DNA from: Acidobacteriota bacterium
GTDB lineage: Bacteria > Acidobacteriota > Holophagae > Holophagales > Holophagaceae
Assembly: GCA_016192145.1 (NCBI GenBank)
Contig: JACPUT010000008.1
Coordinates: 62,001 to 126,000 of the forward strand
DNA: 64,000 nt
Direction of reading: 5' to 3'
How positions within the stretch are numbered: position 1 is the first letter of the stretch; each line of letters begins with the position of its first letter. The position numbers were made by a program, and so were the translations under genes. A model generated the notes under the pieces. The model worked only from the letters and a program-made list of their open reading frames with translations. It did not search any database and was not told where the DNA came from. This document shows positions 1 through 64,000 of the stretch, piece by piece.

Positions 1-421
1 TCAGGGCCCGAAGGGTCCGGAAGGCCCCGAGGCCGGTACCCGCGAGCATGGCCAGGAGCCCCAGGGTCAGCACCGTGCAGCGGGGCTGCCAGGTGAGGGC
101 GGGCCCCGCGGCGGCGTACCAGAAGGAGGTGGCGATCAGGATGAGCGACCCTCCGCCCAGCAGCAGGAAGGCCGCCCAGTCCCAATGGGCCGCAGGCCCT
201 GTTCGCGCCGTCAATGCCGCCAAGGCAAGGTGGAGCAGCCCCAGCACGAGCAGGTAGGTTCGCACAAGTTCATGGATGTACCGGGGGAATGAAGCCATGT
301 AGGCCACCGCGTCGCCCTTGAGGGCTTCGCTGGCGTTTCGCGCCAGAAACAGGAAGTCGAAGAGGATGCCGGCCACGAGGAAGACAAAGCCAAGGAGGGC
401 GTAGGCGCGAAGGAGTGGCAT
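1..421 (-). CDS. Small polytopic membrane protein, 3' end outside the window
   Basis: The frame runs leftward from an ATG at 421 and is still open at base 1, so about 140 residues are visible and the C-terminus is missing. Four hydrophobic stretches (about residues 4-27, 55-72, 82-103 and 116-134) predict an integral inner-membrane protein. An AGAGGA ribosome-binding element lies 9 bases before the ATG, which supports this start. No conserved motif is recognised and no function is assigned. The 132 bases separating it from the DUF1573 gene upstream on the same strand hold nothing evident. Confidence 0.6.
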   Translation of the reverse strand, partial: MPLLRAYALLGFVFLVAGILFDFLFLARNASEALKGDAVAYMASFPRYIHELVRTYLLVLGLLHLALAALTARTGPAAHWDWAAFLLLGGGSLILIATSFWYAAAGPALTWQPRCTVLTLGLLAMLAGTGLGAFRTLRAL

Positions 422-553
422 GGTGGAATTCCTCTTTGGATTCGAGCGGGATGCGGATCCCAGGCATGGCGGATATCGATCGACGAGGTCGGTGAAGAAG
501 CGGGGTCATGGAAGCGCCCCGGGTGGGTGATGGACATCCCGGAAGGGCAATGC

Positions 554-1564
554 CTACTTTTCTCCCTTCGTCTGGGTCTTGCCTTCCGGGGCGACCAGGA
601 GGTTCACAGGGACGCTCAGGGTGGGCTCGTCCGGGTCATCCGTTTTTAGGACGAGGTTTTCCCGGTGCATCCCTGGGGCTAAGCTGGCGGGGACGAGCAC
701 GGTCAGGTCCAGCGCCTTCCCTTCTCGCGTTTCCGGAAGGCGGATTCCGAGGGCGGGGATCTTGGCCGACAGGGCCTCGCTGGACGCCCCTAGGATCCGG
801 AAGGATTGGCCATCGGCTCGGCTGACCCGTACGGTGGCACGCTGTTCTTGACCCGCCGTCAACCGCATTCCGATCCGGTCGGGGACGATGACGAAGGTTC
901 GCGCCAGGGACCACATCACGGGCACCGTCAGGGTTCCGTTGGCGGGCTGGGAGGTCTTGATCAGAAAAGCGCCGTTGCCCTGGAGCTGCCCTGGCGGCAG
1001 TTTGGTTGGGTCGAAGCGCAGGTCGAGAACCGTGGTGTCCCCTTCAGTCCGAACTCCACTCGAAAGGTAGGGGACCGTGGCGACATCGAGGGTCTCCACC
1101 TTCGCGGGGACGGTATCGGATTTCAGGCGAAGGCTCAGTTCCCGCGTGCCCCTTCGCGCAACATCGAAGAAGGTGGCTCCAGGGGGATCGGTGTAGAGAT
1201 CGCGGATCACCTCGGCCGCTAGGATCAACGTGGTGGTGGGAGCCTTTGGGTCATTGGATTCCACTTGGATGGTCTTCTCCACCCGGCCCCCAGCGTTGCC
1301 GGCGGTGAAGGTGGTCTCGATGGTGGTGCTCTCCCCCGGCGCCAGGGTGGATTTCCCCAGCACCGTGGAGGTGCAGCCGCAGGAGGGGCGGACGTTGGCA
1401 ATCAGGAGATCCTTGTCCCCGGCGTTGGTGATCTTGAAGCCGTGAGTAGCCTTGGCGGTATTGGTGATCCGGCCGAAATCGTGGCGCGGGAATTCAACCT
1501 GGAGGGACTGGGCATGAGAAATGCACGTTGAAAAAACTATTGCTAGTATGTGAGATTGGGTCAT
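554..1564 (-). CDS. Secreted DUF1573 family protein
   Basis: A 336-residue protein with a short Sec-like signal (hydrophobic residues 5-17, A-Q cleavage region near 19) followed by a DUF1573/ASH-like immunoglobulin fold. The family signature PSCGCT is at residues 60-65 (Cys62, Cys64), then the LAPGES turn typical of this fold. The C-terminal part (about 120-330) looks like further beta-sandwich repeats, including a second LAPGMH-type turn. DUF1573 proteins are exported and their function is poorly known. I chose the ATG at 1564 over one 39 bases upstream because the signal peptide follows it directly and AAAGAGA precedes it. It lies 94 bases downstream of the giant surface protein on the same strand, so co-expression is likely. 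Confidence 0.8.
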   Translation of the reverse strand: MTQSHILAIVFSTCISHAQSLQVEFPRHDFGRITNTAKATHGFKITNAGDKDLLIANVRPSCGCTSTVLGKSTLAPGESTTIETTFTAGNAGGRVEKTIQVESNDPKAPTTTLILAAEVIRDLYTDPPGATFFDVARRGTRELSLRLKSDTVPAKVETLDVATVPYLSSGVRTEGDTTVLDLRFDPTKLPPGQLQGNGAFLIKTSQPANGTLTVPVMWSLARTFVIVPDRIGMRLTAGQEQRATVRVSRADGQSFRILGASSEALSAKIPALGIRLPETREGKALDLTVLVPASLAPGMHRENLVLKTDDPDEPTLSVPVNLLVAPEGKTQTKGEK

Positions 1565-1658
1565 GAGTTTTCTCTTTGTTTGTGGGTGGTAAATATCCGC
1601 CATCAGGTAGGTCGAATCACGACTTTATGCCATGTCTCGGCTTTCCTGAACTTATCGT

Positions 1659-4600
1659 TCAATTGCCGTTCTTAATCGCGGAAATCTCACTAGCACTGAG
1701 TGCCCTGTTGTAGACGCGAACATCGTCGATTTTGCCTGTGAACCCATACCCAGTACCTGTGCTGATACTGAAGTTGGACGAGGAGTCCTTCAAGGTTCCC
1801 GAGGCACTCGATCCCGCTTCGACGCCATTGATGTAAACCTTGTTGGTCGTACCGTTCGACCAGCCCACCACATGACTCCATTGGTTGAGCGGGATCGTGG
1901 TTGTGGTGTAGACGTTATGGGATGTCCCATCGCAGGTCCCGAAGTGCATCTTCCCGGTGTTGCGCATGTCGAGCCACCACCCGGAATTGGGATAGGCGAG
2001 TTTGCTGGCGATGCCCCACTGGTCGCTGCTGTGCCCTGAATTGGCTGTGGGGTAAACCCAGGCGGAGACGGTGATGGCGCGCGTGTTGTCGAGGAAGTTC
2101 AGGATTGCCGGGTTCCCGGCATTCACATACTGGTTTGAACCATCGCTGAAACTCAGCGCGTAGCTGCCGACCCTTCCAGTCCCCCAAGTCGGGGCATTGG
2201 CCAGGTTACCGGAATGGCCATTCCACGAGCTATCACCAGCGGTCGTGCCTGTGCCTTCGTCGAACTTCCAGTAGCCCACCAACCCGGCAAGATCACGGAT
2301 TTCGGCCGACGAGAGTGTGCGGTTATAGATCCGGACTTCGTCCATGTGGCCATTCCAATAGTTGTCCGCCCTGCCGATCCATAGGGGATAGTTTTTAGCT
2401 GCAGTGCCCGCAGTCCCCTGGAACGACCCAATACGAACACCATCCGAGTAGATTTGTTGGTACCCAGTAGATGAAATCGTCACAGCCACATGGTGCCATG
2501 TGCTGGCAGTGTAAGCCGTGGGCAGGTTGATTTGCCACGATCCGAAGACCGCCGATGAAAGGTGCAGAGCAGTGACCTTCACACCGTCTGACGAATAGGA
2601 ATAGAAGCTGTAGTCCCTCGTGGCTCCTTGCTTGCTGACTAGGTTTCGCCAGCCGATGCTGCCGAACGAACTTGGTGTCTTGATCCACAGCGCAATCGAG
2701 AGCGCTGTGACATCGAAGCTAGTCGCGTGCGGAACATTTATATAGTTTCCGATTCCACTAAAACTCAACGCATTGCCAATTTTTCCAGAGACCCATGGGA
2801 TTCCGGAGAACGAATTCAATGTGCCAATGTTGGCCCAACCCGAGCTGTCCATGGCTGAGGTCCCCGAACCCTCGTCCAGATGCCAATAACCCACAAGTCC
2901 CGAATCCAGAGGGTTGGCGTACATCACCTGGATTGGTACGATCAGCTGGTTGCCTGCACTGTCAGCAGCCCGCACTTCAATGAGATTTGTTCCTGCCACA
3001 AGCGCGACAGAAGCAGTCCAGGCGGTAGTCCCACCGGCCGCGGCCCAGGAGCCACCATTAACTCGCACATTGACGGACCCAACGCTGACATTATCGGTTG
3101 CGGTTCCGCGGATTGTGATCGGCGAGGTAAGTGCGACTGAGTTGTTGAACGGACTCGTGATCGAAACCTGAGGCGACTGATTGTCATAGACGAGGGTCCG
3201 GGAAACAGTTGTCATATTGCCGGTCGCGTCGAAGGCACGGACGGTGAGGGTGTTGGTGCCTTGTGTCAGCGTGAGGGTTTTGCTCCACGCGGTCGTGCCT
3301 GTGGCCGGGTTAAAGGGGCCATTATTGTGACTCACCCCAACTCCGGGAGGGCTGACCACATCCGCCCCTGCCGTGCCGCTCAGCGTCACCTGGGAAGTGC
3401 TAGAAACCGATCCGTTGACTGGGCTACTGATGGTCAAAGCAGGGGGGGTCATGTCGGCCAAGGCGGGTATGCAACTATCGCCATTGGCCACACGCATTTC
3501 GTATAAATAAAATATTCCAACGCAATTTTCGCAAGGATAACACCAACTCGCGTAAAGCTGGCCAGTCACCTTAAGATATTTTCCCGTAAAAGTACCATTT
3601 ATCGAATTAGTACCTAGTGAATTATTGTAATTAACGGTATTCGATGCAAAATTTGTCCATGAAACTCCATCGTTGCTGTACGCTAACCACACTGTGCCAG
3701 ATCCAGCACCACCATAGCCATTAGAGTTTGGATTTACAGTGGCGCCATACATTCCAAAAACGGAATACGTTCCAATGGATCCAAGGTCATACACAGCAGA
3801 ACCAGTGTAATAGCCCCCGCCATAGGCACAACCATTGCCCGGACCAATTGTTGCTGCTGTTGACACATCTCCATCTGCCAATGCAGCTTCGTTGCCAAAC
3901 GAGTTCGTGCCAGGTTTTGGAAGGGGTAGCGAGACACTAGCCTTCAAACTTACGCGGACCTCGTATAAATAAAAAATTCCAACGCAATTCTCGCAAGGAT
4001 AACACCAACTTGCGTAAAGCTGGCCAGTCACCTTGAGGTATCGACCAATAAACATTCCATTTGTCGCATTAACTCCGAGCGAATTGTTATAATTAACAGA
4101 GCTCGATGCAAAATTTGTCCATGAAATTCCATCGTTGCTATAGGCTAACCACACTGTGCCAGATCCAGCACCACCATAGCCATTAGAGTTTGGATTAACA
4201 GTGGCGCCATAATTAGCGGACACATTGTATGTTCCTATTGTTCCAAAGTCATACACAGCAGACGCGGTGTAATAGCCCCCGCCATAGGCACAACCATTAC
4301 CCGGGCCGATTGTTGCCGCTGTGGTTGCGTTCGAATCGCGCAAGGCCGGCTCATTTCCGAAAGAGTTGGTGCCAGCTTTTGGCGGAGGCAGTGGAACAGT
4401 ACTGGACACCACCGCCCCACTGGAATAGGTCACGCCAATCGTCGCTGTGCTGACATTGCCCACAGTATCGGTGGCGCGGGCGGTGATGAGGTTCATTCCG
4501 GGTGCCAGGTTGACCCGGAGACCCCAGGACGTGGTACGGTCGGACCTGATCCACGGGCCGTTATTGACGCTTACTTCAACCTTCGAAACGCCGCTAGCAT

Positions 4601-7600
4601 CACTTGCCGTGCCGCCGACTAGGAGGGTGGCACAGGCCACAGTAGTATTTTGTACCGGGGTCTGAATGGTGATCTTGCTGGGTGTGCTGTCGAAGGTCAC
4701 CGGGACCGAAACCGTAGTGGTCTTGTCTCCATAGCCTGGGCCTTCCGTGGCCCGCACCAGGATTGTATTCGTTCCTTGAGCGGCCAGTGTCAGGTTGGCA
4801 CTCCAGGTGGTGGTGCCGGTGGCCCGGGTCCAGGTCGTGCCACCGTTGATGCTCACATCCACATAGCTCAGGAGGTAGTCGTCGGAAGCGGTTCCGGTCA
4901 CCGTGAGGGATGCGCTATTGGTGATTTGCCCACTGCTGGGAGCTGTGATCGCCACGACCGGCGGCGCGGCGTCAAGGATGGGGGTCCGGACTCCCGACTG
5001 GCTCGTCCAGACGCGGTATTTCCCCTGACTATCCTTCCCAATGTTCATCGCCAGCTTGTTGTAGATCTCCTTATAAGTGATGGTGCCGCCGATGCAAGGG
5101 AGTGAAGAACTCAGGATGCCGCTGTCGTACTGGCTTTTATCCACCACGAATACAGTTGTGGTACCAGTGGGGATTGCTTGCGAGAGCGCGCCCCATGCAA
5201 TTGTGTCTGCCAGGATTGAGCGCAAATGTTCTGCGTTTTTAGCCGAGGCGCTACCCCCCATGTGAGTTCCCATAGGGTCGCTTCCCGTCCAATAGTTGAC
5301 CGTGGCGACCACCGGGTGGCTGTCATCACACCCATTCGGATTACCGATGAGGTTGATCGACATTCCTTTCCAGGTGTCCCCCAAGGGGCCGCGGAAGTCC
5401 CAGAAAGGAATGGCCGGGTTGTAGCTCACAGTGACCGAACGTGTGACCTTCGCACCGAGGATATCGGTGAGGATGACCTCCATGGTCCTTTCGCCTGCCG
5501 TTCCGGACATAAGCCAGTTGAATGTTTCGGCGGTCGTCGTTGATCCGTTGTAGGAAAGCGTTTTCATGGTGTCGGTTCGGCGGGGCGGGTTGACCGGGTT
5601 GCTCCGCCAAGGCACGCCCTCGCCCGCATAGGTGGGGTCCACGGTAACGGTGGCGCCACTCAAAACATCCCCCGTGGTGGGCGCTAGGATTTTGAGTTGG
5701 GGCGCGAAGTAGGGGGCGATCATCAGGTAGGCGAAGCGACCCAGGGTGGCGGGGCTGTCGAAGATCGTCTCGACATCAACGAAAAGACCAAAGTTGGTGC
5801 CGAAATAGTCCGGGCCTTTGGCCGTATTGACCGCCATCACCAAATCCTTCCAGCTACCGTTGTCGGTGTAGCGCATATGGATCTGGCGCGGTGAGGTGTT
5901 GCTGTCGATGTCGTACAGCCAGAAGGTGCGCATTGCGTTGATGCGCGGATCCAGCACGTCCACCATGTTGCCCACGTTTACTTTGCCGTAGAAGGAATTG
6001 GCGGTGCTGATACTCATCCCGATGTCGACTTTGCGCTCTTCACTCCACATGCCGAATCTCTGGGGAACCCCGGCCCGGTAACCGCGGACCTTCCATATGG
6101 CTTGCACCTGGGGGCGCAGGTCCAATCCGGGTGGGGGAGTGAAGGTGGTGGAGGTCGTGGTGAAGACGTTGTTGCCAATGTAGATCTCGTAGTACTGGGC
6201 GTTGGCTGCGGCGGTCCAGGTAAAGGTGGGACGCAGGCTGCCGGTGAAGGTGCCGCTGATAGGCGCGATCAGGTCCGGTTTGCCGACGACGACGGGACCC
6301 TGGGCCGGGTCCAGGTTGTTTTCAGCCGCCGGGGCTTCAGAGCCGTTCTTCTTGAAGGACAGCTTGAAACAGTTGTCATAGAGAGTCTTGGTATAATACG
6401 GGGCGCAAGGGTAGAACCGACCCGTGGGGATCAGTTTCTTTGCGTTATTCGTTTCCCCGGTGCTTGACCACCAGAGGGCGGCATTGGGGATGGACCCGGT
6501 GGCGACGAAGTATTCCATCTTAAAGCTGTACTTCTGTCCGGCGACGGCGGTAAAAGTAGCAGTACGTTCACGGAGTGCTCCTGGCTTCCAGTCGTCAATC
6601 AGGGCCTTTTCATTGGCTCCATCGCCGATCCACAGGCGGACGCCGTCGGTGGTGTTGGCGTAGAACGTGTAAGTCTCGGCGAAGTGGGGCTCGATCATCC
6701 CTGTCCACCGGTAGCTACGATTCCCAGCGGTAGCGGCACCATGGGTGGGTATTGGAACGGTGATTTTGCTCAGTAGGGGACCCTTCTCTAATTCGGTCCC
6801 AGTGTAATATTCCTCTTTAACGCCGTTGCTGTTGCTGCAGTCATCCCAGATGCCCTTGAAGGTGAATTCGAACTTGGCGTTGAAACAGCCGTAAAGGCCA
6901 TAGTCATAGCTGGGAATCGAGTCCGAAGAGGTTCCGCTGAGCTTGGCGTCGAAGCGCAAGGAAGCGGTTGGAATGATCCGGGGCCCAGAGGCGCCGCTCA
7001 CCAAAACACCGACGTGGGGCTCGAGTCGCAGTTCGGCCAGGGCATGATCGTTGAACGCCCAGGTGGGCCTGTTGCCGACATCTCCCTTCGGGTTAAAGGT
7101 GGCGTCATAAGGGTTGTATTGCTGAAAGCCGGTGTCGCTGCAGAGCCAGGTATCATCGGTGGTATCGTTCAAGCCATCCGGACCTGGGCACTTGTAGCCC
7201 TGCCAGCCTAGATCAGGGACAAAGTTGCCAGCGGCATCTTGATTGAAACGATAACCAATTTTGTGCGTGATCTGGCGCTGGGCACCGGCTTGGAACCAGC
7301 CAGAAACTCCAACACTCGCTTCGACAACAGGATAGACCTCGATATACGCCACCATTGGGACGGCATAAACAAAAAAGAGGCGGGTATACCTCCAGGGCTT
7401 GGCTCTATAGGTTAAATTACAGCTTCCGGTGCTGGTTACGTTGAGTAGGGCCTTGAAGTCGAGGGTGCCGTTCACTTGGACGTTCGCCTTCATTAACCGT
7501 GTGCCCTCTGTGTCGAAGGTGAAAGTAAGTGTGGGTGTATAGGCCAACCGGAGCCGTCTTGCTTTGATGGTGAGTTGACTAGCGCAGGCCACATCCAACG

Positions 7601-8495
7601 AATTGCCGTAGGAATCGCGGTTGTAGGTTGCCAGGTTCTGGCCATTGAAAATCATGTAATCCACATCCTTGGGTGCAGGGGCGGCATCCGTGGTACTGAC
7701 CTTGCCGTGGTCGATCAGGGCAAGGTCCATCCTTTCGCTGCCACCGTACGCAAGGGGCTCCGGTGCCGTTTCGCTGCTTAACGCGAGACCCAAAGCAGGC
7801 CTGTTCGACATCGCGCGAAGTGCCGAGTCACGGGTGACACGCAGCAGTGCATCATCCGAGGTCCATTTTTCAATCCGACCATCGGGGTATTCCATACTTT
7901 CAAACACTGGGAGTGGCTCATTCTTCAGGTGATTCTGGAGGTCAAAACTCATATTTTTCAGCAAATCCTTTGCCTGCAGTACCACCGTATCTACCCGCAG
8001 CGTGTAATCGTTGAGGCGTTGAAGGCGGAGAACACGGTGCACGGTGATGCCGGGGCCGTAATCGCCGTGCCAAAGCAAATCACCCACCTGGAGGGTAGGA
8101 AACTCATTCGACTTAAACGTGTATGTGAAAGTTGCACCGACTGCCTTCACCTTGGCTTCGAAGTACATGTCCTTAAAGAGTCGTGGCAGGCGTGCGCCTT
8201 TGGAGGTCGCTTTTCTGTTCATTGCCGCCGCGAGATCGGCCTTGGACAACAAGCCCTGGGCCTGCAAATACTGGGCATCAATCTCCTCTCCCTTCAAGGG
8301 CTCAGAAGGTCCGCCCTGGAATGGCGGGGCCTGCTGGAGCTTCGGTTCCTGGCTGAAAGCCGCTGTCCAGGCCACCAGGGCCAGCATCATAGCCACGAGT
8401 TTGAGGCCGAGGGCTCGGTACCACGCGAGCCATGGCGTGAATCGGCTTGCCCTGCGGAGGTTATGAGCCTGCAAGAGGGGCTGCATCGCGGACAT
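1659..8495 (-). CDS. Giant secreted multidomain surface protein (PA14, Ig-like, discoidin-like, LamG-like modules)
   Basis: A 2278-residue protein starting at ATG 8495 behind GGGAGGA. A hydrophobic segment at about residues 28-48 serves as signal or anchor. Approximate order of modules: unique N-terminal region (50-550); PA14 (555-695, with the DGVRLWIG core); FN3-like (730-820); unique region (820-1170); two bacterial Ig-like repeats with DGSG-type turns (1175-1360); two near-identical discoidin-like repeats of 154 residues (about 1360-1665); two more Ig-like repeats (1680-1860); two LamG/jelly-roll modules with GLVGYW and the matching DEVRIYNR/DDVRVYNR ends (1860-2070 and 2070-2275). PA14, discoidin and LamG folds commonly bind glycans, so adhesion or polysaccharide handling is a reasonable inference. 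No catalytic motif is recognised and there is no C-terminal sorting signal. Confidence 0.8.
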   Translation of the reverse strand: MSAMQPLLQAHNLRRASRFTPWLAWYRALGLKLVAMMLALVAWTAAFSQEPKLQQAPPFQGGPSEPLKGEEIDAQYLQAQGLLSKADLAAAMNRKATSKGARLPRLFKDMYFEAKVKAVGATFTYTFKSNEFPTLQVGDLLWHGDYGPGITVHRVLRLQRLNDYTLRVDTVVLQAKDLLKNMSFDLQNHLKNEPLPVFESMEYPDGRIEKWTSDDALLRVTRDSALRAMSNRPALGLALSSETAPEPLAYGGSERMDLALIDHGKVSTTDAAPAPKDVDYMIFNGQNLATYNRDSYGNSLDVACASQLTIKARRLRLAYTPTLTFTFDTEGTRLMKANVQVNGTLDFKALLNVTSTGSCNLTYRAKPWRYTRLFFVYAVPMVAYIEVYPVVEASVGVSGWFQAGAQRQITHKIGYRFNQDAAGNFVPDLGWQGYKCPGPDGLNDTTDDTWLCSDTGFQQYNPYDATFNPKGDVGNRPTWAFNDHALAELRLEPHVGVLVSGASGPRIIPTASLRFDAKLSGTSSDSIPSYDYGLYGCFNAKFEFTFKGIWDDCSNSNGVKEEYYTGTELEKGPLLSKITVPIPTHGAATAGNRSYRWTGMIEPHFAETYTFYANTTDGVRLWIGDGANEKALIDDWKPGALRERTATFTAVAGQKYSFKMEYFVATGSIPNAALWWSSTGETNNAKKLIPTGRFYPCAPYYTKTLYDNCFKLSFKKNGSEAPAAENNLDPAQGPVVVGKPDLIAPISGTFTGSLRPTFTWTAAANAQYYEIYIGNNVFTTTSTTFTPPPGLDLRPQVQAIWKVRGYRAGVPQRFGMWSEERKVDIGMSISTANSFYGKVNVGNMVDVLDPRINAMRTFWLYDIDSNTSPRQIHMRYTDNGSWKDLVMAVNTAKGPDYFGTNFGLFVDVETIFDSPATLGRFAYLMIAPYFAPQLKILAPTTGDVLSGATVTVDPTYAGEGVPWRSNPVNPPRRTDTMKTLSYNGSTTTAETFNWLMSGTAGERTMEVILTDILGAKVTRSVTVSYNPAIPFWDFRGPLGDTWKGMSINLIGNPNGCDDSHPVVATVNYWTGSDPMGTHMGGSASAKNAEHLRSILADTIAWGALSQAIPTGTTTVFVVDKSQYDSGILSSSLPCIGGTITYKEIYNKLAMNIGKDSQGKYRVWTSQSGVRTPILDAAPPVVAITAPSSGQITNSASLTVTGTASDDYLLSYVDVSINGGTTWTRATGTTTWSANLTLAAQGTNTILVRATEGPGYGDKTTTVSVPVTFDSTPSKITIQTPVQNTTVACATLLVGGTASDASGVSKVEVSVNNGPWIRSDRTTSWGLRVNLAPGMNLITARATDTVGNVSTATIGVTYSSGAVVSSTVPLPPPKAGTNSFGNEPALRDSNATTAATIGPGNGCAYGGGYYTASAVYDFGTIGTYNVSANYGATVNPNSNGYGGAGSGTVWLAYSNDGISWTNFASSSVNYNNSLGVNATNGMFIGRYLKVTGQLYASWCYPCENCVGIFYLYEVRVSLKASVSLPLPKPGTNSFGNEAALADGDVSTAATIGPGNGCAYGGGYYTGSAVYDLGSIGTYSVFGMYGATVNPNSNGYGGAGSGTVWLAYSNDGVSWTNFASNTVNYNNSLGTNSINGTFTGKYLKVTGQLYASWCYPCENCVGIFYLYEMRVANGDSCIPALADMTPPALTISSPVNGSVSSTSQVTLSGTAGADVVSPPGVGVSHNNGPFNPATGTTAWSKTLTLTQGTNTLTVRAFDATGNMTTVSRTLVYDNQSPQVSITSPFNNSVALTSPITIRGTATDNVSVGSVNVRVNGGSWAAAGGTTAWTASVALVAGTNLIEVRAADSAGNQLIVPIQVMYANPLDSGLVGYWHLDEGSGTSAMDSSGWANIGTLNSFSGIPWVSGKIGNALSFSGIGNYINVPHATSFDVTALSIALWIKTPSSFGSIGWRNLVSKQGATRDYSFYSYSSDGVKVTALHLSSAVFGSWQINLPTAYTASTWHHVAVTISSTGYQQIYSDGVRIGSFQGTAGTAAKNYPLWIGRADNYWNGHMDEVRIYNRTLSSAEIRDLAGLVGYWKFDEGTGTTAGDSSWNGHSGNLANAPTWGTGRVGSYALSFSDGSNQYVNAGNPAILNFLDNTRAITVSAWVYPTANSGHSSDQWGIASKLAYPNSGWWLDMRNTGKMHFGTCDGTSHNVYTTTTIPLNQWSHVVGWSNGTTNKVYINGVEAGSSASGTLKDSSSNFSISTGTGYGFTGKIDDVRVYNRALSASEISAIKNGN
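3499..4422 (-). repeat. Tandem intragenic duplication, 462-base unit, two copies
   Basis: Two adjacent blocks (about 3499-3960 and 3961-4422) are nearly identical in DNA as well as protein; for example TCGTATAAATAAA begins at 3499 and again at 3961, exactly 462 bases (154 codons) apart. The unit encodes a discoidin-like fold with an NSFGNE start and a Cys-rich end (CYPCENC). It is visibly richer in A+T than the rest of the gene and the flanking genome. High DNA identity suggests recent duplication or gene conversion, and the base composition suggests an imported module. Confidence 0.85.
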
Positions 8496-8814
8496 GATTC
8501 CTCCCAGATGGAAACAGCCGATCCAAAGACCGGCATGGTGGACGGGTGACTGATTTCAAAACGGCAGGGTGGACACCATGCCGTTCTCAAACACGAGGAG
8601 ATGTGACACCAGGATGAGACGTCCGGGTCGTTTGGCTATCGGGCCTGGGGCTTAGCCGCGCATCAGACTTTGTTCCGATGCGCGAGAATGGGCGGTACGC
8701 TCGAAAGGAAGCACGGGCCTGCGATTCGAGATTCCAAGTCCCAAAAGATCAGACCCTGGTCTGATCCAATGTTTGTAAATTTTCTTTGGGATCAAGGTAC
8801 CCGGGTGCCCGTCT
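8496..8814. other. 319-base intergenic region between the giant surface gene and the response regulator
   Basis: No coding region is supported. It holds the leader and presumed promoter of the giant gene (leftward), one 8-base-arm inverted repeat (CGCGCATC at 8657-8664 with GATGCGCG at 8677-8684) and, next to the response regulator, a terminator-like hairpin listed separately. The leader is long, about 160 bases from the inverted repeat to the ATG. I could not fit it to a known riboswitch class. Confidence 0.5.
8743..8766 (-). terminator. Rho-independent terminator of the response regulator gene
   Basis: A perfect 9-base stem (GATCAGACC at 8747-8755 pairing with GGTCTGATC at 8758-8766) with a 2-base gap is followed, reading leftward, by four T (AAAA at 8743-8746 on the + strand). 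It lies about 50 bases after the regulator's stop codon. Confidence 0.7.
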
Positions 8815-9432
8815 TCAGGACATCCTCAGCAGTCCCCGCTTCACGACCGCCACCAGGGCCTGGGTGCGGTCCTTGACATCGAGCTTGGCGAGGATGTGGG
8901 TGAAGTGAGTCTTGAGGGTGTGAGGCGAGATGTCCAGTTGCCTAACAATGTCCTCGTTGGCGGTGCCTTGGGCGACCAGACGCATGATGTCCAGTTCGCG
9001 CTCCGTCAGGGGTTTCAGCCCCTCTCCGTACGGGATGGCCGCGGCGGCTTCCCGGGATACATGCAGGTCGCCGCGGGCTACGCCCTTGACGGCTGCGATG
9101 AGCTCGCGGCTCGGGTCGCTTTTCAGGAGGTAGCCCCGGGCACCTTGGGAGAGGGAAAGGGTCACATCGGCTTCCGTGGCGTAGGTGCTCAGGACGAGGA
9201 TCCGCGCTTTGGGATTCTCCTGGAGGAAGCGGGGGATGAGGGTCTTTCCATCCTGGTCGGGCAATTGCAGATCCAGGACGACGAGGCCGGGCGTGAGGCG
9301 CCGGAAGGCTTCGAGGGCTGCGCTACCGTCGGCAGCTTCCCCGACGATCTGAAGGCCGTGTTCCCGCCCCAGGATGGTGCGTAGACCTGCTCGCACCACG
9401 CTGTGATCATCGACGATGAGGATCCGGATCAT
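8815..9432 (-). CDS. NarL/FixJ-type response regulator
   Basis: A 205-residue two-component regulator. The receiver domain (residues 1-120) has the acidic pair Asp8/Asp9, phosphoacceptor Asp54 in VVLDLQLPDQDG, the Thr/Ser switch near 82-83 and Lys104. The C-terminal LuxR-type helix-turn-helix (about 138-200) carries LTERELDIMRLVAQG and the recognition-helix region ISPHTLKTHFTHI. All phosphorelay residues are intact. It is divergent from the sensor kinase at 9587, which is of the HisKA_3 type that pairs with NarL-like regulators. The shared upstream region of about 150 bases is a likely site of autoregulation. Targets are unknown; the surface gene to its left is one candidate. Confidence 0.93.
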   Translation of the reverse strand: MIRILIVDDHSVVRAGLRTILGREHGLQIVGEAADGSAALEAFRRLTPGLVVLDLQLPDQDGKTLIPRFLQENPKARILVLSTYATEADVTLSLSQGARGYLLKSDPSRELIAAVKGVARGDLHVSREAAAAIPYGEGLKPLTERELDIMRLVAQGTANEDIVRQLDISPHTLKTHFTHILAKLDVKDRTQALVAVVKRGLLRMS

Positions 9433-9586
9433 GGCGACCCCTCAAGAAGGACCGGAACGGCGACCCGTGTCTCCTTAACGGTTCGTGGAGGTTGAACCGA
9501 AAGAAGAAACGAACATCCGTTGGCATCGGGGGAGGGTCGCATTGTTTCCGGGGACATTCAAGGCATGGCGAAGGGAATGCGCCGGA

Positions 9587-12586
9587 ATGGCCGGGATCCT
9601 GTGGGTGCTTTTCCTGCTGGTTGGAGGTCCTGTTCCACTTTTCGGCAAGGAGCCACACCCTGATCCACCGGGGATCCCTTTCCTGCGCAGCTTCACTCCG
9701 AAGGATTATCACGCCGCTCCGCAGAACTGTGCCGTGGCGCAAGACCGCCGCGGGGTGATGTACTTCGGGAATTCGGACGGGGTGCTGGAATACGATGGCG
9801 CGCAATGGCGGCTGATCCCCACCACGCGGCGTACCGTGGTGCGTTCCCTGGCTTTGGGGAAGGACGGACGGATCTACGTCGGAGCCCAGGGTGAATTCGG
9901 TGTGCTGGCGCCGGATCCTTCGGGGCGTTTGGCCTTCGTTTCATTGCAGGACCGTGTGCCGGACCGTGATCGTAACTTCACGGAAGTCTGGCGAACCCTC
10001 ACCACGAGCCTGGGAATATTCTTCTCCACCGACGAGCGTTTGTTCCTGTTCGACGGGGCGCAGGTCCGGTCCTGGCGCCCAAGCAAGGCCTTTCATCTCT
10101 CCTTCGTGGTGAATGATCGTCTCTATGTTCAGGAGGTGGGACGGGGGCTGGAAATCCTGGAGGGTGAAATCCTGAAACCCCTGCTGGGAGGGGCGCGGTT
10201 TGATCGGGACCGGATCTTCGTGATGCTGCCCTGGGAGCCCGGCCGAATTCTGATCGGTACGCAACGAGGTGGGTTTCTGGTTTACGACGGGGCGACCTTC
10301 GCCCCCTTTCCCACGGAGGTTGATCGCTTCCTGAAGACCCACCTGCTTTACAACGGGTGCCTCCTGGCGGACGGGACACTTGCCTTGGCTACGACGCGCG
10401 GCGGGGCGGTCCTGCTGGACCGGAAGGGGAAGCTGGTTCGCGTGCTCGACGCAGATGTGGGGCTTCCTTCCGACGGGGTCTACGCCCTCTTTCCGGAAGC
10501 AGGACGCGGCCTATGGATGGCGCTCGCCCGCGGGATCTGCCGCGCCGAACTTCCTGCGCGGATGACGCAGTTCGACGCCCGCACCGGCCTTCGGGGTGCG
10601 GTCTATTCGCTCTGCCGTCATGAGGGCGTTCTGTACGCCGGAACCGGCACCGGCGTGTCCCGCCTGGGACCTTCGGGGTTCCGCCCCTTGGCCGGGATCG
10701 AGGGGCAGAGTTGGAATCTGCTTTCCACCGAGGATTCCTTGCTGGTCGCGAACAACCGGGGTGTCTACGAAGTCCATGGGGACCAGGTCCGTTTGGTGCG
10801 CCCCTGCGCCACCAATGCGCTCTCCTTGTGCCGGTCCCACGGGAACCCCGCGCAGGTCTATGTGGGCCTCTTGGACGGCCTGGCCGTCCTGCGGCAAGGC
10901 CGGGATGGTCATTGGCTCGACGGGGGCAAGGTTCCGGGCATTGGGGAACAGGTTTTCAGCCTCGCCGAAGCCGCGGATGGAAGCCTTTGGGCGGGCACCT
11001 TGGTCCAAGGAGTGCTTCGAATGGCGTTTCCGAAGGATCAGCCCACAGGCCCTCCGGTGGTCGAGCGCTTCGGGATCGCTCAGGCCCTGCCATCGATGAA
11101 TCACAACCTGGTCTATTCGGTGGGCGGCGATCTGCGGCTCGCCACCCATGCGGGCGTCTACCGTTACGATTCGCAGGCGAGGCGTTTCGAGGCCGACCCC
11201 CGCTTCGCCCGCATGTTCCCGGAAGGGCCGCGGTGGCTGAGCGTGCTCCGGGAAGGCAGGGATGGCCGCCTTTGGATGAATCCCGTGAACGAGCTCCAGG
11301 GACTTCGTGAGACAGGATTCGCGCTTCCTGAACCGGCGGGTTCCTTTCGTTGGGAACCCGTGCGATTTCCCTCCATGGCGGACTCGCCCATCGAAGCGAT
11401 CCTTCCGGAGAAGGACGGCGTGGTATGGCTCGGCGGACCGGAGGGGTTGTTGCGCTTGGATCCATCCGTCCCTGGCCCAGGGGGTGGGAGCTTCAAGGCC
11501 TTGATCAGGTCCATTACGGTGAATGGCGACCGGGTATTGCACGGAGGGGCGTTGGAGGCGGACCCCAAGTCCCAAATTTTGAGCCGATCCGAGAACGCCT
11601 TGCGCTTCGGATATTCCGCACCCTTTTTCGTGCAGGAATCCACAACCCGTTTCCGGTCTCTGTTGGAGGGGCTGGATCGACAATGGTCAACCTGGTCCGG
11701 GGACACCCGGCGCGAATACACCAATCTTCCACCGGGAAGCTACCGGTTCCGGGTTCAGGCGCAGAACGTCTACGGGCAGGTGAGCGAGGAGGACGTTTTC
11801 GCCTTCCGCATCCCGCGGCCCTGGTGGATGACGTGGTGGGCGCGCGGCCTCGGAGCACTGGCCATGGGGATTCCGGTCACGGGGCTCGCCTGGTGGGCTG
11901 TGTTCCGCTTCCGCCTGTGGCGCCTGACGACCGTCAACGCCGTGCTGCGGGAGCGCAATCGCATCGCCCGCGATATCCACGATGGGCTCGGCCACGGGCT
12001 CACGAGCATCGTCTTCCTTCTGCGATCCATGAAGCCGGAACAAGCTACGTCGGAATCGCCGAGCCATCAGGCACTGGAGGTGGCGGAGCGTACGCTGCTG
12101 GATGCCCGCGAGACCGCCCAGGCGTTATGGCCGAAGGCGCTCCGGGGAGGCCTGCAGGAAGCCCTCGTCGGCATGTGCAAAGGACTGGGACCGAGTGGTG
12201 TCGGGAGGGCATCCTTCCTGGGAGAACCTCGCCCCGTTCCCTTGGAAATGGAACGACAACTTTTCCGCATCGCCGAGGAGGCCACCTCGAACGCGCTGCG
12301 CCACGGCAAGGCGACCCGGATCGAGATCCGGCTGGTTTGGAAGGCGGATGCCGTCCAACTGGAAGTCCAGGACGATGGGAAGGGTTTCATCGGTGAAACA
12401 GCAGAAGGCATGGGCCTTCGGAGCATGCGCGATCGGACCTCCAGTCTGGGTGGGCACCTGACGGTGGTTTCAAAACCGGGCGAGGGAACGCTCGTCCAGG
12501 CTGTCGTTCCCATTCCATGGCTTTGGCGCCTCCGGCAAGGCCTTGACCTCCTTCGCCGCTTGGTCAGGACCCCGGGCCGCGAGTAG
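9587..12586 (+). CDS. Beta-propeller sensor histidine kinase (Reg_prop, Y_Y_Y, HisKA_3, HATPase)
   Basis: About 999 residues from the chosen ATG at 9587, which is followed at once by a signal sequence (GILWVLFLLVGG) and preceded by AAGGGA. A GTG at 9485 would add 34 charged residues in front of the signal. The periplasmic part is a two-component regulator propeller with repeated short blades such as WMALARG and LWAGTLVQG, then a Y_Y_Y domain ending in LPPGSYRFRVQAQN. One membrane span lies near 745-773. The cytoplasmic HisKA_3 box has the phospho-His at about 798 (RDIHDGLGHGL), followed by an HATPase with N-box near 895 and DDGKGF near 929. Unlike Bacteroides hybrid systems, no receiver is fused; the regulator is the divergent gene at 8815-9432. 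The family commonly senses glycans or their breakdown products. Confidence 0.9.
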   Translation: MAGILWVLFLLVGGPVPLFGKEPHPDPPGIPFLRSFTPKDYHAAPQNCAVAQDRRGVMYFGNSDGVLEYDGAQWRLIPTTRRTVVRSLALGKDGRIYVGAQGEFGVLAPDPSGRLAFVSLQDRVPDRDRNFTEVWRTLTTSLGIFFSTDERLFLFDGAQVRSWRPSKAFHLSFVVNDRLYVQEVGRGLEILEGEILKPLLGGARFDRDRIFVMLPWEPGRILIGTQRGGFLVYDGATFAPFPTEVDRFLKTHLLYNGCLLADGTLALATTRGGAVLLDRKGKLVRVLDADVGLPSDGVYALFPEAGRGLWMALARGICRAELPARMTQFDARTGLRGAVYSLCRHEGVLYAGTGTGVSRLGPSGFRPLAGIEGQSWNLLSTEDSLLVANNRGVYEVHGDQVRLVRPCATNALSLCRSHGNPAQVYVGLLDGLAVLRQGRDGHWLDGGKVPGIGEQVFSLAEAADGSLWAGTLVQGVLRMAFPKDQPTGPPVVERFGIAQALPSMNHNLVYSVGGDLRLATHAGVYRYDSQARRFEADPRFARMFPEGPRWLSVLREGRDGRLWMNPVNELQGLRETGFALPEPAGSFRWEPVRFPSMADSPIEAILPEKDGVVWLGGPEGLLRLDPSVPGPGGGSFKALIRSITVNGDRVLHGGALEADPKSQILSRSENALRFGYSAPFFVQESTTRFRSLLEGLDRQWSTWSGDTRREYTNLPPGSYRFRVQAQNVYGQVSEEDVFAFRIPRPWWMTWWARGLGALAMGIPVTGLAWWAVFRFRLWRLTTVNAVLRERNRIARDIHDGLGHGLTSIVFLLRSMKPEQATSESPSHQALEVAERTLLDARETAQALWPKALRGGLQEALVGMCKGLGPSGVGRASFLGEPRPVPLEMERQLFRIAEEATSNALRHGKATRIEIRLVWKADAVQLEVQDDGKGFIGETAEGMGLRSMRDRTSSLGGHLTVVSKPGEGTLVQAVVPIPWLWRLRQGLDLLRRLVRTPGRE

Positions 12587-12594
12587 GACAGCTT

Positions 12595-12605
12595 TTAAAG
12601 CAGGC
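12595..12605 (+). repeat. 11-base direct repeat, left copy
   Basis: TTAAAGCAGGC occurs here, 9 bases after the sensor kinase stop, and again at 14971-14981. The two copies bracket the DUF2924/recombinase/HTH cassette and nothing else. They could be the remains of a recombination core or target duplication; with only 11 bases chance is not excluded. Confidence 0.35.
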
Positions 12606-12678
12606 AAGAAAGGGCTTGAACCAAGTCCCCCGCAGAGCGTCCATGGACCACCCCAGGCGGGGATTTCGGAGGTGGTTG

Positions 12679-13218
12679 ATGGCGCAACGAGAGAAGGGCG
12701 AAGCTTTGGCCACGGAGGCGCGGGCGATGCGGGCGACGGTGGCGGCGCTGGCGGAATTGGAGGAGATGGGCCTGGCGGCCCTGCGGGAGCGTTACCGCGA
12801 GCTGTATGGGGAGGAGGCGCGTTCCAAGAACCTGCCCTACTTGCGGAAGAAGCTCGCGTTCCGCATCCAGGAGCGGGCTGAAGGTGGCCTGTCGCCCCGG
12901 GCGCGGGCGCGCCTCGTGGAGATCGGGCCCGCGGAACTGCCCGTGAAGGTCGCCCCCAAGCGCACCGTTCCTGCCCCTCGCCCTGTTGAGGCGAGGGTTC
13001 CCGCCAAGGATCGGGATGCGCGGCTGCCGGAGGCGGGAACGGTGCTGGTGCGGGAGCACAACGGCCTGGCCCACGAGGTGGAGGTGCGGGCGGAAAGCTT
13101 TCGCTACCGGGGCAAGGACTACCGCAGCTTGTCGGCCATCGCGAAGGAGATCACGGGCACGGCGTGGAACGGCTTTCTTTTCTTTGGCCTGACGGAACGG
13201 GGTTCCCATGGCCGCTGA
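12679..13218 (+). CDS. DUF2924 domain protein of a recombinase cassette
   Basis: A 179-residue protein from ATG 12679, chosen because GGAGG lies 6-7 bases upstream; an earlier ATG is less well served. The N-terminal half is helical and charged (LEEMGLAALRERYRELYG). The C-terminal half has the DUF2924 core: GTVLVREHNG, then YRGKDYRSLSAIAKEITGT and WNGFLFFGL. DUF2924 genes usually sit directly before serine recombinase genes in mobile or phage-derived segments; their biochemical role is not established, though the C-terminal motif resembles small DNA-binding modules. Its end overlaps the recombinase start by 11 bases, so the two are translated together. Confidence 0.85.
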   Translation: MAQREKGEALATEARAMRATVAALAELEEMGLAALRERYRELYGEEARSKNLPYLRKKLAFRIQERAEGGLSPRARARLVEIGPAELPVKVAPKRTVPAPRPVEARVPAKDRDARLPEAGTVLVREHNGLAHEVEVRAESFRYRGKDYRSLSAIAKEITGTAWNGFLFFGLTERGSHGR

Positions 13219-14509
13219 TGCCAAAGCCGCACCTCGCCTCCGTTGTGCCATCTACACGCGCAAGTCCACCTCCGCGGGATTGGAGAAGGATTTCAACTCT
13301 CTGGATGCCCAGCGGGAGGCCTGCGAGGCCTTCATCCGCAGCCGAGCTCTGGAGGGCTGGGAAGCGCTGGCGGAGGAGTTCTCCGACGGCGGCTTCACGG
13401 GCGCCAACACGGACCGTCCTGGGTTCCAGAAGCTGCTGGACCACGTGCGCCGACGCGCGGTGGACGTGGTGGTGGTCTACAAGGTGGACCGCCTGTCGCG
13501 CTCCCTGGTGGACTTCGCCCAGGTGATGGCGCACTTCAATCAGCACGGGGTCGCGTTCGTGAGCGTGACCCAGAACTTTTCCACGACGGATCCGGTGGGG
13601 CGGCTGACCCTGAACATGCTCATGAGCTTCGCGGAGTTCGAGCGGGAGATGATCACCGAACGCATCCGCGACAAGGTGCTAGCCCAGCGGCGCAAGGGCA
13701 AGTGGACGGGGGGCCACGCGCCCCTCGGGTACCTGGGAAAGGACCATCGGCTGCAGGTGGCGGAGGAGGAGGCTTCCTGGGTTCGGCAGGTATTCGCCTG
13801 GTACCTGGAGGGGCTGAGCGCCGTGTCCATCGCAGAACGGCTGAACGATGCGGGCGTGCCGTTGAAGAGTTCTTCGAAGCCTCGCCCCCGGCCGTGGACG
13901 AAGGACCTGGTGCTGCGGATCCTCCGCAATCGGCTCTACGTGGGGGAACTGCATTGCCGGGGGGAGTTCGTGGTGGCGGAGCACCCGGCCTTGGTCGAGT
14001 CGGAGGTCTTCGAGGCCGTCCAGCGGAAGCTGGAACCCAAGCGGCGGCGGGGCGAGGTGATCTCACTCAACCCCAGCTATCTGGTACGGGGAACGCTGGT
14101 CTGTGGCGCCTGCGGCGGCCGGATGACCAGCGCCTCCACCCACCGAGGAGAGCGCATCCACCGCTACTACCGCTGCAGCACGCGGGATAAGCGGGGAAAA
14201 AAGGCCTGCCCCACCACCCAGCTCCCGGCGGAGGCGCTGGAGCGGTTCGTGGTGGAGCACCTGCGGGCGGTGTTGACGGCCCCGGAGCAACGGGAACAGG
14301 CGAACCGCTGGATTCGGCGCGCCTTTCCGGAATTGCCGAAGACCCTCTCGGGTTTCGATGAACTGTGGAAGGCGCTGGATCTTCGCCATCGGCAGAGCCT
14401 GGTGCGACTGGTAGTGGAGGAGGTGCGGGTGGAGGAGCGGCGTGGCGCCTTGGCCATTCGCCTGCGGGATCTGCAGGCCCTGATGGACGGGCCGGAGGGG
14501 CGGCCATGA
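13208..14509 (+). CDS. Serine recombinase (resolvase, recombinase and zinc-ribbon domains)
   Basis: A 433-residue site-specific recombinase. The resolvase catalytic domain (residues 12-160) has the nucleophile Ser20 in YTRKST and the conserved Arg region VYKVDRLSRS. The recombinase domain (about 175-270) begins with APLGYL. The zinc ribbon (about 295-345) has the pair CGAC with a later Cys in YYRCST and another in KKACP. The N-terminal catalytic machinery looks complete. Related recombinases in DUF2924 cassettes carry, as I recall them, a C-terminal helix-turn-helix region that here is a separate overlapping gene (14506-14898). It starts inside the DUF2924 gene and overlaps the next gene by ATGA, giving a tightly coupled three-gene unit. 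Confidence 0.92.
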   Translation: MAADAKAAPRLRCAIYTRKSTSAGLEKDFNSLDAQREACEAFIRSRALEGWEALAEEFSDGGFTGANTDRPGFQKLLDHVRRRAVDVVVVYKVDRLSRSLVDFAQVMAHFNQHGVAFVSVTQNFSTTDPVGRLTLNMLMSFAEFEREMITERIRDKVLAQRRKGKWTGGHAPLGYLGKDHRLQVAEEEASWVRQVFAWYLEGLSAVSIAERLNDAGVPLKSSSKPRPRPWTKDLVLRILRNRLYVGELHCRGEFVVAEHPALVESEVFEAVQRKLEPKRRRGEVISLNPSYLVRGTLVCGACGGRMTSASTHRGERIHRYYRCSTRDKRGKKACPTTQLPAEALERFVVEHLRAVLTAPEQREQANRWIRRAFPELPKTLSGFDELWKALDLRHRQSLVRLVVEEVRVEERRGALAIRLRDLQALMDGPEGRP

Positions 14510-14898
14510 CGGAGATCGAGATCCCTCTCTTCCGCGTGCGCAAGGGATCCAAGGTGGGGTTCCAGGTCCAGGCGCAGGCACCGCCTCCGGTATCTTCGGC
14601 GGAGGGAGCCCTGTCTCCCGCCGCCCGGAGCCTGGCCCTGGGCCACCGCTGCGTGAAGGCGGTGGAGGCTGGGGAAGCTCAGGACTTCACCGATCTGGCC
14701 CGGAGTCTGGGCATCAGCCAGGCCCGGGTCTCGCAGCTCGTGGCCCTCACCTTCCTCGCCCCCGATATCCAGGAGGATCTCCTACAAGTCGCGCCGGGCA
14801 CGGAACGGCTGACGATCCATCACCTGCTGCTGGTGGCGCGGCGGTCGAACTGGAAGGAGCAGCGTGGGTTTTGGGCGGGGCTGCGCGGGGACAGGTAG
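14506..14898 (+). CDS. Helix-turn-helix protein resembling the detached C-terminus of the serine recombinase
   Basis: A 130-residue protein whose ATG overlaps the recombinase stop (ATGA at 14506-14509). Residues 62-95 form a ParB/phage-type helix-turn-helix (DLARSLGISQARVSQLVALT) followed by FLAPDIQEDLL and, near the end, NWKEQRGFW. This arrangement of HTH, FLAPDI and WKEQR matches what I remember as the C-terminal part of longer DUF2924-associated recombinases, and the opening residues (EIEIPLFRVRKG) would continue that linker. I therefore read it as a naturally split recombinase subunit in the -1 frame. An independent small regulator of the cassette is the alternative. No slippery run is seen at the junction. 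Confidence 0.75.
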   Translation: MTEIEIPLFRVRKGSKVGFQVQAQAPPPVSSAEGALSPAARSLALGHRCVKAVEAGEAQDFTDLARSLGISQARVSQLVALTFLAPDIQEDLLQVAPGTERLTIHHLLLVARRSNWKEQRGFWAGLRGDR

Positions 14899-14925
14899 GT
14901 CCATTGGCTGATCCAAACTTGAATC

Positions 14926-14944
14926 GGGTTTCCAGCGGAAACCC
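14926..14944. terminator. Possible bidirectional terminator hairpin
   Basis: GGGTTTCC (14926-14933) pairs perfectly with GGAAACCC (14937-14944) across a 3-base loop. It lies between the convergent ends of the recombinase cassette and the helicase gene. There is no T tract on either side, so termination is an inference from position. Confidence 0.4.
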
Positions 14945-14970
14945 TAGGACATTCTTGAGTCAAGCGGCGG

Positions 14971-14981
14971 TTAAAGCAGGC
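14971..14981 (+). repeat. 11-base direct repeat, right copy
   Basis: Second copy of TTAAAGCAGGC (first at 12595-12605). Its first three bases are the helicase stop codon (TAA on the - strand), so the last codons of the helicase could derive from the integrated site. See the left copy. Confidence 0.35.
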
Positions 14982-17900
14982 CCTTGCTCTGCCGGAGCTG
15001 TTCGCCATGCCTGAGGGCTTCCTCGAGTCTTGCGCGGCTCGCCCCGCTCAACCGGCCGAGACCGAGGCTTCGGGCGACGGTGATGAGGGCGTCAGCTTTT
15101 GGAAGCCCAGCCTCTAGATGCACGCTGCACAGGGAAGCCAGTTCCGGCATCGAGATCTCGTTGATGTTTCGATTCAAAGCGGCCGGGGCAAGCCTGGGGG
15201 GTACGAAACCGTCCATGCTGAGATCCTTGGACCAATAGAACCGGCCAACTTCCTCCCTGGTGGTCCTGCACCCGTGCGAGGCGAGCGCTTCCACTCTCGC
15301 CTGGATTTTGGCGCCTGTGCGCAACCAGCCATGCTTGCGTGCGATCAAGCGCGCAAGCCGTTCCTCATGGATGGGGCCCTCCTGTTGGACCAGGTCGGAG
15401 ATCATTCGAGAGAGCCTGTGGTCGTAGGTTGGGTCGAAGAAGCGGTCGGGATCGGCGGATGGGTCGAGGGCAAGAACATCCGGCCAGGGGGAGTCTGGCC
15501 CTTGGCTCGCACCTGGTTGGGCTAGGTCGCTTCGATTGGCGTAGATTCCCTGCTCTAGGGTTTCCGGGGCCAGGGGGAGCGATGTCTCCGCTCCCGGAGC
15601 GTCGTACGACTCCTCCAAGGCCGGTTCTTCGCGGTTCTTCCGCTTTGTCTGGCTATCCTCCAGGAGACCCTTCAGGCGAAGGTTCAAGGCTTCCAGCGTC
15701 GTCTCCGGGTCAATCCACCAGTCCGTAGACCATACCCGGAGGATCTCCCAACCGAGCCCGCGCAGGACGCTCTCACGAAGCTTGTCGCGATCGCGGGCAG
15801 TCGCGGAGCGGTGGTAGGTGGCGCCGTCGCATTCAATGCCCGCAAGGAAGGTCCCCGGAGCGTCGGGATGGACCACGCCAAGATCGATCCGGTAGGCGGA
15901 GACCCCAACCTGAGTGTGAATGGCCCACCCCTTGCGCTCCAAGGCCTTGGCCACGGATTCCTCAAAGGGGCTGTCGTAGCCCTCGCGCCCAAGTCGGCTC
16001 TCCTCAGCCAATGCCCTGGGCCCCCGTTCGGCGAAATCCAGGAAGTATTTCAGGTCGCGAACGCCGATCGCCTGAGTCCGGGACAAGTTGATCTGGTCGG
16101 CCCGGAGACTGGAAAAGACTCGGAGTTCTTGACGTGCGCGGGTGATCGCCACATTCAGGCGACGCTCGCCCCCGGCCCGGTTCATGGGGCCAAAGTTCAT
16201 GGAGATTGCCCCGGAGACGTCCGGCCCGTAGGTCATGGAGAAGTAGATGATGTCCCGCTCGTCACCCTGGACGCTTTCGAGATTCTTCACAAACACGGGT
16301 TCCAGCTCGGAGTCGGCAAAGTAGGGCTCGATCCATGGATGGTTACGGCGTTCCTCGTCCAGCAAATTCTCGATTAGGCTCTGTTGCTCGGCGTTGAAGG
16401 TCACGATGCCGACCGTGAATTTCGATCGGGTCTTCAACTGCTTAACCACATCGGCAACCACGGCCCGGGCTTCCATTTGGTTGATGCGTGCCCCGCCCTT
16501 CTCATAGACGCCTTGTATCGGGTTGTAGTTCACCGCCTTATCCCGGGTTACCGGGGAGGGGAAAGTCACCAGGCGACCACCGTAGTAATGGTGATTGGAG
16601 AAGGTGATGAGGCTCTCGTGCCGGCTGCGGTAATGCCAGTTCAGGTCGAGGGTCGGGAGATTGGCCCCCATGCATTCGTCGAGGATGCTCTCCAGGTCGT
16701 CCTCGACGTCCTCATCGTCGTTGTCGACGTCAGCCCGGTTGAAGAAATTCGTAGGCGGCAACTGTTTGGGGTCCCCCACCATCACCACTTGCTTGCCCCG
16801 GGCGATGGCGCCGATGGCGTCCCAAACGGGGATCTGGGACGCCTCGTCGAACACCACCAGGTCGAAGGCGTTCGAGCCGGCAGCCAAGTACTGAGCGATG
16901 GAGATCGGGCTCATCAGGAGGCAGGGTGCCAACTGGGTCAAGGCATCATGGGCCCGTTCCATCAGAGTCCGTACTGGCAGGTGGCGCTTCTTCTTGCTCA
17001 TCTCGTGGCGCAATTCGCCCCACCCAGAGTTCTTGGGGATCTGGTCGGGATGCGGAATACCGGAGCAGAGATTGGCACGGACCCAAGCGCGGGTCAGTTG
17101 GGTGAACTTGTCATCGAGCGTCCGGAAATCGCTGATGCGCTTCTCGTGCTCGGCCGAGACGAAGCTCCGAATGACATCCTCCTGGTCCACCACGGCGTTG
17201 ACCCACCAGCGGCAGTAATTCGTTTCGAAAATATCCCGAACCTTGGCGGACTCGATTCGCCCCTGTTCGACCGCCTCGGCCAACGACGCCAATCCCGCGT
17301 CCCTTGCCTGCTGCAGGGCGCTTTGCCATCCACACCAAGCACGTAGCCGGTGCTCGTGATCCATGATCGACCGGCAGCGGGAGGCCAGGTGGGTAGTGGA
17401 TTCCTTGAAGAGGGACTCCCTCACGGGATCGCCGATTCGTCCAGCGGCTACCAACGCCTCCAAGGCGGGGTGGAGGGGTGCCAAGGTGGCCTGATATTCG
17501 CGACCTTTAGTCCACGTCTCACCGGTGGGGGCGAGCAGGTGGTTGCCTAGGTGGAGCAAATGGTCCAGGGACTTCAACAGGATGGGAGCCACTTCCGAAT
17601 CGTTGGCGAGGCTGCCGAGGGCCCTTTGGATGTTGCCGATGAATGCGATGGCCCGCCGACCTTCCGCGAGGTCGGTCTTTAGGCCTTTCCAGAGGCCATG
17701 GGTGCCTTCCTCGAGATCTGCGTGCTCGGCGATCTGGCTCTCGATCTGCATCCGTTCCTGGAGCAGCCGGTAATCGTTACCCAATGCCTCTCCGCATTCC
17801 TTCCGACTTACCAGGGTGTGGTCCCCTGTGACCGGGCCAGACCCGCGGATGCTTTGAATCGCGGCCTGGAACTTCAGAGCGGCGTCAAGCCGATCCGGAT

Positions 17901-20900
17901 CGGTGGCCAGACCCTTCCAAAGACCATCGGCAGCCGCCTCCAACGGCAACTGGGCCACAGCGGCCTCAAGTTCGACAATGCGACGCATCGCGGACAACTG
18001 CTGCTGGAGCCGCTCTCCGCAACGGCCCTCTGCGACCCGTTCGAGTCCCATGTCCTCCCATTCATCCCCTTGCTTGATCGCGGAAAGCGCCGCCTGAAAC
18101 CTGAGCAGGGCGCGCAAATCATCCGGGTTGGTGCCACGACCGACCCAGATTCCGTCCGCGGCAGAGCCCAGGTCCAAGGTCGCCATCTTGTTGTGGATTG
18201 CGCGGATCTTCGCCAGGGTATGCACGTCTCTCGCGGCATCCGGAATCCCTTCTCCTTGGGCCACACTTGCCAGCACCCCGGCCACTCTCCTTTTCCGCAG
18301 CCAGGACATCGGCCAGAAGGACGCTTCGGCTTGATTCCAATCGCGCTGGAGCTGGAAGGCGTCAAGGCCATCCGCTTGCTCAGAGTAGGTGACGGAGAGG
18401 GTATCGGTCGCTTGGGTGGCGCTTTCAAGGAGCCCGAGTCCCTTTTTGATCTGCTCCAGGACGCCAGGGGTGTAGCCGACTCCGAGGTTCTCCAAGAGGC
18501 TTCGGCGTTGGGCCAGGAGATCCAGGCCCCGCTCGCAACTCCTAATGATCTCCTCGGACCAGGGTGGCGAGAGTCGGCGGTTCACATTCTGGTGCTGCTC
18601 AAGCAGGGCCAAACCTTGGCCAAGACGATCCGCGAGCGTCCCGGCGCCGGGTTGCAAGGCGAAGCGCCAGTCCCGGCCATGGGCCACCGGCAGGATGTCG
18701 ATCAGGTCGTTCATGCCGGAGCGAATCGGGCCCGTGAGGGGTAGGGCAGGCAGGCCTACGGCGGTCGTGAACCGCTGGTAGGCCGTATCGAGGGACTGAC
18801 AGGCCTGATCAAGGGCGCGAGCGGCTTCGATCAGTCGCTGCTGCCAGGTCGGGGACCATTCCGAGCTGAGAATGATCGCGAGCGGGTGCTGGTGGAGGTT
18901 GATCTGACCGACGGCATCGGCATTGATCGTCAGTCGATCAGCGAGTTCGCGCAGGTTCTCGAGCGTAGCTTCGTCATGAGAATTGGGTGAAGGCCAGGCG
19001 AAGCCAAGGTTGGGATGGGCGGCCCCCCCGATGATCTGGGCGATGGCGCGATAGAGCGTCCAGCCGTTGCGATGGCGTCGATGCATCCGCTCCACATAGT
19101 CGTTCAACTGCTCACGCAGGATGCGCAAGCGCTCAGCCTCGGCTTTCCAAACCGCCGCATCAACCGTTCCCCGGGCTTCCCAGGCCCCCTGAAGCTTTTG
19201 CAGAATGTCGAGCTTGCGGGCCTTGCTCGAGTGGATCTCCAGGCAGAATTCTCCAAGTCCAACCTCGCGCAGACGGCGGTGCACCACATCCAATGCGGCG
19301 ATTTTCTCTGAGACAAACAGGACCTTTTTGCCCTCGGCCAGGCATTGGGCGATGAGGTTTGCGATGGTCTGACTCTTTCCGGTCCCAGGAGGGCCGATCA
19401 GGACGAAATCCTTGCCCCGTGCTCCGGCCAGGACGGCGGAGAGCTGCGAGGAGTCGGCCTGCAGGGGACAGAACATCCGCGCTGGGTGAAACTCCCGATC
19501 GAGGTTCCTGGGGTCGGGGAAGGGGAGGCCAGACGGATAGGATTCCCTCGGAGTGTCGATCAGGTGGCGCACCACAGGGTTTTCCCTGAGCTTGTCGGTT
19601 CTTTCAGTGAGGTCCTTCCACATCAAGTGCTTGGCGAAGGAGAACATTGCAAGAGTCACGTCCTCGCTGACCTCCCACCCCCTGATGTCCCTGATGGCCC
19701 GTGAAACGGTCTTCCAGATGCCAGAGATGTCCAGGCCGGAGTCGTCCGTAGGCAGTTCCCCCTCGATGACTCCAAGATTCAGGCCGAAATCCTGGCGGAG
19801 CATCTCCAGCAGGGTCGGGTTGAAGCGTGGTTCGTCCTCGTGCAGAGACAGGGTGAACCCTGAGCGGACGCTGCGCCGGTTCAGGGTCACCGGGATCAGG
19901 ATCAATGGGGCGCGCAGGCGCTGGTTGGGCTTGTCCGCGCGGGTCCAGTGCAGAAAGCCCATGGCCAGGAATAGGGTGTTGGCGCCACCTTCTTGGAGGT
20001 TGTTGCGGGCCGTGCGGAACTGTTCCACGAGCCTGCCCTCCATCTCTTCCTGGGCGAGGCCGACGAAGATCTCCTTGCGACTCAAGGCATCCGTAGCGAG
20101 CCCGCGACGCACGTCCTCGCGGTCCCGGCCTTCATGGATGGCCTGATTTCTGTGATCGGCGCCCTCCATCAGGTCGGGTAGGGGCAGAAGCTTGAATGTC
20201 GCTCCAGCGGCGAGATGGTCTTCCAGCATCCCTGGATTGGGGACCTCCAACCGGATGGATTTCTTTCCCTCCTTGAAGTTCAGGAGATTGTTCCTCAGCG
20301 ACAAGTCCAGGAGTTTCCGCTGCCACCGCGCTAGGCGGTCCTTGGGGTCGAGTTCGGCGGTCGGGACCTCGGAGGCCTCCCCGTCCTCGGGAAGGTCCGG
20401 CGCTTCCTCGAAGGCGGGTGGAGGGGCGACCTGAACTGGCGGAGCGCCCTTTTCGTATGCAGCGGCCTCGGCGCTGGCCAGTGGCTTGATTCGGTGCATA
20501 CGGGCACGGTGGATGTCGACGGCGAGTTCGAAGGCATCGGCCTTGGATTCGGCAAGGTGATCCGCCCCCGCTTCGGTGGCGTACGAAAAGGCCGGAGCGG
20601 GATGACTGGTCAGGAGCGTGGTCTCGAACAGCACCAGTTCCTGCAATCGAATCCGCTTACGCAAGGCCGTAACGTCGTCCACCACCACGTTGGAGAACTC
20701 CTCCGAACGCAGCCAGACGCCGGCAAAGGCGTGCCCCTTGGTGAGGATGAGCACGGAATGGAGACCGGCCTGCTCACAGGCAGCGCAGAAGAACAACGCC
20801 AAGTCGAGGCAGGTGGCAAGCCCGGAGGCGAGCACTTGGCTGGGACCGCGGACCTTCTGTCCGGCGAATTCAAAGCTGGCGGGAGGAAGCGCGTAGGTGA

Positions 20901-21501
20901 TGTTGCAGGAGGCGAAGGCGCTCCAGATCGCCGAGGCGATTTCCCATGCCCGTTTAGTTCCTCCCTTGTAGCCATCGAGAGCCGAGTTCTTGTGGCTCTT
21001 TGCGAGGATGTCTGCGGCCTGCTTTAGTATTCGATCCACTGCGGGGTCATTGGGCTGGACGAAGGCCGCAAGCATCTCGGGCAGGTGGCCGATGCCCCCC
21101 CATTGGTTTCGCGGTAACAGTTCAACGCCGACTTCGAGCTGGGCAAGTGGCTCAGCCGCGGATCTTGAACCGAGCGTAAAGGTGACCTTGGCGGGTTCGG
21201 CTTCGGTCAATCGCAAGAAAACCGAGCCGTCCAGGGTGAGATCCAGGTCCGAAATCCGCAGGTGGTCCCCGGCTCCGAGGGCGTCCAGGTGCCACGTTTT
21301 GGGCCTGAGAAATGCGGGTTCTGAACCGATTACCAGTTCGAGCTCTGTGATTTCCCTATCGAAATCGTTGGAAACCCTCAGTTCCCGAATCAGCGGCACG
21401 GAGTTCTGGAAATCCGCGAGGTTAAGCCTCCCGGCGAGTACGGCTTCGATCCGCACGGCCGAATCGACTGGAACCCGTTCCTGTTCATTGTCCTGGGACA
21501 T
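14971..21501 (-). CDS. DUF4011/DUF3320-type superfamily 1 helicase with Vsr-like nuclease; candidate defence protein
   Basis: A 2176-residue cytoplasmic protein. An N-terminal beta-rich region precedes a transglutaminase-like segment near 225-265 (ATCLDLALFF, GHAFAGVW). The DUF4011 start (WQRKLLDLSLRNNLLNF) is near 390. The Upf1-like helicase has Walker A GPPGTGKSQ near 700, a long helical insertion (about 780-1480), Walker B FDEASQIP near 1550 followed by GDPKQLPP, and motif VI AITRARQEL near 1787. A PD-(D/E)XK Vsr-like nuclease spans about 1837-1937 (YRIDLGV, then GIECDG, then RDRDKLRESVL, then GWEILRVWSTDWW). A DUF3320-like winged helix (2027-2110) and a short helical tail finish it. All motifs look intact. 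Such proteins are often found in accessory regions and are suspected anti-phage or anti-plasmid factors; that role is inference here. It is convergent with the recombinase cassette and divergent from 21562. Confidence 0.85.
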   Translation of the reverse strand: MSQDNEQERVPVDSAVRIEAVLAGRLNLADFQNSVPLIRELRVSNDFDREITELELVIGSEPAFLRPKTWHLDALGAGDHLRISDLDLTLDGSVFLRLTEAEPAKVTFTLGSRSAAEPLAQLEVGVELLPRNQWGGIGHLPEMLAAFVQPNDPAVDRILKQAADILAKSHKNSALDGYKGGTKRAWEIASAIWSAFASCNITYALPPASFEFAGQKVRGPSQVLASGLATCLDLALFFCAACEQAGLHSVLILTKGHAFAGVWLRSEEFSNVVVDDVTALRKRIRLQELVLFETTLLTSHPAPAFSYATEAGADHLAESKADAFELAVDIHRARMHRIKPLASAEAAAYEKGAPPVQVAPPPAFEEAPDLPEDGEASEVPTAELDPKDRLARWQRKLLDLSLRNNLLNFKEGKKSIRLEVPNPGMLEDHLAAGATFKLLPLPDLMEGADHRNQAIHEGRDREDVRRGLATDALSRKEIFVGLAQEEMEGRLVEQFRTARNNLQEGGANTLFLAMGFLHWTRADKPNQRLRAPLILIPVTLNRRSVRSGFTLSLHEDEPRFNPTLLEMLRQDFGLNLGVIEGELPTDDSGLDISGIWKTVSRAIRDIRGWEVSEDVTLAMFSFAKHLMWKDLTERTDKLRENPVVRHLIDTPRESYPSGLPFPDPRNLDREFHPARMFCPLQADSSQLSAVLAGARGKDFVLIGPPGTGKSQTIANLIAQCLAEGKKVLFVSEKIAALDVVHRRLREVGLGEFCLEIHSSKARKLDILQKLQGAWEARGTVDAAVWKAEAERLRILREQLNDYVERMHRRHRNGWTLYRAIAQIIGGAAHPNLGFAWPSPNSHDEATLENLRELADRLTINADAVGQINLHQHPLAIILSSEWSPTWQQRLIEAARALDQACQSLDTAYQRFTTAVGLPALPLTGPIRSGMNDLIDILPVAHGRDWRFALQPGAGTLADRLGQGLALLEQHQNVNRRLSPPWSEEIIRSCERGLDLLAQRRSLLENLGVGYTPGVLEQIKKGLGLLESATQATDTLSVTYSEQADGLDAFQLQRDWNQAEASFWPMSWLRKRRVAGVLASVAQGEGIPDAARDVHTLAKIRAIHNKMATLDLGSAADGIWVGRGTNPDDLRALLRFQAALSAIKQGDEWEDMGLERVAEGRCGERLQQQLSAMRRIVELEAAVAQLPLEAAADGLWKGLATDPDRLDAALKFQAAIQSIRGSGPVTGDHTLVSRKECGEALGNDYRLLQERMQIESQIAEHADLEEGTHGLWKGLKTDLAEGRRAIAFIGNIQRALGSLANDSEVAPILLKSLDHLLHLGNHLLAPTGETWTKGREYQATLAPLHPALEALVAAGRIGDPVRESLFKESTTHLASRCRSIMDHEHRLRAWCGWQSALQQARDAGLASLAEAVEQGRIESAKVRDIFETNYCRWWVNAVVDQEDVIRSFVSAEHEKRISDFRTLDDKFTQLTRAWVRANLCSGIPHPDQIPKNSGWGELRHEMSKKKRHLPVRTLMERAHDALTQLAPCLLMSPISIAQYLAAGSNAFDLVVFDEASQIPVWDAIGAIARGKQVVMVGDPKQLPPTNFFNRADVDNDDEDVEDDLESILDECMGANLPTLDLNWHYRSRHESLITFSNHHYYGGRLVTFPSPVTRDKAVNYNPIQGVYEKGGARINQMEARAVVADVVKQLKTRSKFTVGIVTFNAEQQSLIENLLDEERRNHPWIEPYFADSELEPVFVKNLESVQGDERDIIYFSMTYGPDVSGAISMNFGPMNRAGGERRLNVAITRARQELRVFSSLRADQINLSRTQAIGVRDLKYFLDFAERGPRALAEESRLGREGYDSPFEESVAKALERKGWAIHTQVGVSAYRIDLGVVHPDAPGTFLAGIECDGATYHRSATARDRDKLRESVLRGLGWEILRVWSTDWWIDPETTLEALNLRLKGLLEDSQTKRKNREEPALEESYDAPGAETSLPLAPETLEQGIYANRSDLAQPGASQGPDSPWPDVLALDPSADPDRFFDPTYDHRLSRMISDLVQQEGPIHEERLARLIARKHGWLRTGAKIQARVEALASHGCRTTREEVGRFYWSKDLSMDGFVPPRLAPAALNRNINEISMPELASLCSVHLEAGLPKADALITVARSLGLGRLSGASRARLEEALRHGEQLRQSKGLL

Positions 21502-21561
21502 GGATTCGACTCCAGAGTTCTCTGATTATCGACTATGCGGTGACCGATCTTGGGCTCCATT

Positions 21562-22296
21562 ATGAAATTCATGCTCGACACCGCCGCAATCCTTGCCGAC
21601 TATCGTGCCCTCCGTCCGGTTCAGCGCAGGATCGGAACCCTCGCCTCCAAGAAGATCGGCAAACCCGCCATCGAGTCCGGAGCCAAGGTTCTTGGGCTCT
21701 GGCAGCACGGGAGGCTGGTCCTTGAGGCCGAGGAAGAGATCAATGTGCTCCTCGATCATTTGATCCATGACGGACACGGAGGCCCCACTACGCCCCTTGA
21801 GCGGATCACGCTCCACCAGCTGACCGCGGTGGGGGGTGAAGGGTCACGCATTCATGCCGCCCTTTGCACGGCCCGGGTCAATGCCTTCCGGTTGGCGGAG
21901 CGCCTCCCCGGGTTGGGGTGGAGGGTCGAAGACATCTGGCATCATCGCTCCCGGGTGGTCGTGGACGAACTTCTGAGCGAACAGACCCAGCTGACCGACG
22001 CCGTCGCCGTGATGCGCCTCGTCGACCTGGGGGACTGGTGCTTCAGCACTGGCCTGCAGGGGCCCACGCTCGGGGACCGGAACCTGGAAACCCTCGAAGC
22101 GCTGCTGCTGGCGAGCCCCTTGGCGGGCATCGCGCCGACGAATTTCCATCCCGAGTCCTTCACGCGAAGCCAGAACCTGCTGTGGTCGAGATGCCTATTG
22201 AGGGCCTGGCTACGGCCTGGGAGCGTGAAGCTGGTGACCTTTCCCATTGAGATCGGCCCCGGTGGGAGGAAGGCGAAGCTCTGGAAGGGAAGGTAG
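21562..22296 (+). CDS. Protein of unknown function, divergent from the helicase-nuclease
   Basis: A 244-residue protein, mainly helical and without signal peptide or membrane span. It starts at ATG 21562; TTG 21550 and ATG 21571 are alternatives and none has a clear ribosome-binding site. Visible features: a basic N-terminal segment (RRIGTLASKKIGKP), a HLIHDGHGG loop, a second half rich in Trp and Leu (WRVEDIWHHRSRVVVDELL), and a basic tail (GGRKAKLWKGR). I do not recognise the family. Only about 60 bases separate its start from that of the helicase-nuclease, so they share a promoter region and may be co-regulated or act together. It is followed by 260 empty bases and then a tRNA. Confidence 0.6.
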   Translation: MKFMLDTAAILADYRALRPVQRRIGTLASKKIGKPAIESGAKVLGLWQHGRLVLEAEEEINVLLDHLIHDGHGGPTTPLERITLHQLTAVGGEGSRIHAALCTARVNAFRLAERLPGLGWRVEDIWHHRSRVVVDELLSEQTQLTDAVAVMRLVDLGDWCFSTGLQGPTLGDRNLETLEALLLASPLAGIAPTNFHPESFTRSQNLLWSRCLLRAWLRPGSVKLVTFPIEIGPGGRKAKLWKGR

Positions 22297-22561
22297 CCCG
22301 GATCCCCACAAGGACGTTCCGGGCCGACCACGGGGTGGATCCGCGTGGCTCCGGGAGAGCAATCCGGGCCGAGAAGGCCAGCGACTTAACTCATGCCCCG
22401 GAATTTGGCCCCTCAGAGCGCCAGAAGGGCCGAGAGTTGGGTCGGATGAGCAGTTCGGGACCTGGATCTCCAAGGCCAGGTCCATTCCATTCAAGAATCC
22501 AAGAGATCCCTAGAGGCGCGCCTGCACTGCGATCCCGGCATCACTGGGCCCAATTAACTCA
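22297..22561. other. Intergenic stretch between the accessory block and tRNA-fMet
   Basis: About 265 bases with no supported gene. The short open frames are rich in Arg, Pro and Ser, as expected of random high-G+C sequence. I see no promoter, att-like copy of the tRNA end or repeat here. Confidence 0.5.
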
Positions 22562-22586
22562 AAGGCCCGACATGTAGTCGGGCCTT
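22562..22586 (-). terminator. Terminator hairpin downstream of tRNA-fMet
   Basis: A perfect 10-base stem (AAGGCCCGAC at 22562-22571 with GTCGGGCCTT at 22577-22586) around a 5-base loop lies 4 bases after the tRNA 3' end. Reading leftward only TTT follows, so the T tract is short, but the position is right for the tRNA. Confidence 0.75.
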
Positions 22587-22590
22587 CATT

Positions 22591-22667
<77 letters not shown>

Positions 22668-22735
22668 GCAGGATAGTCAGTGTAGCACAGGGGGGTGCAA
22701 TGGGAAGCGGGAATGCTGGAGAGTAGGCTTTGGGC

Positions 22736-23326
22736 ATGCGCAGACTGGGCACGATCGTGCGGATCCAGATCCAGGTGGGTCGGTTGAAGGTGGGGGAGGA
22801 GCCGCGCCGGGTCTACGATCCGGGGGGGATCCGAGCGGTGGAATCGGTGTGGGTGGGGCGGGAGGGGCTGGTGGCCCCGGTGGCGGCGGGTTATCTGCTG
22901 GACGTGCATCACCAGGCCCATCCGCACACGCGGAACCGGAAGGGGGAGAACGCGCTGTCCCTGGGGTTCACGGGGCATTACGACCTGATGCGGGCGCGGT
23001 TCGGGGAGCGCATGGCGTTGGGTGTGGCGGGGGAGAACTTCATCATCGATCGGGCGGACGTGGTGTCGCCGGCGGAGTTGGCCGGAGGGGTGCTGATCCG
23101 GTTGGCGGATGGGGGGGAATTGCGGCTGGACGCGGTGCTTCCGGCGCCGCCCTGTGCACCCTTCGCGAACTGGGCGCTGGGCTTTCCCGAGGGCGGGGCG
23201 GACCGGAAAGCCCGCAAGGAGGCGCTGGCGTCGCTCTGCGAAGGGATGCGGGGGTTCTATGCCCGGGTGGCGGCGGTGGAATCCGTCCCGGTGGGTCTGG
23301 GGGACGAGGTGTGGGGCCTGGGCTGA
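22736..23326 (+). CDS. MOSC domain protein
   Basis: A 196-residue cytoplasmic protein with a single MOSC (MOCO sulfurase C-terminal-like) beta-barrel. GVAGENFII near 98-106 matches the family GxxGEN motif, and PPCAPF near 136-141 supplies the conserved Cys thought to carry sulfur or bind molybdenum cofactor. MOSC proteins take part in molybdenum cofactor sulfur chemistry or reduction of N-hydroxylated compounds; the substrate cannot be told. I chose ATG 22736 over TTG 22730. The M1 peptidase gene follows 45 bases later on the same strand. Confidence 0.8.
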   Translation: MRRLGTIVRIQIQVGRLKVGEEPRRVYDPGGIRAVESVWVGREGLVAPVAAGYLLDVHHQAHPHTRNRKGENALSLGFTGHYDLMRARFGERMALGVAGENFIIDRADVVSPAELAGGVLIRLADGGELRLDAVLPAPPCAPFANWALGFPEGGADRKARKEALASLCEGMRGFYARVAAVESVPVGLGDEVWGLG

Positions 23327-23371
23327 AGGCCTGCGGCGGAGCTACACTGGGCCCCTCACCCCGGATCCTCC

Positions 23372-25324
23372 ATGCGCCGTTGCCTCGCCCTGCTGTTCTC
23401 GCTGATGCCCTTGATGGCCACGCCCCGCAACGGCACGCCGGAGAAGTGGTTCCCGAAGCCCCTGAGCCCGCGGATCGCGAATTACGTGATCAATGGGAGC
23501 CTGAACTGGGAACAGAAGGTGCTGGATGGCACCGAGACGATCACCTGGCGCAACGCGGGCACGGCGCCCACGAAGGAATTTCCGCTCCACCTGTACCTCA
23601 ACGCCTTCAAGGGGCCCCAGAGCCGTTTCGTGAAGGAGAGCGGCGGCAAGCTGCGGGGGGATCAGATGGCGAACCCGGCGGAACCCTCCAGCTGGGGCTA
23701 CTGCCGGCTGCTCAGCGTGAAGGTGGATGGCAAGGTGGTGGGCGGAACGCCGGGGGAAGACGAGACGGTGTATTGGGTGAACCTGCCCCGCGCGGTGGCG
23801 CCCGGGGAGACGATCCAGGTGGAGATCGCCTGGCAGAGCCGCTTTCCCAAGGTGTTCGCCCGCTCGGGCTACTCGGGCAACTTCCTCATGGCGGGCCAGT
23901 GGTTCCCCAAGGTGGGGGTCTACCAGGGTGCCAGCTGGAACTGCCATGCCTACCATGCCTTCACGGAGTTCTTCTCCGACTTCGGCACCTACGACGTGAC
24001 GCTCGCCGTGCCGAACTCGCTGTTGGTGGCCACCACGGGCACCCCAGTGGAGACGCGGGGGCCCGATGGCCAGATGTACGAGGCCATGGAGGATCCCAAG
24101 AATCCCAAGATCCACATCTGGCGCATTCACGCGGAGGACGTGCACGATTTCGCCTTCGCCGTGCGGCCCAAGCTGGATTGGGATTGCCACGTGTGGGAAT
24201 ACCGCGAGGTGGAGGTGAAGTACTACACCCAGAGCAAGACCAGCTCGAACATCTACCGGCAGAAGCGGGCCGTGGAGGCGGCCCTGCGACTCTCCCAGGA
24301 GTGGTACTTCAAATACCCCTATCCCACGCTGACGGTGATCGATACGCCGGAGGGCGCCGAGGGGGCCGATGGCATGGAGTACCCGACGCTGATCACCGCG
24401 GGGTCGGTGCCCTTCGATCCTTTCGAGTATCGGGAAGCACCGGAGCTGGTGTCCGTGCATGAGTTCGGCCACCAGTACTTCTACGGGATGCTGGCCAGCA
24501 ACGAGTTCGAGGAAGCCTGGCTGGATGAAGGCCTGAACAGCTGGTTCACGCACAAGGTGATGGATACGACCTATCACGGCCTGTTGCCGAGCCGCCGCCT
24601 CCACATCCCCACGGATTTCGGAGAATGGGCGGGCTACTGGACGGGCCCCAGCAGCGATCCGCTCACGGTGGTGAGCTTCAAGGCGCGGGATTGGAGCAGC
24701 TACGGGCGCGTGGCCTATGCCAAGCCCACCATGGTGCTGAATCAGCTGGAGGCGCTGCTGGGCCGGCCGCTCATGGAGCAGGTGCTGCGGACCTACACGG
24801 AGGAGATGAAGTTCAAGCACCCCACCCGGGGCGACTTCCGCCGCGTCGCGGAACGGGTATCGGGTCGGGATCTCACCAAGTTCTGGCAGGACTTCGTGGA
24901 AGGCACCGACGTGCTCGACTACGCCATCCACCGGGTGGAAGCGCGGGAGGTCCAGCAGGGTGGCTGGATGGAGGGCAAGGATGGCGTGGTGTTCGCAGCC
25001 CCGCAGCAGATCTCGCCGGGCCGTACGGGCCGCGTGACGCTGGCCCGCAAGGGCGGCATCACCGCTCCCATCACGCTCTGGGTGCGTCTGGAGAACCGCG
25101 AGGAACGGCGCGTGACCTGGGATGGCCAGGATCGCTGGGCCACCTTCGACTTCGATAGCCCCGTGGCCGCGGCGGTGCTGGATCCCGATGGCAACCACCC
25201 CATGCTCAAGGATCGGCTCCATGCCTCCTGGCTGCCCAAGCCCCCCAGCCGGGGGCTCCATTACTGGGCCCAGTTGGCCTGGGGCGGTTTCATTGGGCTG
25301 CTGCAGTCGGCGGGCGTGGCCTGA
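23372..25324 (+). CDS. M1 family zinc metallopeptidase (aminopeptidase-like), exported
   Basis: A 650-residue protein with a short signal peptide (RRCLALLFSLMPLMA) and an N-terminal beta-sandwich (about 35-260). The gluzincin catalytic site is HEFGH at about 363-367, with the third zinc ligand Glu386 exactly 18 residues on (NEFEEAWLDE). EGADGMEYPTL near 328-340 stands where the family has its GAMEN substrate-binding loop, so it is divergent and suggests a peptidase other than classical PepN. The C-terminal 150 residues include a helical region and an Ig-like end. It most likely acts in the periplasm on peptides; specificity is unknown. Confidence 0.88.
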   Translation: MRRCLALLFSLMPLMATPRNGTPEKWFPKPLSPRIANYVINGSLNWEQKVLDGTETITWRNAGTAPTKEFPLHLYLNAFKGPQSRFVKESGGKLRGDQMANPAEPSSWGYCRLLSVKVDGKVVGGTPGEDETVYWVNLPRAVAPGETIQVEIAWQSRFPKVFARSGYSGNFLMAGQWFPKVGVYQGASWNCHAYHAFTEFFSDFGTYDVTLAVPNSLLVATTGTPVETRGPDGQMYEAMEDPKNPKIHIWRIHAEDVHDFAFAVRPKLDWDCHVWEYREVEVKYYTQSKTSSNIYRQKRAVEAALRLSQEWYFKYPYPTLTVIDTPEGAEGADGMEYPTLITAGSVPFDPFEYREAPELVSVHEFGHQYFYGMLASNEFEEAWLDEGLNSWFTHKVMDTTYHGLLPSRRLHIPTDFGEWAGYWTGPSSDPLTVVSFKARDWSSYGRVAYAKPTMVLNQLEALLGRPLMEQVLRTYTEEMKFKHPTRGDFRRVAERVSGRDLTKFWQDFVEGTDVLDYAIHRVEAREVQQGGWMEGKDGVVFAAPQQISPGRTGRVTLARKGGITAPITLWVRLENREERRVTWDGQDRWATFDFDSPVAAAVLDPDGNHPMLKDRLHASWLPKPPSRGLHYWAQLAWGGFIGLLQSAGVA

Positions 25325-25433
25325 CGCCATCCGGCGAGTCCCCAACTCCATTGGGCGGCTCCGCGCCTCGTCTGGACGGCGGGCCGGCTAAGGCGATCCA
25401 GCTGGCCCTAGGCTGGCCCATGGAGGCACACCC

Positions 25434-25664
25434 ATGGGCAGCTTGTCTTGGATCCGCCGCTTGTTCACCGTTTGGGCCGGGACCTTTCTCTTCCTCGCCG
25501 GCGTGGCCGCGCTCAGGGGTCACTCACCGAGAGAGGCCGTTGCGCACGGCTTCCTCTGGGGGGCCATCACCGCGTTGATCTTCACGGGGAGTCGCCGCTA
25601 CGAGTCCCGCGAGGGGAGAAGGTGTGCCCTGTGCGCCGATACGCCGGAGCCGCACAAACCTTGA
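25434..25664 (+). CDS. Small membrane protein of unknown function
   Basis: A 76-residue product with one strongly hydrophobic segment (about 11-26, TVWAGTFLFLAGVAAL) and a second weaker one (38-51). The basic tail has a CALC pair near 64-67, possibly a metal or redox site. GGAGG 8 bases before the ATG supports translation. No family is recognised. Confidence 0.55.
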   Translation: MGSLSWIRRLFTVWAGTFLFLAGVAALRGHSPREAVAHGFLWGAITALIFTGSRRYESREGRRCALCADTPEPHKP

Positions 25665-25701
25665 TCCGCGGCGCCACCGGGCCCCTGGTGCGGGTGCGCG
25701 T

Positions 25702-26712
25702 TCAGAATCCCGGCTCCTTCGGCGCCGCGTCGCCCATGCGGACTTCCAGCAACCGGCCCTCCGCATCGAAGCGCAGGAAGATGGGGAAGTGCACGAGGCC
25801 CATCCGCTCGAAATCCGCGCGGCTGGGGGCGAGCCAGGCGGTGGCGAAGGCCTTTTCCAGGGCCGTGATCACGGGCCTGGCTTCGACGGTGCTCACCTCA
25901 TCCAAGGTGGCGTCGGCGGGATCGGCCATGCCGCCGAGGGTGGGCACCACCCAGGTGCAACCGGGGGGGATGCGGGGCAGGGCGCCCTCGAAGGGGGCGA
26001 TCCACACGCGGTTGCCGCCCAGGGCGCCGAGGGGGCGATCCGCGAAGCGGAGGCCCGGGAGGCTCCAGAGGCGCACAACGGGCAGGGGGTGGCCCAGCTG
26101 CCCAAAGAGGGCCTGGGCCAGGGTGTAGAGTTCCTCCTGCTCCTCGGGGATCACCGAGCGCAGGGCGCCCAGCCGTTGCTCGTCCTTCTCGGCGATGGCG
26201 AAGCAGAGGGCGTGGCGCAAGGCGTAGCCCTGGATGAGGTCGAGGCCCTTGCCCGCGAGGAGGCGATCCTCCCAGGCGCGGCGTTGCGCGAGATCCCAGG
26301 CGCCGGTGCGCGCCTGCGACTTCCCCCAGCGCCAGAGCCCCATCCAAGTGCCCAGTTCCTTAGTCTTGAGCTGGGGGAGGTGGGTCACGGCCTCGGCGGG
26401 CTTGAGGGCCACGAGGCGGCGGAAGGCTTCGGCCTCCTCGCGGGCGGGGCCCGCGGGGAAGGGGTTCTCAGGGGGGTGCCCCGCCTTGGCGAGGGTGCAG
26501 GCCCGCAACCACCGATAGGCGGGCTGATCGGCCTTGGCGAGGGGGGGCATGGGGGGAATGCCCCGCCCGGCGTCGTAGGCCTCCAACAGGCGGATGGCGG
26601 CCTGATCGAAGGCCACCTTGGCGGGGGTGGCTTTGGGGGTGGGAGCCTGCCCATGGATTCCCTGCGACGCAGGGGCCAGGGGGGGGAGGGAAGGGGGTAC
26701 GAGGAACAGCAT
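25702..26712 (-). CDS. Exported helical protein of unknown function
   Basis: A 336-residue protein from ATG 26712. It opens with a short hydrophobic, Pro-rich segment (LFLVPPSLPPLAPA) that may be a weak signal. The middle (60-220) is helical with spacing suggestive of TPR-like repeats (EEAEAFRRLVALKPAEA). The C-terminal 110 residues are an alpha/beta region (RVWIAPFEGALP, STVEARPVITALEKA) in which the final strands resemble a TonB-C or thioredoxin-like fold, but nothing is diagnostic. Divergent from pyrF with only 48 bases between the two starts. Function unknown. Confidence 0.6.
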   Translation of the reverse strand: MLFLVPPSLPPLAPASQGIHGQAPTPKATPAKVAFDQAAIRLLEAYDAGRGIPPMPPLAKADQPAYRWLRACTLAKAGHPPENPFPAGPAREEAEAFRRLVALKPAEAVTHLPQLKTKELGTWMGLWRWGKSQARTGAWDLAQRRAWEDRLLAGKGLDLIQGYALRHALCFAIAEKDEQRLGALRSVIPEEQEELYTLAQALFGQLGHPLPVVRLWSLPGLRFADRPLGALGGNRVWIAPFEGALPRIPPGCTWVVPTLGGMADPADATLDEVSTVEARPVITALEKAFATAWLAPSRADFERMGLVHFPIFLRFDAEGRLLEVRMGDAAPKEPGF

Positions 26713-26760
26713 GGGCGCACCGTGGGAGAATGCTCCATTCTGCGCCCTGGAGGCCTGCCC

Positions 26761-27483
26761 ATGAAGCTCAATGCCGATCCGAAGTCCCGCCTCGTGGTGG
26801 CGCTGGACGTCCCTGAGGCCGCTTCCGCCCTTCGCATGGCCGAGCGCCTCTCGGGCGAAGTGGGGATGCTCAAGGTGGGGCTCGAACTCTTCTGCGCGGA
26901 GGGGCCGGCCTTCGTGAGGGAATTGCAGGCCTTCGCTCCGGTGTTCATGGATCTGAAGTTCCACGACATCCCCACGACGGTGCGCCGGGCCCTGGAGGCG
27001 GTGCTGACCCTGGATCCGCGCCTCATCAACGTGCACGCCCAAGGGGGCCCCCAGATGATGGAGGCCGCCGCCCAGGCCGTGCGGGCCCACCGGGCCGCCG
27101 GGGGGCGGACCCAGCTCCTGGCCGTCACGGTGCTCACCTCCCTGGGGCGGGAGGAATGGGCTCGGCTCGGGCATGCCGAGGAGCCGGGTGCGGCGGCCCT
27201 GCAACTCGCCCGGCTGGCTTCGGATTCCGGGTGCGATGGCGTGGTGTGCAGCGCCCACGAGGCGTCGGCCGTGCGGGATGCCTGTGGCGCCGACTTCATG
27301 CGGCTCTGCCCGGGCATCCGGCCCAAGGGCTCGGCGACCCACGATCAGGCCCGGGTGGTGGATCCCGCCTCGGCCTTGCAGATGGGGGCCAACTGGCTCG
27401 TGGTGGGGCGGCCCATCACCCATGCGGAGGATCCCCGGGCGGCGGCCCGGGCCATCGTGGAGGAGATGAAGTCGGGGGCCTGA
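26761..27483 (+). CDS. pyrF: Orotidine 5'-phosphate decarboxylase
   Basis: A 240-residue TIM-barrel enzyme that decarboxylates OMP to UMP in the last step of pyrimidine synthesis. The catalytic array DLKFHDIPTTV (about 63-73) gives the conserved Asp-Lys-x-x-Asp. The N-terminal VALDVP strand holds the first active-site Asp, and GIRPKGSATHDQARV with VVGRPI near the end binds phosphate. Length is normal for the short bacterial family. No other pyr gene lies nearby. Confidence 0.95.
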   Translation: MKLNADPKSRLVVALDVPEAASALRMAERLSGEVGMLKVGLELFCAEGPAFVRELQAFAPVFMDLKFHDIPTTVRRALEAVLTLDPRLINVHAQGGPQMMEAAAQAVRAHRAAGGRTQLLAVTVLTSLGREEWARLGHAEEPGAAALQLARLASDSGCDGVVCSAHEASAVRDACGADFMRLCPGIRPKGSATHDQARVVDPASALQMGANWLVVGRPITHAEDPRAAARAIVEEMKSGA

Positions 27484-27550
27484 GGTCCAGGGCCGGCCAG
27501 GCTCCTTGCCTGAAGTCAGCCAGGATTCACTTCCTTCCGATGGGGGAAGC

Positions 27551-27919
27551 ATGGAGAACCCCGAAGACCGCCGGAGCCACGCCCGCTTGAGCCTGGACGA
27601 CCGCTTTACCCTGCGCTTCCAAGTGGAGGGGCAGGTGTACCGGGGCGTGCCGATGACCAACCTCTCCATTGGGGGGCTGGGCCTGAAGATGGAACACCGC
27701 ACCGCCATCCGGATGCACAACGGGGTGATCCTGAAGGGGATGGTGCTGGAGCATCCAGCCCTGCCCCAGACGAAGGTGGATGGGGAAGTCCGGCACGTGA
27801 TGGGGCGCCACATGGGGAACATGGAGGGGCCCGTGCTGGTGGGCGTGCAGTTCCTGAATCCCCCGGAGAATTTCACCAAGCTGCTGGAAGCCTTCATCGA
27901 CCGGCGGGCCCGGAGTTAG
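27551..27919 (+). CDS. Single-domain PilZ protein
   Basis: A 122-residue cytoplasmic protein that is almost only a PilZ domain. The c-di-GMP-binding elements are recognisable: RRSHAR at residues 7-12 (the RxxxR box) and NLSIGGLGL near 38-46 (the [D/N]xSxxG box). It therefore probably binds cyclic-di-GMP and passes the signal on by protein contact. ATG 27551 is preferred because GGGGGAAG lies just upstream; an earlier TTG would add an unrelated leader. Two larger PilZ proteins are encoded 3 kb away. Confidence 0.85.
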   Translation: MENPEDRRSHARLSLDDRFTLRFQVEGQVYRGVPMTNLSIGGLGLKMEHRTAIRMHNGVILKGMVLEHPALPQTKVDGEVRHVMGRHMGNMEGPVLVGVQFLNPPENFTKLLEAFIDRRARS

Positions 27920-28010
27920 GGCCGGTATCCGACGAAATCCATTCTTTTGTTGGCCCCTAACGGGCCCCGAGACGCGCCAACGGCCCCCAGTTGCGACACA
28001 CTCTAGGGCG

Positions 28011-28556
28011 ATGTCCATCACGACTCCCCTCGCCTTCCGCCCCTCCCTGCTCCAGCGCACCACGGCCATGCTGCTCTTCGCGGGCAGCTGGATGATGGGG
28101 TTGAGGATGGGTTCCGAGCTGATCCGCCAGGTGCCCCGCCTGTGGACGCACATCCATCAGGCCCAGGCGGCTGGGGAACCCGCCTTCGGGCTTTGGCTGC
28201 TCTTTTCCGCGGCCATCCTCGTGGGGCTGGTGGGGATCGCCGGGCTCCTGGTCTCCCTGGCGCTGGTGCTGCTGCTGGAGGGTACCCATGTGCTCGCGGA
28301 TGAGCTGGGTCTCACGGTGCAGATCAACTCCCTGCCTCCCACCCTCGCCCGCCGGGCCGGCGCCGGCCGCCTTTCATGGAAGCACGTGGGCCTGCTGCAC
28401 CGCAGCGGCCCCTTCTTCGTGGTGGAGCCTGCCCGGGACGCGCATCCCGATCCCGGGCACCTCGTCGAGCCGACCCTGCGTTTTCTCATGGTGGATGAGC
28501 TGGAAACCCTGGTGACCTTGATCGTGGACCGCAGCCCCAACGTGAGGATCGACTAG
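28011..28556 (+). CDS. Membrane protein of unknown function
   Basis: A 181-residue protein with two membrane spans (about 18-34 and 63-92) and a C-terminal domain of about 80 residues. That domain, with LGLTVQINSLPPTLARR, WKHVGLLHRSGPFFVV and LRFLMVDELETLVTLI, looks like a small PH-like beta fold facing the cytoplasm. No family is named with confidence. Its last 4 bases overlap the end of the convergent radical SAM gene. Confidence 0.7.
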   Translation: MSITTPLAFRPSLLQRTTAMLLFAGSWMMGLRMGSELIRQVPRLWTHIHQAQAAGEPAFGLWLLFSAAILVGLVGIAGLLVSLALVLLLEGTHVLADELGLTVQINSLPPTLARRAGAGRLSWKHVGLLHRSGPFFVVEPARDAHPDPGHLVEPTLRFLMVDELETLVTLIVDRSPNVRID

Positions 28557-30214
28557 GAGCGCTTGGGAACCCGCTCCAGGAACGTCTCGGCGCCCTTCAT
28601 GACGCCGCGGGGTCCCTGGGAGGGGCCGGAATTCCGGTCCTTGCGCAGCTGCATGCCCCAGAGGCCCGCCAGTTCCGTGGCCTCGGGGTTGCCGGGGGCG
28701 AGGGCCAGCGCCTCGGCGAGGTCGGCCTGGGCTTCCTTCATGCGCCCGAGGTTTTCCTTGAGGAGGGCGCGCTTCATGAAGCCCCAGAAGTTGCCGGGCT
28801 CCCGGCGCACGATCTCGTCGTATTCGGCTTCCGCCTCCACGAACTTGCCGCGCTCCTCGGCGGCCTCGCCGCACAGCATGTTGGTGACGGCGCAGAAGCC
28901 CAGCCACTTCTTCTGTTCGGCGAACTCGGCGGGGGTGTAGCGGGCCTTGGCCTTGGTGGCCTGGATGGTGCGGTCCAGGTGCTTGAGGGCCTTTTCCGTG
29001 TGGGCATCCACCCGGGCGAAGATCTCGGCGTCGCCGCTCTCCCGGAAGAAGTCCTTGGTGATGCGGCCCTCGGCCCGGTACTGGTCGTACATGCGGGTGC
29101 CGGGATAGAGCGCGAGGGGCGAGATCTGGGCGTCGTGGGGTTTGGTGTCGCGGATGAGGCTCGCGGTCTGTTCCACGTCCTCCCAGGTCTCTCCGGGGAT
29201 GCCCGTGATGAGGTAGATGCCGAGGTTCATGCCCACCTTGCGCACGAGGCCCAGGGCCTGGCGCACGTGTTTCATGGACGTGCCCTTGTCGAGCAGGGCG
29301 AGCACCCGCTCGGAACCGTGCTCCACGCCGAACTGCATGAATTCGCATCCGGCCCGCTTCATGGCGACGAGGCGATCCTCGTCCACGAGGTTCACGCGGC
29401 TTTGGCAGTTCCAGAGGGGGTGGAGATTCGACTTCTGGATCTCCTCCATGAGCGTGAGGATGCGGCCCCGGTTGGAGGTGAAGGTGTCATCCCGGAAGCT
29501 GTAGTAGGTGAGGCCGTGCTGCTCGCGGAGGAGCTTCATCTCCGCCAGCACGCCCTGGGCGGAGCGCACGCGGATGGAGGTGCCCCAGAAGTCGGGCGTG
29601 TTGCAGAAGTTGCAGGTGGCGGGGCAGCCCCGGGAGGTGGAGATGTAGGAGAGCTGGCCCACGTCATCCAGGAAGTCCGTCTCCAGGTGGGCCACGGGCA
29701 GGCCGATGGTGTCGAGATCCTCGATGACGGGCTGGGCTTCCGTGGGGCCCGTGCGGAGGAGGAGGCCCGGCGTGCGCTTCCAGAGGTCGCTCCCCGGGGC
29801 CGCCTTCAGGCGCTCGATGATCCCCAGGAGGATGGGCTCCCCCTCGCCGCTGACGATGGCGTCCAGCTCGGGGCAATCCTCGAAGACTTCCGGGGCCAGG
29901 TGGGTGGGGTGGGGGCCCCCCGCCAAGGTGATGACACCCGGGCAGGCCTCCTTGGCCATCCGGAGCAGCTCGTAGGAGCGTTTCCGATTAAAGGTGAACA
30001 TGCTCACGCCCAGCACGGCCGGGGCCTGGGCCTTGAAATAGGCCAGGATCTCCTTCCGGGTCTTCCCGGAGAGGTTGGCCACCCGGCACGAATGCTGCCG
30101 GGACTTGAGCATCGCCTGCAGGAAGCCGAGACCAATGGGCAGGAAGGTCATCCATTCATCCCCGAATCCACTCTTCGGGGCGCTGTAGACAAGCAAGGTT
30201 TTCGGGGTCTTCAT
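28553..30214 (-). CDS. B12-binding radical SAM protein with C-terminal TPR region
   Basis: A 553-residue enzyme. The N-terminal 150 residues form a B12-binding-type Rossmann domain (GVSMFTF, LAGGPHPTHLAPE, IVSGEGE). The radical SAM domain follows, with the 4Fe-4S motif CPATCNFC at about 196-203 and TGIPGETWEDVEQT near 345. The last 100 residues have paired helices of TPR type (YDEIVRREPGNFWGF, LAEALALAPGNPEA). Such proteins methylate or rearrange unreactive carbons; the substrate is unknown. The ATG at 30214 is preferred to a TTG at 30250. It diverges from the PilZ gene at 30283. Confidence 0.88.
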   Translation of the reverse strand: MKTPKTLLVYSAPKSGFGDEWMTFLPIGLGFLQAMLKSRQHSCRVANLSGKTRKEILAYFKAQAPAVLGVSMFTFNRKRSYELLRMAKEACPGVITLAGGPHPTHLAPEVFEDCPELDAIVSGEGEPILLGIIERLKAAPGSDLWKRTPGLLLRTGPTEAQPVIEDLDTIGLPVAHLETDFLDDVGQLSYISTSRGCPATCNFCNTPDFWGTSIRVRSAQGVLAEMKLLREQHGLTYYSFRDDTFTSNRGRILTLMEEIQKSNLHPLWNCQSRVNLVDEDRLVAMKRAGCEFMQFGVEHGSERVLALLDKGTSMKHVRQALGLVRKVGMNLGIYLITGIPGETWEDVEQTASLIRDTKPHDAQISPLALYPGTRMYDQYRAEGRITKDFFRESGDAEIFARVDAHTEKALKHLDRTIQATKAKARYTPAEFAEQKKWLGFCAVTNMLCGEAAEERGKFVEAEAEYDEIVRREPGNFWGFMKRALLKENLGRMKEAQADLAEALALAPGNPEATELAGLWGMQLRKDRNSGPSQGPRGVMKGAETFLERVPKRS

Positions 30215-30282
30215 CCAGTCCGCCCAGCCGTCCAGTATAGGAACAAACAAGTAGCAGGTCCCGCTTTTTTCATGAGGTCCCC

Positions 30283-31419
30283 TTGGGAGGTCAAGTCATC
30301 CGCAATGCCGCCGGGGTCTACGAGGCCTTGCAAGCGGCGTGCAACCGGAGGGAGCTGTTGATCCTGGCCACGCCCTACCTGCGGGTGGATTCCCACTTCG
30401 TGCGGATGGAGGGCAATGAGGTTCACGTGGCCGCCACCATGACCCGGGATGACGCCATGTACGGCCTCAAGAGCAACGATCTGCACATGCGCTTCCCCCA
30501 CCACACGGCCTTCCTGGAAGGCAAGGTGGAGCTGAAGGGCTTCGGGATCTCGGATGGCCGCCGCACCCTGCGGCTCACCCTGCCGGGCACGCTCCAGGAT
30601 GACGAACTGCGGGGCGCCTACCGCGTGGATCGCGTGGGCAAGGTCACCTGCACCTACAGCACCCGGAAGTACGACCTCCAGACGGCGAGCCTGGTGAACA
30701 TCAGCACCACGGGGGGGCGCCTCCATGCCTTCAAGGACTTCACGGAGGACGAGCTGCGGATGGGAGACAGCCTCTCCGTCACCATCCCCCTCCTGGAGAC
30801 CATCCGCGTCAACAGCCCGGCCAAGGTGAAGCACATCCACATGCGCAGCTTCGGCGTGGAGTTCGAGCCACCCCTCAGCGGCACCCTGCTGGAGAACCTC
30901 TCCCGCTGGATCTTTCAGAAGCGGGAAGAGGATCGGGAGCGCGAATCCAGGCGGGGCGTGGAGACCGCGGCTCCCGGAGATAGCCAGCGTTCCCTTGCCA
31001 ACCAGCTCACCCCCAAACGGGGGATCGTGGTGCTGAGCCCCGACGCCGCGCTCGAGGGCCAGCTTCGGGAGGTCCTCGAAGCCCTTCAGCCCGTGGCCCG
31101 CGTTTCGAGCCCCGGGGGCCAGGGCATCAAGGAGGCCCTGGCCGTGAATCCGGCGCTGGTGATCATCCACGTGGCCAGCCTCAGCCTCGACGAGCGCCGT
31201 CGCTTGAAGACGATGCTGGATGGGCTCGCCATGAAGGTGCCATTCATCCTCCTCGGCACAAGCGTGGATCCCTCCGCCCTCATGGAGTTGGGCAACGAGG
31301 TGAAGGCGGCCTGCGTCTATCAATTCAGCGCTCAGCGGGGAGCCTTTTTCCAGCGGCTGGTGCAGGGCATCCTCCGCCGGCATGGGACGGAGGCGGGTCC
31401 GCCTCCGGAGGAAGGTTGA
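30283..31419 (+). CDS. PilZ protein with a degenerate receiver domain (copy 1)
   Basis: A 378-residue protein, probably from TTG 30283 (GAGGT upstream; no in-frame ATG nearby). Layout: N-terminal YcgR-like beta domain (5-105), PilZ (110-225) with YRVDR as a reduced arginine box and LVNISTTGGRL as the NxSxxG box, a charged linker (225-255), then a receiver-like Rossmann domain (257-370). In the latter the expected phosphoacceptor strand reads ALVIIHVAS, with no Asp, so phosphorylation is unlikely. It is the first of two tandem paralogues; both probably serve cyclic-di-GMP output. Confidence 0.78.
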   Translation: MGGQVIRNAAGVYEALQAACNRRELLILATPYLRVDSHFVRMEGNEVHVAATMTRDDAMYGLKSNDLHMRFPHHTAFLEGKVELKGFGISDGRRTLRLTLPGTLQDDELRGAYRVDRVGKVTCTYSTRKYDLQTASLVNISTTGGRLHAFKDFTEDELRMGDSLSVTIPLLETIRVNSPAKVKHIHMRSFGVEFEPPLSGTLLENLSRWIFQKREEDRERESRRGVETAAPGDSQRSLANQLTPKRGIVVLSPDAALEGQLREVLEALQPVARVSSPGGQGIKEALAVNPALVIIHVASLSLDERRRLKTMLDGLAMKVPFILLGTSVDPSALMELGNEVKAACVYQFSAQRGAFFQRLVQGILRRHGTEAGPPPEEG

Positions 31420-32561
31420 TGGCGCTCTGGCCCTTCGGGGAAGAGATCCCGGCCGCGGCGATCAGGGGCACTGCGCTCCGATCGGTGCTGGCCGAGCTGG
31501 GCGAGCGCAAGGAGTTCGCCCTGCTAGCGACCCCCTACCTGAGCGCGGAGAGCCGCGTATTGGAGGTGGCCCCGGGCACCTTGAAGCTGCTCTCTCCCTT
31601 CCCCAAGGAAACCGCCCAGCGCACCCTCGGCGAACATCCCCTGAGGCTTCGCGTGCCCTGGCAGCTCTCGATGCTGGCGGGCCCCGTGGCCTGGAAGACC
31701 TTCGGCCAGGAGGATCGCCGGCGTTGGATCCAGGTGGAATCTCCCCCGTGGCTGGCTCCCGACGAGCAACGGGCGCAGACCCGGTGCGACCTCCTCGGCC
31801 GCAGCTTCTTCACGCTGACGACGGAGGATCTCCTCCAGTTCAGGGGTTCGGTGGAAAACCTCTCCCTGGGCGGTGCCCTCATCCTGTTGCAGGAGCCGCC
31901 TCCCGCGGGTGTGCTGACGCCGGGCCGGATGGTGGAACTGGGCCTGCGCCTGGAACAGGGGCCGACGCTCAAGGTGCGCGTCCGGCTGCAGCATGGCGAT
32001 TACCCCCGTCTCGGCGTGGCCTTCCAGGCGCCGCCACCGGAATTCCTCGGGGCCTTGGAGATCTGGCTCAAGCCCCGCCTCGCGGAATCCCTGCGCCGCT
32101 GGGAGAACCGGCGGGAATTGCGGGCCCAGGCCGAGGCGGCCGCCAAGGCCAGGGCCATCGCCTCCCAGGCGGAAGGCATCCTCGTCATCGGCTCCCAGCT
32201 CCTGGCGGAAGAGGTAAGCGAGGGGATGGAGGGCCTGGGGCCCATCAAGTTCGGGCCCACGGCCCTCGCCCCCCTCAAGCGCCTCCTGGAGCGCCCTCCG
32301 CAGGCCGTGATCCTGCAAGTGGGCAAAGGGGATCTGGAGGAGCGCTATCGCCTGCGGGGGCTTTGGCAGGCCCTGGGCCTCACCTGCCCCCTGGTGGTGC
32401 TGGGTACGGGGCAGACGGGCTGTGCCCAGGAGGTGGCCCTGGAGTTGCACGCCGACTCGAGCCTGCAGTGGGATCCCGGCAAGGCCCGCTTCCTGGGGCG
32501 CCTGGTACGCGGGCTCGTCCAGCGCGCCAAGGGCGGCGACGAGGACACGAACCCGGGCTGA
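31419..32561 (+). CDS. PilZ protein with a degenerate receiver domain (copy 2)
   Basis: A 380-residue paralogue of 30283-31419, sharing the opening (FALLATPYLSAESRV against LLILATPYLRVDSHF), the PilZ NxSxxG box (VENLSLGGAL) and a C-terminal receiver-like fold without a phosphoacceptor Asp (AVILQVGKGD). The arginine box at the PilZ start is weak, so cyclic-di-GMP binding is less sure than for the single-domain PilZ protein. Its ATG shares bases with the stop of copy 1 (TGATG at 31417-31421), so translation is coupled. The pair has diverged strongly, which argues for an old duplication. Confidence 0.72.
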   Translation: MALWPFGEEIPAAAIRGTALRSVLAELGERKEFALLATPYLSAESRVLEVAPGTLKLLSPFPKETAQRTLGEHPLRLRVPWQLSMLAGPVAWKTFGQEDRRRWIQVESPPWLAPDEQRAQTRCDLLGRSFFTLTTEDLLQFRGSVENLSLGGALILLQEPPPAGVLTPGRMVELGLRLEQGPTLKVRVRLQHGDYPRLGVAFQAPPPEFLGALEIWLKPRLAESLRRWENRRELRAQAEAAAKARAIASQAEGILVIGSQLLAEEVSEGMEGLGPIKFGPTALAPLKRLLERPPQAVILQVGKGDLEERYRLRGLWQALGLTCPLVVLGTGQTGCAQEVALELHADSSLQWDPGKARFLGRLVRGLVQRAKGGDEDTNPG

Positions 32562-32588
32562 GCCGGCCCGGGCCTTACACTGGCCCCT

Positions 32589-34334
32589 ATGGCACGCCTC
32601 GCTCCCCCTTCGGATCCCACTCCGGCCTTCCGGGCCGAAGCCGAGGCGCGGCTGGGCCGCGCGGCACGGGCGCTGGAGCTGGAGGTGCTCGCGTCCCGGG
32701 TGGAGGCCGCCCTGGATGGGGAGATCCTGGAGGTGGACCCGGAGCGCCCCCTCGTGGTGAGTGGCCGGGGTGAGCTGCGGGTCGCCTTCGGAACTGGACC
32801 CCAGCAGGCCTTCGCCCGGCTGCAGAGCCAGGGCGCGAAACCCCAGGGGCTGGAGGCCTGGGGAACGCCCGGTTTCCTCGAATCCGCGGAGGCTTTCGCA
32901 TTGGGCGCGGGATTGCCCTTCCACCTGGGCACGGGCCCCCAAACGGCCCAGGGGATCCTGGCGCTGGGCTTCACTTCGGGGGATGCCCCAGCCCTGACCC
33001 CAGGCGCCCTGCTGCTGAGCCTGGAAGGCCCCCCTGGGGTGGAGGGGCTGGCCCTTGGCGCCCAGGCCCGGGGGCTGGATGGGCTTGATCTGGCGCCGGT
33101 GGAAGCCGCGGATCTCCTGGGTTGGGCCCGGAGCCGGAGCTGCGGTCTGGAGGCCGACCTTGGAGCGGCGGGGGCCTGGGGCTTCGCCGTGATCCCTCCG
33201 GGTGAAGCGGCCGCCTTGGGGAATCGCCTCGGCGCTTGGGGGCTCCGGGCGGTCGAAAAGGGGCGGATCACCGGTGGGCCTTCGGTCCTGCTGCGGGGAA
33301 ACGGCGAACTGGAGCTCGGGGTGGATCTGAGTCTAGAAGGCTGGCCGGCCCCCTTCGCGGCGCCCCCGGAGGTAGCCCCCGACGCCGCGGTGAGCCTGCC
33401 CGCCGACCTTGCGGAGGGGGAGGTCGAGCCCACCTTCCGGACCCTCCTCCAGACGGGATTCGAGGCCTCATCCCCCGAGGCCCGGTGGCATGCCCATGGC
33501 GAGGATGGGTCCTTGGCGATCCGGGTGGCGAGCGATGGCGATCGGGTGGCCCTGGACCCCTTCTGGGGGGCGGCTTCCGTGGCGGCCGAGGCGGCCCTGG
33601 GTTTGGCCTGCGTGGGCGCGGACGCGTTGGGCGTGGCCCTGGTGGTGCCTGGCGACGTGTCCACCTCGACCCTCATGGGTCTGCGTCAGGCCTGCGTGAG
33701 CCTGGACCTGCCGGTGATGCGGGTGCAGCGGGAACCGGGCCTGGCGACCCCCGTCGTGGTGGCCCTCGGCTGCGTGGATGCGGGGGCGGCGCCCGTGGAT
33801 GTGGACGCACCCGAAGCGCGGGGGCTCACGACCGCGAGCCCGAAGGTCAGCGGCGTGGCCTATCGGAGGGCTTTCGATGGCCTCTTCCTGCTGGGGGATC
33901 GCCGAGGCGAGTTGGGGGGCAGCCGCATCCTGGCGTTGCGCGGAGGGCGCGAGGCCTGCCCCGAGCCTTGGCTGGATGAGACCTTCCGTCTGCAGGCCTG
34001 CGTGCGCGAAGGGGTGCGGCTCGGCCTCTTCCGAAGCGCCCGGCAGGTGGGCCGTGGGGGCCTGTTGGTGGCCGCCCGGGATGGGGCCCGGGAGGCCCGG
34101 CTGGGCTGCCACCTGCTCCTCGGGGGGGAGGGCCTGCGCTTGGATTCCCTCTGCTTCGGCGAAGCCCCCGGTCGCGTGCTGGTCACCACCAGTGGGGAAG
34201 GGGAGAGCGCGTTACGCACCCTGGCCCGCACCCACCGCGTGCCCTTCGCCAAGGTGGGCATGGTGGGTGGAGCGCGCTTCACGGTGGCGGTGGATGGCGT
34301 GCCGATGGTGGACGTGGAACTGGGGGAGCTCTGA
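32589..34334 (+). CDS. PurL-like protein lacking the first AIR-synthase N domain; probably not a normal FGAM synthase
   Basis: A 581-residue protein related to phosphoribosylformylglycinamidine synthase II. The C-terminal half follows PurL closely: DPFWGAASVAAEAALGLACVGADALG (second AIRS-N), LLGDRRGELGGSRIL, VREGVRLGLFRSARQVGRGGL, and LCFGEAPGRVLVTT near the end (AIRS-C). About 170-270 resembles the first AIRS-C domain (LEADLGAAGAWGF). The normal N-terminal catalytic domain, with ETHNHP and TGVGG motifs, is not there: only about 150 unrelated-looking residues precede. The SGKxS-type segment of the second N domain is also lost. Usual PurL of this class has over 700 residues. A regulatory or structural role, or a new reaction, is more likely than FGAM synthesis. 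Confidence 0.6.
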   Translation: MARLAPPSDPTPAFRAEAEARLGRAARALELEVLASRVEAALDGEILEVDPERPLVVSGRGELRVAFGTGPQQAFARLQSQGAKPQGLEAWGTPGFLESAEAFALGAGLPFHLGTGPQTAQGILALGFTSGDAPALTPGALLLSLEGPPGVEGLALGAQARGLDGLDLAPVEAADLLGWARSRSCGLEADLGAAGAWGFAVIPPGEAAALGNRLGAWGLRAVEKGRITGGPSVLLRGNGELELGVDLSLEGWPAPFAAPPEVAPDAAVSLPADLAEGEVEPTFRTLLQTGFEASSPEARWHAHGEDGSLAIRVASDGDRVALDPFWGAASVAAEAALGLACVGADALGVALVVPGDVSTSTLMGLRQACVSLDLPVMRVQREPGLATPVVVALGCVDAGAAPVDVDAPEARGLTTASPKVSGVAYRRAFDGLFLLGDRRGELGGSRILALRGGREACPEPWLDETFRLQACVREGVRLGLFRSARQVGRGGLLVAARDGAREARLGCHLLLGGEGLRLDSLCFGEAPGRVLVTTSGEGESALRTLARTHRVPFAKVGMVGGARFTVAVDGVPMVDVELGEL

Positions 34335-34339
34335 CGAGC

Positions 34340-34501
34340 TTAGGAGGGGTTCCGGCTCGGGCCGAAGAGGCTCCTGATCGTCCATCCGAAGATCCGGATG
34401 GGAATGCCGAGGATCCAGAGGATGGGGACGAGGATCGCCACCAGCAGGGCGAGGGGCCAGCAGAGGACGAACAGGATGCACCAGAGGATGAAGGCGGCCA
34501 T
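34340..34501 (-). CDS. Short membrane peptide, 53 residues
   Basis: AGGAGGG stands 6 bases before the ATG at 34501, a strong initiation signal. The product is nearly all membrane: residues 3-38 (FILWCILFVLCWPLALLVAI and beyond) would form one long or two short helices, followed by a basic tail SLFGPSRNPS. Convergent with the PurL-like gene, with 5 bases between their stops. Function unknown. Confidence 0.55.
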   Translation of the reverse strand: MAAFILWCILFVLCWPLALLVAILVPILWILGIPIRIFGWTIRSLFGPSRNPS

Positions 34502-34647
34502 GGGACCCTCCTGCCTTGAAGGTGGGATGCCAAAGCCTTCCGCGGCCCTTTCATTCGGCCAACGGCGCGCCCCCACCGGCGGATGAAGGGGAGGGTGAGC
34601 CAGGGATGGCTTCCGGTCTATGCTGGGGCACCCCCCCGAGGTGATAG

Positions 34648-36231
34648 ATGACCCCGAACGACGGTCTGGACCGCCGGTCCTTCATCGGAGCCGCCCTGGC
34701 GGTGAGCGCCGCCGCCTCCCTGCCCCTGGCGGCGAAGCCGGCCCGCATCAAGATGGACGTGACGCGCATGGACCTCGCGGCACTGGCCCAGGGCATGGCG
34801 GAAAAACGCTTCAGTAGCGTGGATTTGGTGACGGCCTACATGGAGCGCATCCGCATCGTGGATCGCAATCTGAACGCGGTGCTGGAACTGAACCCCGACG
34901 CGCCGCGCATCGCCGCGGCCCTGGATCGGGAGCGGAAGGAAGGCCGGGTGCGCGGCCCCCTGCACGGCATCCCCGTGCTGTTGAAAGACAACCTCGATAC
35001 CGCCGACAAGATGAAGACCACGGCCGGTTCCCTGGCCCTGCTCCGCGCGCCGGCGCCGGCCGCCGACGCCTTCGTCGTTCAACAGCTCCGCCAAGCGGGG
35101 GCCGTGCTCCTGGGCAAGACGAACCTCAGCGAGTGGGCCAACTTCCGGTCCACGCACAGCATCAGCGGCTGGAGCGGCCGAGGCGGGCAGACCCGCAATC
35201 CCCACGCCTTGGATCGCAACCCGTCGGGCTCCAGCTCCGGCTCCGGCGCGGCCATGGCCGCCAGCCTATGTGCGGCGGCCGTGGGCACGGAGACGGATGG
35301 CTCCATCGTGAGTCCCGCGAGCGCCAACGGCATCGTGGGCCTCAAACCCACCGTGGGATTGCTCAGCCGCAGCGGGATCATCCCCATCTCCCACACCCAG
35401 GACACGGCGGGCCCCATGACGCGCACGGTGCGGGATGCCGCGCTGCTGCTCTCCGCCATGGCGGGGCTGGATGGAACCGATCCCGCGACGGCGGACGCCA
35501 AGGGGCATCTGCACGCGGACTACACCGCCTTCCTCCAGCCCGAGGGGCTGAAGGGCGCCCGCCTGGGCGTGCTCAAGAACTACAACGGCCTCCATCCCGG
35601 ATTGGATGCTTCGCTCGCGCCAGCATTCAAGCTTCTGAAATCCCTCGGGGCGACACTGGTGGAGGTGGAGCTCAACTCCTCGGCCTACGACTCGGCGGAA
35701 TTCGAAGTGATGCTCTACGAGTTCAAGGCGGGCCTCAACGCCTACCTGGCCAAGCGGGGTGGGCCGGTCCGGGATCTGGAAGCGCTCATCGCCTTCAACA
35801 AGAAGGAAGCCAAGCGCGAGATGTCGCTATTCGGGCAGGAGATTTTCGAACGGGCGCAGGCCAAGGGCCCCCTTAGCGAGGAGGCCTACCTCAAGGCGCT
35901 GGAGACCTGCCGCAAGGGCGCCCGGACCGAGGGCATCGATGCGGTGATGGATAGGGAGAAGCTCGATGCCCTCGTGGCGCCCACGGGCATTCCGGCCTGG
36001 CTCATCGATCCCGTGAACGGCGACCATTTCGGTTTCAGCTGCTCCAGCCTGGCCGCCGTGGCCGGTTATCCCCACCTGACGGTGCCTGCGGGAACGGTGC
36101 AGGGCCTTCCGGTGGCCCTCTCCTTCCTGGGTCGCGCCTGGAGCGAAGGCACCCTGCTGAAGTTCGGCCACGCCTTTGAGCAGGCGACCAAGGCGCGGCG
36201 GGAACCCCGGTTCCGGAACCACGCTGGCTGA
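34648..36231 (+). CDS. Amidase signature family hydrolase with Tat signal
   Basis: A 527-residue amidase. The start carries a twin-arginine signal (DRRSFIGAALAVSAAAS) with AAK cleavage region near 32, so it is exported folded. The Ser-cisSer-Lys triad is in place: Lys at about 115 in PVLLKDNLDT and the Ser-rich box GSSSGSGAAMAA near 193 with the nucleophile Ser in GTETDGSIVSPAS. NGIVGLKPTVGLLSR completes the signature. It resembles GatA-like and peptide amidases, but the export signal rules out tRNA amidation. Substrate unknown. GAGGTG precedes the ATG. Confidence 0.9.
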   Translation: MTPNDGLDRRSFIGAALAVSAAASLPLAAKPARIKMDVTRMDLAALAQGMAEKRFSSVDLVTAYMERIRIVDRNLNAVLELNPDAPRIAAALDRERKEGRVRGPLHGIPVLLKDNLDTADKMKTTAGSLALLRAPAPAADAFVVQQLRQAGAVLLGKTNLSEWANFRSTHSISGWSGRGGQTRNPHALDRNPSGSSSGSGAAMAASLCAAAVGTETDGSIVSPASANGIVGLKPTVGLLSRSGIIPISHTQDTAGPMTRTVRDAALLLSAMAGLDGTDPATADAKGHLHADYTAFLQPEGLKGARLGVLKNYNGLHPGLDASLAPAFKLLKSLGATLVEVELNSSAYDSAEFEVMLYEFKAGLNAYLAKRGGPVRDLEALIAFNKKEAKREMSLFGQEIFERAQAKGPLSEEAYLKALETCRKGARTEGIDAVMDREKLDALVAPTGIPAWLIDPVNGDHFGFSCSSLAAVAGYPHLTVPAGTVQGLPVALSFLGRAWSEGTLLKFGHAFEQATKARREPRFRNHAG

Positions 36232-36308
36232 GGCTCCTGCCGCGAATGGCCCTTGATCCCCCCGGGTTGGCGTGGCCAACCTGGACTCTCGATTCTATGG
36301 AGGCTTCC

Positions 36309-36671
36309 ATGAAGCTTGCGCTCCTCGCCCTGTTGGGCGCCCTCACCCTCGGGGCCCAGGCCCAGGACCTCGATGCCATGAAGGCCGCCGCCAAGGCCAA
36401 GGTGGATCAGAAGGTCGACGAGACCCAGCAAAAGGCCGACAAGATGGCTGAAGTAGCCAAGGCCAAGGCCGACACCAAGGTGGCCGGCGCCAAGGGCAAA
36501 GTGGACAAGAAGGTCGAAGGCACCGTGGCCGAAGACAAGGTCAAGGGCGCCACCGCCACGGCGGAGGGCGCCACCAAGGGCACGGGCGAAAAGGCCAAAG
36601 CCAAGACCAAGAAGGGCACCGCCAAGGGCGCCAGCAAGGCGAAGGCCGTCACCGCGAAGGTCGCGCAGTAA
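36309..36671 (+). CDS. Secreted Lys/Ala-rich low-complexity protein
   Basis: A 120-residue product with a clean signal peptide (KLALLALLGALTLGAQAQ) and GGAGG 7 bases upstream of the ATG. The mature part is almost only Lys, Ala, Thr, Val, Gly, Asp and Glu, with an 11-residue-like helical rhythm (AKAKVDQKVDETQQKADK, then AKADTKVAGAKGKVDKKV). This pattern resembles LEA proteins or H1-type basic tails and predicts a very basic, disordered or amphipathic helical chain in the periplasm or at the cell surface. Envelope or DNA interaction is possible; nothing decides it. Confidence 0.75.
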   Translation: MKLALLALLGALTLGAQAQDLDAMKAAAKAKVDQKVDETQQKADKMAEVAKAKADTKVAGAKGKVDKKVEGTVAEDKVKGATATAEGATKGTGEKAKAKTKKGTAKGASKAKAVTAKVAQ

Positions 36672-36749
36672 GGTTCAAGCAGCCCATGGGTTTCAATGAA
36701 CGGGGTCATTGGGCCCTGTTCATGTTTGAGATCCAATATCGGAGCGCAC

Positions 36750-38138
36750 ATGCACCTGCCAAAGCTCAACCTTCGCACCTTCCTCTGGGTGACCATTTGT
36801 TCCGTGGTGAGCCTGATGGGCTGGTTGGGATACGACTATGCACGTGGACCCGAAGATTGGCGGGCCTGGAAAAAGGCGCGGGAAGCTAAGGGCGAAACCT
36901 TCAAGTGGTCTGAATTGGCGCCTCCTCCCATTCCTGACGAAGAGAACTTCGCCATGGCCTTTGTGGTCCGAGAGTCCATGGTTGGCTCCAATGCTTCGCC
37001 AGGCATGAAGGCGTTGGATCTGGGCAAGGACCGTTTGCCTGCGACGAACGAGTGGTTGAAGGGGCACAAGCTTGTACTCCCGGATGCGCGTGGGCCTGAA
37101 GGTCAGGCCCTTGTCCGGGATCTGGGTGCCAGGGCAGCGGACTTCACACGATTGATCGAGGCCATCGCGCTTCCCGGGTGCCGCATCCCCGTTGCTTATG
37201 CTGAGGCAGAGGTCCCGAGCCTATTGGGCTTTCGCGCTGCCATTCGGGCTCTGGAGGCTCGGGCCTTGCTCCGGCTCCGGAGTGGTGATCATGCTGGCGC
37301 TGCCGCAGATGCCTTGGCGGGACTTCGCCTGAGCTGGCACCTGCGCCGAGAACCCTCCCTTCTTCCCCATTTGCTCTCCATGGCTATTGTGCGAATCAGC
37401 ATGCAGGTGATCTGGGAAGGGCTTGTGGACCATTCTTGGATCGAGAGTGAATTGAAGGCCTTCGAGGAGCAGCTCTCCATCCTTGATCTGTTGGATTCTG
37501 GGCACCGCGCCTTCGAAGGGGAGCGGATGTTCGCTGTGGCGATCTTCGAGGCCATGGCCGAGGGGCGACCGGTGCCCAAGGGGTATCAGATCAAAGGTGG
37601 AACCGAATCCAAACGAATCCCGTTTCTGGCTCGCCCCTGGGTTTACCAGAACCTCTTGGAAATGGATCGGTTCATCTCCACTTGTTACCTTGATGCAATT
37701 GATGCGAGGCATCACCGGATCCATCCGGAGTTGGCGGATCTGGCGTTGAGATGGCCGGAGCGGCTTCGCCGAAAACCTCACCTGATCATGGCGCGCGTGG
37801 CGCTGCCATCTCTGGGGGAGCAAGTTGCCCGAATCGCCGAGACCCAAACTCGATTGGATCTCGCAAGGGTAGCCTGTGCCCTGGAACGCCATCGGATATC
37901 CAAAGGTGTCCTTCCTGACGGCTTGGATGCTCTAAGTCCAGGGTTCATGGTCTCTCTGCCTGCGGACGTGATGAGCGGCGGTCCATTGCGTTACAAGAGG
38001 AACGGCAAGGGCTACCAACTGTATTCCCTTGGATGGGATACCTTGGATCAGGGAGGTATTCCTGCGCCTCCCCCAGGGAAGGAGGAAACCCTTCCTGGTC
38101 CAGGGGATTGGGTTTGGTTCTCCGAAGTCCAGCCCTGA
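36750..38138 (+). CDS. Membrane-anchored protein of unknown function
   Basis: A 462-residue protein from ATG 36750 (GGAG upstream). One N-terminal anchor (residues 10-28, FLWVTICSVVSLMGWLGY) is followed by a large, mostly helical extracytoplasmic domain (30-400). The end, with GGPLRYKRNGKGYQLYSLGWDTLDQGG and a terminal GDWVWF, resembles the C-terminal beta hairpin of pseudopilin-like or planctomycete-type secreted proteins. No enzyme motif is seen. Codon use is less G+C-biased than in the neighbours, so recent arrival is possible. A strong terminator follows. Confidence 0.65.
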   Translation: MHLPKLNLRTFLWVTICSVVSLMGWLGYDYARGPEDWRAWKKAREAKGETFKWSELAPPPIPDEENFAMAFVVRESMVGSNASPGMKALDLGKDRLPATNEWLKGHKLVLPDARGPEGQALVRDLGARAADFTRLIEAIALPGCRIPVAYAEAEVPSLLGFRAAIRALEARALLRLRSGDHAGAAADALAGLRLSWHLRREPSLLPHLLSMAIVRISMQVIWEGLVDHSWIESELKAFEEQLSILDLLDSGHRAFEGERMFAVAIFEAMAEGRPVPKGYQIKGGTESKRIPFLARPWVYQNLLEMDRFISTCYLDAIDARHHRIHPELADLALRWPERLRRKPHLIMARVALPSLGEQVARIAETQTRLDLARVACALERHRISKGVLPDGLDALSPGFMVSLPADVMSGGPLRYKRNGKGYQLYSLGWDTLDQGGIPAPPPGKEETLPGPGDWVWFSEVQP

Positions 38139-38145
38139 ATGAGAA

Positions 38146-38169
38146 AGCCCCCGGGAGGACCCGGGGGCT
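38146..38169. terminator. Bidirectional terminator between convergent genes
   Basis: AGCCCCCGGG (38146-38155) pairs with CCCGGGGGCT (38160-38169) around a 4-base loop. It separates the convergent ends of 36750-38138 and the AraC gene. The T tract is weak on both sides, but the stem is very stable. Confidence 0.75.
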
Positions 38170-38192
38170 GATCGTTTGATGGGGTTCCAGCC

Positions 38193-39056
38193 TTAGTCCT
38201 TCTTCTTGCTGAACTGCCGCTCGTAGGCCTCTTCCGCGTACTCGCTGGGGGGCACGCCGAAGCGGCGCTTGAAGGCGCGTGTGAAGGCCGAGGCATCGTA
38301 GAAGCCGAGCATCTTGGCCACGTCGCTGGGGCGCTCTCCGTTGGCGAGCAGGGTCACGGCGCGCTGCAGGCGGCGCTCGATGAGGTACTGGTGGGGCGTG
38401 GTGCTCGTGGCCTCGCGGAAGAGGCGGATGAAGTGGTCGGGCGTGCAGCGGGCCATGGTGGCCAGTTCGGGCACGCTGTTCTTCTGGCCGATGTGCGCTT
38501 CCATGTGGTCGAGCACGAGCTGCAGGGTGGAGCGGTTGAGGCGGTAGGGGAAGCGGCCGCGGTCTTCCTTCTCCGTGAGGCGGCTCATCTCGGCGCCCAG
38601 GAGGATGAGGAAGAGCTCGCGGGTCATGAGCTGCACGCCATCGGGGTTCGTGAGCTCGGAGACGAAGATGTTGAAGAGCTGCTTGAGGCTGAGGCTGCGC
38701 AGCACGGCGAAGCTGGCCTCCTGCCACTTGCGGGGCGGGTGCTGCAGGGCGCCCAGCAGGGGCTCGGGGAAGGGGCCTTCCAGGTAAAGGGCCGTGAAGC
38801 CGAAGGGCTGGTCCTCCTGGTGGCGCTTCAGCGTGTGGCCGAAGCCGGGCAGAAGCAGGGCCAGGTCGCCCCGGCGGATGATGCCCTCCTCCCGATCCTC
38901 GGCCGTGAACACCCGTACGGCGGTGCTGGGTTGGATGAGGGTCCAGGCATCCCGGCCGGGCAGGGCACGGGGGGGCACGGGGTCCTTCTTCAGCTGCACC
39001 AGCTTCAGGGGACCACTGGTGTGGATCTGCGTGTTTTTCGAGTCCTGATCGTTCAT
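38193..39056 (-). CDS. AraC family transcriptional regulator
   Basis: A 287-residue regulator from ATG 39056. The N-terminal 170 residues contain a cupin-like effector domain (GIIRRGDLALLLPGFGHTLKR). The C-terminal AraC domain (about 180-280) has both helix-turn-helix units: SVPELATMARCTPDHFIRLF and PSDVAKMLGFYDASAFTRAF, closed by RRFGVPPSEY. It lies just downstream of the two tandem porin-like genes on the same strand, with about 200 bases between, so it may control them in response to an unknown ligand. The 200-base leader is rich in A+T for this genome and probably holds its own promoter. Confidence 0.9.
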   Translation of the reverse strand: MNDQDSKNTQIHTSGPLKLVQLKKDPVPPRALPGRDAWTLIQPSTAVRVFTAEDREEGIIRRGDLALLLPGFGHTLKRHQEDQPFGFTALYLEGPFPEPLLGALQHPPRKWQEASFAVLRSLSLKQLFNIFVSELTNPDGVQLMTRELFLILLGAEMSRLTEKEDRGRFPYRLNRSTLQLVLDHMEAHIGQKNSVPELATMARCTPDHFIRLFREATSTTPHQYLIERRLQRAVTLLANGERPSDVAKMLGFYDASAFTRAFKRRFGVPPSEYAEEAYERQFSKKKD

Positions 39057-39254
39057 GGCACTGGAATAAAAAGAGGGAACGGTCCCTACCAACGGATAGG
39101 GTGACAGGAAAATTTCTACTGGTCCCAATATTATTTCGTAGGAAACATTCCCGAATTCCACCCCTGGCGGCCAAAAGCGAGAACCTCCAAATCCTTAACC
39201 TCGTAGGTCGAGGATTTACGGTTGAGGTCGCGATCAGGGTGGGCCCGGACTCCC
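39057..39254 (-). promoter_or_regulatory. AT-rich leader between the porin gene and the AraC gene
   Basis: This 198-base gap is the most A+T-rich non-coding stretch on this side of the window. Near the porin stop it holds an interrupted inverted repeat (AAATCCT at about 39189-39195 and AGGATTT at 39211-39217) that could act as a weak terminator. The remainder is a reasonable place for the AraC promoter. No exact -35/-10 pair is claimed. Confidence 0.4.
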
Positions 39255-40496
39255 CTAGAAGGCCACTTGGAAACCGGCCACGATCGTATCCCCACCCTGC
39301 TCCGAGGTCTGCCCGGCGGCGGCCCGGGGGGCCAGGAAATTCTTGGAGCGGCTGATGTAGTTCACCTTGAGGTTGGCCGACTTCACGCTCTCGGGCTTCA
39401 AGGCGAACTGATACCCCACGGAGACCTCCGTATAGCGCGGGGTGTAGTCGGCAGCTCCCACGTGGTACGGGTTGCTGGCGGTATACCAATCATCCCCGGC
39501 GTTGTAGTCCATCACATCCAGCCGGGCCATGAAGGTGTGGTGGCCGAAGGTGTAGGCCCCCGTGAGCACCTGCCCCATGAACTTCTGGTCGAGGTGTTCC
39601 CGGAGGGCCGCCGCGGGCGCCCCGTTCACGAGGGTGGCCGTGGAGCTGATTCCGAACCCGCGCCCCAGGCGCCCCGTCACGAACTCCCAGGAGGCCTGCC
39701 ACGGCGCCATCTGGAAGGCGTAATAGAGGCCCAGGTGGCTCGTGAGGTCCTTATTCGCAACGATCGTGGAAGGGGTGGGGGCTCCGACGGCGCCCGTGAA
39801 CGTGCGGGCAGTGAGGGCGCTGCTGTCCTTGTCATTGAGATCGGTGGTGCCGCGAAGGCCATAGGCCCCGAAGTGGTGCATTTTCGCGGCCGTGAAGTCC
39901 AACCGGACCGCGACATCCTTGGCGGCATTGGAGTCATTCACCTTCGGAGCGCCATTGAAGAGGCCCACCGTGGCCCGTCCCCCGAAGGAGGAGCCATCCC
40001 CCCAACTATAGGAACCGGCCGCGCCGCGCTGGCGGACGTCCCCGAGGGTGCGGCCCATCTGGCTGCGTTCCACGAACAAGAGCTCCGAGGAACTGGTCAT
40101 CCCCTCCAAGGTCTGGAAGGCCTTCATCTGGCCGACCTTGAAGGTGAATCCGCCGCCGGCCTTGTAGGCGAGCACGGCGTCCTGGAGGATGCTGTTGGTG
40201 GTGGAGGGGCTGATGGACGGGTCCATCATGACCTCCCAATCCAGATCGTCCGTGATCTTCCCGCTGGCCTTGAGTTCGGTGCGACGCACCGCGAAGGTGT
40301 TCTCGCGGAACTCGCTCCGGAGGTTGTAGTAGGTCCGCCCCCCGGCTGCCGTGGGCAAGGTGGTGCTGTTGTTCCGGAGGTCCGAGGGGGTGGTGAGATT
40401 CCACCAGACCTGGACGAGGCCGGAGATCTTGACCTGGGCCTGGGCGCTGGTTGCCAGGGTTAGCGCGGCGACCAGGGTGCCGAGAGTGCGCTTCAT
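39255..40496 (-). CDS. Porin-like outer-membrane beta-barrel protein (tandem copy 2)
   Basis: A 413-residue exported protein (signal KRTLGTLVAALTLATSAQAQ from ATG 40496) predicted to form an OprP/OprO-like phosphate-selective-type porin. Alternating strands run throughout (TFAVRRTELKASGKI, FTFKVGQMKAF) and the C-terminus ends in FQVAF, the Phe-terminal barrel assembly signal. It shares most of its sequence with the gene at 40688-41938, including whole blocks such as SPSTTNSILQDA and ELLFVERSQMGRT. The solute is unknown. It follows the terminator of the other copy and has its own leader, so the two can be expressed apart. Confidence 0.85.
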   Translation of the reverse strand: MKRTLGTLVAALTLATSAQAQVKISGLVQVWWNLTTPSDLRNNSTTLPTAAGGRTYYNLRSEFRENTFAVRRTELKASGKITDDLDWEVMMDPSISPSTTNSILQDAVLAYKAGGGFTFKVGQMKAFQTLEGMTSSSELLFVERSQMGRTLGDVRQRGAAGSYSWGDGSSFGGRATVGLFNGAPKVNDSNAAKDVAVRLDFTAAKMHHFGAYGLRGTTDLNDKDSSALTARTFTGAVGAPTPSTIVANKDLTSHLGLYYAFQMAPWQASWEFVTGRLGRGFGISSTATLVNGAPAAALREHLDQKFMGQVLTGAYTFGHHTFMARLDVMDYNAGDDWYTASNPYHVGAADYTPRYTEVSVGYQFALKPESVKSANLKVNYISRSKNFLAPRAAAGQTSEQGGDTIVAGFQVAF

Positions 40497-40620
40497 GATT
40501 CCCTCCGTGGGTCGGCCGGAGCATTCCGGGAGCAGGTCCATGGACCGGACGGGCCGCCCATGGGAATCGGCCAGGTCGGGGGGATTCCTTATTTTCCCCC
40601 GATGGAGAGGGCCCTCGGAG

Positions 40621-40651
40621 AAAGAAAAAGCCGGCCACTTTCGCGGCCGGC
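40621..40651 (-). terminator. Rho-independent terminator of the upstream porin gene
   Basis: GCCGGCC (40630-40636) pairs with GGCCGGC (40645-40651). Reading leftward the stem is followed by TTTTTCTTT (40621-40629), a classical T tract. It lies 37 bases beyond the stop of the 40688-41938 gene. Confidence 0.9.
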
Positions 40652-40687
40652 CTGCTTCAACCCTGTCGTCAGGGAGGACTTGGGAAC

Positions 40688-41938
40688 CTAGAAGGCGATC
40701 TGGAAGGCGGCGACGATGGTATCCCCACCCTGCTCGGAGGTTTCACCCGCGGCGGCGCGGGGGGCCAGGAAGTTCTTCGAACGGCTGATGTAGTTCAACT
40801 TGATGTTGGCGGACTTCAGGCTTTCGGGCTTGAAGGCGTAGAGGTAGCCCACGGAGGTCTCCGTGTACTTGGGCGTGTAGTCGGCGGTGCCCACCTTGTA
40901 GGGGTTGGCGGCGGTGTACCACTTGTCGCCCTGGTTGTAGTTCATGGAGTCGTAGCGGGCCAGCACCGTGTGGTTGCCGAAGGTGTAGGCGCCCGTGAGG
41001 ACGAAGCCCATGAACTTCTGGTCCAGGTGCTCGCGGAGGGCCGCGGTGGCGGCGCCGTTCACCAGGGTGGAGGTGGAGGCGATGCCGTAGCCACGACCGA
41101 GGAGGCCGTTCACGTACTCGGCGGAGAGGTGCCAGTCGGCGGTCTGGAACACGTAGTAGGCGCCGAGGTGGCTCGTCTTGTCCTTGTTGTCCACGATGGC
41201 GGCGGCGGTGGGAGCGTTCACGGCGCCGGTGAAGGTGCGGGCGGTGAGGGCGCTGCTGTCCTTGTCATTCAGGTCGGTGCTGCCCTGCAGGGTGTAGAGG
41301 CCGAACCGGTGATCCTTGGCGACGGTGAAATCGAACCGCGCGACGAAATCCTTGCTGGCGTTGCTGTCGTTCACCTTGGTGACGCCGTTGAAGGCGCCCA
41401 ACACGACGCGCCCGGCGAAATCCTTGGGTTCACCGAAGGAGTAGATCGCCGCGGCACCGCGCTGGCGCACGTCGCCGATGGTGCGGCCCATCTGGCTGCG
41501 CTCGACGAAGAGCAGCTCGGAGGAGCTGTTCAGGCCTTCGTAGGTTTGGAAAGCCTTCATCTGGCCCACCTTGAAGTCCAGGCCCAGGCCGGTCTTGTAG
41601 GTGATGGTGGCGTCCTGCAGGATGCTGTTGGTGGTGGAGGGGCTGATGGAGGGATCGATCATCGCCTCGTACTCGACGCCATCCACGATCTTGCCGGCGA
41701 ACTTCAGCTCCGTGCGGCGGACGGCGAAGGTGTTCTCGCGGAACTCGCTGCGGAGGTTGAAGTAGGTGCGGCCCCCGGCGGTGGTGGGGAGGGTGGTGCT
41801 GTTGTTCCGGAGTTCGGAGGGGGTGGTGAGGTTCCACCACACCTGCACGAGGCCGCTGATCTTGGGGGCCTGGGCGGCGGCGGGCGTGATGCCGGCGGCG
41901 ATGAGGGCCACCAGGGAGAGCATGGAAGTACGCTTCAT
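40688..41938 (-). CDS. Porin-like outer-membrane beta-barrel protein (tandem copy 1)
   Basis: A 416-residue paralogue of 39255-40496 with signal peptide SMLSLVALIAAGITPAAAQA, AGGAGA upstream of ATG 41938 and the same terminal Phe (FQIAF). The copies are collinear without large gaps, pointing to tandem duplication followed by moderate divergence, mainly in strand-connecting loops. Loops determine ion or solute preference in this family, so different substrates are plausible. The 115-base upstream region carries no recognised Pho box or cobalamin riboswitch. Confidence 0.85.
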   Translation of the reverse strand: MKRTSMLSLVALIAAGITPAAAQAPKISGLVQVWWNLTTPSELRNNSTTLPTTAGGRTYFNLRSEFRENTFAVRRTELKFAGKIVDGVEYEAMIDPSISPSTTNSILQDATITYKTGLGLDFKVGQMKAFQTYEGLNSSSELLFVERSQMGRTIGDVRQRGAAAIYSFGEPKDFAGRVVLGAFNGVTKVNDSNASKDFVARFDFTVAKDHRFGLYTLQGSTDLNDKDSSALTARTFTGAVNAPTAAAIVDNKDKTSHLGAYYVFQTADWHLSAEYVNGLLGRGYGIASTSTLVNGAATAALREHLDQKFMGFVLTGAYTFGNHTVLARYDSMNYNQGDKWYTAANPYKVGTADYTPKYTETSVGYLYAFKPESLKSANIKLNYISRSKNFLAPRAAAGETSEQGGDTIVAAFQIAF

Positions 41939-42053
41939 CAGGATTCTCCTAACCGAAATCGTCGGTAGGAAGAGGTTCCCAACCGGGTGTGAACTCCCCG
42001 TGAAGTCGCCGCACTGTTCCGCGCAATCCGAGGTGACGTTTGTGTAACGCCCA

Positions 42054-42407
42054 TCACGAGGCCACGCGGGGCCGCCAACGGTGGGCTTCCAGATCGAGCT
42101 CGCCGTCGGCGTTCACGGGGATGCCCTCGGCCTGGAGGCGCCGGGCCTGTTCCAGGGCGCTCCAATGGCGCCCCTGGCTCGGAATGTGGCCCAGGTTGTT
42201 CACCACGCGGTGCCAGGGCACCCGGCTGCCCTGGGGAAGGCCCTTCAGCACCATGCCGACCTGGCGGGGGCGCCCCGGGAAGCCCGCGAGCACCGCCACC
42301 TGGCCGTAGGACGCCAGCCGCCCCTTGGGGATGCGGCGGACGACGCCGAGCACGAGTTCCGGAAACTCCGGCGGCAGCTTCCGCCCGCGGCCCTCAGTTG
42401 TGGGCAT
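42054..42407 (-). CDS. Alkyltransferase-like (ATL) protein
   Basis: A 117-residue protein with the fold of O6-alkylguanine-DNA alkyltransferase. The active-site motif reads VPWHRVV near residues 71-77: Trp replaces the catalytic Cys of PCHR. That is the mark of ATL proteins, which bind alkylated guanine without transferring the alkyl group and direct the lesion to nucleotide excision repair. The DNA-binding stretch IPKGRLASYGQVAVLAG and the tail LQAEGI are present. Translation probably starts at ATG 42407, inside the end of the DUF2203 gene, so the two are coupled. Confidence 0.88.
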   Translation of the reverse strand: MPTTEGRGRKLPPEFPELVLGVVRRIPKGRLASYGQVAVLAGFPGRPRQVGMVLKGLPQGSRVPWHRVVNNLGHIPSQGRHWSALEQARRLQAEGIPVNADGELDLEAHRWRPRVAS

Positions 42408-42759
42408 GATCCGGCTTCTCGTCCACCGGCATTCGACCGCGGAAGCCCGCCTCGTAGCTGTGCCAGTGATCCAGCTCCGCCTCGGGCCAGGCCCAGCACC
42501 AATAGCCATCACCGCTATCGAAATCCACGAGCCAGAGGCCCTTCACGTCGGCGCCCAGATCGCGCATCGCGTCGCTCCAACTCTGGACGAGGTCCTGCAG
42601 GCGCTCCTGAAGGGCCTCGGCCCGGGCTTCGTCCTTGGCGGTCTCGGCCTCCTGGATTTCCTGGGCCAGGCTTTCGGCGAGGCCGAACACGGGCTCCGTG
42701 ATCGCCCTCACCTGGGGCATCCGGGACTGTGCCTCCTCAAGGGTGAACGTGCGAGCCAT
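42394..42759 (-). CDS. DUF2203 family protein
   Basis: A 121-residue protein with a long N-terminal amphipathic coiled-coil region (residues 6-60) and the DUF2203 end: DLGADVKGLWLVDF, then GYWCWAWPEAELDHWH. The family is small and uncharacterised. GGAGG precedes ATG 42759 by 6 bases. The 14-base overlap with the ATL gene suggests one operon, which might hint at a DNA-repair link. Divergent from 42788 with only 28 bases between starts. Confidence 0.8.
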   Translation of the reverse strand: MARTFTLEEAQSRMPQVRAITEPVFGLAESLAQEIQEAETAKDEARAEALQERLQDLVQSWSDAMRDLGADVKGLWLVDFDSGDGYWCWAWPEAELDHWHSYEAGFRGRMPVDEKPDHAHN

Positions 42760-42787
42760 GGAGCCTCCGATGCTCCATGATAGGTGC

Positions 42788-43444
42788 ATGAGGTATCTCC
42801 CGCTCCTTTCCAGTCAGATGGATCCGGCCCCCTGGCCGGCGGATGTGGAGTTGATCTGGGAGGGGGACCTGCATCCCGGCTGGGTGCACCCGGCCCGGGC
42901 GGTCCATGCCATCCACCTGAAGCCCCAACCCTTCGGGGAGCCCATGCTTCTGGAGGCCGGTGCGGCGATTCGGCGGGGGCTGCACCCCGATTTCCTCGTG
43001 ATTCCCGTGGAGGCCCTGCCGGACCGGGCCGCCGGATTCGCCCTGCTGGGCATGCTCGAGATGCTGCTGGAGGTGGTCCAGGGCCGCGTGAAGCTGGCGT
43101 TGCGCGTGCATCCCGAGGTCCAGGCAGCCGTGCTCACGCTGCTGCGCGAGGCTCGCGCCGAGGCCGTGGGTTTCTGTTTCGGGGGCGGCGATCCCGAGCC
43201 TTTGGCGGATCGGCTCTGGTGCGCGGTGGGTGGCGCTGATCTCGGGCGGCTCCGCGCCCTGGGCTTCCGCTGGAACGTGGCCCTGCCCGCCACGGAGCCC
43301 TCTGCGTTTCACGCGGAGGCGGCCCGCCTCGCCGCGGCCCACCCGGCGGTCTACTTCCCGGAGCGGCTGCCCGACACGATGCTGGGCAGGCCCGTGGTGG
43401 AGGATCCCTCCGTGACCCTGGGTGCCCATTGGGAGCGGCGATGA
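42788..43444 (+). CDS. Protein of unknown function upstream of lpxB
   Basis: A 218-residue alpha/beta protein without signal or membrane span. It contains a leucine-rich helix (LLGMLEMLLEVVQG) and a Gly-rich loop (GFCFGGGDPEPL), with a final PVVEDPSVTLGAHW. The architecture could be a small NAD- or nucleotide-type fold but no motif settles it. Its stop overlaps the lpxB start (ATGA at 43441-43444), so it belongs to that operon. ATG 42788 was preferred to an ATG at 42770. Confidence 0.6.
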   Translation: MRYLPLLSSQMDPAPWPADVELIWEGDLHPGWVHPARAVHAIHLKPQPFGEPMLLEAGAAIRRGLHPDFLVIPVEALPDRAAGFALLGMLEMLLEVVQGRVKLALRVHPEVQAAVLTLLREARAEAVGFCFGGGDPEPLADRLWCAVGGADLGRLRALGFRWNVALPATEPSAFHAEAARLAAAHPAVYFPERLPDTMLGRPVVEDPSVTLGAHWERR

Positions 43445-44568
43445 CGCTCCTCGTCATCGCCGGGGAGGCCAGTGGCGATTTGCACGGCAAAGAAATCCTG
43501 CGGGAGCTGAAGGCCCTGCGGCCGGACCTCCGCATCGTCGGCGTGGGCGGGGAAGGCATGATGCCCTACCTGGATCTCAAGCTGGCCGACGTCTCGGATC
43601 TCGGCGTGGTGGGTTTCGTGGAACCGCTGGTGAAGCTGCCCCGCCTCCTGGCCCTGCGCAAACGCATCCTCGAGGTGGCCAAGGTGGAGGGCATCGGGAC
43701 GGTGCTCACCATCGACTATCCCGGCTTCAATTTCAGCCTGGGGGCCGCGCTCAAAAAACAGGCTCCCGGGTTGGAATTGCATCACTACGTATGCCCCCAG
43801 GTATGGGCCTGGAAGAAGGGGCGGATCCCCAAGATGGGCCGCTTGCTCGACGTGCTCTACTGCCTCTTCGATTTCGAGCCCGCGCTGTTCGCGGGCCATC
43901 CCGTGGATGCCCGGTTCGTGGGCAACCCCTTGGTGGAGGTGGTGAAACCCGAGGTGGATCGCGAGACCTTCTTTCAGGAAACGGGGCTGGATCCCGCCCG
44001 GCCCCTGGTGGCCCTCCTGCCGGGCAGCCGCCGCTCGGAGCTCTCGCGCCTGCTCCCCCCCATGGGAGAGCTCGTGCGCGGGTGGCGGATGGCGCGGCCG
44101 GAGGTGCAATGGGTGCTGCCGGTGGCGCCCACCCTGGGAGATGCGGAAGTGGCCGCCCTGCTGGGGGATCTTCCCGTGCGCCGGGTCCCGGCCTCCCGCA
44201 CCTACGCGGCCCGGGCCCACGCGGATGCGGCGCTGGTGGCCTCGGGCACCGCCACGTTGGAGACCGCGCTGTTGGGCACCCCCTTCGCGATCGTCTACCG
44301 CCTGAATCCCCTCACGTACCAGATGGCGCGCCGGTTGGTGAAGCTGCCCTTCATCGGTCTCGCGAACATCGTGGCGGGCCGGGAGGTGGCGCCGGAGCTG
44401 GTGCAGGGGGAGGTGGAGCCCACCGCCCTGGCGAGGACGTTGGAACTGCTGCTGGATCCCGTGATCGCGCAGCGGAGGCGGGGCGATCTGGCAAACGTGC
44501 GGGCCCACCTGGGAGCTCCGGGGGCCGCCAAGCGGGTGGCCGAACGGATATTGCTTTCCAAGGTATGA
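43441..44568 (+). CDS. lpxB: Lipid-A-disaccharide synthase
   Basis: A 375-residue GT-B glycosyltransferase (family GT19) that joins UDP-diacylglucosamine and lipid X to form the tetraacyl disaccharide of lipid A at the inner membrane. The N-terminal GEASGDLHG motif, VTDYPGFNF-type strand (TIDYPGFNFSL), YVCPQVWAWKKGRI and LLPGSRRSEL are all diagnostic. The acceptor end has SGTATLETALLGTPFAIVYR and PNIVAGREVAPEL-like sequence. Length is normal. Translation is coupled to the preceding unknown gene. Confidence 0.96.
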   Translation: MTLLVIAGEASGDLHGKEILRELKALRPDLRIVGVGGEGMMPYLDLKLADVSDLGVVGFVEPLVKLPRLLALRKRILEVAKVEGIGTVLTIDYPGFNFSLGAALKKQAPGLELHHYVCPQVWAWKKGRIPKMGRLLDVLYCLFDFEPALFAGHPVDARFVGNPLVEVVKPEVDRETFFQETGLDPARPLVALLPGSRRSELSRLLPPMGELVRGWRMARPEVQWVLPVAPTLGDAEVAALLGDLPVRRVPASRTYAARAHADAALVASGTATLETALLGTPFAIVYRLNPLTYQMARRLVKLPFIGLANIVAGREVAPELVQGEVEPTALARTLELLLDPVIAQRRRGDLANVRAHLGAPGAAKRVAERILLSKV

Positions 44569-44667
44569 CTTGGCTTGGGGTCCCGCAGGCGAGGCTGCCC
44601 TATCGCCCGGACTGGACAATTCCGGCCCCGCCCCTCATCCTCAGAGCATTCCATCCGGAGGAGCGAC

Positions 44668-45543
44668 TTGAGTATCTGGGTCACCGGCGTTGGCGGAGTG
44701 GGGGGCTGGATCGCCCACCAGCTGGCATCTGCGGGCGAGGACATCAGCCTCGTGGTTCGACCGGGGACGGCGGCCCGGTGGCGGGAGACGGGCCTGCGGC
44801 TCGTGACCGAAGAGGGGCCCCGGCCCATCCTCCATCTGGCCGTGGACGAGCATCTGGAACAGCTGCCCCGGCCGACCTTGGTGGTGGTCTCCGTCAAGAT
44901 GCCCGACCTCGCCATGGCCCTTCAGCGGTTGGCTCCCCATCTGCCTGAAGGAACTCCCGTGCTCCTGCTGCAGAACGGTCTCGGAGCCGGTGAACTCGCA
45001 CAGGCCATGCTGCCCAAGTGCCGCATCATTCACACCCCCGTCTTCCTCATGGGCTGGATCAGCGCCCCGGGCGAGGTGACCGCCTACCTGCCGCGCCGCA
45101 TCCTCCTTCCCGAAGACGAGGCCCTGCAGGCCCCCTTCCGCAAGGCGGGCTTCCAGGTGGAAGTCGTGGAGAACCTCGCGGCCGCGCTCTGGCGCAAAGC
45201 CGTCTTCCTCATCGCCTTCGCGGGGTTGGATGTGGAATTGGGCCACGGCGCCGCGGCCGTCGTCGCCGATCCCCGCTACCGAGAGCTCCTGGGCGAGCTG
45301 AGCCTCTTCGCTTCCGTGGAAGGGCACCCCCTGCCCGAAGGCACGGTGGATGAGATCCTCACGTTCACGAAGGGCCTTCCCAAGGATGCCCACAGCAGCC
45401 TCTACCGCGACCTCCAGATGGGCCGGGAAGGTGAGTGGGAGGATCTCATCGGCTGGTGCCAGCGCCGCGCCCGCAGCCGATTCCTGGATTTGCCGGTGCT
45501 CATGGGGCTTGCGAAGCCCGTTCCCACGATGCCCAAGGCTTGA
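44668..45543 (+). CDS. Ketopantoate reductase family oxidoreductase
   Basis: A 291-residue NADPH-dependent reductase of the PanE/ApbA family, from TTG 44668 with GGAGGAG 7 bases upstream. The N-terminal Rossmann fold shows VTGVGGVGGWIAHQLA. The middle has VVSVKMPDLAMAL and LLQNGLGA, where Asn is conserved. The C-terminal helical domain carries the family Lys in WRKAVFLIAFAGLD and the SSLYRDLQMGREGE segment. It could be PanE of pantothenate synthesis, but several paralogues of this family act on other 2-keto acids, so no symbol is given. Confidence 0.85.
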   Translation: MSIWVTGVGGVGGWIAHQLASAGEDISLVVRPGTAARWRETGLRLVTEEGPRPILHLAVDEHLEQLPRPTLVVVSVKMPDLAMALQRLAPHLPEGTPVLLLQNGLGAGELAQAMLPKCRIIHTPVFLMGWISAPGEVTAYLPRRILLPEDEALQAPFRKAGFQVEVVENLAAALWRKAVFLIAFAGLDVELGHGAAAVVADPRYRELLGELSLFASVEGHPLPEGTVDEILTFTKGLPKDAHSSLYRDLQMGREGEWEDLIGWCQRRARSRFLDLPVLMGLAKPVPTMPKA

Positions 45544-45562
45544 GCACTGCCGCTGGCCAGGC

Positions 45563-46120
45563 TCAGAACATCCAAGCGAATCCGGCGCTCACTCCCGTCG
45601 CTCGCACGCCGGCTTCCACGGGGCTCCAGAAGGCCTTCGCTTCCAGCGCCAGGTGGCTGTTCCATCGGTATCCCACGCCGCCATTCAAGTTCAGCTTGGT
45701 ACCGCCGATCCGGGTGTCGCCGCTGGCGTTCTGGGTGGTGATGCGCCAGTTCTGAGCCCCCATGGCGGCCATGAGGTAGGGGCCCCGGAGGTCGTAGTTG
45801 GGATGCCACACCACTTCCATTCCCAGCATGGAGGCGAAGATGCGGGTGCTGTTGCCGGAGATGCCCAGGGCATCGCCCTTGGGGAAGTAGTCGAACTGTG
45901 CGAGGGGCCGCACGGAGATCCCGGGCAGCTCCTCCAAGGGGATTTCCACGAACCCTCCGATGGAGAGCCCGTTCTGCCCGCCGTTCAAGTCCCTCAGGTC
46001 CCCCATGGGGGCTGTCAGGTGGATGCGGAAGCCCAGGTTCGCCCGGTCCTCGGAAGCTTGGCCATGGAGCAGCGTGGGCATCACGGCGAGGAGGGCCGGG
46101 AGGCAGGGGCGAAGGGTCAT
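45563..46120 (-). CDS. Small outer-membrane beta-barrel protein
   Basis: A 185-residue protein with a signal peptide (LRPCLPALLAVMPTLLHGQA from ATG 46120), eight or so amphipathic strands and a C-terminal FAWMF, consistent with an OmpA/OmpW-like eight-strand barrel. Its start overlaps the end of the kdsC-like gene by 4 bases, so both are in one leftward operon linked to the envelope. No ligand-binding signature. Confidence 0.75.
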   Translation of the reverse strand: MTLRPCLPALLAVMPTLLHGQASEDRANLGFRIHLTAPMGDLRDLNGGQNGLSIGGFVEIPLEELPGISVRPLAQFDYFPKGDALGISGNSTRIFASMLGMEVVWHPNYDLRGPYLMAAMGAQNWRITTQNASGDTRIGGTKLNLNGGVGYRWNSHLALEAKAFWSPVEAGVRATGVSAGFAWMF

Positions 46121-46650
46121 GGAAGCTCCAGGTACGGTTTCACCAAGTCGTCCCATCGCCCCTGGGCCTTGAGGATGCGCTCCGCCACCTCCCGCAGCAC
46201 CCCGGCTCCACCGGCGAGCGGCAGGGTCCAATGGCAGCGCTCCCGCACCTCGGCCACGGCGTCGGAAGGGCAGCAAGCGAGGCCCACGCGCAGAAGGATG
46301 GAAAGGTCATGGAGGTCGTCCCCGATGTGGGCGATCTCGCCGAGGCTCAGGCCGTACTTGGCGCACAGTTGGTCGAGGATGGGCTTCTTGTCCAAGTGGC
46401 CCGTGAAGCAGTCCTCGATGCCCAGATCCTTGGCCCGGTGATCCGTGGCCGGGCTCTTGAGCCCACTGATGAAGGCCACGGGAATGCCAGCCTTCTGGAG
46501 CGCCTTGATCGCCACCCCATCGCGCACGTGGAAGGACTTGGTATGCCCGGGCTCCCGCCCGTACACGAGGGCCCCCGTGGTGAGCACCCCGTCGATGTCC
46601 GTGCAGACAAGGCGGATGCGGGCGGCTCGGGCGTCGACGTGCGGGTCCAT
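46117..46650 (-). CDS. kdsC: 3-deoxy-D-manno-octulosonate 8-phosphate phosphatase (KdsC type)
   Basis: A 177-residue HAD-superfamily phosphatase that turns Kdo-8-phosphate into Kdo for lipopolysaccharide. The nucleophile loop reads CTDIDGVLT, followed by VRDGVAIKALQKAG, ISGLKSPAT and HIGDDLHDLSIL, which place all four HAD motifs. The length and lack of a cap domain fit the C0 KdsC group. ATG 46650 gives a normal N-terminus. Coupled by a 4-base overlap to a downstream outer-membrane barrel gene. Confidence 0.88.
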   Translation of the reverse strand: MDPHVDARAARIRLVCTDIDGVLTTGALVYGREPGHTKSFHVRDGVAIKALQKAGIPVAFISGLKSPATDHRAKDLGIEDCFTGHLDKKPILDQLCAKYGLSLGEIAHIGDDLHDLSILLRVGLACCPSDAVAEVRERCHWTLPLAGGAGVLREVAERILKAQGRWDDLVKPYLELP

Positions 46651-46727
46651 CCGGGGAGTGTAACCTGGAGGATCGGGCCTGTCTCCGCGTCCCACGGGCG
46701 CGGAGGCGGTTGCGAAGAGGAGGTTGC

Positions 46728-47036
46728 ATGTTCGGTTTCATTCCCGTGGAGGAGGCGAAGGGCCTCATCGATCAGGGCGCCGTGGTGGTGGATGTACGGA
46801 CTCTGCCGGAGTGGGACGAGGGCCACGGGCCCAGCCTGTTCATGCCCCTGGATCAGCTGGAAGCGCGCCTTCAGGAACTGCCCAGGGACAAACCCCTGCT
46901 CTTCGTCTGCCGCAGCGGGGCCCGCAGCGGTCAGGCCGCCCAATGGCTGCGTTCGCAGGGATATGACGCCCACAACCTGGGGCCCTGGCAGCGGAGCCCG
47001 CTGGTCGGGGGGGGATTCCCCGGGGCGGAGAAGTAG
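46728..47036 (+). CDS. Single-domain rhodanese
   Basis: A 102-residue rhodanese-like protein with the active-site loop VCRSGARSGQ, whose Cys (about 63) accepts a persulfide, and the VVVDVRTLPEWDEGH entry segment. GAGGAGG before ATG 46728 supports the start. Single-domain rhodaneses handle sulfane sulfur in the cytoplasm; the partner is unknown. Divergent from kdsC. Confidence 0.9.
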   Translation: MFGFIPVEEAKGLIDQGAVVVDVRTLPEWDEGHGPSLFMPLDQLEARLQELPRDKPLLFVCRSGARSGQAAQWLRSQGYDAHNLGPWQRSPLVGGGFPGAEK

Positions 47037-47098
47037 GCGCAGGTTCCCCGGATGGGCTCGGTGGTCGCATGGCTTTATTCAGGACCACAAGGGGGCAT

Positions 47099-47134
47099 TT
47101 GGTTATCTAAGTTGATCAAAATAATATGTTTGAT
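47099..47134 (+). promoter_or_regulatory. Possible hsp20 promoter with overlapping palindromic operator
   Basis: TTGGTT (47099-47104) and TAATAT (47122-47127) are 17 bases apart, an acceptable sigma-70-like pair. ATCAAA (47115-47120) and TTTGAT (47129-47134) form an inverted repeat that spans the -10 element and could be an operator. The 198-base gap is the most A+T-rich promoter region in the window. It is about 100 bases before the hsp20 ATG. It does not match CIRCE. Confidence 0.4.
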
Positions 47135-47234
47135 ATCGGATTAATCTTGACCGCCAAGGTCATGAATAGCGTCACGGAAGGCGGGACGGCCGGGCCCATC
47201 CTTGGAGGATGCAGTGTGCGACAAGGAGGATCCC

Positions 47235-47693
47235 ATGAGCAATCTGCTGACCCGTGATTTCCGCACCATCACTCCCCAGATCCCCGCGCTGGAACCCTTC
47301 CGCATGATGCGTGACCTGATGCGCTGGGATCCCTACCGGGACAACTTGCTAAGCCTTGAAAACCAGACCTTCCTGCCGAGCTTCGAAGTGAAGGAGACTC
47401 CCACCGCCTACGTATTCAAGGCGGATCTTCCCGGCATCAAGGAAGAAGATCTCGACATCCAGCTCCTGGGGAACCGCCTCACCATCGGTGGCAAGCGGGA
47501 GACGGAAAAAAAGGAGGACAACGAGACCTGGCATCTGGTCGAGCGCAGTTACGGCTCCTTCAGTCGGTCGTTCACCCTTCCGGAAGAGATCACTGCCAAC
47601 AAGGTGGATGCCCACTTGGTGAATGGCGTGCTCACCCTCACGGTGATGAAGAACCCGGAGGCCCAGGCTCAGAAGATCCGCATCAAACACTGA
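47235..47693 (+). CDS. Hsp20 small heat shock protein
   Basis: A 152-residue cytoplasmic chaperone of the IbpA/Hsp20 family. The alpha-crystallin domain spans about 48-145 (FEVKETPTAYVFKADLPG, LLGNRLTIGGKRE, YGSFSRSFTLPEEI, NGVLTLTVMKN), and the C-terminal IRIK supplies the I-x-I oligomerisation motif in reduced form. AAGGAGGA lies 6 bases before ATG 47235. It binds unfolding proteins during stress. An operator-like palindrome sits in the upstream region. Confidence 0.95.
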   Translation: MSNLLTRDFRTITPQIPALEPFRMMRDLMRWDPYRDNLLSLENQTFLPSFEVKETPTAYVFKADLPGIKEEDLDIQLLGNRLTIGGKRETEKKEDNETWHLVERSYGSFSRSFTLPEEITANKVDAHLVNGVLTLTVMKNPEAQAQKIRIKH

Positions 47694-47731
47694 GGACGGA
47701 TCTGGACTGAGGTCAGGCGAGGGCGGAAGGC

Positions 47732-47761
47732 GGCCCCCCGGGGTGTCGAGACCGGGGGGCC
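47732..47761 (+). terminator. Terminator hairpin of hsp20
   Basis: A perfect 10-base stem (GGCCCCCCGG at 47732-47741 with CCGGGGGGCC at 47752-47761) around a 10-base loop, 38 bases after the hsp20 stop. The following TGTTGCCTTT is only a weak T tract. Confidence 0.75.
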
Positions 47762-47800
47762 TGTTGCCTTTAGGCCTAAACTGGAAGGCAGAGGCCGCGC

Positions 47801-48277
47801 ATGAAGGATCTGGCCCTTGTATGCCTGCTCTGGGGGGTGTCCCAGTCACCCGGAGGGGTGGATCCGCAAGGGCTCGTCGGCGCGTGGCGGGGCGAGGGCA
47901 GGTACGTGGAGGTCGAGCCGGATCGAGAGCTTGGGCCGGTGATCTTCACGCTGTACGTGGATGCCTCCTTTCACGGGGAGGGCACCGTGGGCGAGGCGCG
48001 GATCCGGGAGTGGAAGTTGGAGAAGAGCGGCCGGGTGCTCCGCATCGAGGCTCGCCTGGAGGGTCGCATCCGGATGGACGCCCCCCCGGATAAGGATGAC
48101 CTCGTCCTGTTGGTGGAGGAGGTGGGCGTGAACACCTTCACGGCGGAATTCAAATTGAGGGGCGATGCTGCCTTTGATCCCAGGCCTGCCGAAGGTCGGG
48201 TGACCTTCATGCGCGTGCGGCCCCTGCGCGATCCCGAACGGCCCGGAGGACCAGCCACAGAGCCCAACCGGCCATGA
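47801..48277 (+). CDS. Secreted protein of unknown function
   Basis: A 158-residue product with a short signal (LALVCLLWGVSQS) and a single predicted beta-sandwich of lipocalin-like rhythm (VGAWRGEGRYVEVE, FTLYVDASFHGEGTVGEARIREWKLEKS, NTFTAEFKLRG). The WRGEG start resembles small exported lipocalin-type domains, but no family is certain. Its last 71 bases overlap the end of the opposite-strand membrane gene. Confidence 0.6.
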   Translation: MKDLALVCLLWGVSQSPGGVDPQGLVGAWRGEGRYVEVEPDRELGPVIFTLYVDASFHGEGTVGEARIREWKLEKSGRVLRIEARLEGRIRMDAPPDKDDLVLLVEEVGVNTFTAEFKLRGDAAFDPRPAEGRVTFMRVRPLRDPERPGGPATEPNRP

Positions 48278-48761
48278 TCGCCCAGCCCAGGGCGGCGATG
48301 CGGCTGGCTAGGATCTGGTCCTTGCGGATCAGATCCCACTGCAGAAGGAGGATTCCCCAGTCGTGTTCTCCACCTCCCACCAAGGGGAGCAACTGGGCTC
48401 GGGCATCGGCCATGTAGCGGGCGATGTTCAGTAAGTTTTGCCCTGCCCACTGGCCACACAGGGCCACGCCCAGAGGTTGGCGCTTGAACCAGAAGCTGCC
48501 CGCCAGGAGCAGCGGCACCAGCACCTGCATCAGGGTGCCGCCCAGGATGGCGAGGGTCTCCCAGCCGAGGAGGCCGAACACGGGATGGCCCGCTTCGTGG
48601 AAGATGAGGTTGATGCCATCGAGGAAGGGCATCCAGCCATCCTCCGTGCGGCCGAAGGCCACCAAGAGCACGAACAGAAGGGGCAAGGCCCCGGCGATCC
48701 GGCCCACGGGTGCCCAGGGTTCTTCAAGCTGTTCCCGGAGCCCCTCCATCCATTCGCTCAT
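48207..48761 (-). CDS. Multi-span membrane protein with HEAGH motif
   Basis: A 184-residue protein with four hydrophobic segments (about 24-38, 64-90, 96-112 and 150-172). Between the first two is FHEAGHPVFGLLGW, an HExxH that could bind zinc as in membrane-bound M50-like metalloproteases. A second conserved metal ligand (NPDG-type) is not visible, so protease activity is unproven. It lies 15 bases downstream of cmk on the same strand, likely one transcript. Confidence 0.7.
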   Translation of the reverse strand: MSEWMEGLREQLEEPWAPVGRIAGALPLLFVLLVAFGRTEDGWMPFLDGINLIFHEAGHPVFGLLGWETLAILGGTLMQVLVPLLLAGSFWFKRQPLGVALCGQWAGQNLLNIARYMADARAQLLPLVGGGEHDWGILLLQWDLIRKDQILASRIAALGWAIMAGWALWLVLRAVRDRAGAARA

Positions 48762-48776
48762 GGGGCCTCGGTGGGA

Positions 48777-49433
48777 TCAGGCGTGGGCCCGGTGATGGAG
48801 GACTATCTGCTCCACGGTCTCGTGGATGTTCAGGTGGCCGTTGTCCAATTCCCAGGCGTCGTCGGCCTTGCGCAAGGGCGCCACGGCGCGGGTGCTGTCC
48901 TGGTGATCCCGCTGGGCGAGGTCGGCCTGCACCTCGGCCAGGGTGAGCTTGGAGCCCTTGGCCTCCAGCTCCCGCCAGCGGCGCGAGGCGCGGGCCTCCA
49001 CGGTGGCGATGAGGTACACCTTGCAGCAGGCATCGGGGAAAACGACGGTGCCGATATCGCGGCCATCCACCACCCAGCGGCCCCGTTGCCCGAGCTTGCG
49101 CTGCTGGGCCACGAGCACGTCCCGGATGGCGGGATCGGCGCTCATGGGGCTCACGAACTTGGTGATCTCCGGCGTGCGGATGGCCTCGCTCACATCCTCG
49201 CCATCGAGGAAGTTGCGCGTGCCCCGCTGCTCCAGCAGGGCCCTTCCCGCCACCTCGGCGACCTTGGGATCCCCGAGGGAGAGCCCCGCCCGCTGGATGG
49301 CCAGGGCCACGGTACGGTACATGGCGCCCGTATCCAGGTAATCCCAGCCCAAGGCCTCGGCCACGCGGCGCGCGGTGGTGGATTTGCCGGCGCCCGAGGG
49401 GCCGTCGAGGGCGATCAGTTCCAACTTCGACAT
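48777..49433 (-). CDS. cmk: Cytidylate kinase
   Basis: A 218-residue P-loop kinase that phosphorylates CMP and dCMP. The Walker A loop is GPSGAGKST at residues 11-19, followed by YLDTGAMYRTVAL, the CMP-binding RGTRNFLDGEDVSEAIRTP and VVDGRDIGTVVFPDA, and the lid RRWRELEAKG with QRDHQDSTRAVAPL. Normal length and all motifs present. Its upstream gap carries a 45-base-arm inverted repeat that ends 24 bases before the ATG. Confidence 0.96.
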   Translation of the reverse strand: MSKLELIALDGPSGAGKSTTARRVAEALGWDYLDTGAMYRTVALAIQRAGLSLGDPKVAEVAGRALLEQRGTRNFLDGEDVSEAIRTPEITKFVSPMSADPAIRDVLVAQQRKLGQRGRWVVDGRDIGTVVFPDACCKVYLIATVEARASRRWRELEAKGSKLTLAEVQADLAQRDHQDSTRAVAPLRKADDAWELDNGHLNIHETVEQIVLHHRAHA

Positions 49434-49456
49434 GGGTTCATTCTAGGGGGAAAGAG

Positions 49457-49680
49457 GGCTGAACGCGGAGTTCGCGGAGGGGCGCGGAGAACGCGGAGAA
49501 AAGCGAAGGAAAAGAAGGAACGCAGAAGACGCGGAAGAGCGCAGAGATAACATGGTCCCCGCCCGATTCAGGAGGCCGGAGTAATGGGTGGGTCGAACCC
49601 CCATTTGCAGCCGGCTTATTACTCCCTACTCAGTCTTTCTCCGCGTTCTCCGCGCCCCTCCGCGAACTCCGCGTTCAGCC
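49457..49680. repeat. Perfect 45-base inverted repeat around a 134-base core (MITE-like); arms built of CGCGGAG units
   Basis: Bases 49457-49501 are the exact reverse complement of 49636-49680. Each arm has four CGCGGAG heptamers (left arm at 49464, 49473, 49483 and 49492) spaced by 2, 3 and 2 bases. The core continues with purine-rich CGCAGAAG-like units, then a stretch with GGAGTAAT/ATTACTCC ends and a T-arm-like GGGTTCGACCC (reading leftward). The element fills the gap between the recQ stop (5 bases away) and the cmk start (24 bases away). No transposase is nearby. Confidence 0.85.
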
Positions 49681-49684
49681 TTTC

Positions 49685-51381
<1,697 letters not shown>

Positions 51382-51382
<1 letters not shown>

Positions 51383-51618
51383 CAGCAGCCGCAGTCGAGG
51401 AGGGGGCCGGCCTGGGCCCAGAAGGTGGACCAATCCGTGCTTTGGACCCGCACCGTGAATTCGCCCACGGCTTGGGCGTCGAAGCCCTTGGCGCGCAGGG
51501 CCTTCGCCAGGTGGATGGCGGGCTCGCGCACTTCCAGGTGGAGCTTGCCGTCCTCCAAACTGACGAAGGCCGCCCCGCGGCGGGCGGCCTCGGCTCGACA
51601 GAGGTCCAAGTCATTCAT
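51382..51618 (-). CDS. Small protein coupled to recQ
   Basis: A 78-residue protein with an alpha/beta layout ([48 protein letters not shown]) and a Cys-Gly-Cys end (LLDCGC). The final CGC could be a metal or redox site. The stop overlaps the recQ start by one base in a TGATG arrangement, so it is almost surely translated and coupled to the helicase. No family recognised; a RecQ-associated factor is possible but unproven. Confidence 0.65.
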
Positions 51619-51629
51619 CGAATGGATTC

Positions 51630-51700
51630 ACCACCAAGACACCAAGGCACCAGGGGAACAAGCCAAGTTTCGGTTCTTGGTGCCTTGGTGTCTTGGTGGT
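51630..51700. repeat. Perfect 23-base inverted repeat; arms built of CACCAAG units
   Basis: Bases 51630-51652 pair exactly with 51678-51700 around a 25-base spacer. The left arm contains CACCAAG at 51632 and 51640 and a shortened CACCA at 51648, spaced by single bases. The pair fills the gap between the small recQ leader gene and the clpP stop, 12 bases from each. No T tract follows the stem leftward in the way of a normal terminator, though an A-rich run (AAAAAA) lies to the right. Confidence 0.85.
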
Positions 51701-51712
51701 TCAAAAAATCAA

Positions 51713-52306
<594 letters not shown>

Positions 52307-52345
52307 GGGGACCTCGATGGGGGAACAGGATACCAAGGGCAGAGA

Positions 52346-52407
52346 AACCGCGAATGACGCGAATGAACGCGAATTTTCCATTCGCGTCATTCGCGTCATT
52401 CGCGGTT
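52346..52407. repeat. Near-perfect 28/29-base hairpin; arms built of CGCGAAT units
   Basis: Left arm 52346-52374 and right arm 52380-52407 pair with a single-base bulge around a 5-base loop (TTTCC). The left arm has three CGCGAAT heptamers, at 52349, 52358 and 52368, i.e. 9 and 10 bases apart. It sits between the trigger factor stop (16 bases) and the clpP start (40 bases), where it could act as terminator, attenuator or RNA-processing site. Confidence 0.88.
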
Positions 52408-52422
52408 AATAACCTTAAGGAC

Positions 52423-54045
52423 CTAGTCGGCCTTCTTCTTGGGAGCGGCCTTCTTGGGCTTTTCCTCGGACTCAGCCTCAGCCTTCTTGGAAACCGCCTT
52501 CTTGGCGGGCTTTTCCTCGGCAACCTCGCCTTCGGCCTTGGGGGCGGCCTTCTTCGCTACCTTCTTGGGCTTTTCCTCGTCGTGACCGTGATCGCAGTCG
52601 GGGCCGTGGACGTGCTCGTGGTGGTGGGCGGGGGCACCGCCCTCCTGCTCGGCCAGTTCGCCGCCCTCGAGACCGCCGGCGTCGAAGCGCTCGATGGCTT
52701 CACCGGCATCGCGCTTGCGCTCGAGCTCGACGACCTTGAGGAAGGCTTCCTTGTCCAGGAGCTCCTCGGTGACGGTGGCGCTGCTGAGGAGGCGCTCAAA
52801 GATCTTGTCCGTGCGGATGCGGCCTTTGATCTCGGTGGTGGCGCCGCGCTGCTCCAGGCCCGCCTTGAAGGAGGCGAAGGGTTCCTGCACCTTGTTTTCG
52901 TCCATGAAGGCGCGGATGTCGGCGTCGATCTCATCGTCCGTCACCTGGATATCCTCGGCGTTGCCGATGGCCTGCAGGAGGTAGCCGCTGCGCACGGCGC
53001 GCTCGGCGTCACGGAGGCGGTGCTGGCGGTAGGCGCTCCAGTTCACGCGCTTGGGATCCACGCCCTGGCGGGCGACGTTCTGGGCGAATTCCTGGCAGTA
53101 GTCGTCGAGCTGCAGGCTCACCATGCTGCGGGGGGCCTCGAACTTGGCGGCCAAGAGGAGCTGATCGAGAACGACGGTCTGCACGCGGGCGACGCCATCG
53201 CGCTCGGAGGCCTCTTCCAGATCTTTTTTCACGCTCTCCTTGAGCTCAGCGAGGGTCTGGAACTGGCCCAGGTCCTTGGCGAGGTCATCGTTCAGCTCGG
53301 GCAGCACGCGGTTGTGGATCTCCTTCACGGTGATCGTGTAGGTGATGGTCTTGCCGGCCAGGCTGGGGTTGGGGGCCTGGGCGGGATCCACGTCGTGGGT
53401 GAGCGTGAAGGTCTTGGTGTCCTCGGCCTTCAGGCCCACGAGGTTGGCATCGAAGGGGCGGTCGGCCTTGAGCTCGATGACCTGATCCTTGTAGGAGATG
53501 GCCTTGGCGGGCTTCCCCTTCTCGCCCTCGGGCAGCACCTTGATATCGCAGGTGACGAGGTGGTCGATTTGGGCGGCGCCCTCGACGGGGAGGAACTTGT
53601 TGGCGCGCTGGCGCAGGCCCTCGAGGTGCTCGGCCACGGCCTCGTCGTCGATGGTGCGCTTCTGCTTCTTGACCTTCAGGCCCTTGTACTCGGGCAGCTC
53701 CACCTGGGGGGCCACGTCGAACTGGGCCTTGAAGGTGGCGTCGGCGCCATCGCGCAGGTCGACCTTTTCCAGGGCGGGCTGAGAGATGGGCATGACGCCC
53801 GCCTCCTGGGCCTTGGTCCAGAAGTGGCGTTCCATGAGCTGCTGGGCCACGTCCTGGTGGATTTCCTGGCCGTACTTCTGCAGGAGGACGGTCTTGGGGG
53901 CCTTGCCGGGGCGGAAGCCGGGGATGCGCACCTTGGGGGCGATTTTGGAGACCACCTCGTTGAAGGCCGCGCTCACTTCGGCGGCGGGCACGCTGAGCTC
54001 CAGGCTGAAGCGGGTGGCGGAATGCTGGGCGACAGTGACGGACAT
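52423..54045 (-). CDS. tig: Trigger factor with a long His/Lys-rich C-terminal tail
   Basis: A 540-residue ribosome-associated chaperone and peptidyl-prolyl isomerase. The N-terminal ribosome-docking signature GFRPGKAPKTVL is near 44-55. A PPIase-like domain (about 150-240) and the helical arms follow, up to about 440. The remaining 100 residues are unusual: a His-rich cluster (HHHEHVHGPDCDHGHDEE) and then Lys/Ala/Glu repeats (KKVAKKAAPKAEG and similar). Standard trigger factor ends near 430 residues. The tail could bind metal ions such as nickel or zinc, or tether the chaperone. ATG 54045 is the first codon consistent with the family. Two tRNA genes lie directly upstream. Confidence 0.93.
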   Translation of the reverse strand: MSVTVAQHSATRFSLELSVPAAEVSAAFNEVVSKIAPKVRIPGFRPGKAPKTVLLQKYGQEIHQDVAQQLMERHFWTKAQEAGVMPISQPALEKVDLRDGADATFKAQFDVAPQVELPEYKGLKVKKQKRTIDDEAVAEHLEGLRQRANKFLPVEGAAQIDHLVTCDIKVLPEGEKGKPAKAISYKDQVIELKADRPFDANLVGLKAEDTKTFTLTHDVDPAQAPNPSLAGKTITYTITVKEIHNRVLPELNDDLAKDLGQFQTLAELKESVKKDLEEASERDGVARVQTVVLDQLLLAAKFEAPRSMVSLQLDDYCQEFAQNVARQGVDPKRVNWSAYRQHRLRDAERAVRSGYLLQAIGNAEDIQVTDDEIDADIRAFMDENKVQEPFASFKAGLEQRGATTEIKGRIRTDKIFERLLSSATVTEELLDKEAFLKVVELERKRDAGEAIERFDAGGLEGGELAEQEGGAPAHHHEHVHGPDCDHGHDEEKPKKVAKKAAPKAEGEVAEEKPAKKAVSKKAEAESEEKPKKAAPKKKAD

Positions 54046-54082
54046 GCAGTGACTCCAGGGTGGTTTCGGAAGGGCGGGGTGG

Positions 54083-54167
54083 TGGTGCGAGCGGCCGGAC
54101 TCGAACCGGCATGGGGTGAACCGCTGGAACCTAAATCCAGTGCGTCTACCAGTTTCGCCACGCTCGC
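54083..54167 (-). tRNA. tRNA-Leu (anticodon TAG), CCA encoded
   Basis: The 85-base gene reads leftward with acceptor GCGAGCG pairing CGCTCGC, D arm, anticodon arm CTGGA-TTTAGGT-TCCAG (anticodon TAG), a long variable arm typical of type II tRNA and T loop TTCGAGT. Discriminator A and CCA are encoded. It lies 38 bases before the trigger factor start. Confidence 0.95.
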
Positions 54168-54181
54168 GGGGTAAGGCGGGG

Positions 54182-54258
54182 TGGTGCACCCAGAGAGATT
54201 CGAACTCCCGACCCTCAGGTTCGAAGCCTGATGCTCTATCCAGCTGAGCTATGGGTGC
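54182..54258 (-). tRNA. tRNA-Arg (anticodon TCG), CCA encoded
   Basis: The 77-base gene reads leftward with acceptor GCACCCA pairing TGGGTGC, D arm GCTC-AGCTGGATA-GAGC, anticodon arm TCAGG-CTTCGAA-CCTGA (anticodon TCG) and T loop TTCGAAT. Discriminator A and CCA are encoded. It is 14 bases upstream of tRNA-Leu, so both and perhaps tig share a transcript. Confidence 0.95.
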
Positions 54259-54367
54259 CACATAGTGAACCCTCGATTCTACCCTGGCTTGGGGTTGGGT
54301 ACGACCCTTCGATTGGCTGCACTGGCCCCAAGGATTTCCTTGATTTGCCTCAAGTTCCAAAAATGGT

Positions 54368-55303
54368 TCAGATTCGAGGGGCCAAGCACCAGGCATCTTC
54401 GGCTCCGAGCGCCCGCATTTGGTCCAATTGGGCCTTTGAAGCGCCCAGCTCTAAAGCGGCCTCGCGTTCCGTGGCCAGGTCGCAAGGGATGACACCAGGG
54501 TCGTCGGTGCCCAGGGCGCAGCGCACGCCCGCCGTCAGCATGCGGGGCAGGGGGTGGGGCTGGACATCCGCCGCGAGGAGGGCGTTGGAACGCGGGCAGA
54601 CATCCACGGGGATTCGGCGATCCGCCAGGAGTTCCAGGGTGGCTTGGTCCGCGCGGAGGCCGTGGACGATGCGGGCCACGCCGCCTTCCAAGATCGCTTC
54701 GCGCACCTGATTCCCATCGCCGTTTTCCCCGGCATGGGCCGCGATGCGCAGGCCGCGCTTCCGGGCGCGGTCGAAGACCGGGGCCCACTGGCGGAAGGGC
54801 ACGCGTTCCAGGCCGCCGGTGCTGAAGCCCACCACGAAGGGGGGAAGATCCCCCTCGATCAGATCCAACACCGCATGGCCATGCTCGGGGCCGAAGTGGT
54901 TCACGGCGTCCACCACGGCGCAGGCCTGCAGACCTTGGGCCCGGGCTGAAGCGATGCCCTGCTCGAGGCCGCGCCAAAAGGCATCCAGGCTGAGCAGCTT
55001 CCAATGGGAGACGAGCGCGCTGGGGCTGCACCAGAGGTCGAAGCCCGCGCCCCCGGCCCGGAGGGTGCGGGAGGCGATGGCGCCCACCGCCGCGGCCACG
55101 GCCGCCTGGGAATTCAGGAGCTGGGCCCCGAAGAGGAAGGCCTCGATGAAGGCCTCGAAGGGCTGGGCCTCGCCGCGCCAAAGGGCTTCCAGGCTGCCGG
55201 GCAGGGCGACGGCACGGAGGGCGGCCTCGCTCCGGACCCATGCCGGATCGAGACCGCCCTCCAGGTGGACGTGCCGATCGATGAGGGGCGGGAGGTCGGT
55301 CAT
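54368..55303 (-). CDS. Adenosine deaminase family protein
   Basis: A 311-residue amidohydrolase of the adenosine/adenine deaminase family. The metal-binding and catalytic motifs are in order: DRHVHLEGG near 9-17 (His-x-His), AAHAGENG near 190 (His and Glu), IVHGLRA near 212 (His) and LGTDDPGV near 266 (Asp-Asp). These make a zinc-dependent hydrolytic deamination site. Length is a little short of the usual 330-350, and the substrate could be adenosine, adenine or a modified base. ATG 55303 was chosen; an ATG 12 bases earlier is equally possible. Confidence 0.85.
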   Translation of the reverse strand: MTDLPPLIDRHVHLEGGLDPAWVRSEAALRAVALPGSLEALWRGEAQPFEAFIEAFLFGAQLLNSQAAVAAAVGAIASRTLRAGGAGFDLWCSPSALVSHWKLLSLDAFWRGLEQGIASARAQGLQACAVVDAVNHFGPEHGHAVLDLIEGDLPPFVVGFSTGGLERVPFRQWAPVFDRARKRGLRIAAHAGENGDGNQVREAILEGGVARIVHGLRADQATLELLADRRIPVDVCPRSNALLAADVQPHPLPRMLTAGVRCALGTDDPGVIPCDLATEREAALELGASKAQLDQMRALGAEDAWCLAPRI

Positions 55304-55338
55304 GGGAAGCCCCATCCTACCCGTCCTCGGGAGCCGAC

Positions 55339-55632
55339 CTATTCGTCGTAGTCATCCATGCGGAGGTCGCCGGGATCGGGGCCTTCGCCGCGGCCGCGTT
55401 CCAGCGGAATGGCTTCGGTGAAGGCTTCGCCCTCGATGCCTTCAGCTTCAGGCTCCGCCTGGAAATCGTCCTCGATCACGTGGGCGACCTTCTCTTTCTT
55501 GGGAGCCTTCGGCTTCGCGGGCGCGTCCTTCATCTTCGCGCCGCACTTGGGGCAGGAGGGATCCGCCTTCCCAAAATCGTAGAACTTCGCCCCGCACTGG
55601 AAGCAATTGTGCTTCTTGCCCAGGTCCGCCAT
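55339..55632 (-). CDS. FYDLN-acid family zinc-ribbon protein
   Basis: A 97-residue protein. The N-terminal zinc ribbon has CFQCGAKFYDFGK and CPKCGAKM (four Cys), matching the FYDLN acid domain with the FYDF variant. A Lys/Pro linker and a strongly acidic tail (ending DDYDE) follow, as is usual for the family. Its function is unknown; the charge pattern suggests interaction with nucleic-acid-binding proteins. Confidence 0.85.
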   Translation of the reverse strand: MADLGKKHNCFQCGAKFYDFGKADPSCPKCGAKMKDAPAKPKAPKKEKVAHVIEDDFQAEPEAEGIEGEAFTEAIPLERGRGEGPDPGDLRMDDYDE

Positions 55633-55697
55633 GATTCCAACCCCTCCGTGCTACAGGTCCCAAAGATCGGAAGGAATAACACGGAACTGAGGTTTTG

Positions 55698-56708
55698 TCA
55701 CGCCCAAGGAGCGGCACCCAGGCGACCGGCATCGCCCTCACACAGCAATTCGATGATCGCCCGTCCGAAAATTCCGTGACTGACCTCCATCTCCTCCCCG
55801 AACCGTTCCACGAAGCTGTGGCGGCTCCGATCCAGTTCGTCCCTCAGGAGGCCGTAGAGGTTGCCTTGGGTCCGGGCCTGCTCCACCTTGGCGGGGAAGT
55901 AGAGCTCGATATCCCCCGCCAGCACCCGGGCGAAGCGCTCGGCGGTGGCCCTGACCTTGGGATCCAGGGCCGGGGCGGCGGGCTCGGGGATGGGATCCTG
56001 CACGAGCATCGTGGGCAAGGTGGGGTGGTCCACCGGGGGCGGGGCCTTCTCCTCCTCCTTGGCCCCGGCGAGGGAACCCAGGGTGGCGCTGGCGGCCTGG
56101 GCCAGGGCGCGCAGGGCCTGGTGGTGATCCAGCGTCTGGCGCATGCCGGAGTCCACCAGGAGCAGGGCCACGGGCTTGCGTTTGAGCCGGAGGGGGAAGA
56201 TCCGGGCCTCGGCGGCCTCCATGCGGGCCAGGGGGGCCAGGAGCGCCTGGTACCCGGGGCCCTTGCCCAGCCAGGCCTGGCGGCCGGCGAGGAGCTCCTC
56301 TAGGTCCGCGGGGGGGACCACGGGGGAGCCGGCCTTGGCGGTGGTGCCTTCAAAGCCACGCCAGCTGTAGAGATTGGGAATGCCCTGCTTGATCACGTAG
56401 AGGGCGCAGCGTTCCACCACGGCGTCGAGGCCGTCCAGAAGGCGCCGGAGGGCCTCGCTCTGGCTGGTGGCCCCCTCCAGCAGATCCAGGGCGGCGCCCA
56501 GTTCCCGGTCGATGCCGGGGCCTTCCGCATTCGCCGCAGGGGCATGGGGCAGGGCGGCGACGAGGCGGTCCACCAGCTCCGCATCCGGTTGGTTGCGGAT
56601 GCCCGCCGCCTGGAGCGTGCCCGCGATGTCCTCGAAGAGCCGCTGATGCCGCTCGGCGGCCCAGGTGGCGAGGATGGTCCGGAGGGCCTCGGTGTCGATG
56701 GGGGTCAT
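55698..56708 (-). CDS. Protein of unknown function with a GAF-like region
   Basis: A 336-residue soluble protein. The first 60 residues are helical; about 80-200 resembles a GAF-type sensor fold (LDAVVERCALYVIKQG, LYSWRGFEG, ARIFPLRLKRKPVALLLVDSG). A Pro/Glu linker follows and then a helical domain of about 90 residues (ATAERFARVLAGDIELYF, HSFVERFGEEMEVS). No catalytic motif. Divergent from the STAS gene 80 bases away, so it might be an input for that module; this is inference. Confidence 0.6.
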   Translation of the reverse strand: MTPIDTEALRTILATWAAERHQRLFEDIAGTLQAAGIRNQPDAELVDRLVAALPHAPAANAEGPGIDRELGAALDLLEGATSQSEALRRLLDGLDAVVERCALYVIKQGIPNLYSWRGFEGTTAKAGSPVVPPADLEELLAGRQAWLGKGPGYQALLAPLARMEAAEARIFPLRLKRKPVALLLVDSGMRQTLDHHQALRALAQAASATLGSLAGAKEEEKAPPPVDHPTLPTMLVQDPIPEPAAPALDPKVRATAERFARVLAGDIELYFPAKVEQARTQGNLYGLLRDELDRSRHSFVERFGEEMEVSHGIFGRAIIELLCEGDAGRLGAAPWA

Positions 56709-56787
56709 GGGATCCAGGGGGAAGGGTGGGGAAAGCCTACCACTGGAGCGATCCGGCTGTAGCCAAGCCCCTGTGGAGCCGATTAGG

Positions 56788-57171
56788 ATGATGAACCTGG
56801 ATCCTTGGGAGCTTGACGTGGCTGATCTTTCGATCGAAGTGCGCGAAGTGGGTGGCGTCGCGGTGGTTCTCCCCGCGGGGTTCATCAATGCGCATACGGT
56901 GCGGGAGTTCGAGCAGGCCCTGGAGGGCCTCGTCTCCAAGGGCCAATACCGCATCCTGTTGAACTGCCAGAACCTCTCCTACATCTCCAGCGCGGGGCTG
57001 GGAGCCATCATGGGGCTCATCGAGACCGTGCGGGAGAACGAGGGGGACATCCTCCTGTCCAACCTCCAGGAAAACGTCTTCGCCATCTTCGACACCCTCG
57101 GCTTCACCCAGCTCTACCGCGTGTTCAAGGACCAGGAAGAAGCCCTGGCCGCTTCGGACAAGGGGGCCTGA
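56788..57171 (+). CDS. STAS-domain anti-sigma factor antagonist
   Basis: A 127-residue (or 117-residue from GTG 56818, which has a better GGGAG site) STAS protein of the RsbV/SpoIIAA type. LLNCQNLSYISSAGLGAI near 69-86 is the loop carrying the phosphorylatable Ser. The unphosphorylated protein would bind the kinase encoded next and free its target. First gene of a three-gene rightward operon. Confidence 0.88.
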   Translation: MMNLDPWELDVADLSIEVREVGGVAVVLPAGFINAHTVREFEQALEGLVSKGQYRILLNCQNLSYISSAGLGAIMGLIETVRENEGDILLSNLQENVFAIFDTLGFTQLYRVFKDQEEALAASDKGA

Positions 57172-57172
57172 G

Positions 57173-57601
57173 GTGGCCAAGGTCCAAGCGGCCGAGTTCC
57201 GGCTCACGATCCCCAGCCAGACCCGCTATCTGAACCTCGTCACGGGGCTGGCCAAGCGCGCCGCCATCGTGAGCGGCATGGACGACGCCACCGCCGCCAA
57301 GGTGAGCATCGCCGTGGATGAGGCCGTCACCAACGTCATCCTCCACGCCTACAAGGGCGATCCCGGCCGGGAAGTCGAACTCGACCTCCGTTTCACGGGC
57401 CTGGCCCTGGAGATCCACATCTGGCACAGCGGCGAGGGCATCCATCGGGATCAGGTGGTGCTTCCCGATCCCACGGAATACGTGAAGCATCCCCGCAAGG
57501 GGGGCCTGGGCCTGTTGCTCATGAGCCGCTTCATGGACGAGGTGGACTTCCGCGAAGATCACGGCCGCTGCGAGTGCCTCCTGGTGAAGAAGATCTCCTG
57601 A
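57173..57601 (+). CDS. RsbW-type serine kinase / anti-sigma factor
   Basis: A 142-residue GHKL ATPase from GTG 57173, one base after the STAS stop. The N box is VDEAVTNVILHAYKG near 49-63, with a D-x-G-type segment (HSGEGIH) and the GLGLLLMSRFMDEV lid. Such proteins phosphorylate their STAS antagonist and hold a sigma factor or other target. No sigma factor is encoded in the window. Confidence 0.9.
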   Translation: MAKVQAAEFRLTIPSQTRYLNLVTGLAKRAAIVSGMDDATAAKVSIAVDEAVTNVILHAYKGDPGREVELDLRFTGLALEIHIWHSGEGIHRDQVVLPDPTEYVKHPRKGGLGLLLMSRFMDEVDFREDHGRCECLLVKKIS

Positions 57602-57611
57602 GGAACCGGTG

Positions 57612-59219
57612 ATGCCGACCGGCAGCCCCACGTCCAACCCCTTCGACCGCCTCCGCCTCATGGCGATGGGTGTGCCGGGCGGTGCCCAGGAACTGCTCCC
57701 CCTCGTCGACTTCCTGGAGACCTTTCCGGAGCAGGGCACCGAGGAGGATCTGCTCCACCTGGTGGGTGTCTCGGCGCTGGGTCTTGCCCGGGCCGGGCAA
57801 GGCGGCATCTGGGATGGCCAGAAGTGGCTCTTCCTGCGGGGCGCCGCACCCGCCTTCCCCACCAATCCGGGCAAGGATTGGGTCTCCCTTCCCTGGAAGC
57901 ATGGCGATGCCACCTTCGGGCACCTGGTGCTCAAGGCCCAGGGCGAGGTGCCCGCGGCGCTGTACCTGCTGCTCACCATCAGCGCCCCGCTGCTCGTGTG
58001 GCGGCGCCTGGAAGCCCTGCGCAGCGATCAGAACCGGCAGCTGGCCCTCCAATTCAGCCGCATGTCCACCCTCTTCGACCTCAGCCGCTCGCTGGGCGAG
58101 GTGGAGACGAAGCAGGATCTCATCCGCCTCATGGCCAACACCCTCAGCGGCGAGTTCCGCATCCTGCGCCTGCTCGTGCTGGACAAGGACGGCAGCGTGC
58201 TCATGGCCCGGGGCCTCACGAACCTGCCCGCGGTGTTGGAGGGGGAAGCCCTCCACACCCTGCTGGAGGAGCGCAACCTCATCCATGCCATCGAGCTGAA
58301 GGATCAGGACCACTTCCATGGCTTCGCCTATGCCGCGGATCCGCTGGTGGGCAAGCTCAACGAGGAGGACGGCATGTTCCTCCAGACCCTCGTGAACCTC
58401 ACCAGCAGCCAGCTCACGGGCCTGGAGCTGCGCTCCGCCCGCCTCCAATCCGAGCGGCTGGAGAAGGACATGGACCTGGCCCGGAACATCCAGCGCCAGC
58501 TCCTCCCCAAGCGGCTGCCCGAACCCGCCGGTTGGCAGCTCTCCGGCGCGAACCTGCCCTACCAGGCCGTGGGGGGTGACCTTTACGACGCCTGGATCGC
58601 CAGCGATCCACCCGCAGGAGGCTGGGAGGATGAGGCCGAGGGGGATCGCCTCCACCTCGTGGTGGCCGACATCAGCGGCAAGGGCCTTCCCGCCGCCCTG
58701 ATGATGACCCAGCTCAGCGCCTACTTGCGGGCCCGGGCCGACCGCCGGGTGAAGAACTGGGGCCGCCTGGCCACCCGGCTCAATGTGCGCATGAACGAGG
58801 TGCGGGATGGCTTCCGATACACCACCCTCTTCGCGGCCAGCGTGAATCCCGACAACGGCGACCTCCGCTACGTGAACGGGGGGCACAATCCCCCGCTCCT
58901 CGTCCGCGGCGATGGCACCTTCCAGCGCCTCGACTCCACCGGTCCGATGGTGGGCCTCCTGCCGGGCGCCGAGTTCGGACAGGGCCACAATCGGATGAAG
59001 CCGGGGGATGTCCTCCTGGCCTTCACGGATGGACTCGTGGAGGCGGAGAGCGTGCGAGGACAGGAGCTGGGCGACGAGACCCTGGCCAAGGTGGTGAGTG
59101 ATCGCCCGGAGGCCACGGCCGATGACCTCCTGGAAGCCCTCCTCGTCTGCGCCTTCAAGCACATGGAAGGTAACGGATTCAGGGACGATGTGACGCTGCT
59201 GGTGGTGAAGCGGGCCTGA
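57612..59219 (+). CDS. RsbU/SpoIIE-type PP2C phosphatase with GAF region
   Basis: A 535-residue phosphatase expected to dephosphorylate the STAS protein and so start the switch. A sensor region without membrane spans (1-150) precedes a GAF domain (about 155-280) and a coiled linker (ERLEKDMDLARNIQRQLLP), then the PP2C domain (about 320-533). Metal ligands are visible in GGDLYD, VADISGKG, FTDGLVEA and FRDDVTLLV. GAGGAA precedes ATG 57612 (GTG 57609 alternative). The gene follows the kinase by 10 bases. Confidence 0.92.
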   Translation: MPTGSPTSNPFDRLRLMAMGVPGGAQELLPLVDFLETFPEQGTEEDLLHLVGVSALGLARAGQGGIWDGQKWLFLRGAAPAFPTNPGKDWVSLPWKHGDATFGHLVLKAQGEVPAALYLLLTISAPLLVWRRLEALRSDQNRQLALQFSRMSTLFDLSRSLGEVETKQDLIRLMANTLSGEFRILRLLVLDKDGSVLMARGLTNLPAVLEGEALHTLLEERNLIHAIELKDQDHFHGFAYAADPLVGKLNEEDGMFLQTLVNLTSSQLTGLELRSARLQSERLEKDMDLARNIQRQLLPKRLPEPAGWQLSGANLPYQAVGGDLYDAWIASDPPAGGWEDEAEGDRLHLVVADISGKGLPAALMMTQLSAYLRARADRRVKNWGRLATRLNVRMNEVRDGFRYTTLFAASVNPDNGDLRYVNGGHNPPLLVRGDGTFQRLDSTGPMVGLLPGAEFGQGHNRMKPGDVLLAFTDGLVEAESVRGQELGDETLAKVVSDRPEATADDLLEALLVCAFKHMEGNGFRDDVTLLVVKRA

Positions 59220-59666
59220 TCAGCGGCAGTGGCTGAGCGCTTCCTTGATGGCCTCGGAGAGGTACCCAGGGTCGGGGCGGCCCGGACGGACGGCTTCGGT
59301 GACGAGGGGTTCAAAGCCACCCTCCTCGCCGAGGTTGCGGGTGGGGACCACGCTCAGGACCTCACCGCGTTGCTCAACGCCGAGGCAGATGGCCACCTTG
59401 AGGAAATCGGGCCACTTGGCCGCCCCGCTGGCCTCCAGGAGGGGTTCCATCACGGAGGTCCAATCCTCAGGCTGGGGCATTCCCTGGCGGGAGGCCGCGA
59501 GCGCCGCCAGGAGCGAAGTTGCCACGCGGCCCATCGGCTCCGAGGGAAGCACCTCGATGGGCCCCGAGGGGATCCAGGCGCCCTTCACCGTCCGGCCCAG
59601 GGCATGCACGAGGGCCCGGCCCTCGAAGAAGTAGACGCTGGCGATGCGGATCTCGTCGGGCTTCAT
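59220..59666 (-). CDS. Protein of unknown function
   Basis: A 148-residue soluble protein with an N-terminal alpha/beta region (IRIASVYFFEGRALVHALGR, WIPSGPIEVLPSEP) and a helical middle (MGRVATSLLAALAAS). An immunity-protein-like fold is conceivable but nothing is diagnostic. Two tandem AAGGAATGG-like purine units lie before ATG 59666 and could serve as ribosome sites. Convergent with the phosphatase with no spacer; divergent from htpX with a perfect palindrome between them. Confidence 0.65.
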   Translation of the reverse strand: MKPDEIRIASVYFFEGRALVHALGRTVKGAWIPSGPIEVLPSEPMGRVATSLLAALAASRQGMPQPEDWTSVMEPLLEASGAAKWPDFLKVAICLGVEQRGEVLSVVPTRNLGEEGGFEPLVTEAVRPGRPDPGYLSEAIKEALSHCR

Positions 59667-59691
59667 CGGGGTTCCTTCCATTCCTTCCATT

Positions 59692-59722
59692 TTCCCGGAA
59701 TCGGCTGCGCCGATTCCGGGAA
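59692..59722. repeat. Perfect 13-base palindrome in a divergent promoter region
   Basis: TTCCCGGAATCGG (59692-59704) and CCGATTCCGGGAA (59710-59722) around a 5-base loop. It sits almost midway between the starts of the unknown gene at 59666 (leftward) and htpX (rightward). Position suggests an operator for both; a dispersed palindromic repeat is the alternative. Confidence 0.7.
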
Positions 59723-59756
59723 GTTTCCGTACATTTGAGGGTGGAGAACTCATCCC

Positions 59757-60593
59757 ATGAATCAGGCCAAAAGCTTCATCCTCATCGCGGCCCTCACCGG
59801 GCTGCTGGTGTGGGTTGGAGACTATTTCGGGGGCACCCAGGGCATGGTGTTGGCGCTCGGCATCGGCCTGCTCATGAACGGGGTGAGCTACTTCTTCTCC
59901 GACAAGATCGTGCTGGCCATGTATGGCGCCCAAGTGGTGACGGCTCAGGAGGCTCCGGAGCTGTACGCCATCGTGGCGAACCTCGCCCAGCGGGCGGGGC
60001 TGCCCATGCCCCGCATCGCCATCATCCCGGAAGACACGCCCAACGCCTTCGCCACGGGTCGCAATCCGGATCACGCGGTGGTGGCCTGCACCGAGGGCCT
60101 CATGCGCCTCATGAGCCGCACGGAGCTGGAGGGCGTGCTGGCCCATGAGCTGGGGCACGTGAAGAACCGGGACATCCTCATCGGCTCCATGGCCTCGGTG
60201 CTGGCACAGGCCATCATGTTCCTCTCGCGCATGGCCCTCTACGTCACCCCGCGGGACGAGGAGGGGCGGGCCAATCCCCTGGCGGGCATCCTCATCGCCA
60301 TCTTCGGCCCCCTGGCGGCGATCCTGCTGCAGATGGCCATCAGCCGCAGCCGGGAGTTCATGGCGGATGCCTTCGCCGCGGAGATCACCGGCCGCCCGGA
60401 TCAGCTCGCCAGCGCCCTGGAGCGGCTGGAGGCCTACAACCACCGCATCCCCATGCACCACGTCGAGCCGGCCACGGCCCACATGATGATCGTCAACCCC
60501 CTCTCCGGGGGCGGCCTGATGAGCCTGTTCAGCACCCACCCGCCCATCCAGGCGCGAATCGAGAGGCTCCGGCGGATGGCCGTGTCCTTCTGA
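59757..60593 (+). CDS. htpX: Membrane zinc metalloprotease HtpX
   Basis: A 278-residue M48 protease of the inner membrane that degrades misfolded membrane proteins. Two N-terminal spans (about 5-22 and 28-46), the zinc site HELGH at about 131-135 with the third ligand in SREFMADAFA, and two central spans (144-160, 180-198). NAFATGRNPDHAVVACTEGL is typical of HtpX. Stress induction is usual in the family; a palindrome lies before the start. Confidence 0.95.
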   Translation: MNQAKSFILIAALTGLLVWVGDYFGGTQGMVLALGIGLLMNGVSYFFSDKIVLAMYGAQVVTAQEAPELYAIVANLAQRAGLPMPRIAIIPEDTPNAFATGRNPDHAVVACTEGLMRLMSRTELEGVLAHELGHVKNRDILIGSMASVLAQAIMFLSRMALYVTPRDEEGRANPLAGILIAIFGPLAAILLQMAISRSREFMADAFAAEITGRPDQLASALERLEAYNHRIPMHHVEPATAHMMIVNPLSGGGLMSLFSTHPPIQARIERLRRMAVSF

Positions 60594-60719
60594 CCACCCC
60601 CAGGCCGAGTTATCCACCCGAAGGACGATCCGACGAAGGGGACACGGATCACGAGGCCCGGGGAGGCATTGCCCGTCGATTCCGCCCGTAGTTATATGGA
60701 GCTTCATCCCGGAGCCTCC

Positions 60720-61898
60720 ATGCGACCTGCCATTTGGCTTGCCCTTACTTCGTGCATGCCCCTCCTGCAGGCCCAGGAGGCCGCGCCCACCCTGCGGTCG
60801 GCCTGGGTGATGGCGGTGAGCGAGCAGGGCTCCATTCCCCAGGATTTGAAGGCGGAGGAATGGAAGGTGCAGGTGGCGGGGCGGGACATGCCCGTGAAGC
60901 AGGTCGAGGGGCCCGCCGTCACCGGCGGCTTCGCCCAGAACTGGGCCCTGGTTTTCGAACCGATCATGGATCCCACCTACCGCTTTAGCGCCTTCCAGGC
61001 CGCGGCCCAGTTCCTGGTGAACCTGCCTGAGGGCGATCGCGTGCTCATCGTGGCCCGGACCCGGGAGGGGCTCGTCCCGCTCACGCCGGGCCTGACCTTG
61101 GATCGCGCTGCCTGGGTTAAGGGGCTGGAGAAGCTGCCGGCCGCCCTATCCAACGAATTCAATGGGACCCCCGGGGTCATGGCCCCTTCTCTGGCCGAGC
61201 TGAAGGAACCCGAAGCTCCTTCGGTGCCGCTGGCGAAAGACGCCCTATTCGCGCAGCTCAAGGGCTTCATCGGTGGTCTGGCCAAAGCGCTCAAGGACAG
61301 CCCCTACCATCAGGTTGAACCCCGAGGCGTCAAACCCATCGAGCGTTTGGGGTTTGACTCGCCGAGCGGCGTCCGCGCCCGGCTGAACCTGATCGCCTCC
61401 GAGATGAAATCCCTGGAGCGCGTGCTCAATGCTCTGGGGAGCCTGCAGGGACCCAATCATTGCGTGGTGTTCTCCCGGAACGATGCGGATTCGTTCAACC
61501 ATCCCAGCGTCCGAGGGGCGATGAACAAGACGTTCACCCGGACGAGGGGGGATGAAGGAGGACCCGCGGAATCCGCGGAGTTGGCCAATCGGGAAATCAA
61601 AATCATGCAGGAATCCCTCCGGATGGTTTGCGCCGCCTCGGGGGTCACGCTCCACTCCGTGGCCGGGAACGGGATCGCCTTCAAGGGGAACCTGGGCAAT
61701 GTGGCCGAATCGAGCGGCGGCTTCGCCTTCACCTTCGACGCGCAACTTCCCATCCGCTTCGGGCAGGGGCTCCAGCTGTTCGGCAGCCGGTATCGCCTGA
61801 CGTGGGAGGAGCCCGCGGCTTCGGCCACGGGCCTTCAGGACCTCAGCATCAAGTCCACCCGGGCGGGTGTGAAGCTGATGGCCCCAGCCCAGCGCTGA
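60720..61898 (+). CDS. Exported VWFA-related protein
   Basis: A 392-residue protein from ATG 60720 (GGAG upstream) with signal RPAIWLALTSCMPLLQAQ. The middle half resembles the acidobacterial VWFA-related family: a Trp-rich opening (WVMAVSEQG), WALVFEPIMDPTYRFSAFQ, VNLPEGDRVLIVART and NHCVVFSRNDAD. The classical MIDAS motif DxSxS is not clear, so metal binding is doubtful. The end is beta-rich. Function unknown; 55 bases before the kinase gene on the same strand. Confidence 0.7.
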   Translation: MRPAIWLALTSCMPLLQAQEAAPTLRSAWVMAVSEQGSIPQDLKAEEWKVQVAGRDMPVKQVEGPAVTGGFAQNWALVFEPIMDPTYRFSAFQAAAQFLVNLPEGDRVLIVARTREGLVPLTPGLTLDRAAWVKGLEKLPAALSNEFNGTPGVMAPSLAELKEPEAPSVPLAKDALFAQLKGFIGGLAKALKDSPYHQVEPRGVKPIERLGFDSPSGVRARLNLIASEMKSLERVLNALGSLQGPNHCVVFSRNDADSFNHPSVRGAMNKTFTRTRGDEGGPAESAELANREIKIMQESLRMVCAASGVTLHSVAGNGIAFKGNLGNVAESSGGFAFTFDAQLPIRFGQGLQLFGSRYRLTWEEPAASATGLQDLSIKSTRAGVKLMAPAQR

Positions 61899-61953
61899 GG
61901 CCCCGGCCCACTCCCACGCATAACCCAAGTCCCCGGCCCCTCCTGCCGATCTC

Positions 61954-63720
61954 ATGGCGATGCCCGATCATTTGGGGAAATACCGCATTTTGCGACCGCT
62001 GGGCCAGGGGGCCATGGGGGAGGTGTTCCTCGCGGAGGACCCCGTGCTCGGCCGGGAAGTGGCCATCAAGACGATCCGCCCCGGGGGAACCTTCGGCGAG
62101 GACGCTTGGGCCCGCTTCCAGCACGAGGCGCGGGTCGTGGGGGGGCTCAACCACCCCCACATCGTGACCATCTACGACTTCGGGGATGACGGTGGCACCC
62201 ACTACCTGGTGATGGAGTTCGTGCCCGGCAAGGATCTGGAGAGGCTCGTCCAGGCGGGGCATCCGAAGGTGGCCCTCATCGAGCTGCTGGCCCAGGCCCT
62301 GGAAGGGCTGGCCGTGGCGCACGCCAAGGGCATCGTCCATCGGGATCTGAAGCCCGCCAACATCCTCGTGCGAACGGATGGCAAGCGGTGGCTGGCCAAG
62401 TTGACCGACTTCGGCGTGGCGAAGGTGGAGGGTACCTCGCTCACCCAGGATGGCTCCTTCATGGGCACCCTCCACTACATGGCGCCCGAGTACCTGGACA
62501 CGGGGAAGGCCAGCTCGAAATCGGATCTGTGGGCCTTCGGCGTGATGCTCTACGAGGTCATCAGCGCGGGCCGGAAGCCCTTCCCCGGGAACAGCCCCGG
62601 GCCCATCCTCGGAGGCATCCTCAAGGATCAGATGGCGCCCCTGGTGGCCACGGATTGGGCGGGGCTGCCCCAGGGCCTGAGGGCCGTGCTCAAGCAGTCC
62701 CTGGACAAGGATCCCCGGAAGCGCTTCGCGGATGCGGATGCCTTCGCGGATGCCCTGCGCCGGGTCCTGCGCGAGGGCGCCACCGCCAGCCAGGGCACCG
62801 CCGCGACGGGGCCCAAGGCGACCACCGATGCGGCGCCGGATTCCCGGGAGGCGCCACCCCCTTCCGCGGGCGAACCCGATGATGGCCCGGACACGGACCG
62901 CCTTCTGCGCGTGGGGAAGGGGGACGCCCGCTGGCTCAGCCTCCGGGTGGCCTTGCGGCAGGCGCCGGATGGCGCCCGGGTGATGGTCAAGCCAGGCACC
63001 TACATGGAAGCGCTCGTCGTGGAGCGGAGCATCACCCTGGTGGCCATGGGGGGCCCGGGCAGCGTCACCGTGGATGGGGGCCAGAACCCGGCGGTGATCT
63101 TGAAAGCAGGCACTCTCCGGCTGGAGGGCTTCAACCTCCGGTCCATCGGGGCCATGCCCTTGCTGCAGGAGGGGGGCGATCTGGAACTCCTGGATACCCA
63201 AGTGACGACGGGCCTCGAGGCGGGGATTGAAGCCCATGGGGGCACCCTGCGCCTGGAAGGCTGTGGCTTCGAGGGGGCCGCGGTGGGGTTGCGGATGGTT
63301 CAAGTACCCGCCCAGCTCACGAGGTGCACCTTCACCAGACTCGGTGGTGGAGGAATCGAAGCGGGTGGAGACATGGACCTTCAGCTCCAAGGCTGCTCGT
63401 TCAGCCAGTGCGCCTTCGCGGGCCTCATCGGGCTGGATGGGGCCCGGATCACGATCCAGGACTGCACCTTCGAGGCGTGTGAGGATGCGGGGGTCCACCT
63501 CGACCGGGGGAGTCAGGGCCTTTTCACTGCGTCGACCCTCCAGGCGGCACAAGGCTATGGCCTCTCCCTTGTGAAGGGAGCCACGGCCCGATTGGAAGGA
63601 TGCACCCTCAAGGGGAATGGGGCGGCACCCATCCTGCTGGGAAAAGGGGCCGGAGCACCGGAACTGGTGGCCTGTGTCGTGGAAGGCGCCACGGTGCGGG
63701 AGGAATCCGCTACAACCTGA
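61954..63720 (+). CDS. Hanks-type Ser/Thr protein kinase fused to a right-handed beta-helix
   Basis: A 588-residue protein. The kinase domain (about 9-270) is complete: GQGAMGEV glycine loop, Lys39 in EVAIK, HRDLKPANI with Asp at about 131, DFG, and APE in GTLHYMAPEYL. A Pro/Ala linker (275-310) joins a parallel beta-helix (about 320-585) with regular 23-residue turns such as TLRLEGFNLRSIGAM and ITIQDCTFEACEDAG. No membrane span separates the two, so the helix seems to be cytoplasmic. Beta-helices usually bind polysaccharides outside the cell; here it may be a protein- or polymer-sensing input. Stop overlaps the convergent gene by 11 bases. Confidence 0.92.
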   Translation: MAMPDHLGKYRILRPLGQGAMGEVFLAEDPVLGREVAIKTIRPGGTFGEDAWARFQHEARVVGGLNHPHIVTIYDFGDDGGTHYLVMEFVPGKDLERLVQAGHPKVALIELLAQALEGLAVAHAKGIVHRDLKPANILVRTDGKRWLAKLTDFGVAKVEGTSLTQDGSFMGTLHYMAPEYLDTGKASSKSDLWAFGVMLYEVISAGRKPFPGNSPGPILGGILKDQMAPLVATDWAGLPQGLRAVLKQSLDKDPRKRFADADAFADALRRVLREGATASQGTAATGPKATTDAAPDSREAPPPSAGEPDDGPDTDRLLRVGKGDARWLSLRVALRQAPDGARVMVKPGTYMEALVVERSITLVAMGGPGSVTVDGGQNPAVILKAGTLRLEGFNLRSIGAMPLLQEGGDLELLDTQVTTGLEAGIEAHGGTLRLEGCGFEGAAVGLRMVQVPAQLTRCTFTRLGGGGIEAGGDMDLQLQGCSFSQCAFAGLIGLDGARITIQDCTFEACEDAGVHLDRGSQGLFTASTLQAAQGYGLSLVKGATARLEGCTLKGNGAAPILLGKGAGAPELVACVVEGATVREESATT

Positions 63721-64000
63721 GGCCCAGCGCCGAGTCGAGCCTCCTCACCAGGGAACCGACCTGCTCACCCGCGTCGAAGGGCAGGGCGCCCTCCACCCCA
63801 TTGGCCAGCGTCTCGGGCGCGAGCACCACGTCCGCCGGAGGCAGCGAGGCGGCGGTGGGCGCCACCTTCAGCCGGAAATAACCCTCCCGGAGGAGTTCCA
63901 GCCGGAGCTTGTCGCGATCGGCCCCCTCGGGCATGAGCAGGCTCAGAGGCACGCACCGGCGCTTGAGCCGCAGGAGGTGGAGGGGTTGGCCTCCCACCGT
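63710..64000 (-). CDS. Protein of unknown function, 5' end outside the window
   Basis: A leftward frame that is open at the right edge and ends at 63710. About 96 C-terminal residues are visible, an alpha/beta region with DKLRLELLREGYFRLKV and ALPFDAGEQVGSLVRRL. No family is recognised. It overlaps the kinase gene end by 11 bases. Confidence 0.5.
   Translation of the reverse strand, partial: TVGGQPLHLLRLKRRCVPLSLLMPEGADRDKLRLELLREGYFRLKVAPTAASLPPADVVLAPETLANGVEGALPFDAGEQVGSLVRRLDSALGLRL

What the first reader, a model, noticed from the sequence alone, without database searches (positions are those of the whole stretch)
14971..21501. Very large helicase-nuclease as a candidate single-gene defence system
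It combines a transglutaminase-like segment, DUF4011, intact SF1 helicase motifs, a Vsr-like nuclease and a DUF3320-like winged helix, and it sits beside a recombinase cassette. This mix and setting fit an anti-phage or anti-plasmid protein. The 700-residue helical insertion between Walker A and B is unusual and could be the sensor.
Basis: partly seen in the sequence, partly recalled or inferred. Interest (0 to 1): 0.6.

Follow-up and report, generated by a model that had tools for sequence, protein, structure and literature searches.

The report
ProA-family anti-phage helicase-nuclease on island
A giant bacterial protein that couples a DNA motor to a DNA-cutting domain belongs to a family already named as anti-phage (ProA); it arrived on a mobile island beside a tRNA gene, so it is a new carrier of a known defence, with one structural oddity worth testing.

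Summary
It is a full-length member of the curated NCBIfam equivalog 'anti-phage protein ProA' (NF058533, 2306.9 bits, cut-off 1500) and of PADLOC candidate PDC-S37. It is related to Hhe but is not Hhe (874 bits, cut-off 2000). So the candidate defence idea is right, but already on record. Of 77 genomes in its order only this one passes the ProA cut-off; relatives (40-61% identity) are mostly Proteobacteria, and 381 plasmids carry homologues. It is accessory and horizontally spread, with no conserved partner gene. In the window it lies between a DUF2924/serine-recombinase/HTH cassette and the 3' end of a tRNA-Met gene. In relatives that tRNA is an integration hotspot, and one relative has the cassette at the same tRNA without ProA. 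The roughly 760-aa helical insert between Walker A and Walker B is family-wide, not special to this gene. What I found no prior description of: it holds two kinds of tandem helical repeat (29 aa and 76 aa) whose copy numbers match across homologues (3/3, 2/2, 1/1), suggesting a layered stalk. Only two copy-number changes occur on the tree. No activity was tested.

The parts
14971..21501 (-). proA-family gene, 2176 aa, intact
   Evidence: ORF; NF058533 2306.9 bits (cut-off 1500), aa 27-2150 over the whole model; PDC-S37 1241 bits
21118..21456 (-). N-terminal beta-sandwich (aa 16-128)
   Evidence: AF2 model; weak Foldseek matches incl. CARDB domain 3idu
20497..21081 (-). transglutaminase/protease-like domain (aa 141-335) with C231, H257, D276
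   Evidence: Pfam score below cut-off
19798..20316 (-). DUF4011 (aa 396-568)
   Evidence: Pfam PF13195 166 bits
19372..19395 (-). Walker A / motif I (aa 703-710, K709)
   Evidence: invariant in 72/72
16930..19215 (-). all-helical insert in RecA1 (aa 763-1524)
   Evidence: AF2; K709-D1552 distance 843 here, 622-1015 in 45 homologues
18379..18639 (-). three 29-aa A repeats (aa 955-1041)
   Evidence: one helix each
17500..18183 (-). three 76-aa B repeats (aa 1107-1334; W-x-G-x-x-T at 1119, 1195, 1271)
16834..16848 (-). Walker B / motif II DEASQ (aa 1552-1556)
   Evidence: 72/72
15682..15966 (-). MTES_1575 Vsr-like PD-(D/E)XK nuclease (aa 1846-1940; E1847, D1873, E1890, D1892)
   Evidence: Pfam 120.5 bits; conservation
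15301..15447 (-). DUF3320 (aa 2019-2067)
   Evidence: Pfam
12616..13218 (+). DUF2924 gene of the recombinase cassette
   Evidence: Pfam PF11149 143 bits
13208..14509 (+). large serine recombinase (Resolvase + Recombinase + Zn ribbon)
   Evidence: PHROG integrase
14506..14898 (+). small HTH-like protein of the cassette
   Evidence: phrog_14161 'recombinase'; conserved with the recombinase in L113
21562..22296 (+). divergent ORF of unknown family, not a conserved partner of ProA
   Evidence: no Pfam or PHROG match; no tblastn match in 80 genome and 7 plasmid ProA loci
22591..22667 (-). tRNA-Met, right boundary and integration hotspot
   Evidence: conserved next to the M1 peptidase in relatives
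23372..25324 (+). core M1-like peptidase, conserved right flank
   Evidence: 71 of 77 genomes

Best explanation
The gene encodes a ProA-family single-protein anti-phage (anti-foreign-DNA) system carried on a small integrated island at tRNA-Met. Most likely mechanism: an SF1 motor of the UPF1/SMUBP2/Dna2 kind engages invading DNA, the long helical stalk that grows from RecA domain 1 (between motifs Ia and II) contacts a substrate or trigger, and ATP-driven movement brings the C-terminal Vsr-like nuclease, next to the DUF3320 segment, onto DNA that is then cut. The N-terminal transglutaminase/cysteine-protease-like domain keeps its Cys-His-Asp residues and either gates the enzyme or acts as a second effector. 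Shown here: family membership, intact motifs, accessory distribution, island setting, insert architecture. Inferred: defence by this particular protein, the DNA substrate, the role of the stalk and of the protease-like domain.
For: Equivalog-level match to 'anti-phage protein ProA', full length; homologues from Klebsiella, Mesorhizobium, Sphingomonas and Methylococcaceae also exceed that cut-off. Motor, nuclease and TG-like catalytic residues are conserved across 72 homologues. Sequence and fold matches to IGHMBP2, Senataxin, UPF1 and Dna2. Only 1 of 77 genomes in the order passes the cut-off while relatives at 40-61% identity lie mostly in Proteobacteria; the window sequence branches among proteobacterial sequences. 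381 plasmids carry homologues, 213 of them typed conjugative. No recurrent neighbour, and defence genes such as Gabija, Wadjet, Dsr2, AbiE and AbiJ types among neighbours. Hotspot with and without cargo.
Against: No assay was run, and the primary paper behind the ProA name was not found in the held library. Only a few of 100 scanned neighbours are clear defence genes and no background rate was measured. A large DUF4011 gene is a core gene flanking a defence hotspot in P. aeruginosa (PMC10250203), so some relatives may have a housekeeping role. The ends of this particular island are not mapped: the tRNA sequence is not duplicated in the genome.
Confidence: 0.78

Rival explanations
1. A housekeeping or stress-response DNA-repair helicase-nuclease (Dna2-like) that happens to sit next to a mobile element.
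For: The motor resembles UPF1/SMUBP2/Dna2; a DUF4011 gene is core in P. aeruginosa (PMC10250203).
Against: Absent from 76 of 77 genomes in the order, on many plasmids, in differing neighbourhoods, and matched by a curated anti-phage equivalog.
Confidence: 0.08
2. A weapon of the mobile element against competing plasmids or elements rather than phages.
For: Carriage on plasmids and integrated islands.
Against: The family is curated as anti-phage; carriage by mobile elements is normal for anti-phage genes too.
Confidence: 0.12
3. A two-gene system with the divergent ORF 21562-22296 as partner or regulator.
For: The two start codons are only 60 bp apart, head to head.
Against: No homologue of that ORF near any of 87 ProA loci, none in the order, only 24% identical partial matches on Piscirickettsia plasmids.
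Confidence: 0.05
4. Abortive defence in which the transglutaminase/protease-like domain is the killing effector and the helicase-nuclease is the sensor.
For: Conserved Cys, His and Asp and a protease-like fold.
Against: The nuclease residues are at least equally conserved; no toxicity data.
Confidence: 0.12

Closest known systems
ProA anti-phage protein (NCBIfam NF058533; PADLOC PDC-S37)
   Same: Full-length match far above cut-off; same domain order.
   Different: The window protein has three A and three B repeats in the insert; homologues with one of each, closer in length to the 1,903-position model, also pass the cut-off.
Hhe (NCBIfam NF042953; PADLOC Hhe)
   Same: DUF4011, SF1 helicase and Vsr-like nuclease region aligned at 606-874 bits.
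   Different: Below the Hhe cut-off of 2000 bits. That Hhe is an experimentally tested defence is my recollection (Gao et al. 2020), not checked here.
IGHMBP2/SMUBP2, Senataxin, UPF1, Dna2 SF1 helicases
   Same: Helicase core sequence and fold.
   Different: None has a helical insert of about 760 aa at this place, nor the DUF4011/DUF3320/TG-like parts (from knowledge of these proteins).
Mokosh (MkoA/MkoC) helicases
   Same: Weak match over the second RecA domain.
   Different: No full-length relation.

Membership tests
ProA (NF058533) | Curated equivalog score of at least 1500 bits | tested here: met
   2306.9 bits over model 1-1903
ProA (NF058533) | Complete architecture with intact motor and nuclease residues | tested here: met
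ProA (NF058533) | Anti-phage activity | not testable with these tools
   needs an assay; originating paper not found
Hhe (NF042953) | Curated equivalog score of at least 2000 bits | tested here: not met
   874.4 bits
Vsr endonuclease | Best nuclease family is Vsr | tested here: not met
   Best match is MTES_1575 REase, 120 bits; DUF559 weak
Transglutaminase-like superfamily | Pfam gathering score and Cys-His-Asp residues | tested here: inconclusive
   15.9 bits against cut-off 23; residues conserved; fold matches weak
tRNA-targeted integrative island | Recombinase next to a tRNA with variable cargo in relatives | tested here: met
tRNA-targeted integrative island | Direct repeats (att sites) at both ends | tested here: not met
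   No tRNA-end repeat in window or genome; serine recombinases need only short cores, so ends remain undefined

The most novel reading that the evidence does not exclude
The insert between Walker A and Walker B is a two-strand helical stalk built in layers, each layer one 29-aa A unit on the outgoing arm and one 76-aa B unit on the returning arm, so that the copy numbers are locked together; its length or tip sets what the defence protein recognises, making it a modular sensor inside an SF1 motor.
Probability: 0.25. Interest if true: 0.55.

Novelty: new member of a known kind. Interest (0 to 1): 0.33.

Why it matters
It extends a curated but little-documented anti-phage family to an order in which no other of 77 genomes passes its cut-off, shows it as cargo at a tRNA-Met integration hotspot, and gives a concrete structural hypothesis (coupled A/B repeat layers in the motor's insert) that can be tested by shortening the stalk one layer at a time. 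If true, it would give a way into how large helicase-nuclease defence proteins tell foreign DNA from self.

Tried and rejected
Defence partner next door: ORF 21562-22296 has no counterpart at other ProA loci and is rejected as a conserved partner. ORF 12595-13251 (-) first looked like a cassette gene because it matched at L113, but the matching frame there holds stops; the real gene is DUF2924 on the other strand. Direct-repeat ends of the island: none found. Conserved left flank in relatives: none, the left side is variable, so the left end of the island is not defined. Hhe membership: rejected by cut-off. E. coli carriage: a Klebsiella plasmid homologue has no megablast match in 5,426 E. coli genomes. 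Viral contigs: no relative found with the close-relative search. Literature: the only DUF4011 paper of use was PMC10250203; no ProA or PDC-S37 paper was found in the library.

Full report
What is there. The reading frame at 14971-21501 on the minus strand codes for 2,176 aa without interruption. The whole protein matches the NCBIfam equivalog NF058533 'anti-phage protein ProA' at 2306.9 bits against a curated cut-off of 1500, aa 27-2150 over the full model, and PADLOC candidate PDC-S37 at 1241 bits. It matches Hhe at 874 bits against a cut-off of 2000, so it is a relative of Hhe but not Hhe. Pfam gives DUF4011, an SF1 helicase, the REase family MTES_1575 and DUF3320. The transglutaminase-like part scores below Pfam's cut-off; a confident model and the conservation of C231, H257 and D276 support it, while the fold matches to transglutaminases and TG-like cysteine proteases are weak.

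Conservation. In an alignment of 72 near-complete relatives the Walker A, Walker B and later motor motifs and the nuclease residues E1847, D1873, E1890 and D1892 are invariant or nearly so. Conserved positions (at least 95%) make up 49 of 93 in the first motor segment, 116 of 306 in the second, 45 of 95 in the nuclease, but 0 of 87 and 2 of 228 in the two repeat regions of the insert. The insert is therefore the fast-changing part of an otherwise constrained enzyme.

The insert. From K709 to D1552 there are 843 residues here and 622-1015 in 45 sampled relatives. AlphaFold models aa 763-1524 as helices throughout. Foldseek on the model that contains it finds the SF1 cores of Senataxin, IGHMBP2, UPF1, Aquarius and Dna2; no solved structure stood out for the insert. 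The place of the insert, after motif Ia and before motif II, corresponds to subdomain 1C of UPF1-like helicases (established knowledge, not computed). A regular motif, W-x-G-x-x-T, recurs at 1119, 1195 and 1271 with a spacing of 76. Profile searches with the two unit types find three 29-aa A units and three 76-aa B units in the window protein and in the 842-852 class, two and two in the three relatives of the 732-738 class, and one B with one or no detectable A in the 622-634 class; shuffled inserts give no hits. The profiles were built from the 3/3 class, a few very weak extra hits were not counted, and A matches in the shortest class are weak. The steps in length (about 112 and 108) are close to one A plus one B (105). 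On the tree this comes down to two changes, so the link between A and B rests on few events. The reading that the two arms run side by side in layers is inference; coordinates of the model could not be inspected.

Distribution. Of 77 genomes of the order, all in one family, only the window's own passes the ProA cut-off. Eighty relatives in the genome collection at 40-61% identity lie mainly in Proteobacteria, and the window protein branches among beta- and gammaproteobacterial sequences, on a long branch and with modest support (0.60 for the nearest node, 0.96 for the next). Plasmid records with a match number 381, 213 typed conjugative, with 35 covering at least 80% of the query in one place. 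The tested homologues from Klebsiella, Mesorhizobium, Sphingomonas and Methylococcaceae exceed the ProA cut-off.

Neighbourhood of homologues. No gene family recurs at most loci. Among 100 near neighbours PADLOC finds Gabija GajA, Wadjet JetA and JetD, Dsr2, AbiEi, a reverse-transcriptase-associated and a CARF type protein and several candidate families; annotated plasmid regions show an AbiJ-NTD4 protein, a UvrD-helicase/ATPase pair, a TIR protein and a YhcG nuclease nearby. A pair resembling YhaO and YhaN lies next to ProA at five loci (L074, L089, L092, L146, L147). No background rate was measured, so enrichment is not claimed.

The island. Left of ProA are DUF2924, a large serine recombinase and a small HTH-like protein. 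To the right is tRNA-Met at 22591-22667 with its 3' end facing the island. An M1-like peptidase beyond the tRNA is present in 71 of 77 genomes, and in all 20 relatives inspected over a longer stretch it is still next to tRNA-Met, while no gene on the other side of the tRNA is shared by more than 4 of 21. In G051 (L113) a homologous recombinase (68%) and HTH protein (48%) sit directly at the tRNA without ProA. In L117 and L122 a full-length tRNA-Met copy brackets segments of 7.8 and 6.6 kb, each with a tyrosine integrase beside the copy. So the tRNA is an integration hotspot used by several kinds of element. In the window the tRNA has no second copy in the genome, and the left end of the island could not be placed.

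Judgement. It is a new carrier on a new island, not a new kind of system. Defence by this copy is inferred from family membership, distribution and intact motifs; the mechanism (motor-driven DNA engagement and cutting, stalk as contact or sensing part, protease-like domain as gate or second effector) is a hypothesis. The coupled repeat layers are the most original observation here and deserve a focused test, with the caution that two evolutionary events are few.

Noticed in passing
L117:9828-17804 and L122:11122-17865: At the same tRNA-Met site two relatives carry islands of 7.8 and 6.6 kb bracketed by identical full-length tRNA-Met copies, each with a tyrosine integrase; one has a 'Beta protein' family gene and an IrrE-like peptidase, the other a Prim-Pol protein.
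   Followed up: partly
L146:3156-7877, L147:3862-8588, L089:5206-9908, L074:5117-9815, L092:12327-17143: A YhaO/YhaN-like (SbcD/SbcC-like) gene pair lies next to ProA at five loci, mostly alphaproteobacterial.
   Followed up: partly
window 12616-14898: DUF2924, serine recombinase and HTH-like protein form a compact cassette; its recombinase occurs in few genomes of the order and at other places too.
   Followed up: partly
window 1659-8495 (-): 2,278-aa protein with PA14, Ig-like, glucodextranase B and Laminin_G_3 domains, probably a surface or secreted protein.
   Followed up: no
window 8815-12586: LuxR-type response regulator divergent from a large sensor kinase with Reg_prop propeller and Y_Y_Y domains; not found at the tRNA-Met site of relatives.
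   Followed up: no
window 21562-22296 (+): 244-aa ORF with no family match, 60 bp head-to-head from ProA; only faint similarity to Piscirickettsia plasmid proteins.
   Followed up: partly

What the first reader, a model, noticed from the sequence alone, without database searches (positions are those of the whole stretch)
32589..34334. PurL-like protein without the first AIRS-N catalytic domain
Clear PurL C-terminal motifs coexist with a missing ETHNHP/TGVGG domain and a lost SGKxS segment. It may be a repurposed purine-pathway protein or a subunit that regulates the true enzyme.
Basis: partly seen in the sequence, partly recalled or inferred. Interest (0 to 1): 0.5.

Follow-up and report, generated by a model that had tools for sequence, protein, structure and literature searches.

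The report
Catalytically dead PurL left after replacement
A bacterium of the Acidobacteriota swapped its three-part purine-making enzyme for a one-piece version, and the old main subunit has survived at its original place as a shortened protein without its catalytic parts whose sequence still looks selected, though what it now does is unknown.

Summary
Window 32589-34334 (+) is an intact 581-aa ORF (sPurL) with a recognisable PurL C-terminal half and no detectable first AIRS-N domain; ESHNHP, TGVGG, NYGNPEKPE and SGNVSLYN are missing. By gene order it is the positional orthologue of the ordinary ~765-aa PurL of other Holophagaceae (radical SAM - PilZ - purL - amidase - AraC). Its genome has no PurS or free PurQ and carries a complete one-chain FGAM synthase (TIGR01857, 1672 bits, cut-off 1057). 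In the family the two systems exclude each other: 0 of 17 genomes with the one-chain enzyme have PurS, and only this one keeps any match to sPurL. Three one-chain relatives whose PilZ-amidase junction I read have no purL there. A codon-model test rejects plain neutral decay after loss of function: a model with about 68% of aligned sites still constrained gains 41 lnL units, against at most 3.0 in 24 neutral simulations; all 8 C-terminal indels keep frame. Best reading: a PurL pseudoenzyme left by displacement of PurSQL, its fold still (or until recently) selected. Its present job, perhaps a binding module pairing through the AIRS barrel, is inferred. It is a singleton (1 of 93 class genomes), so recent death cannot be excluded.

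The parts
32589..34334 (+). sPurL, 581-aa PurL-derived pseudoenzyme (whole ORF; no evident Shine-Dalgarno before the ATG)
   Evidence: upstream read
32622..32723 (+). N-terminal helices (residues 12-45), in the place of the PurL linker domain
   Evidence: model (pLDDT blocks 79, 80, 64, 50); no Pfam linker match in sPurL, while two relatives have one
32724..33188 (+). residues 46-200: where PurL N1 and most of C1 should be; no detectable similarity, about 107 residues shorter than in relatives
33189..33494 (+). residues 201-302: end of AIRS-C1 and the linker to the second half
33495..33800 (+). second AIRS-N domain (N2), catalytic/ligand loops deleted in frame (28, 2, 7, 2 and 8 residues)
   Evidence: sub-threshold Pfam match
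33879..34280 (+). second AIRS-C domain (C2), residues 431-564; HD of SAHD changed to RQ
   Evidence: Pfam PF02769
28553..30250 (-). radical-SAM-like gene, conserved neighbour
   Evidence: 72-78% in the four longer matches; name from reading the sequence, no family search run
30283..31419 (+). PilZ1: PilZ-like neighbour (no Pfam match itself; similar to PilZ2's relatives)
31416..32561 (+). PilZ2: PilZ-domain protein, stop about 27 bases before sPurL
   Evidence: Pfam PF07238
34648..36231 (+). amidase, conserved downstream neighbour
   Evidence: Pfam PF01425
38193..39161 (-). AraC-type regulator (name recalled); in G011 purQ and purS lie directly beyond it
39162..39257 (.). place where purQ-purS lie in relatives; no such gene in this genome

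Best explanation
sPurL is the genome's original small PurL (FGAM synthase subunit), displaced when the lineage came to rely on a one-chain FGAM synthase of the TIGR01857 kind. PurS and free PurQ were lost; PurL stayed at its old place, lost the catalytic first half and the ligand-binding loops of the second half by in-frame changes, and cannot make FGAM (shown by sequence and by missing partners). Most of its remaining C-terminal sites stayed under purifying selection after that (model-based evidence). The most likely present role, inferred, is a non-catalytic one in which the C-terminal AIRS unit acts as a binding or scaffold module, pairing with itself through the N2 barrel as PurM-type proteins do (recalled); the partner is unknown.
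For: Same gene order as in relatives with full PurL. Complete one-chain PurL in the genome, 1672 bits against cut-off 1057. No PurS; the best PurQ match is the fused C-terminus. Of 77 family genomes 17 carry the one-chain enzyme at 57-100% identity per piece (my count); 0 of these 17 has PurS and only G000 has any match to sPurL. In G065, G070 and G064 PilZ is followed by amidase with no PurL match between. sPurL is 34-41% identical to nine relatives, while 25 relatives are 74-99% identical to L017 and 75-85% to L033, and neighbours are not fast (radical SAM 67-78%, AraC 74-85%). Selection: site mixture over neutral second phase +41.4 lnL; simulated neutral gain at most 3.0 in 24 runs and 38-67 in 12 constrained runs; 8 indels in 201-580, all in frame; an open frame survived in only 0-10.5% of neutral simulations of 430 codons; among 45 positions (residues 303-581) conserved in at least 95% of 81 PurLs, nonpolar 20 kept/8 lost, polar 6 kept/11 lost, P 0.029. 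The C-terminal half is modelled confidently and aligns to PurLs (T. maritima 2hs3 Z 26.8, rmsd 2.5, 284 residues).
Against: The short form is a singleton: residues 1-302 give no short relative among 93 class genomes, so conservation between species cannot be shown. The branch is saturated, so point values of omega mean little. Selection may have ended recently. GC at codon positions 1 and 2 is raised (0.80 and 0.56, against 0.64-0.74 and 0.42-0.50 in six neighbours), a sign of relaxed constraint. No clear ribosome-binding site. No partner, expression or activity data.
Confidence: 0.66

Rival explanations
1. A dying gene: smPurL became useless after displacement and is decaying; the open frame is a passing stage and the protein does nothing.
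For: The function is covered by the one-chain enzyme; partners are gone; 0 of 16 other one-chain genomes has a match to sPurL; raised GC1/GC2; no evident ribosome site.
Against: Plain neutral second phase rejected; eight in-frame indels; no stop over 581 codons.
Confidence: 0.25
2. sPurL regulates or stabilises the purine pathway, for example by forming mixed dimers with the one-chain PurL or PurM through AIRS barrels.
For: Retained AIRS C-terminal unit; PurM and one-chain PurL present in the genome.
Against: The one-chain enzyme belongs to a different clade and is present in 16 relatives without any match to sPurL; no linkage to purine genes in the part of the window examined.
Confidence: 0.15
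3. sPurL has become an enzyme with another substrate, using a rebuilt site.
For: Continuing constraint; FGE, GGS and GG motifs of C2 kept.
Against: Conserved polar residues of N2/C2 are mostly lost (6 of 17 kept) and no replacement motif was seen.
Confidence: 0.05
4. Artefact of assembly or sequencing (frameshifts or a chimera) in a normal PurL.
For: None found.
Against: 331-kb contig with conserved gene order, genome 97.97% complete and 0.07% contaminated; no convincing PurL similarity in other frames; changes are spread over the whole gene.
Confidence: 0.02

Closest known systems
Small PurL of the PurSQL FGAM synthase (TIGR01736 / NF002290)
   Same: Positional orthologue; C-terminal half N2-C2 recognisable and predicted to fold the same way
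   Different: First half unrecognisable, catalytic and auxiliary-site loops deleted, partners PurS and PurQ absent, scores far below family cut-offs
Replacement of smPurL/PurS/PurQ by a clostridial-type one-chain PurL in Methanocorpusculum labreanum, and the decayed PurQ-like fragment of Methanoculleus marisnigri (PMC3261824, passages read)
   Same: Same kind of swap between one-chain and three-part enzyme; a leftover fragment without catalytic residues
   Different: There the leftover is a PurQ piece that its authors suspect is decaying; here the leftover is PurL with a sequence signal of continuing selection
Gammaherpesvirus vGAT pseudoenzymes (PMC10820379, passages read)
   Same: PurL/PFAS homologues without key catalytic residues that have a non-catalytic role through binding
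   Different: Viral, homologous to host PFAS and known to recruit it; no such partner known here; no sequence comparison made

Membership tests
Small PurL (FGAM synthase subunit II, TIGR01736/NF002290) | Score above the curated cut-off | tested here: not met
   56 of 525.75 and 72 of 648 bits
Small PurL (FGAM synthase subunit II, TIGR01736/NF002290) | First AIRS-N domain with catalytic ESHNHP and TGVGG | tested here: not met
   Absent
Small PurL (FGAM synthase subunit II, TIGR01736/NF002290) | Ligand loops NYGNPEKPE and SGNVSLYN of the second half | tested here: not met
   Fall in 7- and 8-residue in-frame deletions
Small PurL (FGAM synthase subunit II, TIGR01736/NF002290) | PurS and PurQ partners in the genome | tested here: not met
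   No PurS; PurQ only as the fused domain
Small PurL (FGAM synthase subunit II, TIGR01736/NF002290) | Common descent with smPurL (gene order, C-terminal homology) | tested here: met
AIR synthase related superfamily (AIRS_C, PF02769) | Pfam gathering score | tested here: met
   32.4 bits, cut-off 23.1
AIR synthase related superfamily, N-terminal domain (PF00586) | Pfam gathering score | tested here: not met
   13.4 bits, cut-off 24
Neutral pseudogene | Substitution pattern and indels as expected without selection | tested here: not met
   a recent end of selection is not excluded
Pseudoenzyme | Stable protein with a non-catalytic function | not testable with these tools
   Needs expression and phenotype

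The most novel reading that the evidence does not exclude
After its enzyme was replaced, a bacterium turned its own PurL into a non-catalytic binding protein: a bacterial counterpart, arisen independently, of the herpesvirus PurL-like pseudoenzymes.
Probability: 0.35. Interest if true: 0.55.

Novelty: new variant of a known kind. Interest (0 to 1): 0.38.

Why it matters
If sPurL works, it shows a core metabolic enzyme being turned into a non-catalytic protein after its replacement, with intact orthologues and one-chain-only relatives in the same family to compare. If it is only a relic, it still documents an exchange of the one-chain and three-part FGAM synthases inside one bacterial family: in three GTDB genera (g1, g7, g9) both systems occur, though some of those cases rest on incomplete or possibly contaminated genomes (G054 76% complete, G069 8% contamination).

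Tried and rejected
Frameshift or other-frame explanation of the N-terminal half: no convincing hit. Eroded N1 domain: my own threading by eye looked tempting, but local and global profile scores are no better than shuffles, so it is not claimed. The first structure prediction, with 10 sequences, failed (pLDDT 34.6); the second, with 82, is used only for the C-terminal half. A single-omega branch test rejects omega = 1 (about 35 lnL units) but is saturated, hence the two-phase models with simulated controls (there the functional branch lengths, kappa and omega were held at their true values, while they were fitted). In one search, where the functional phase was left unbounded, the plain neutral second phase fitted only 23 lnL units worse than the site mixture, by stretching the functional branch to 6.6 substitutions per codon against about 1 in relatives. 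Codon tests used four relatives (L033, L043, L017, L012) of the 26 full PurLs then at hand, and the 378 codons aligned in all five rows; aligning by similarity can favour conserved sites.

The first genome-contig scan found nothing; the second returned full PurLs and showed the family to be Holophagaceae/Geothrix relatives. Its patterns included LDPFWGAA, which sPurL has; the ORFs opened from the 80 loci kept (of 293 confirmed) are of full PurL length or cut or split, with no clear second short form. Of these 80, 71 went into the second structure alignment; those without a recognisable SEHC-like motif were dropped. Paper searches: (PurL with PurS and FGAR-AT; pseudoenzyme with the synthase name; Holophagaceae with purine; pseudoenzyme with PurL, 0 papers). 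That bacterial PurL pseudoenzymes were not seen in print is claimed only for these searches.

Full report
What is there. The ORF at 32589-34334 (+) encodes 581 residues. Pfam sees one AIRS_C domain (431-564) above threshold and a weak second AIRS-N (306-376); nothing in the first 300 residues. Curated PurL models match mainly the C-terminal half and score far below cut-off. The best solved relative by sequence is Thermus thermophilus PurL, 3viu.

The genome's real FGAM synthase. The window lies in G000, 3.80 Mb, 97.97% complete, 0.07% contaminated. On another contig it has a 1256-aa one-chain PurL (L039:4709-8479) that matches TIGR01857 end to end with 1672 bits, with its own ETHNHP motif and a glutaminase domain. 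PurS is absent; the best PurQ match is the C-terminal domain of the one-chain enzyme. Other AIRS-family members are PurM and one 430-codon open frame that I did not name. So the purine step is covered without sPurL.

Family picture. Of 77 held genomes of the family (Holophagaceae/Geothrix by the record titles), 55 match sPurL, G000 included, 56 have PurS, and 17 have the one-chain enzyme by my count of rows at 57-100% identity per piece. None of these 17 has PurS; of the 16 other than G000 none has a match to sPurL. G000 is the only genome with both a smPurL derivative and the one-chain enzyme. Three genomes (G016, G025, G067; 72-83% complete) show neither system, and G038 has smPurL without a PurS match. 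The other held genome of the same genus, G054 (76% complete), has smPurL, PurS and a PurQ-like match and no one-chain enzyme. In g7 (G063 against G060-G062) and g9 (G069, 8% contamination, against others) both systems also occur.

Positional orthology. Window genes radical SAM, PilZ1, sPurL, amidase and AraC have the same order as in G011 and G034, with partial cover in G058, G053 and G054. In G011 purQ and purS lie just beyond AraC; in the window the DNA beyond it reads porin-like by eye. In G065, G070 and G064, one-chain genomes, PilZ is followed by the amidase with no PurL match between. In G071 and G051 the one-chain gene itself lies beside the PilZ genes, in convergent orientation. The one-chain gene of G000 is 69-74% identical to three others, much as they are to one another, so transfer and old coexistence of both systems are both possible.

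How far it has gone. sPurL is 34-41% identical to nine relatives in the aligned parts; 25 relatives are 74-99% identical to L017 and 75-85% to L033. Neighbours in the window are not fast: radical SAM 67-78%, AraC 74-85% to relatives. Losses in the C-terminal half: eight indels, all in frame, of 5, 3 (insertion), 28, 2, 7, 2, 8 and 2 residues. Of 45 positions in residues 303-581 conserved in at least 95% of 81 PurLs, 26 are kept; nonpolar ones 20 of 28, polar ones 6 of 17 (P 0.029). At residues 46-200 no similarity to PurL is detectable.

Is it a pseudogene? Codon positions still differ strongly (GC 0.80, 0.56, 0.84), though GC1 and GC2 are higher than in six neighbours. Neutral evolution to 50% identity over 430 codons leaves no stop in 0-10.5% of runs, depending on start and base composition. 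With the functional part of the branch capped at about the longest relative branch (1.7 substitutions per codon), a plain neutral second phase has lnL -4723.4, a uniform reduced omega -4714.8, and a mixture with 68% constrained sites -4682.0. Simulated neutral data with uneven constraint in the functional phase gain at most 3.0 (24 runs), simulated constrained data 38 to 67 (12 runs). So selection on a majority of the aligned C-terminal sites lasted beyond the loss of catalysis under these models. This does not show that it lasts today.

Structure. The usable model (82 sequences, mean pLDDT 68.9) is good from about residue 268 on, apart from short stretches, and poor at 82-196. VIA-align matches 3viu over 511 residues (Z 34.5, rmsd 5.5) and, for the C-terminal half, T. 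maritima PurL 2hs3 over 284 residues (Z 26.8, rmsd 2.5). The placing of the N-terminal half may be led by the alignment given to the predictor.

How it may work. In PurL the two AIRS halves form a pseudo-dimer, domain 1 with the active site, domain 2 with an ADP site of unknown function (PMC3815217, passages read). sPurL has kept domain 2 as a fold without most of its conserved polar residues. The simplest use of such a unit is a binding module that pairs through the N2 barrel; this is inference, and the partner is open. Catalysis of the FGAM step by sPurL alone is very unlikely.

Known parallels. Replacement of smPurL/S/Q by a one-chain PurL of clostridial kind, and a decaying PurQ leftover, are described in archaea (PMC3261824, passages read). 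PurL-like viral pseudoenzymes exist in gammaherpesviruses (PMC10820379, passages read). A bacterial PurL pseudoenzyme did not appear in the searches.

Noticed in passing
window 39258-41500 (minus strand): Two adjacent stretches read as near-copies of each other (porin-like by eye), tandem paralogues next to the emptied purQS site; no family search run.
   Followed up: no
window 30283-32561: Two overlapping PilZ-type genes; related PilZ genes occur in one to three copies beside the radical SAM gene in the relatives read.
   Followed up: partly
L145 (G071) and L146 (G051): In these one-chain genomes the one-chain purL lies beside the PilZ genes, convergent to them, hinting at replacement near the old locus.
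   Followed up: partly
G015:C21 (likely the same genome as L072): smPurL is split into two open frames (562 and 396 codons) in a Geothrix-like genome; assembly error or a broken gene was not decided.
   Followed up: no
G063 against G060-G062; G069 against other g9 genomes: Three-part and one-chain FGAM synthases occur within the same GTDB genus, as in G000/G054.
   Followed up: partly
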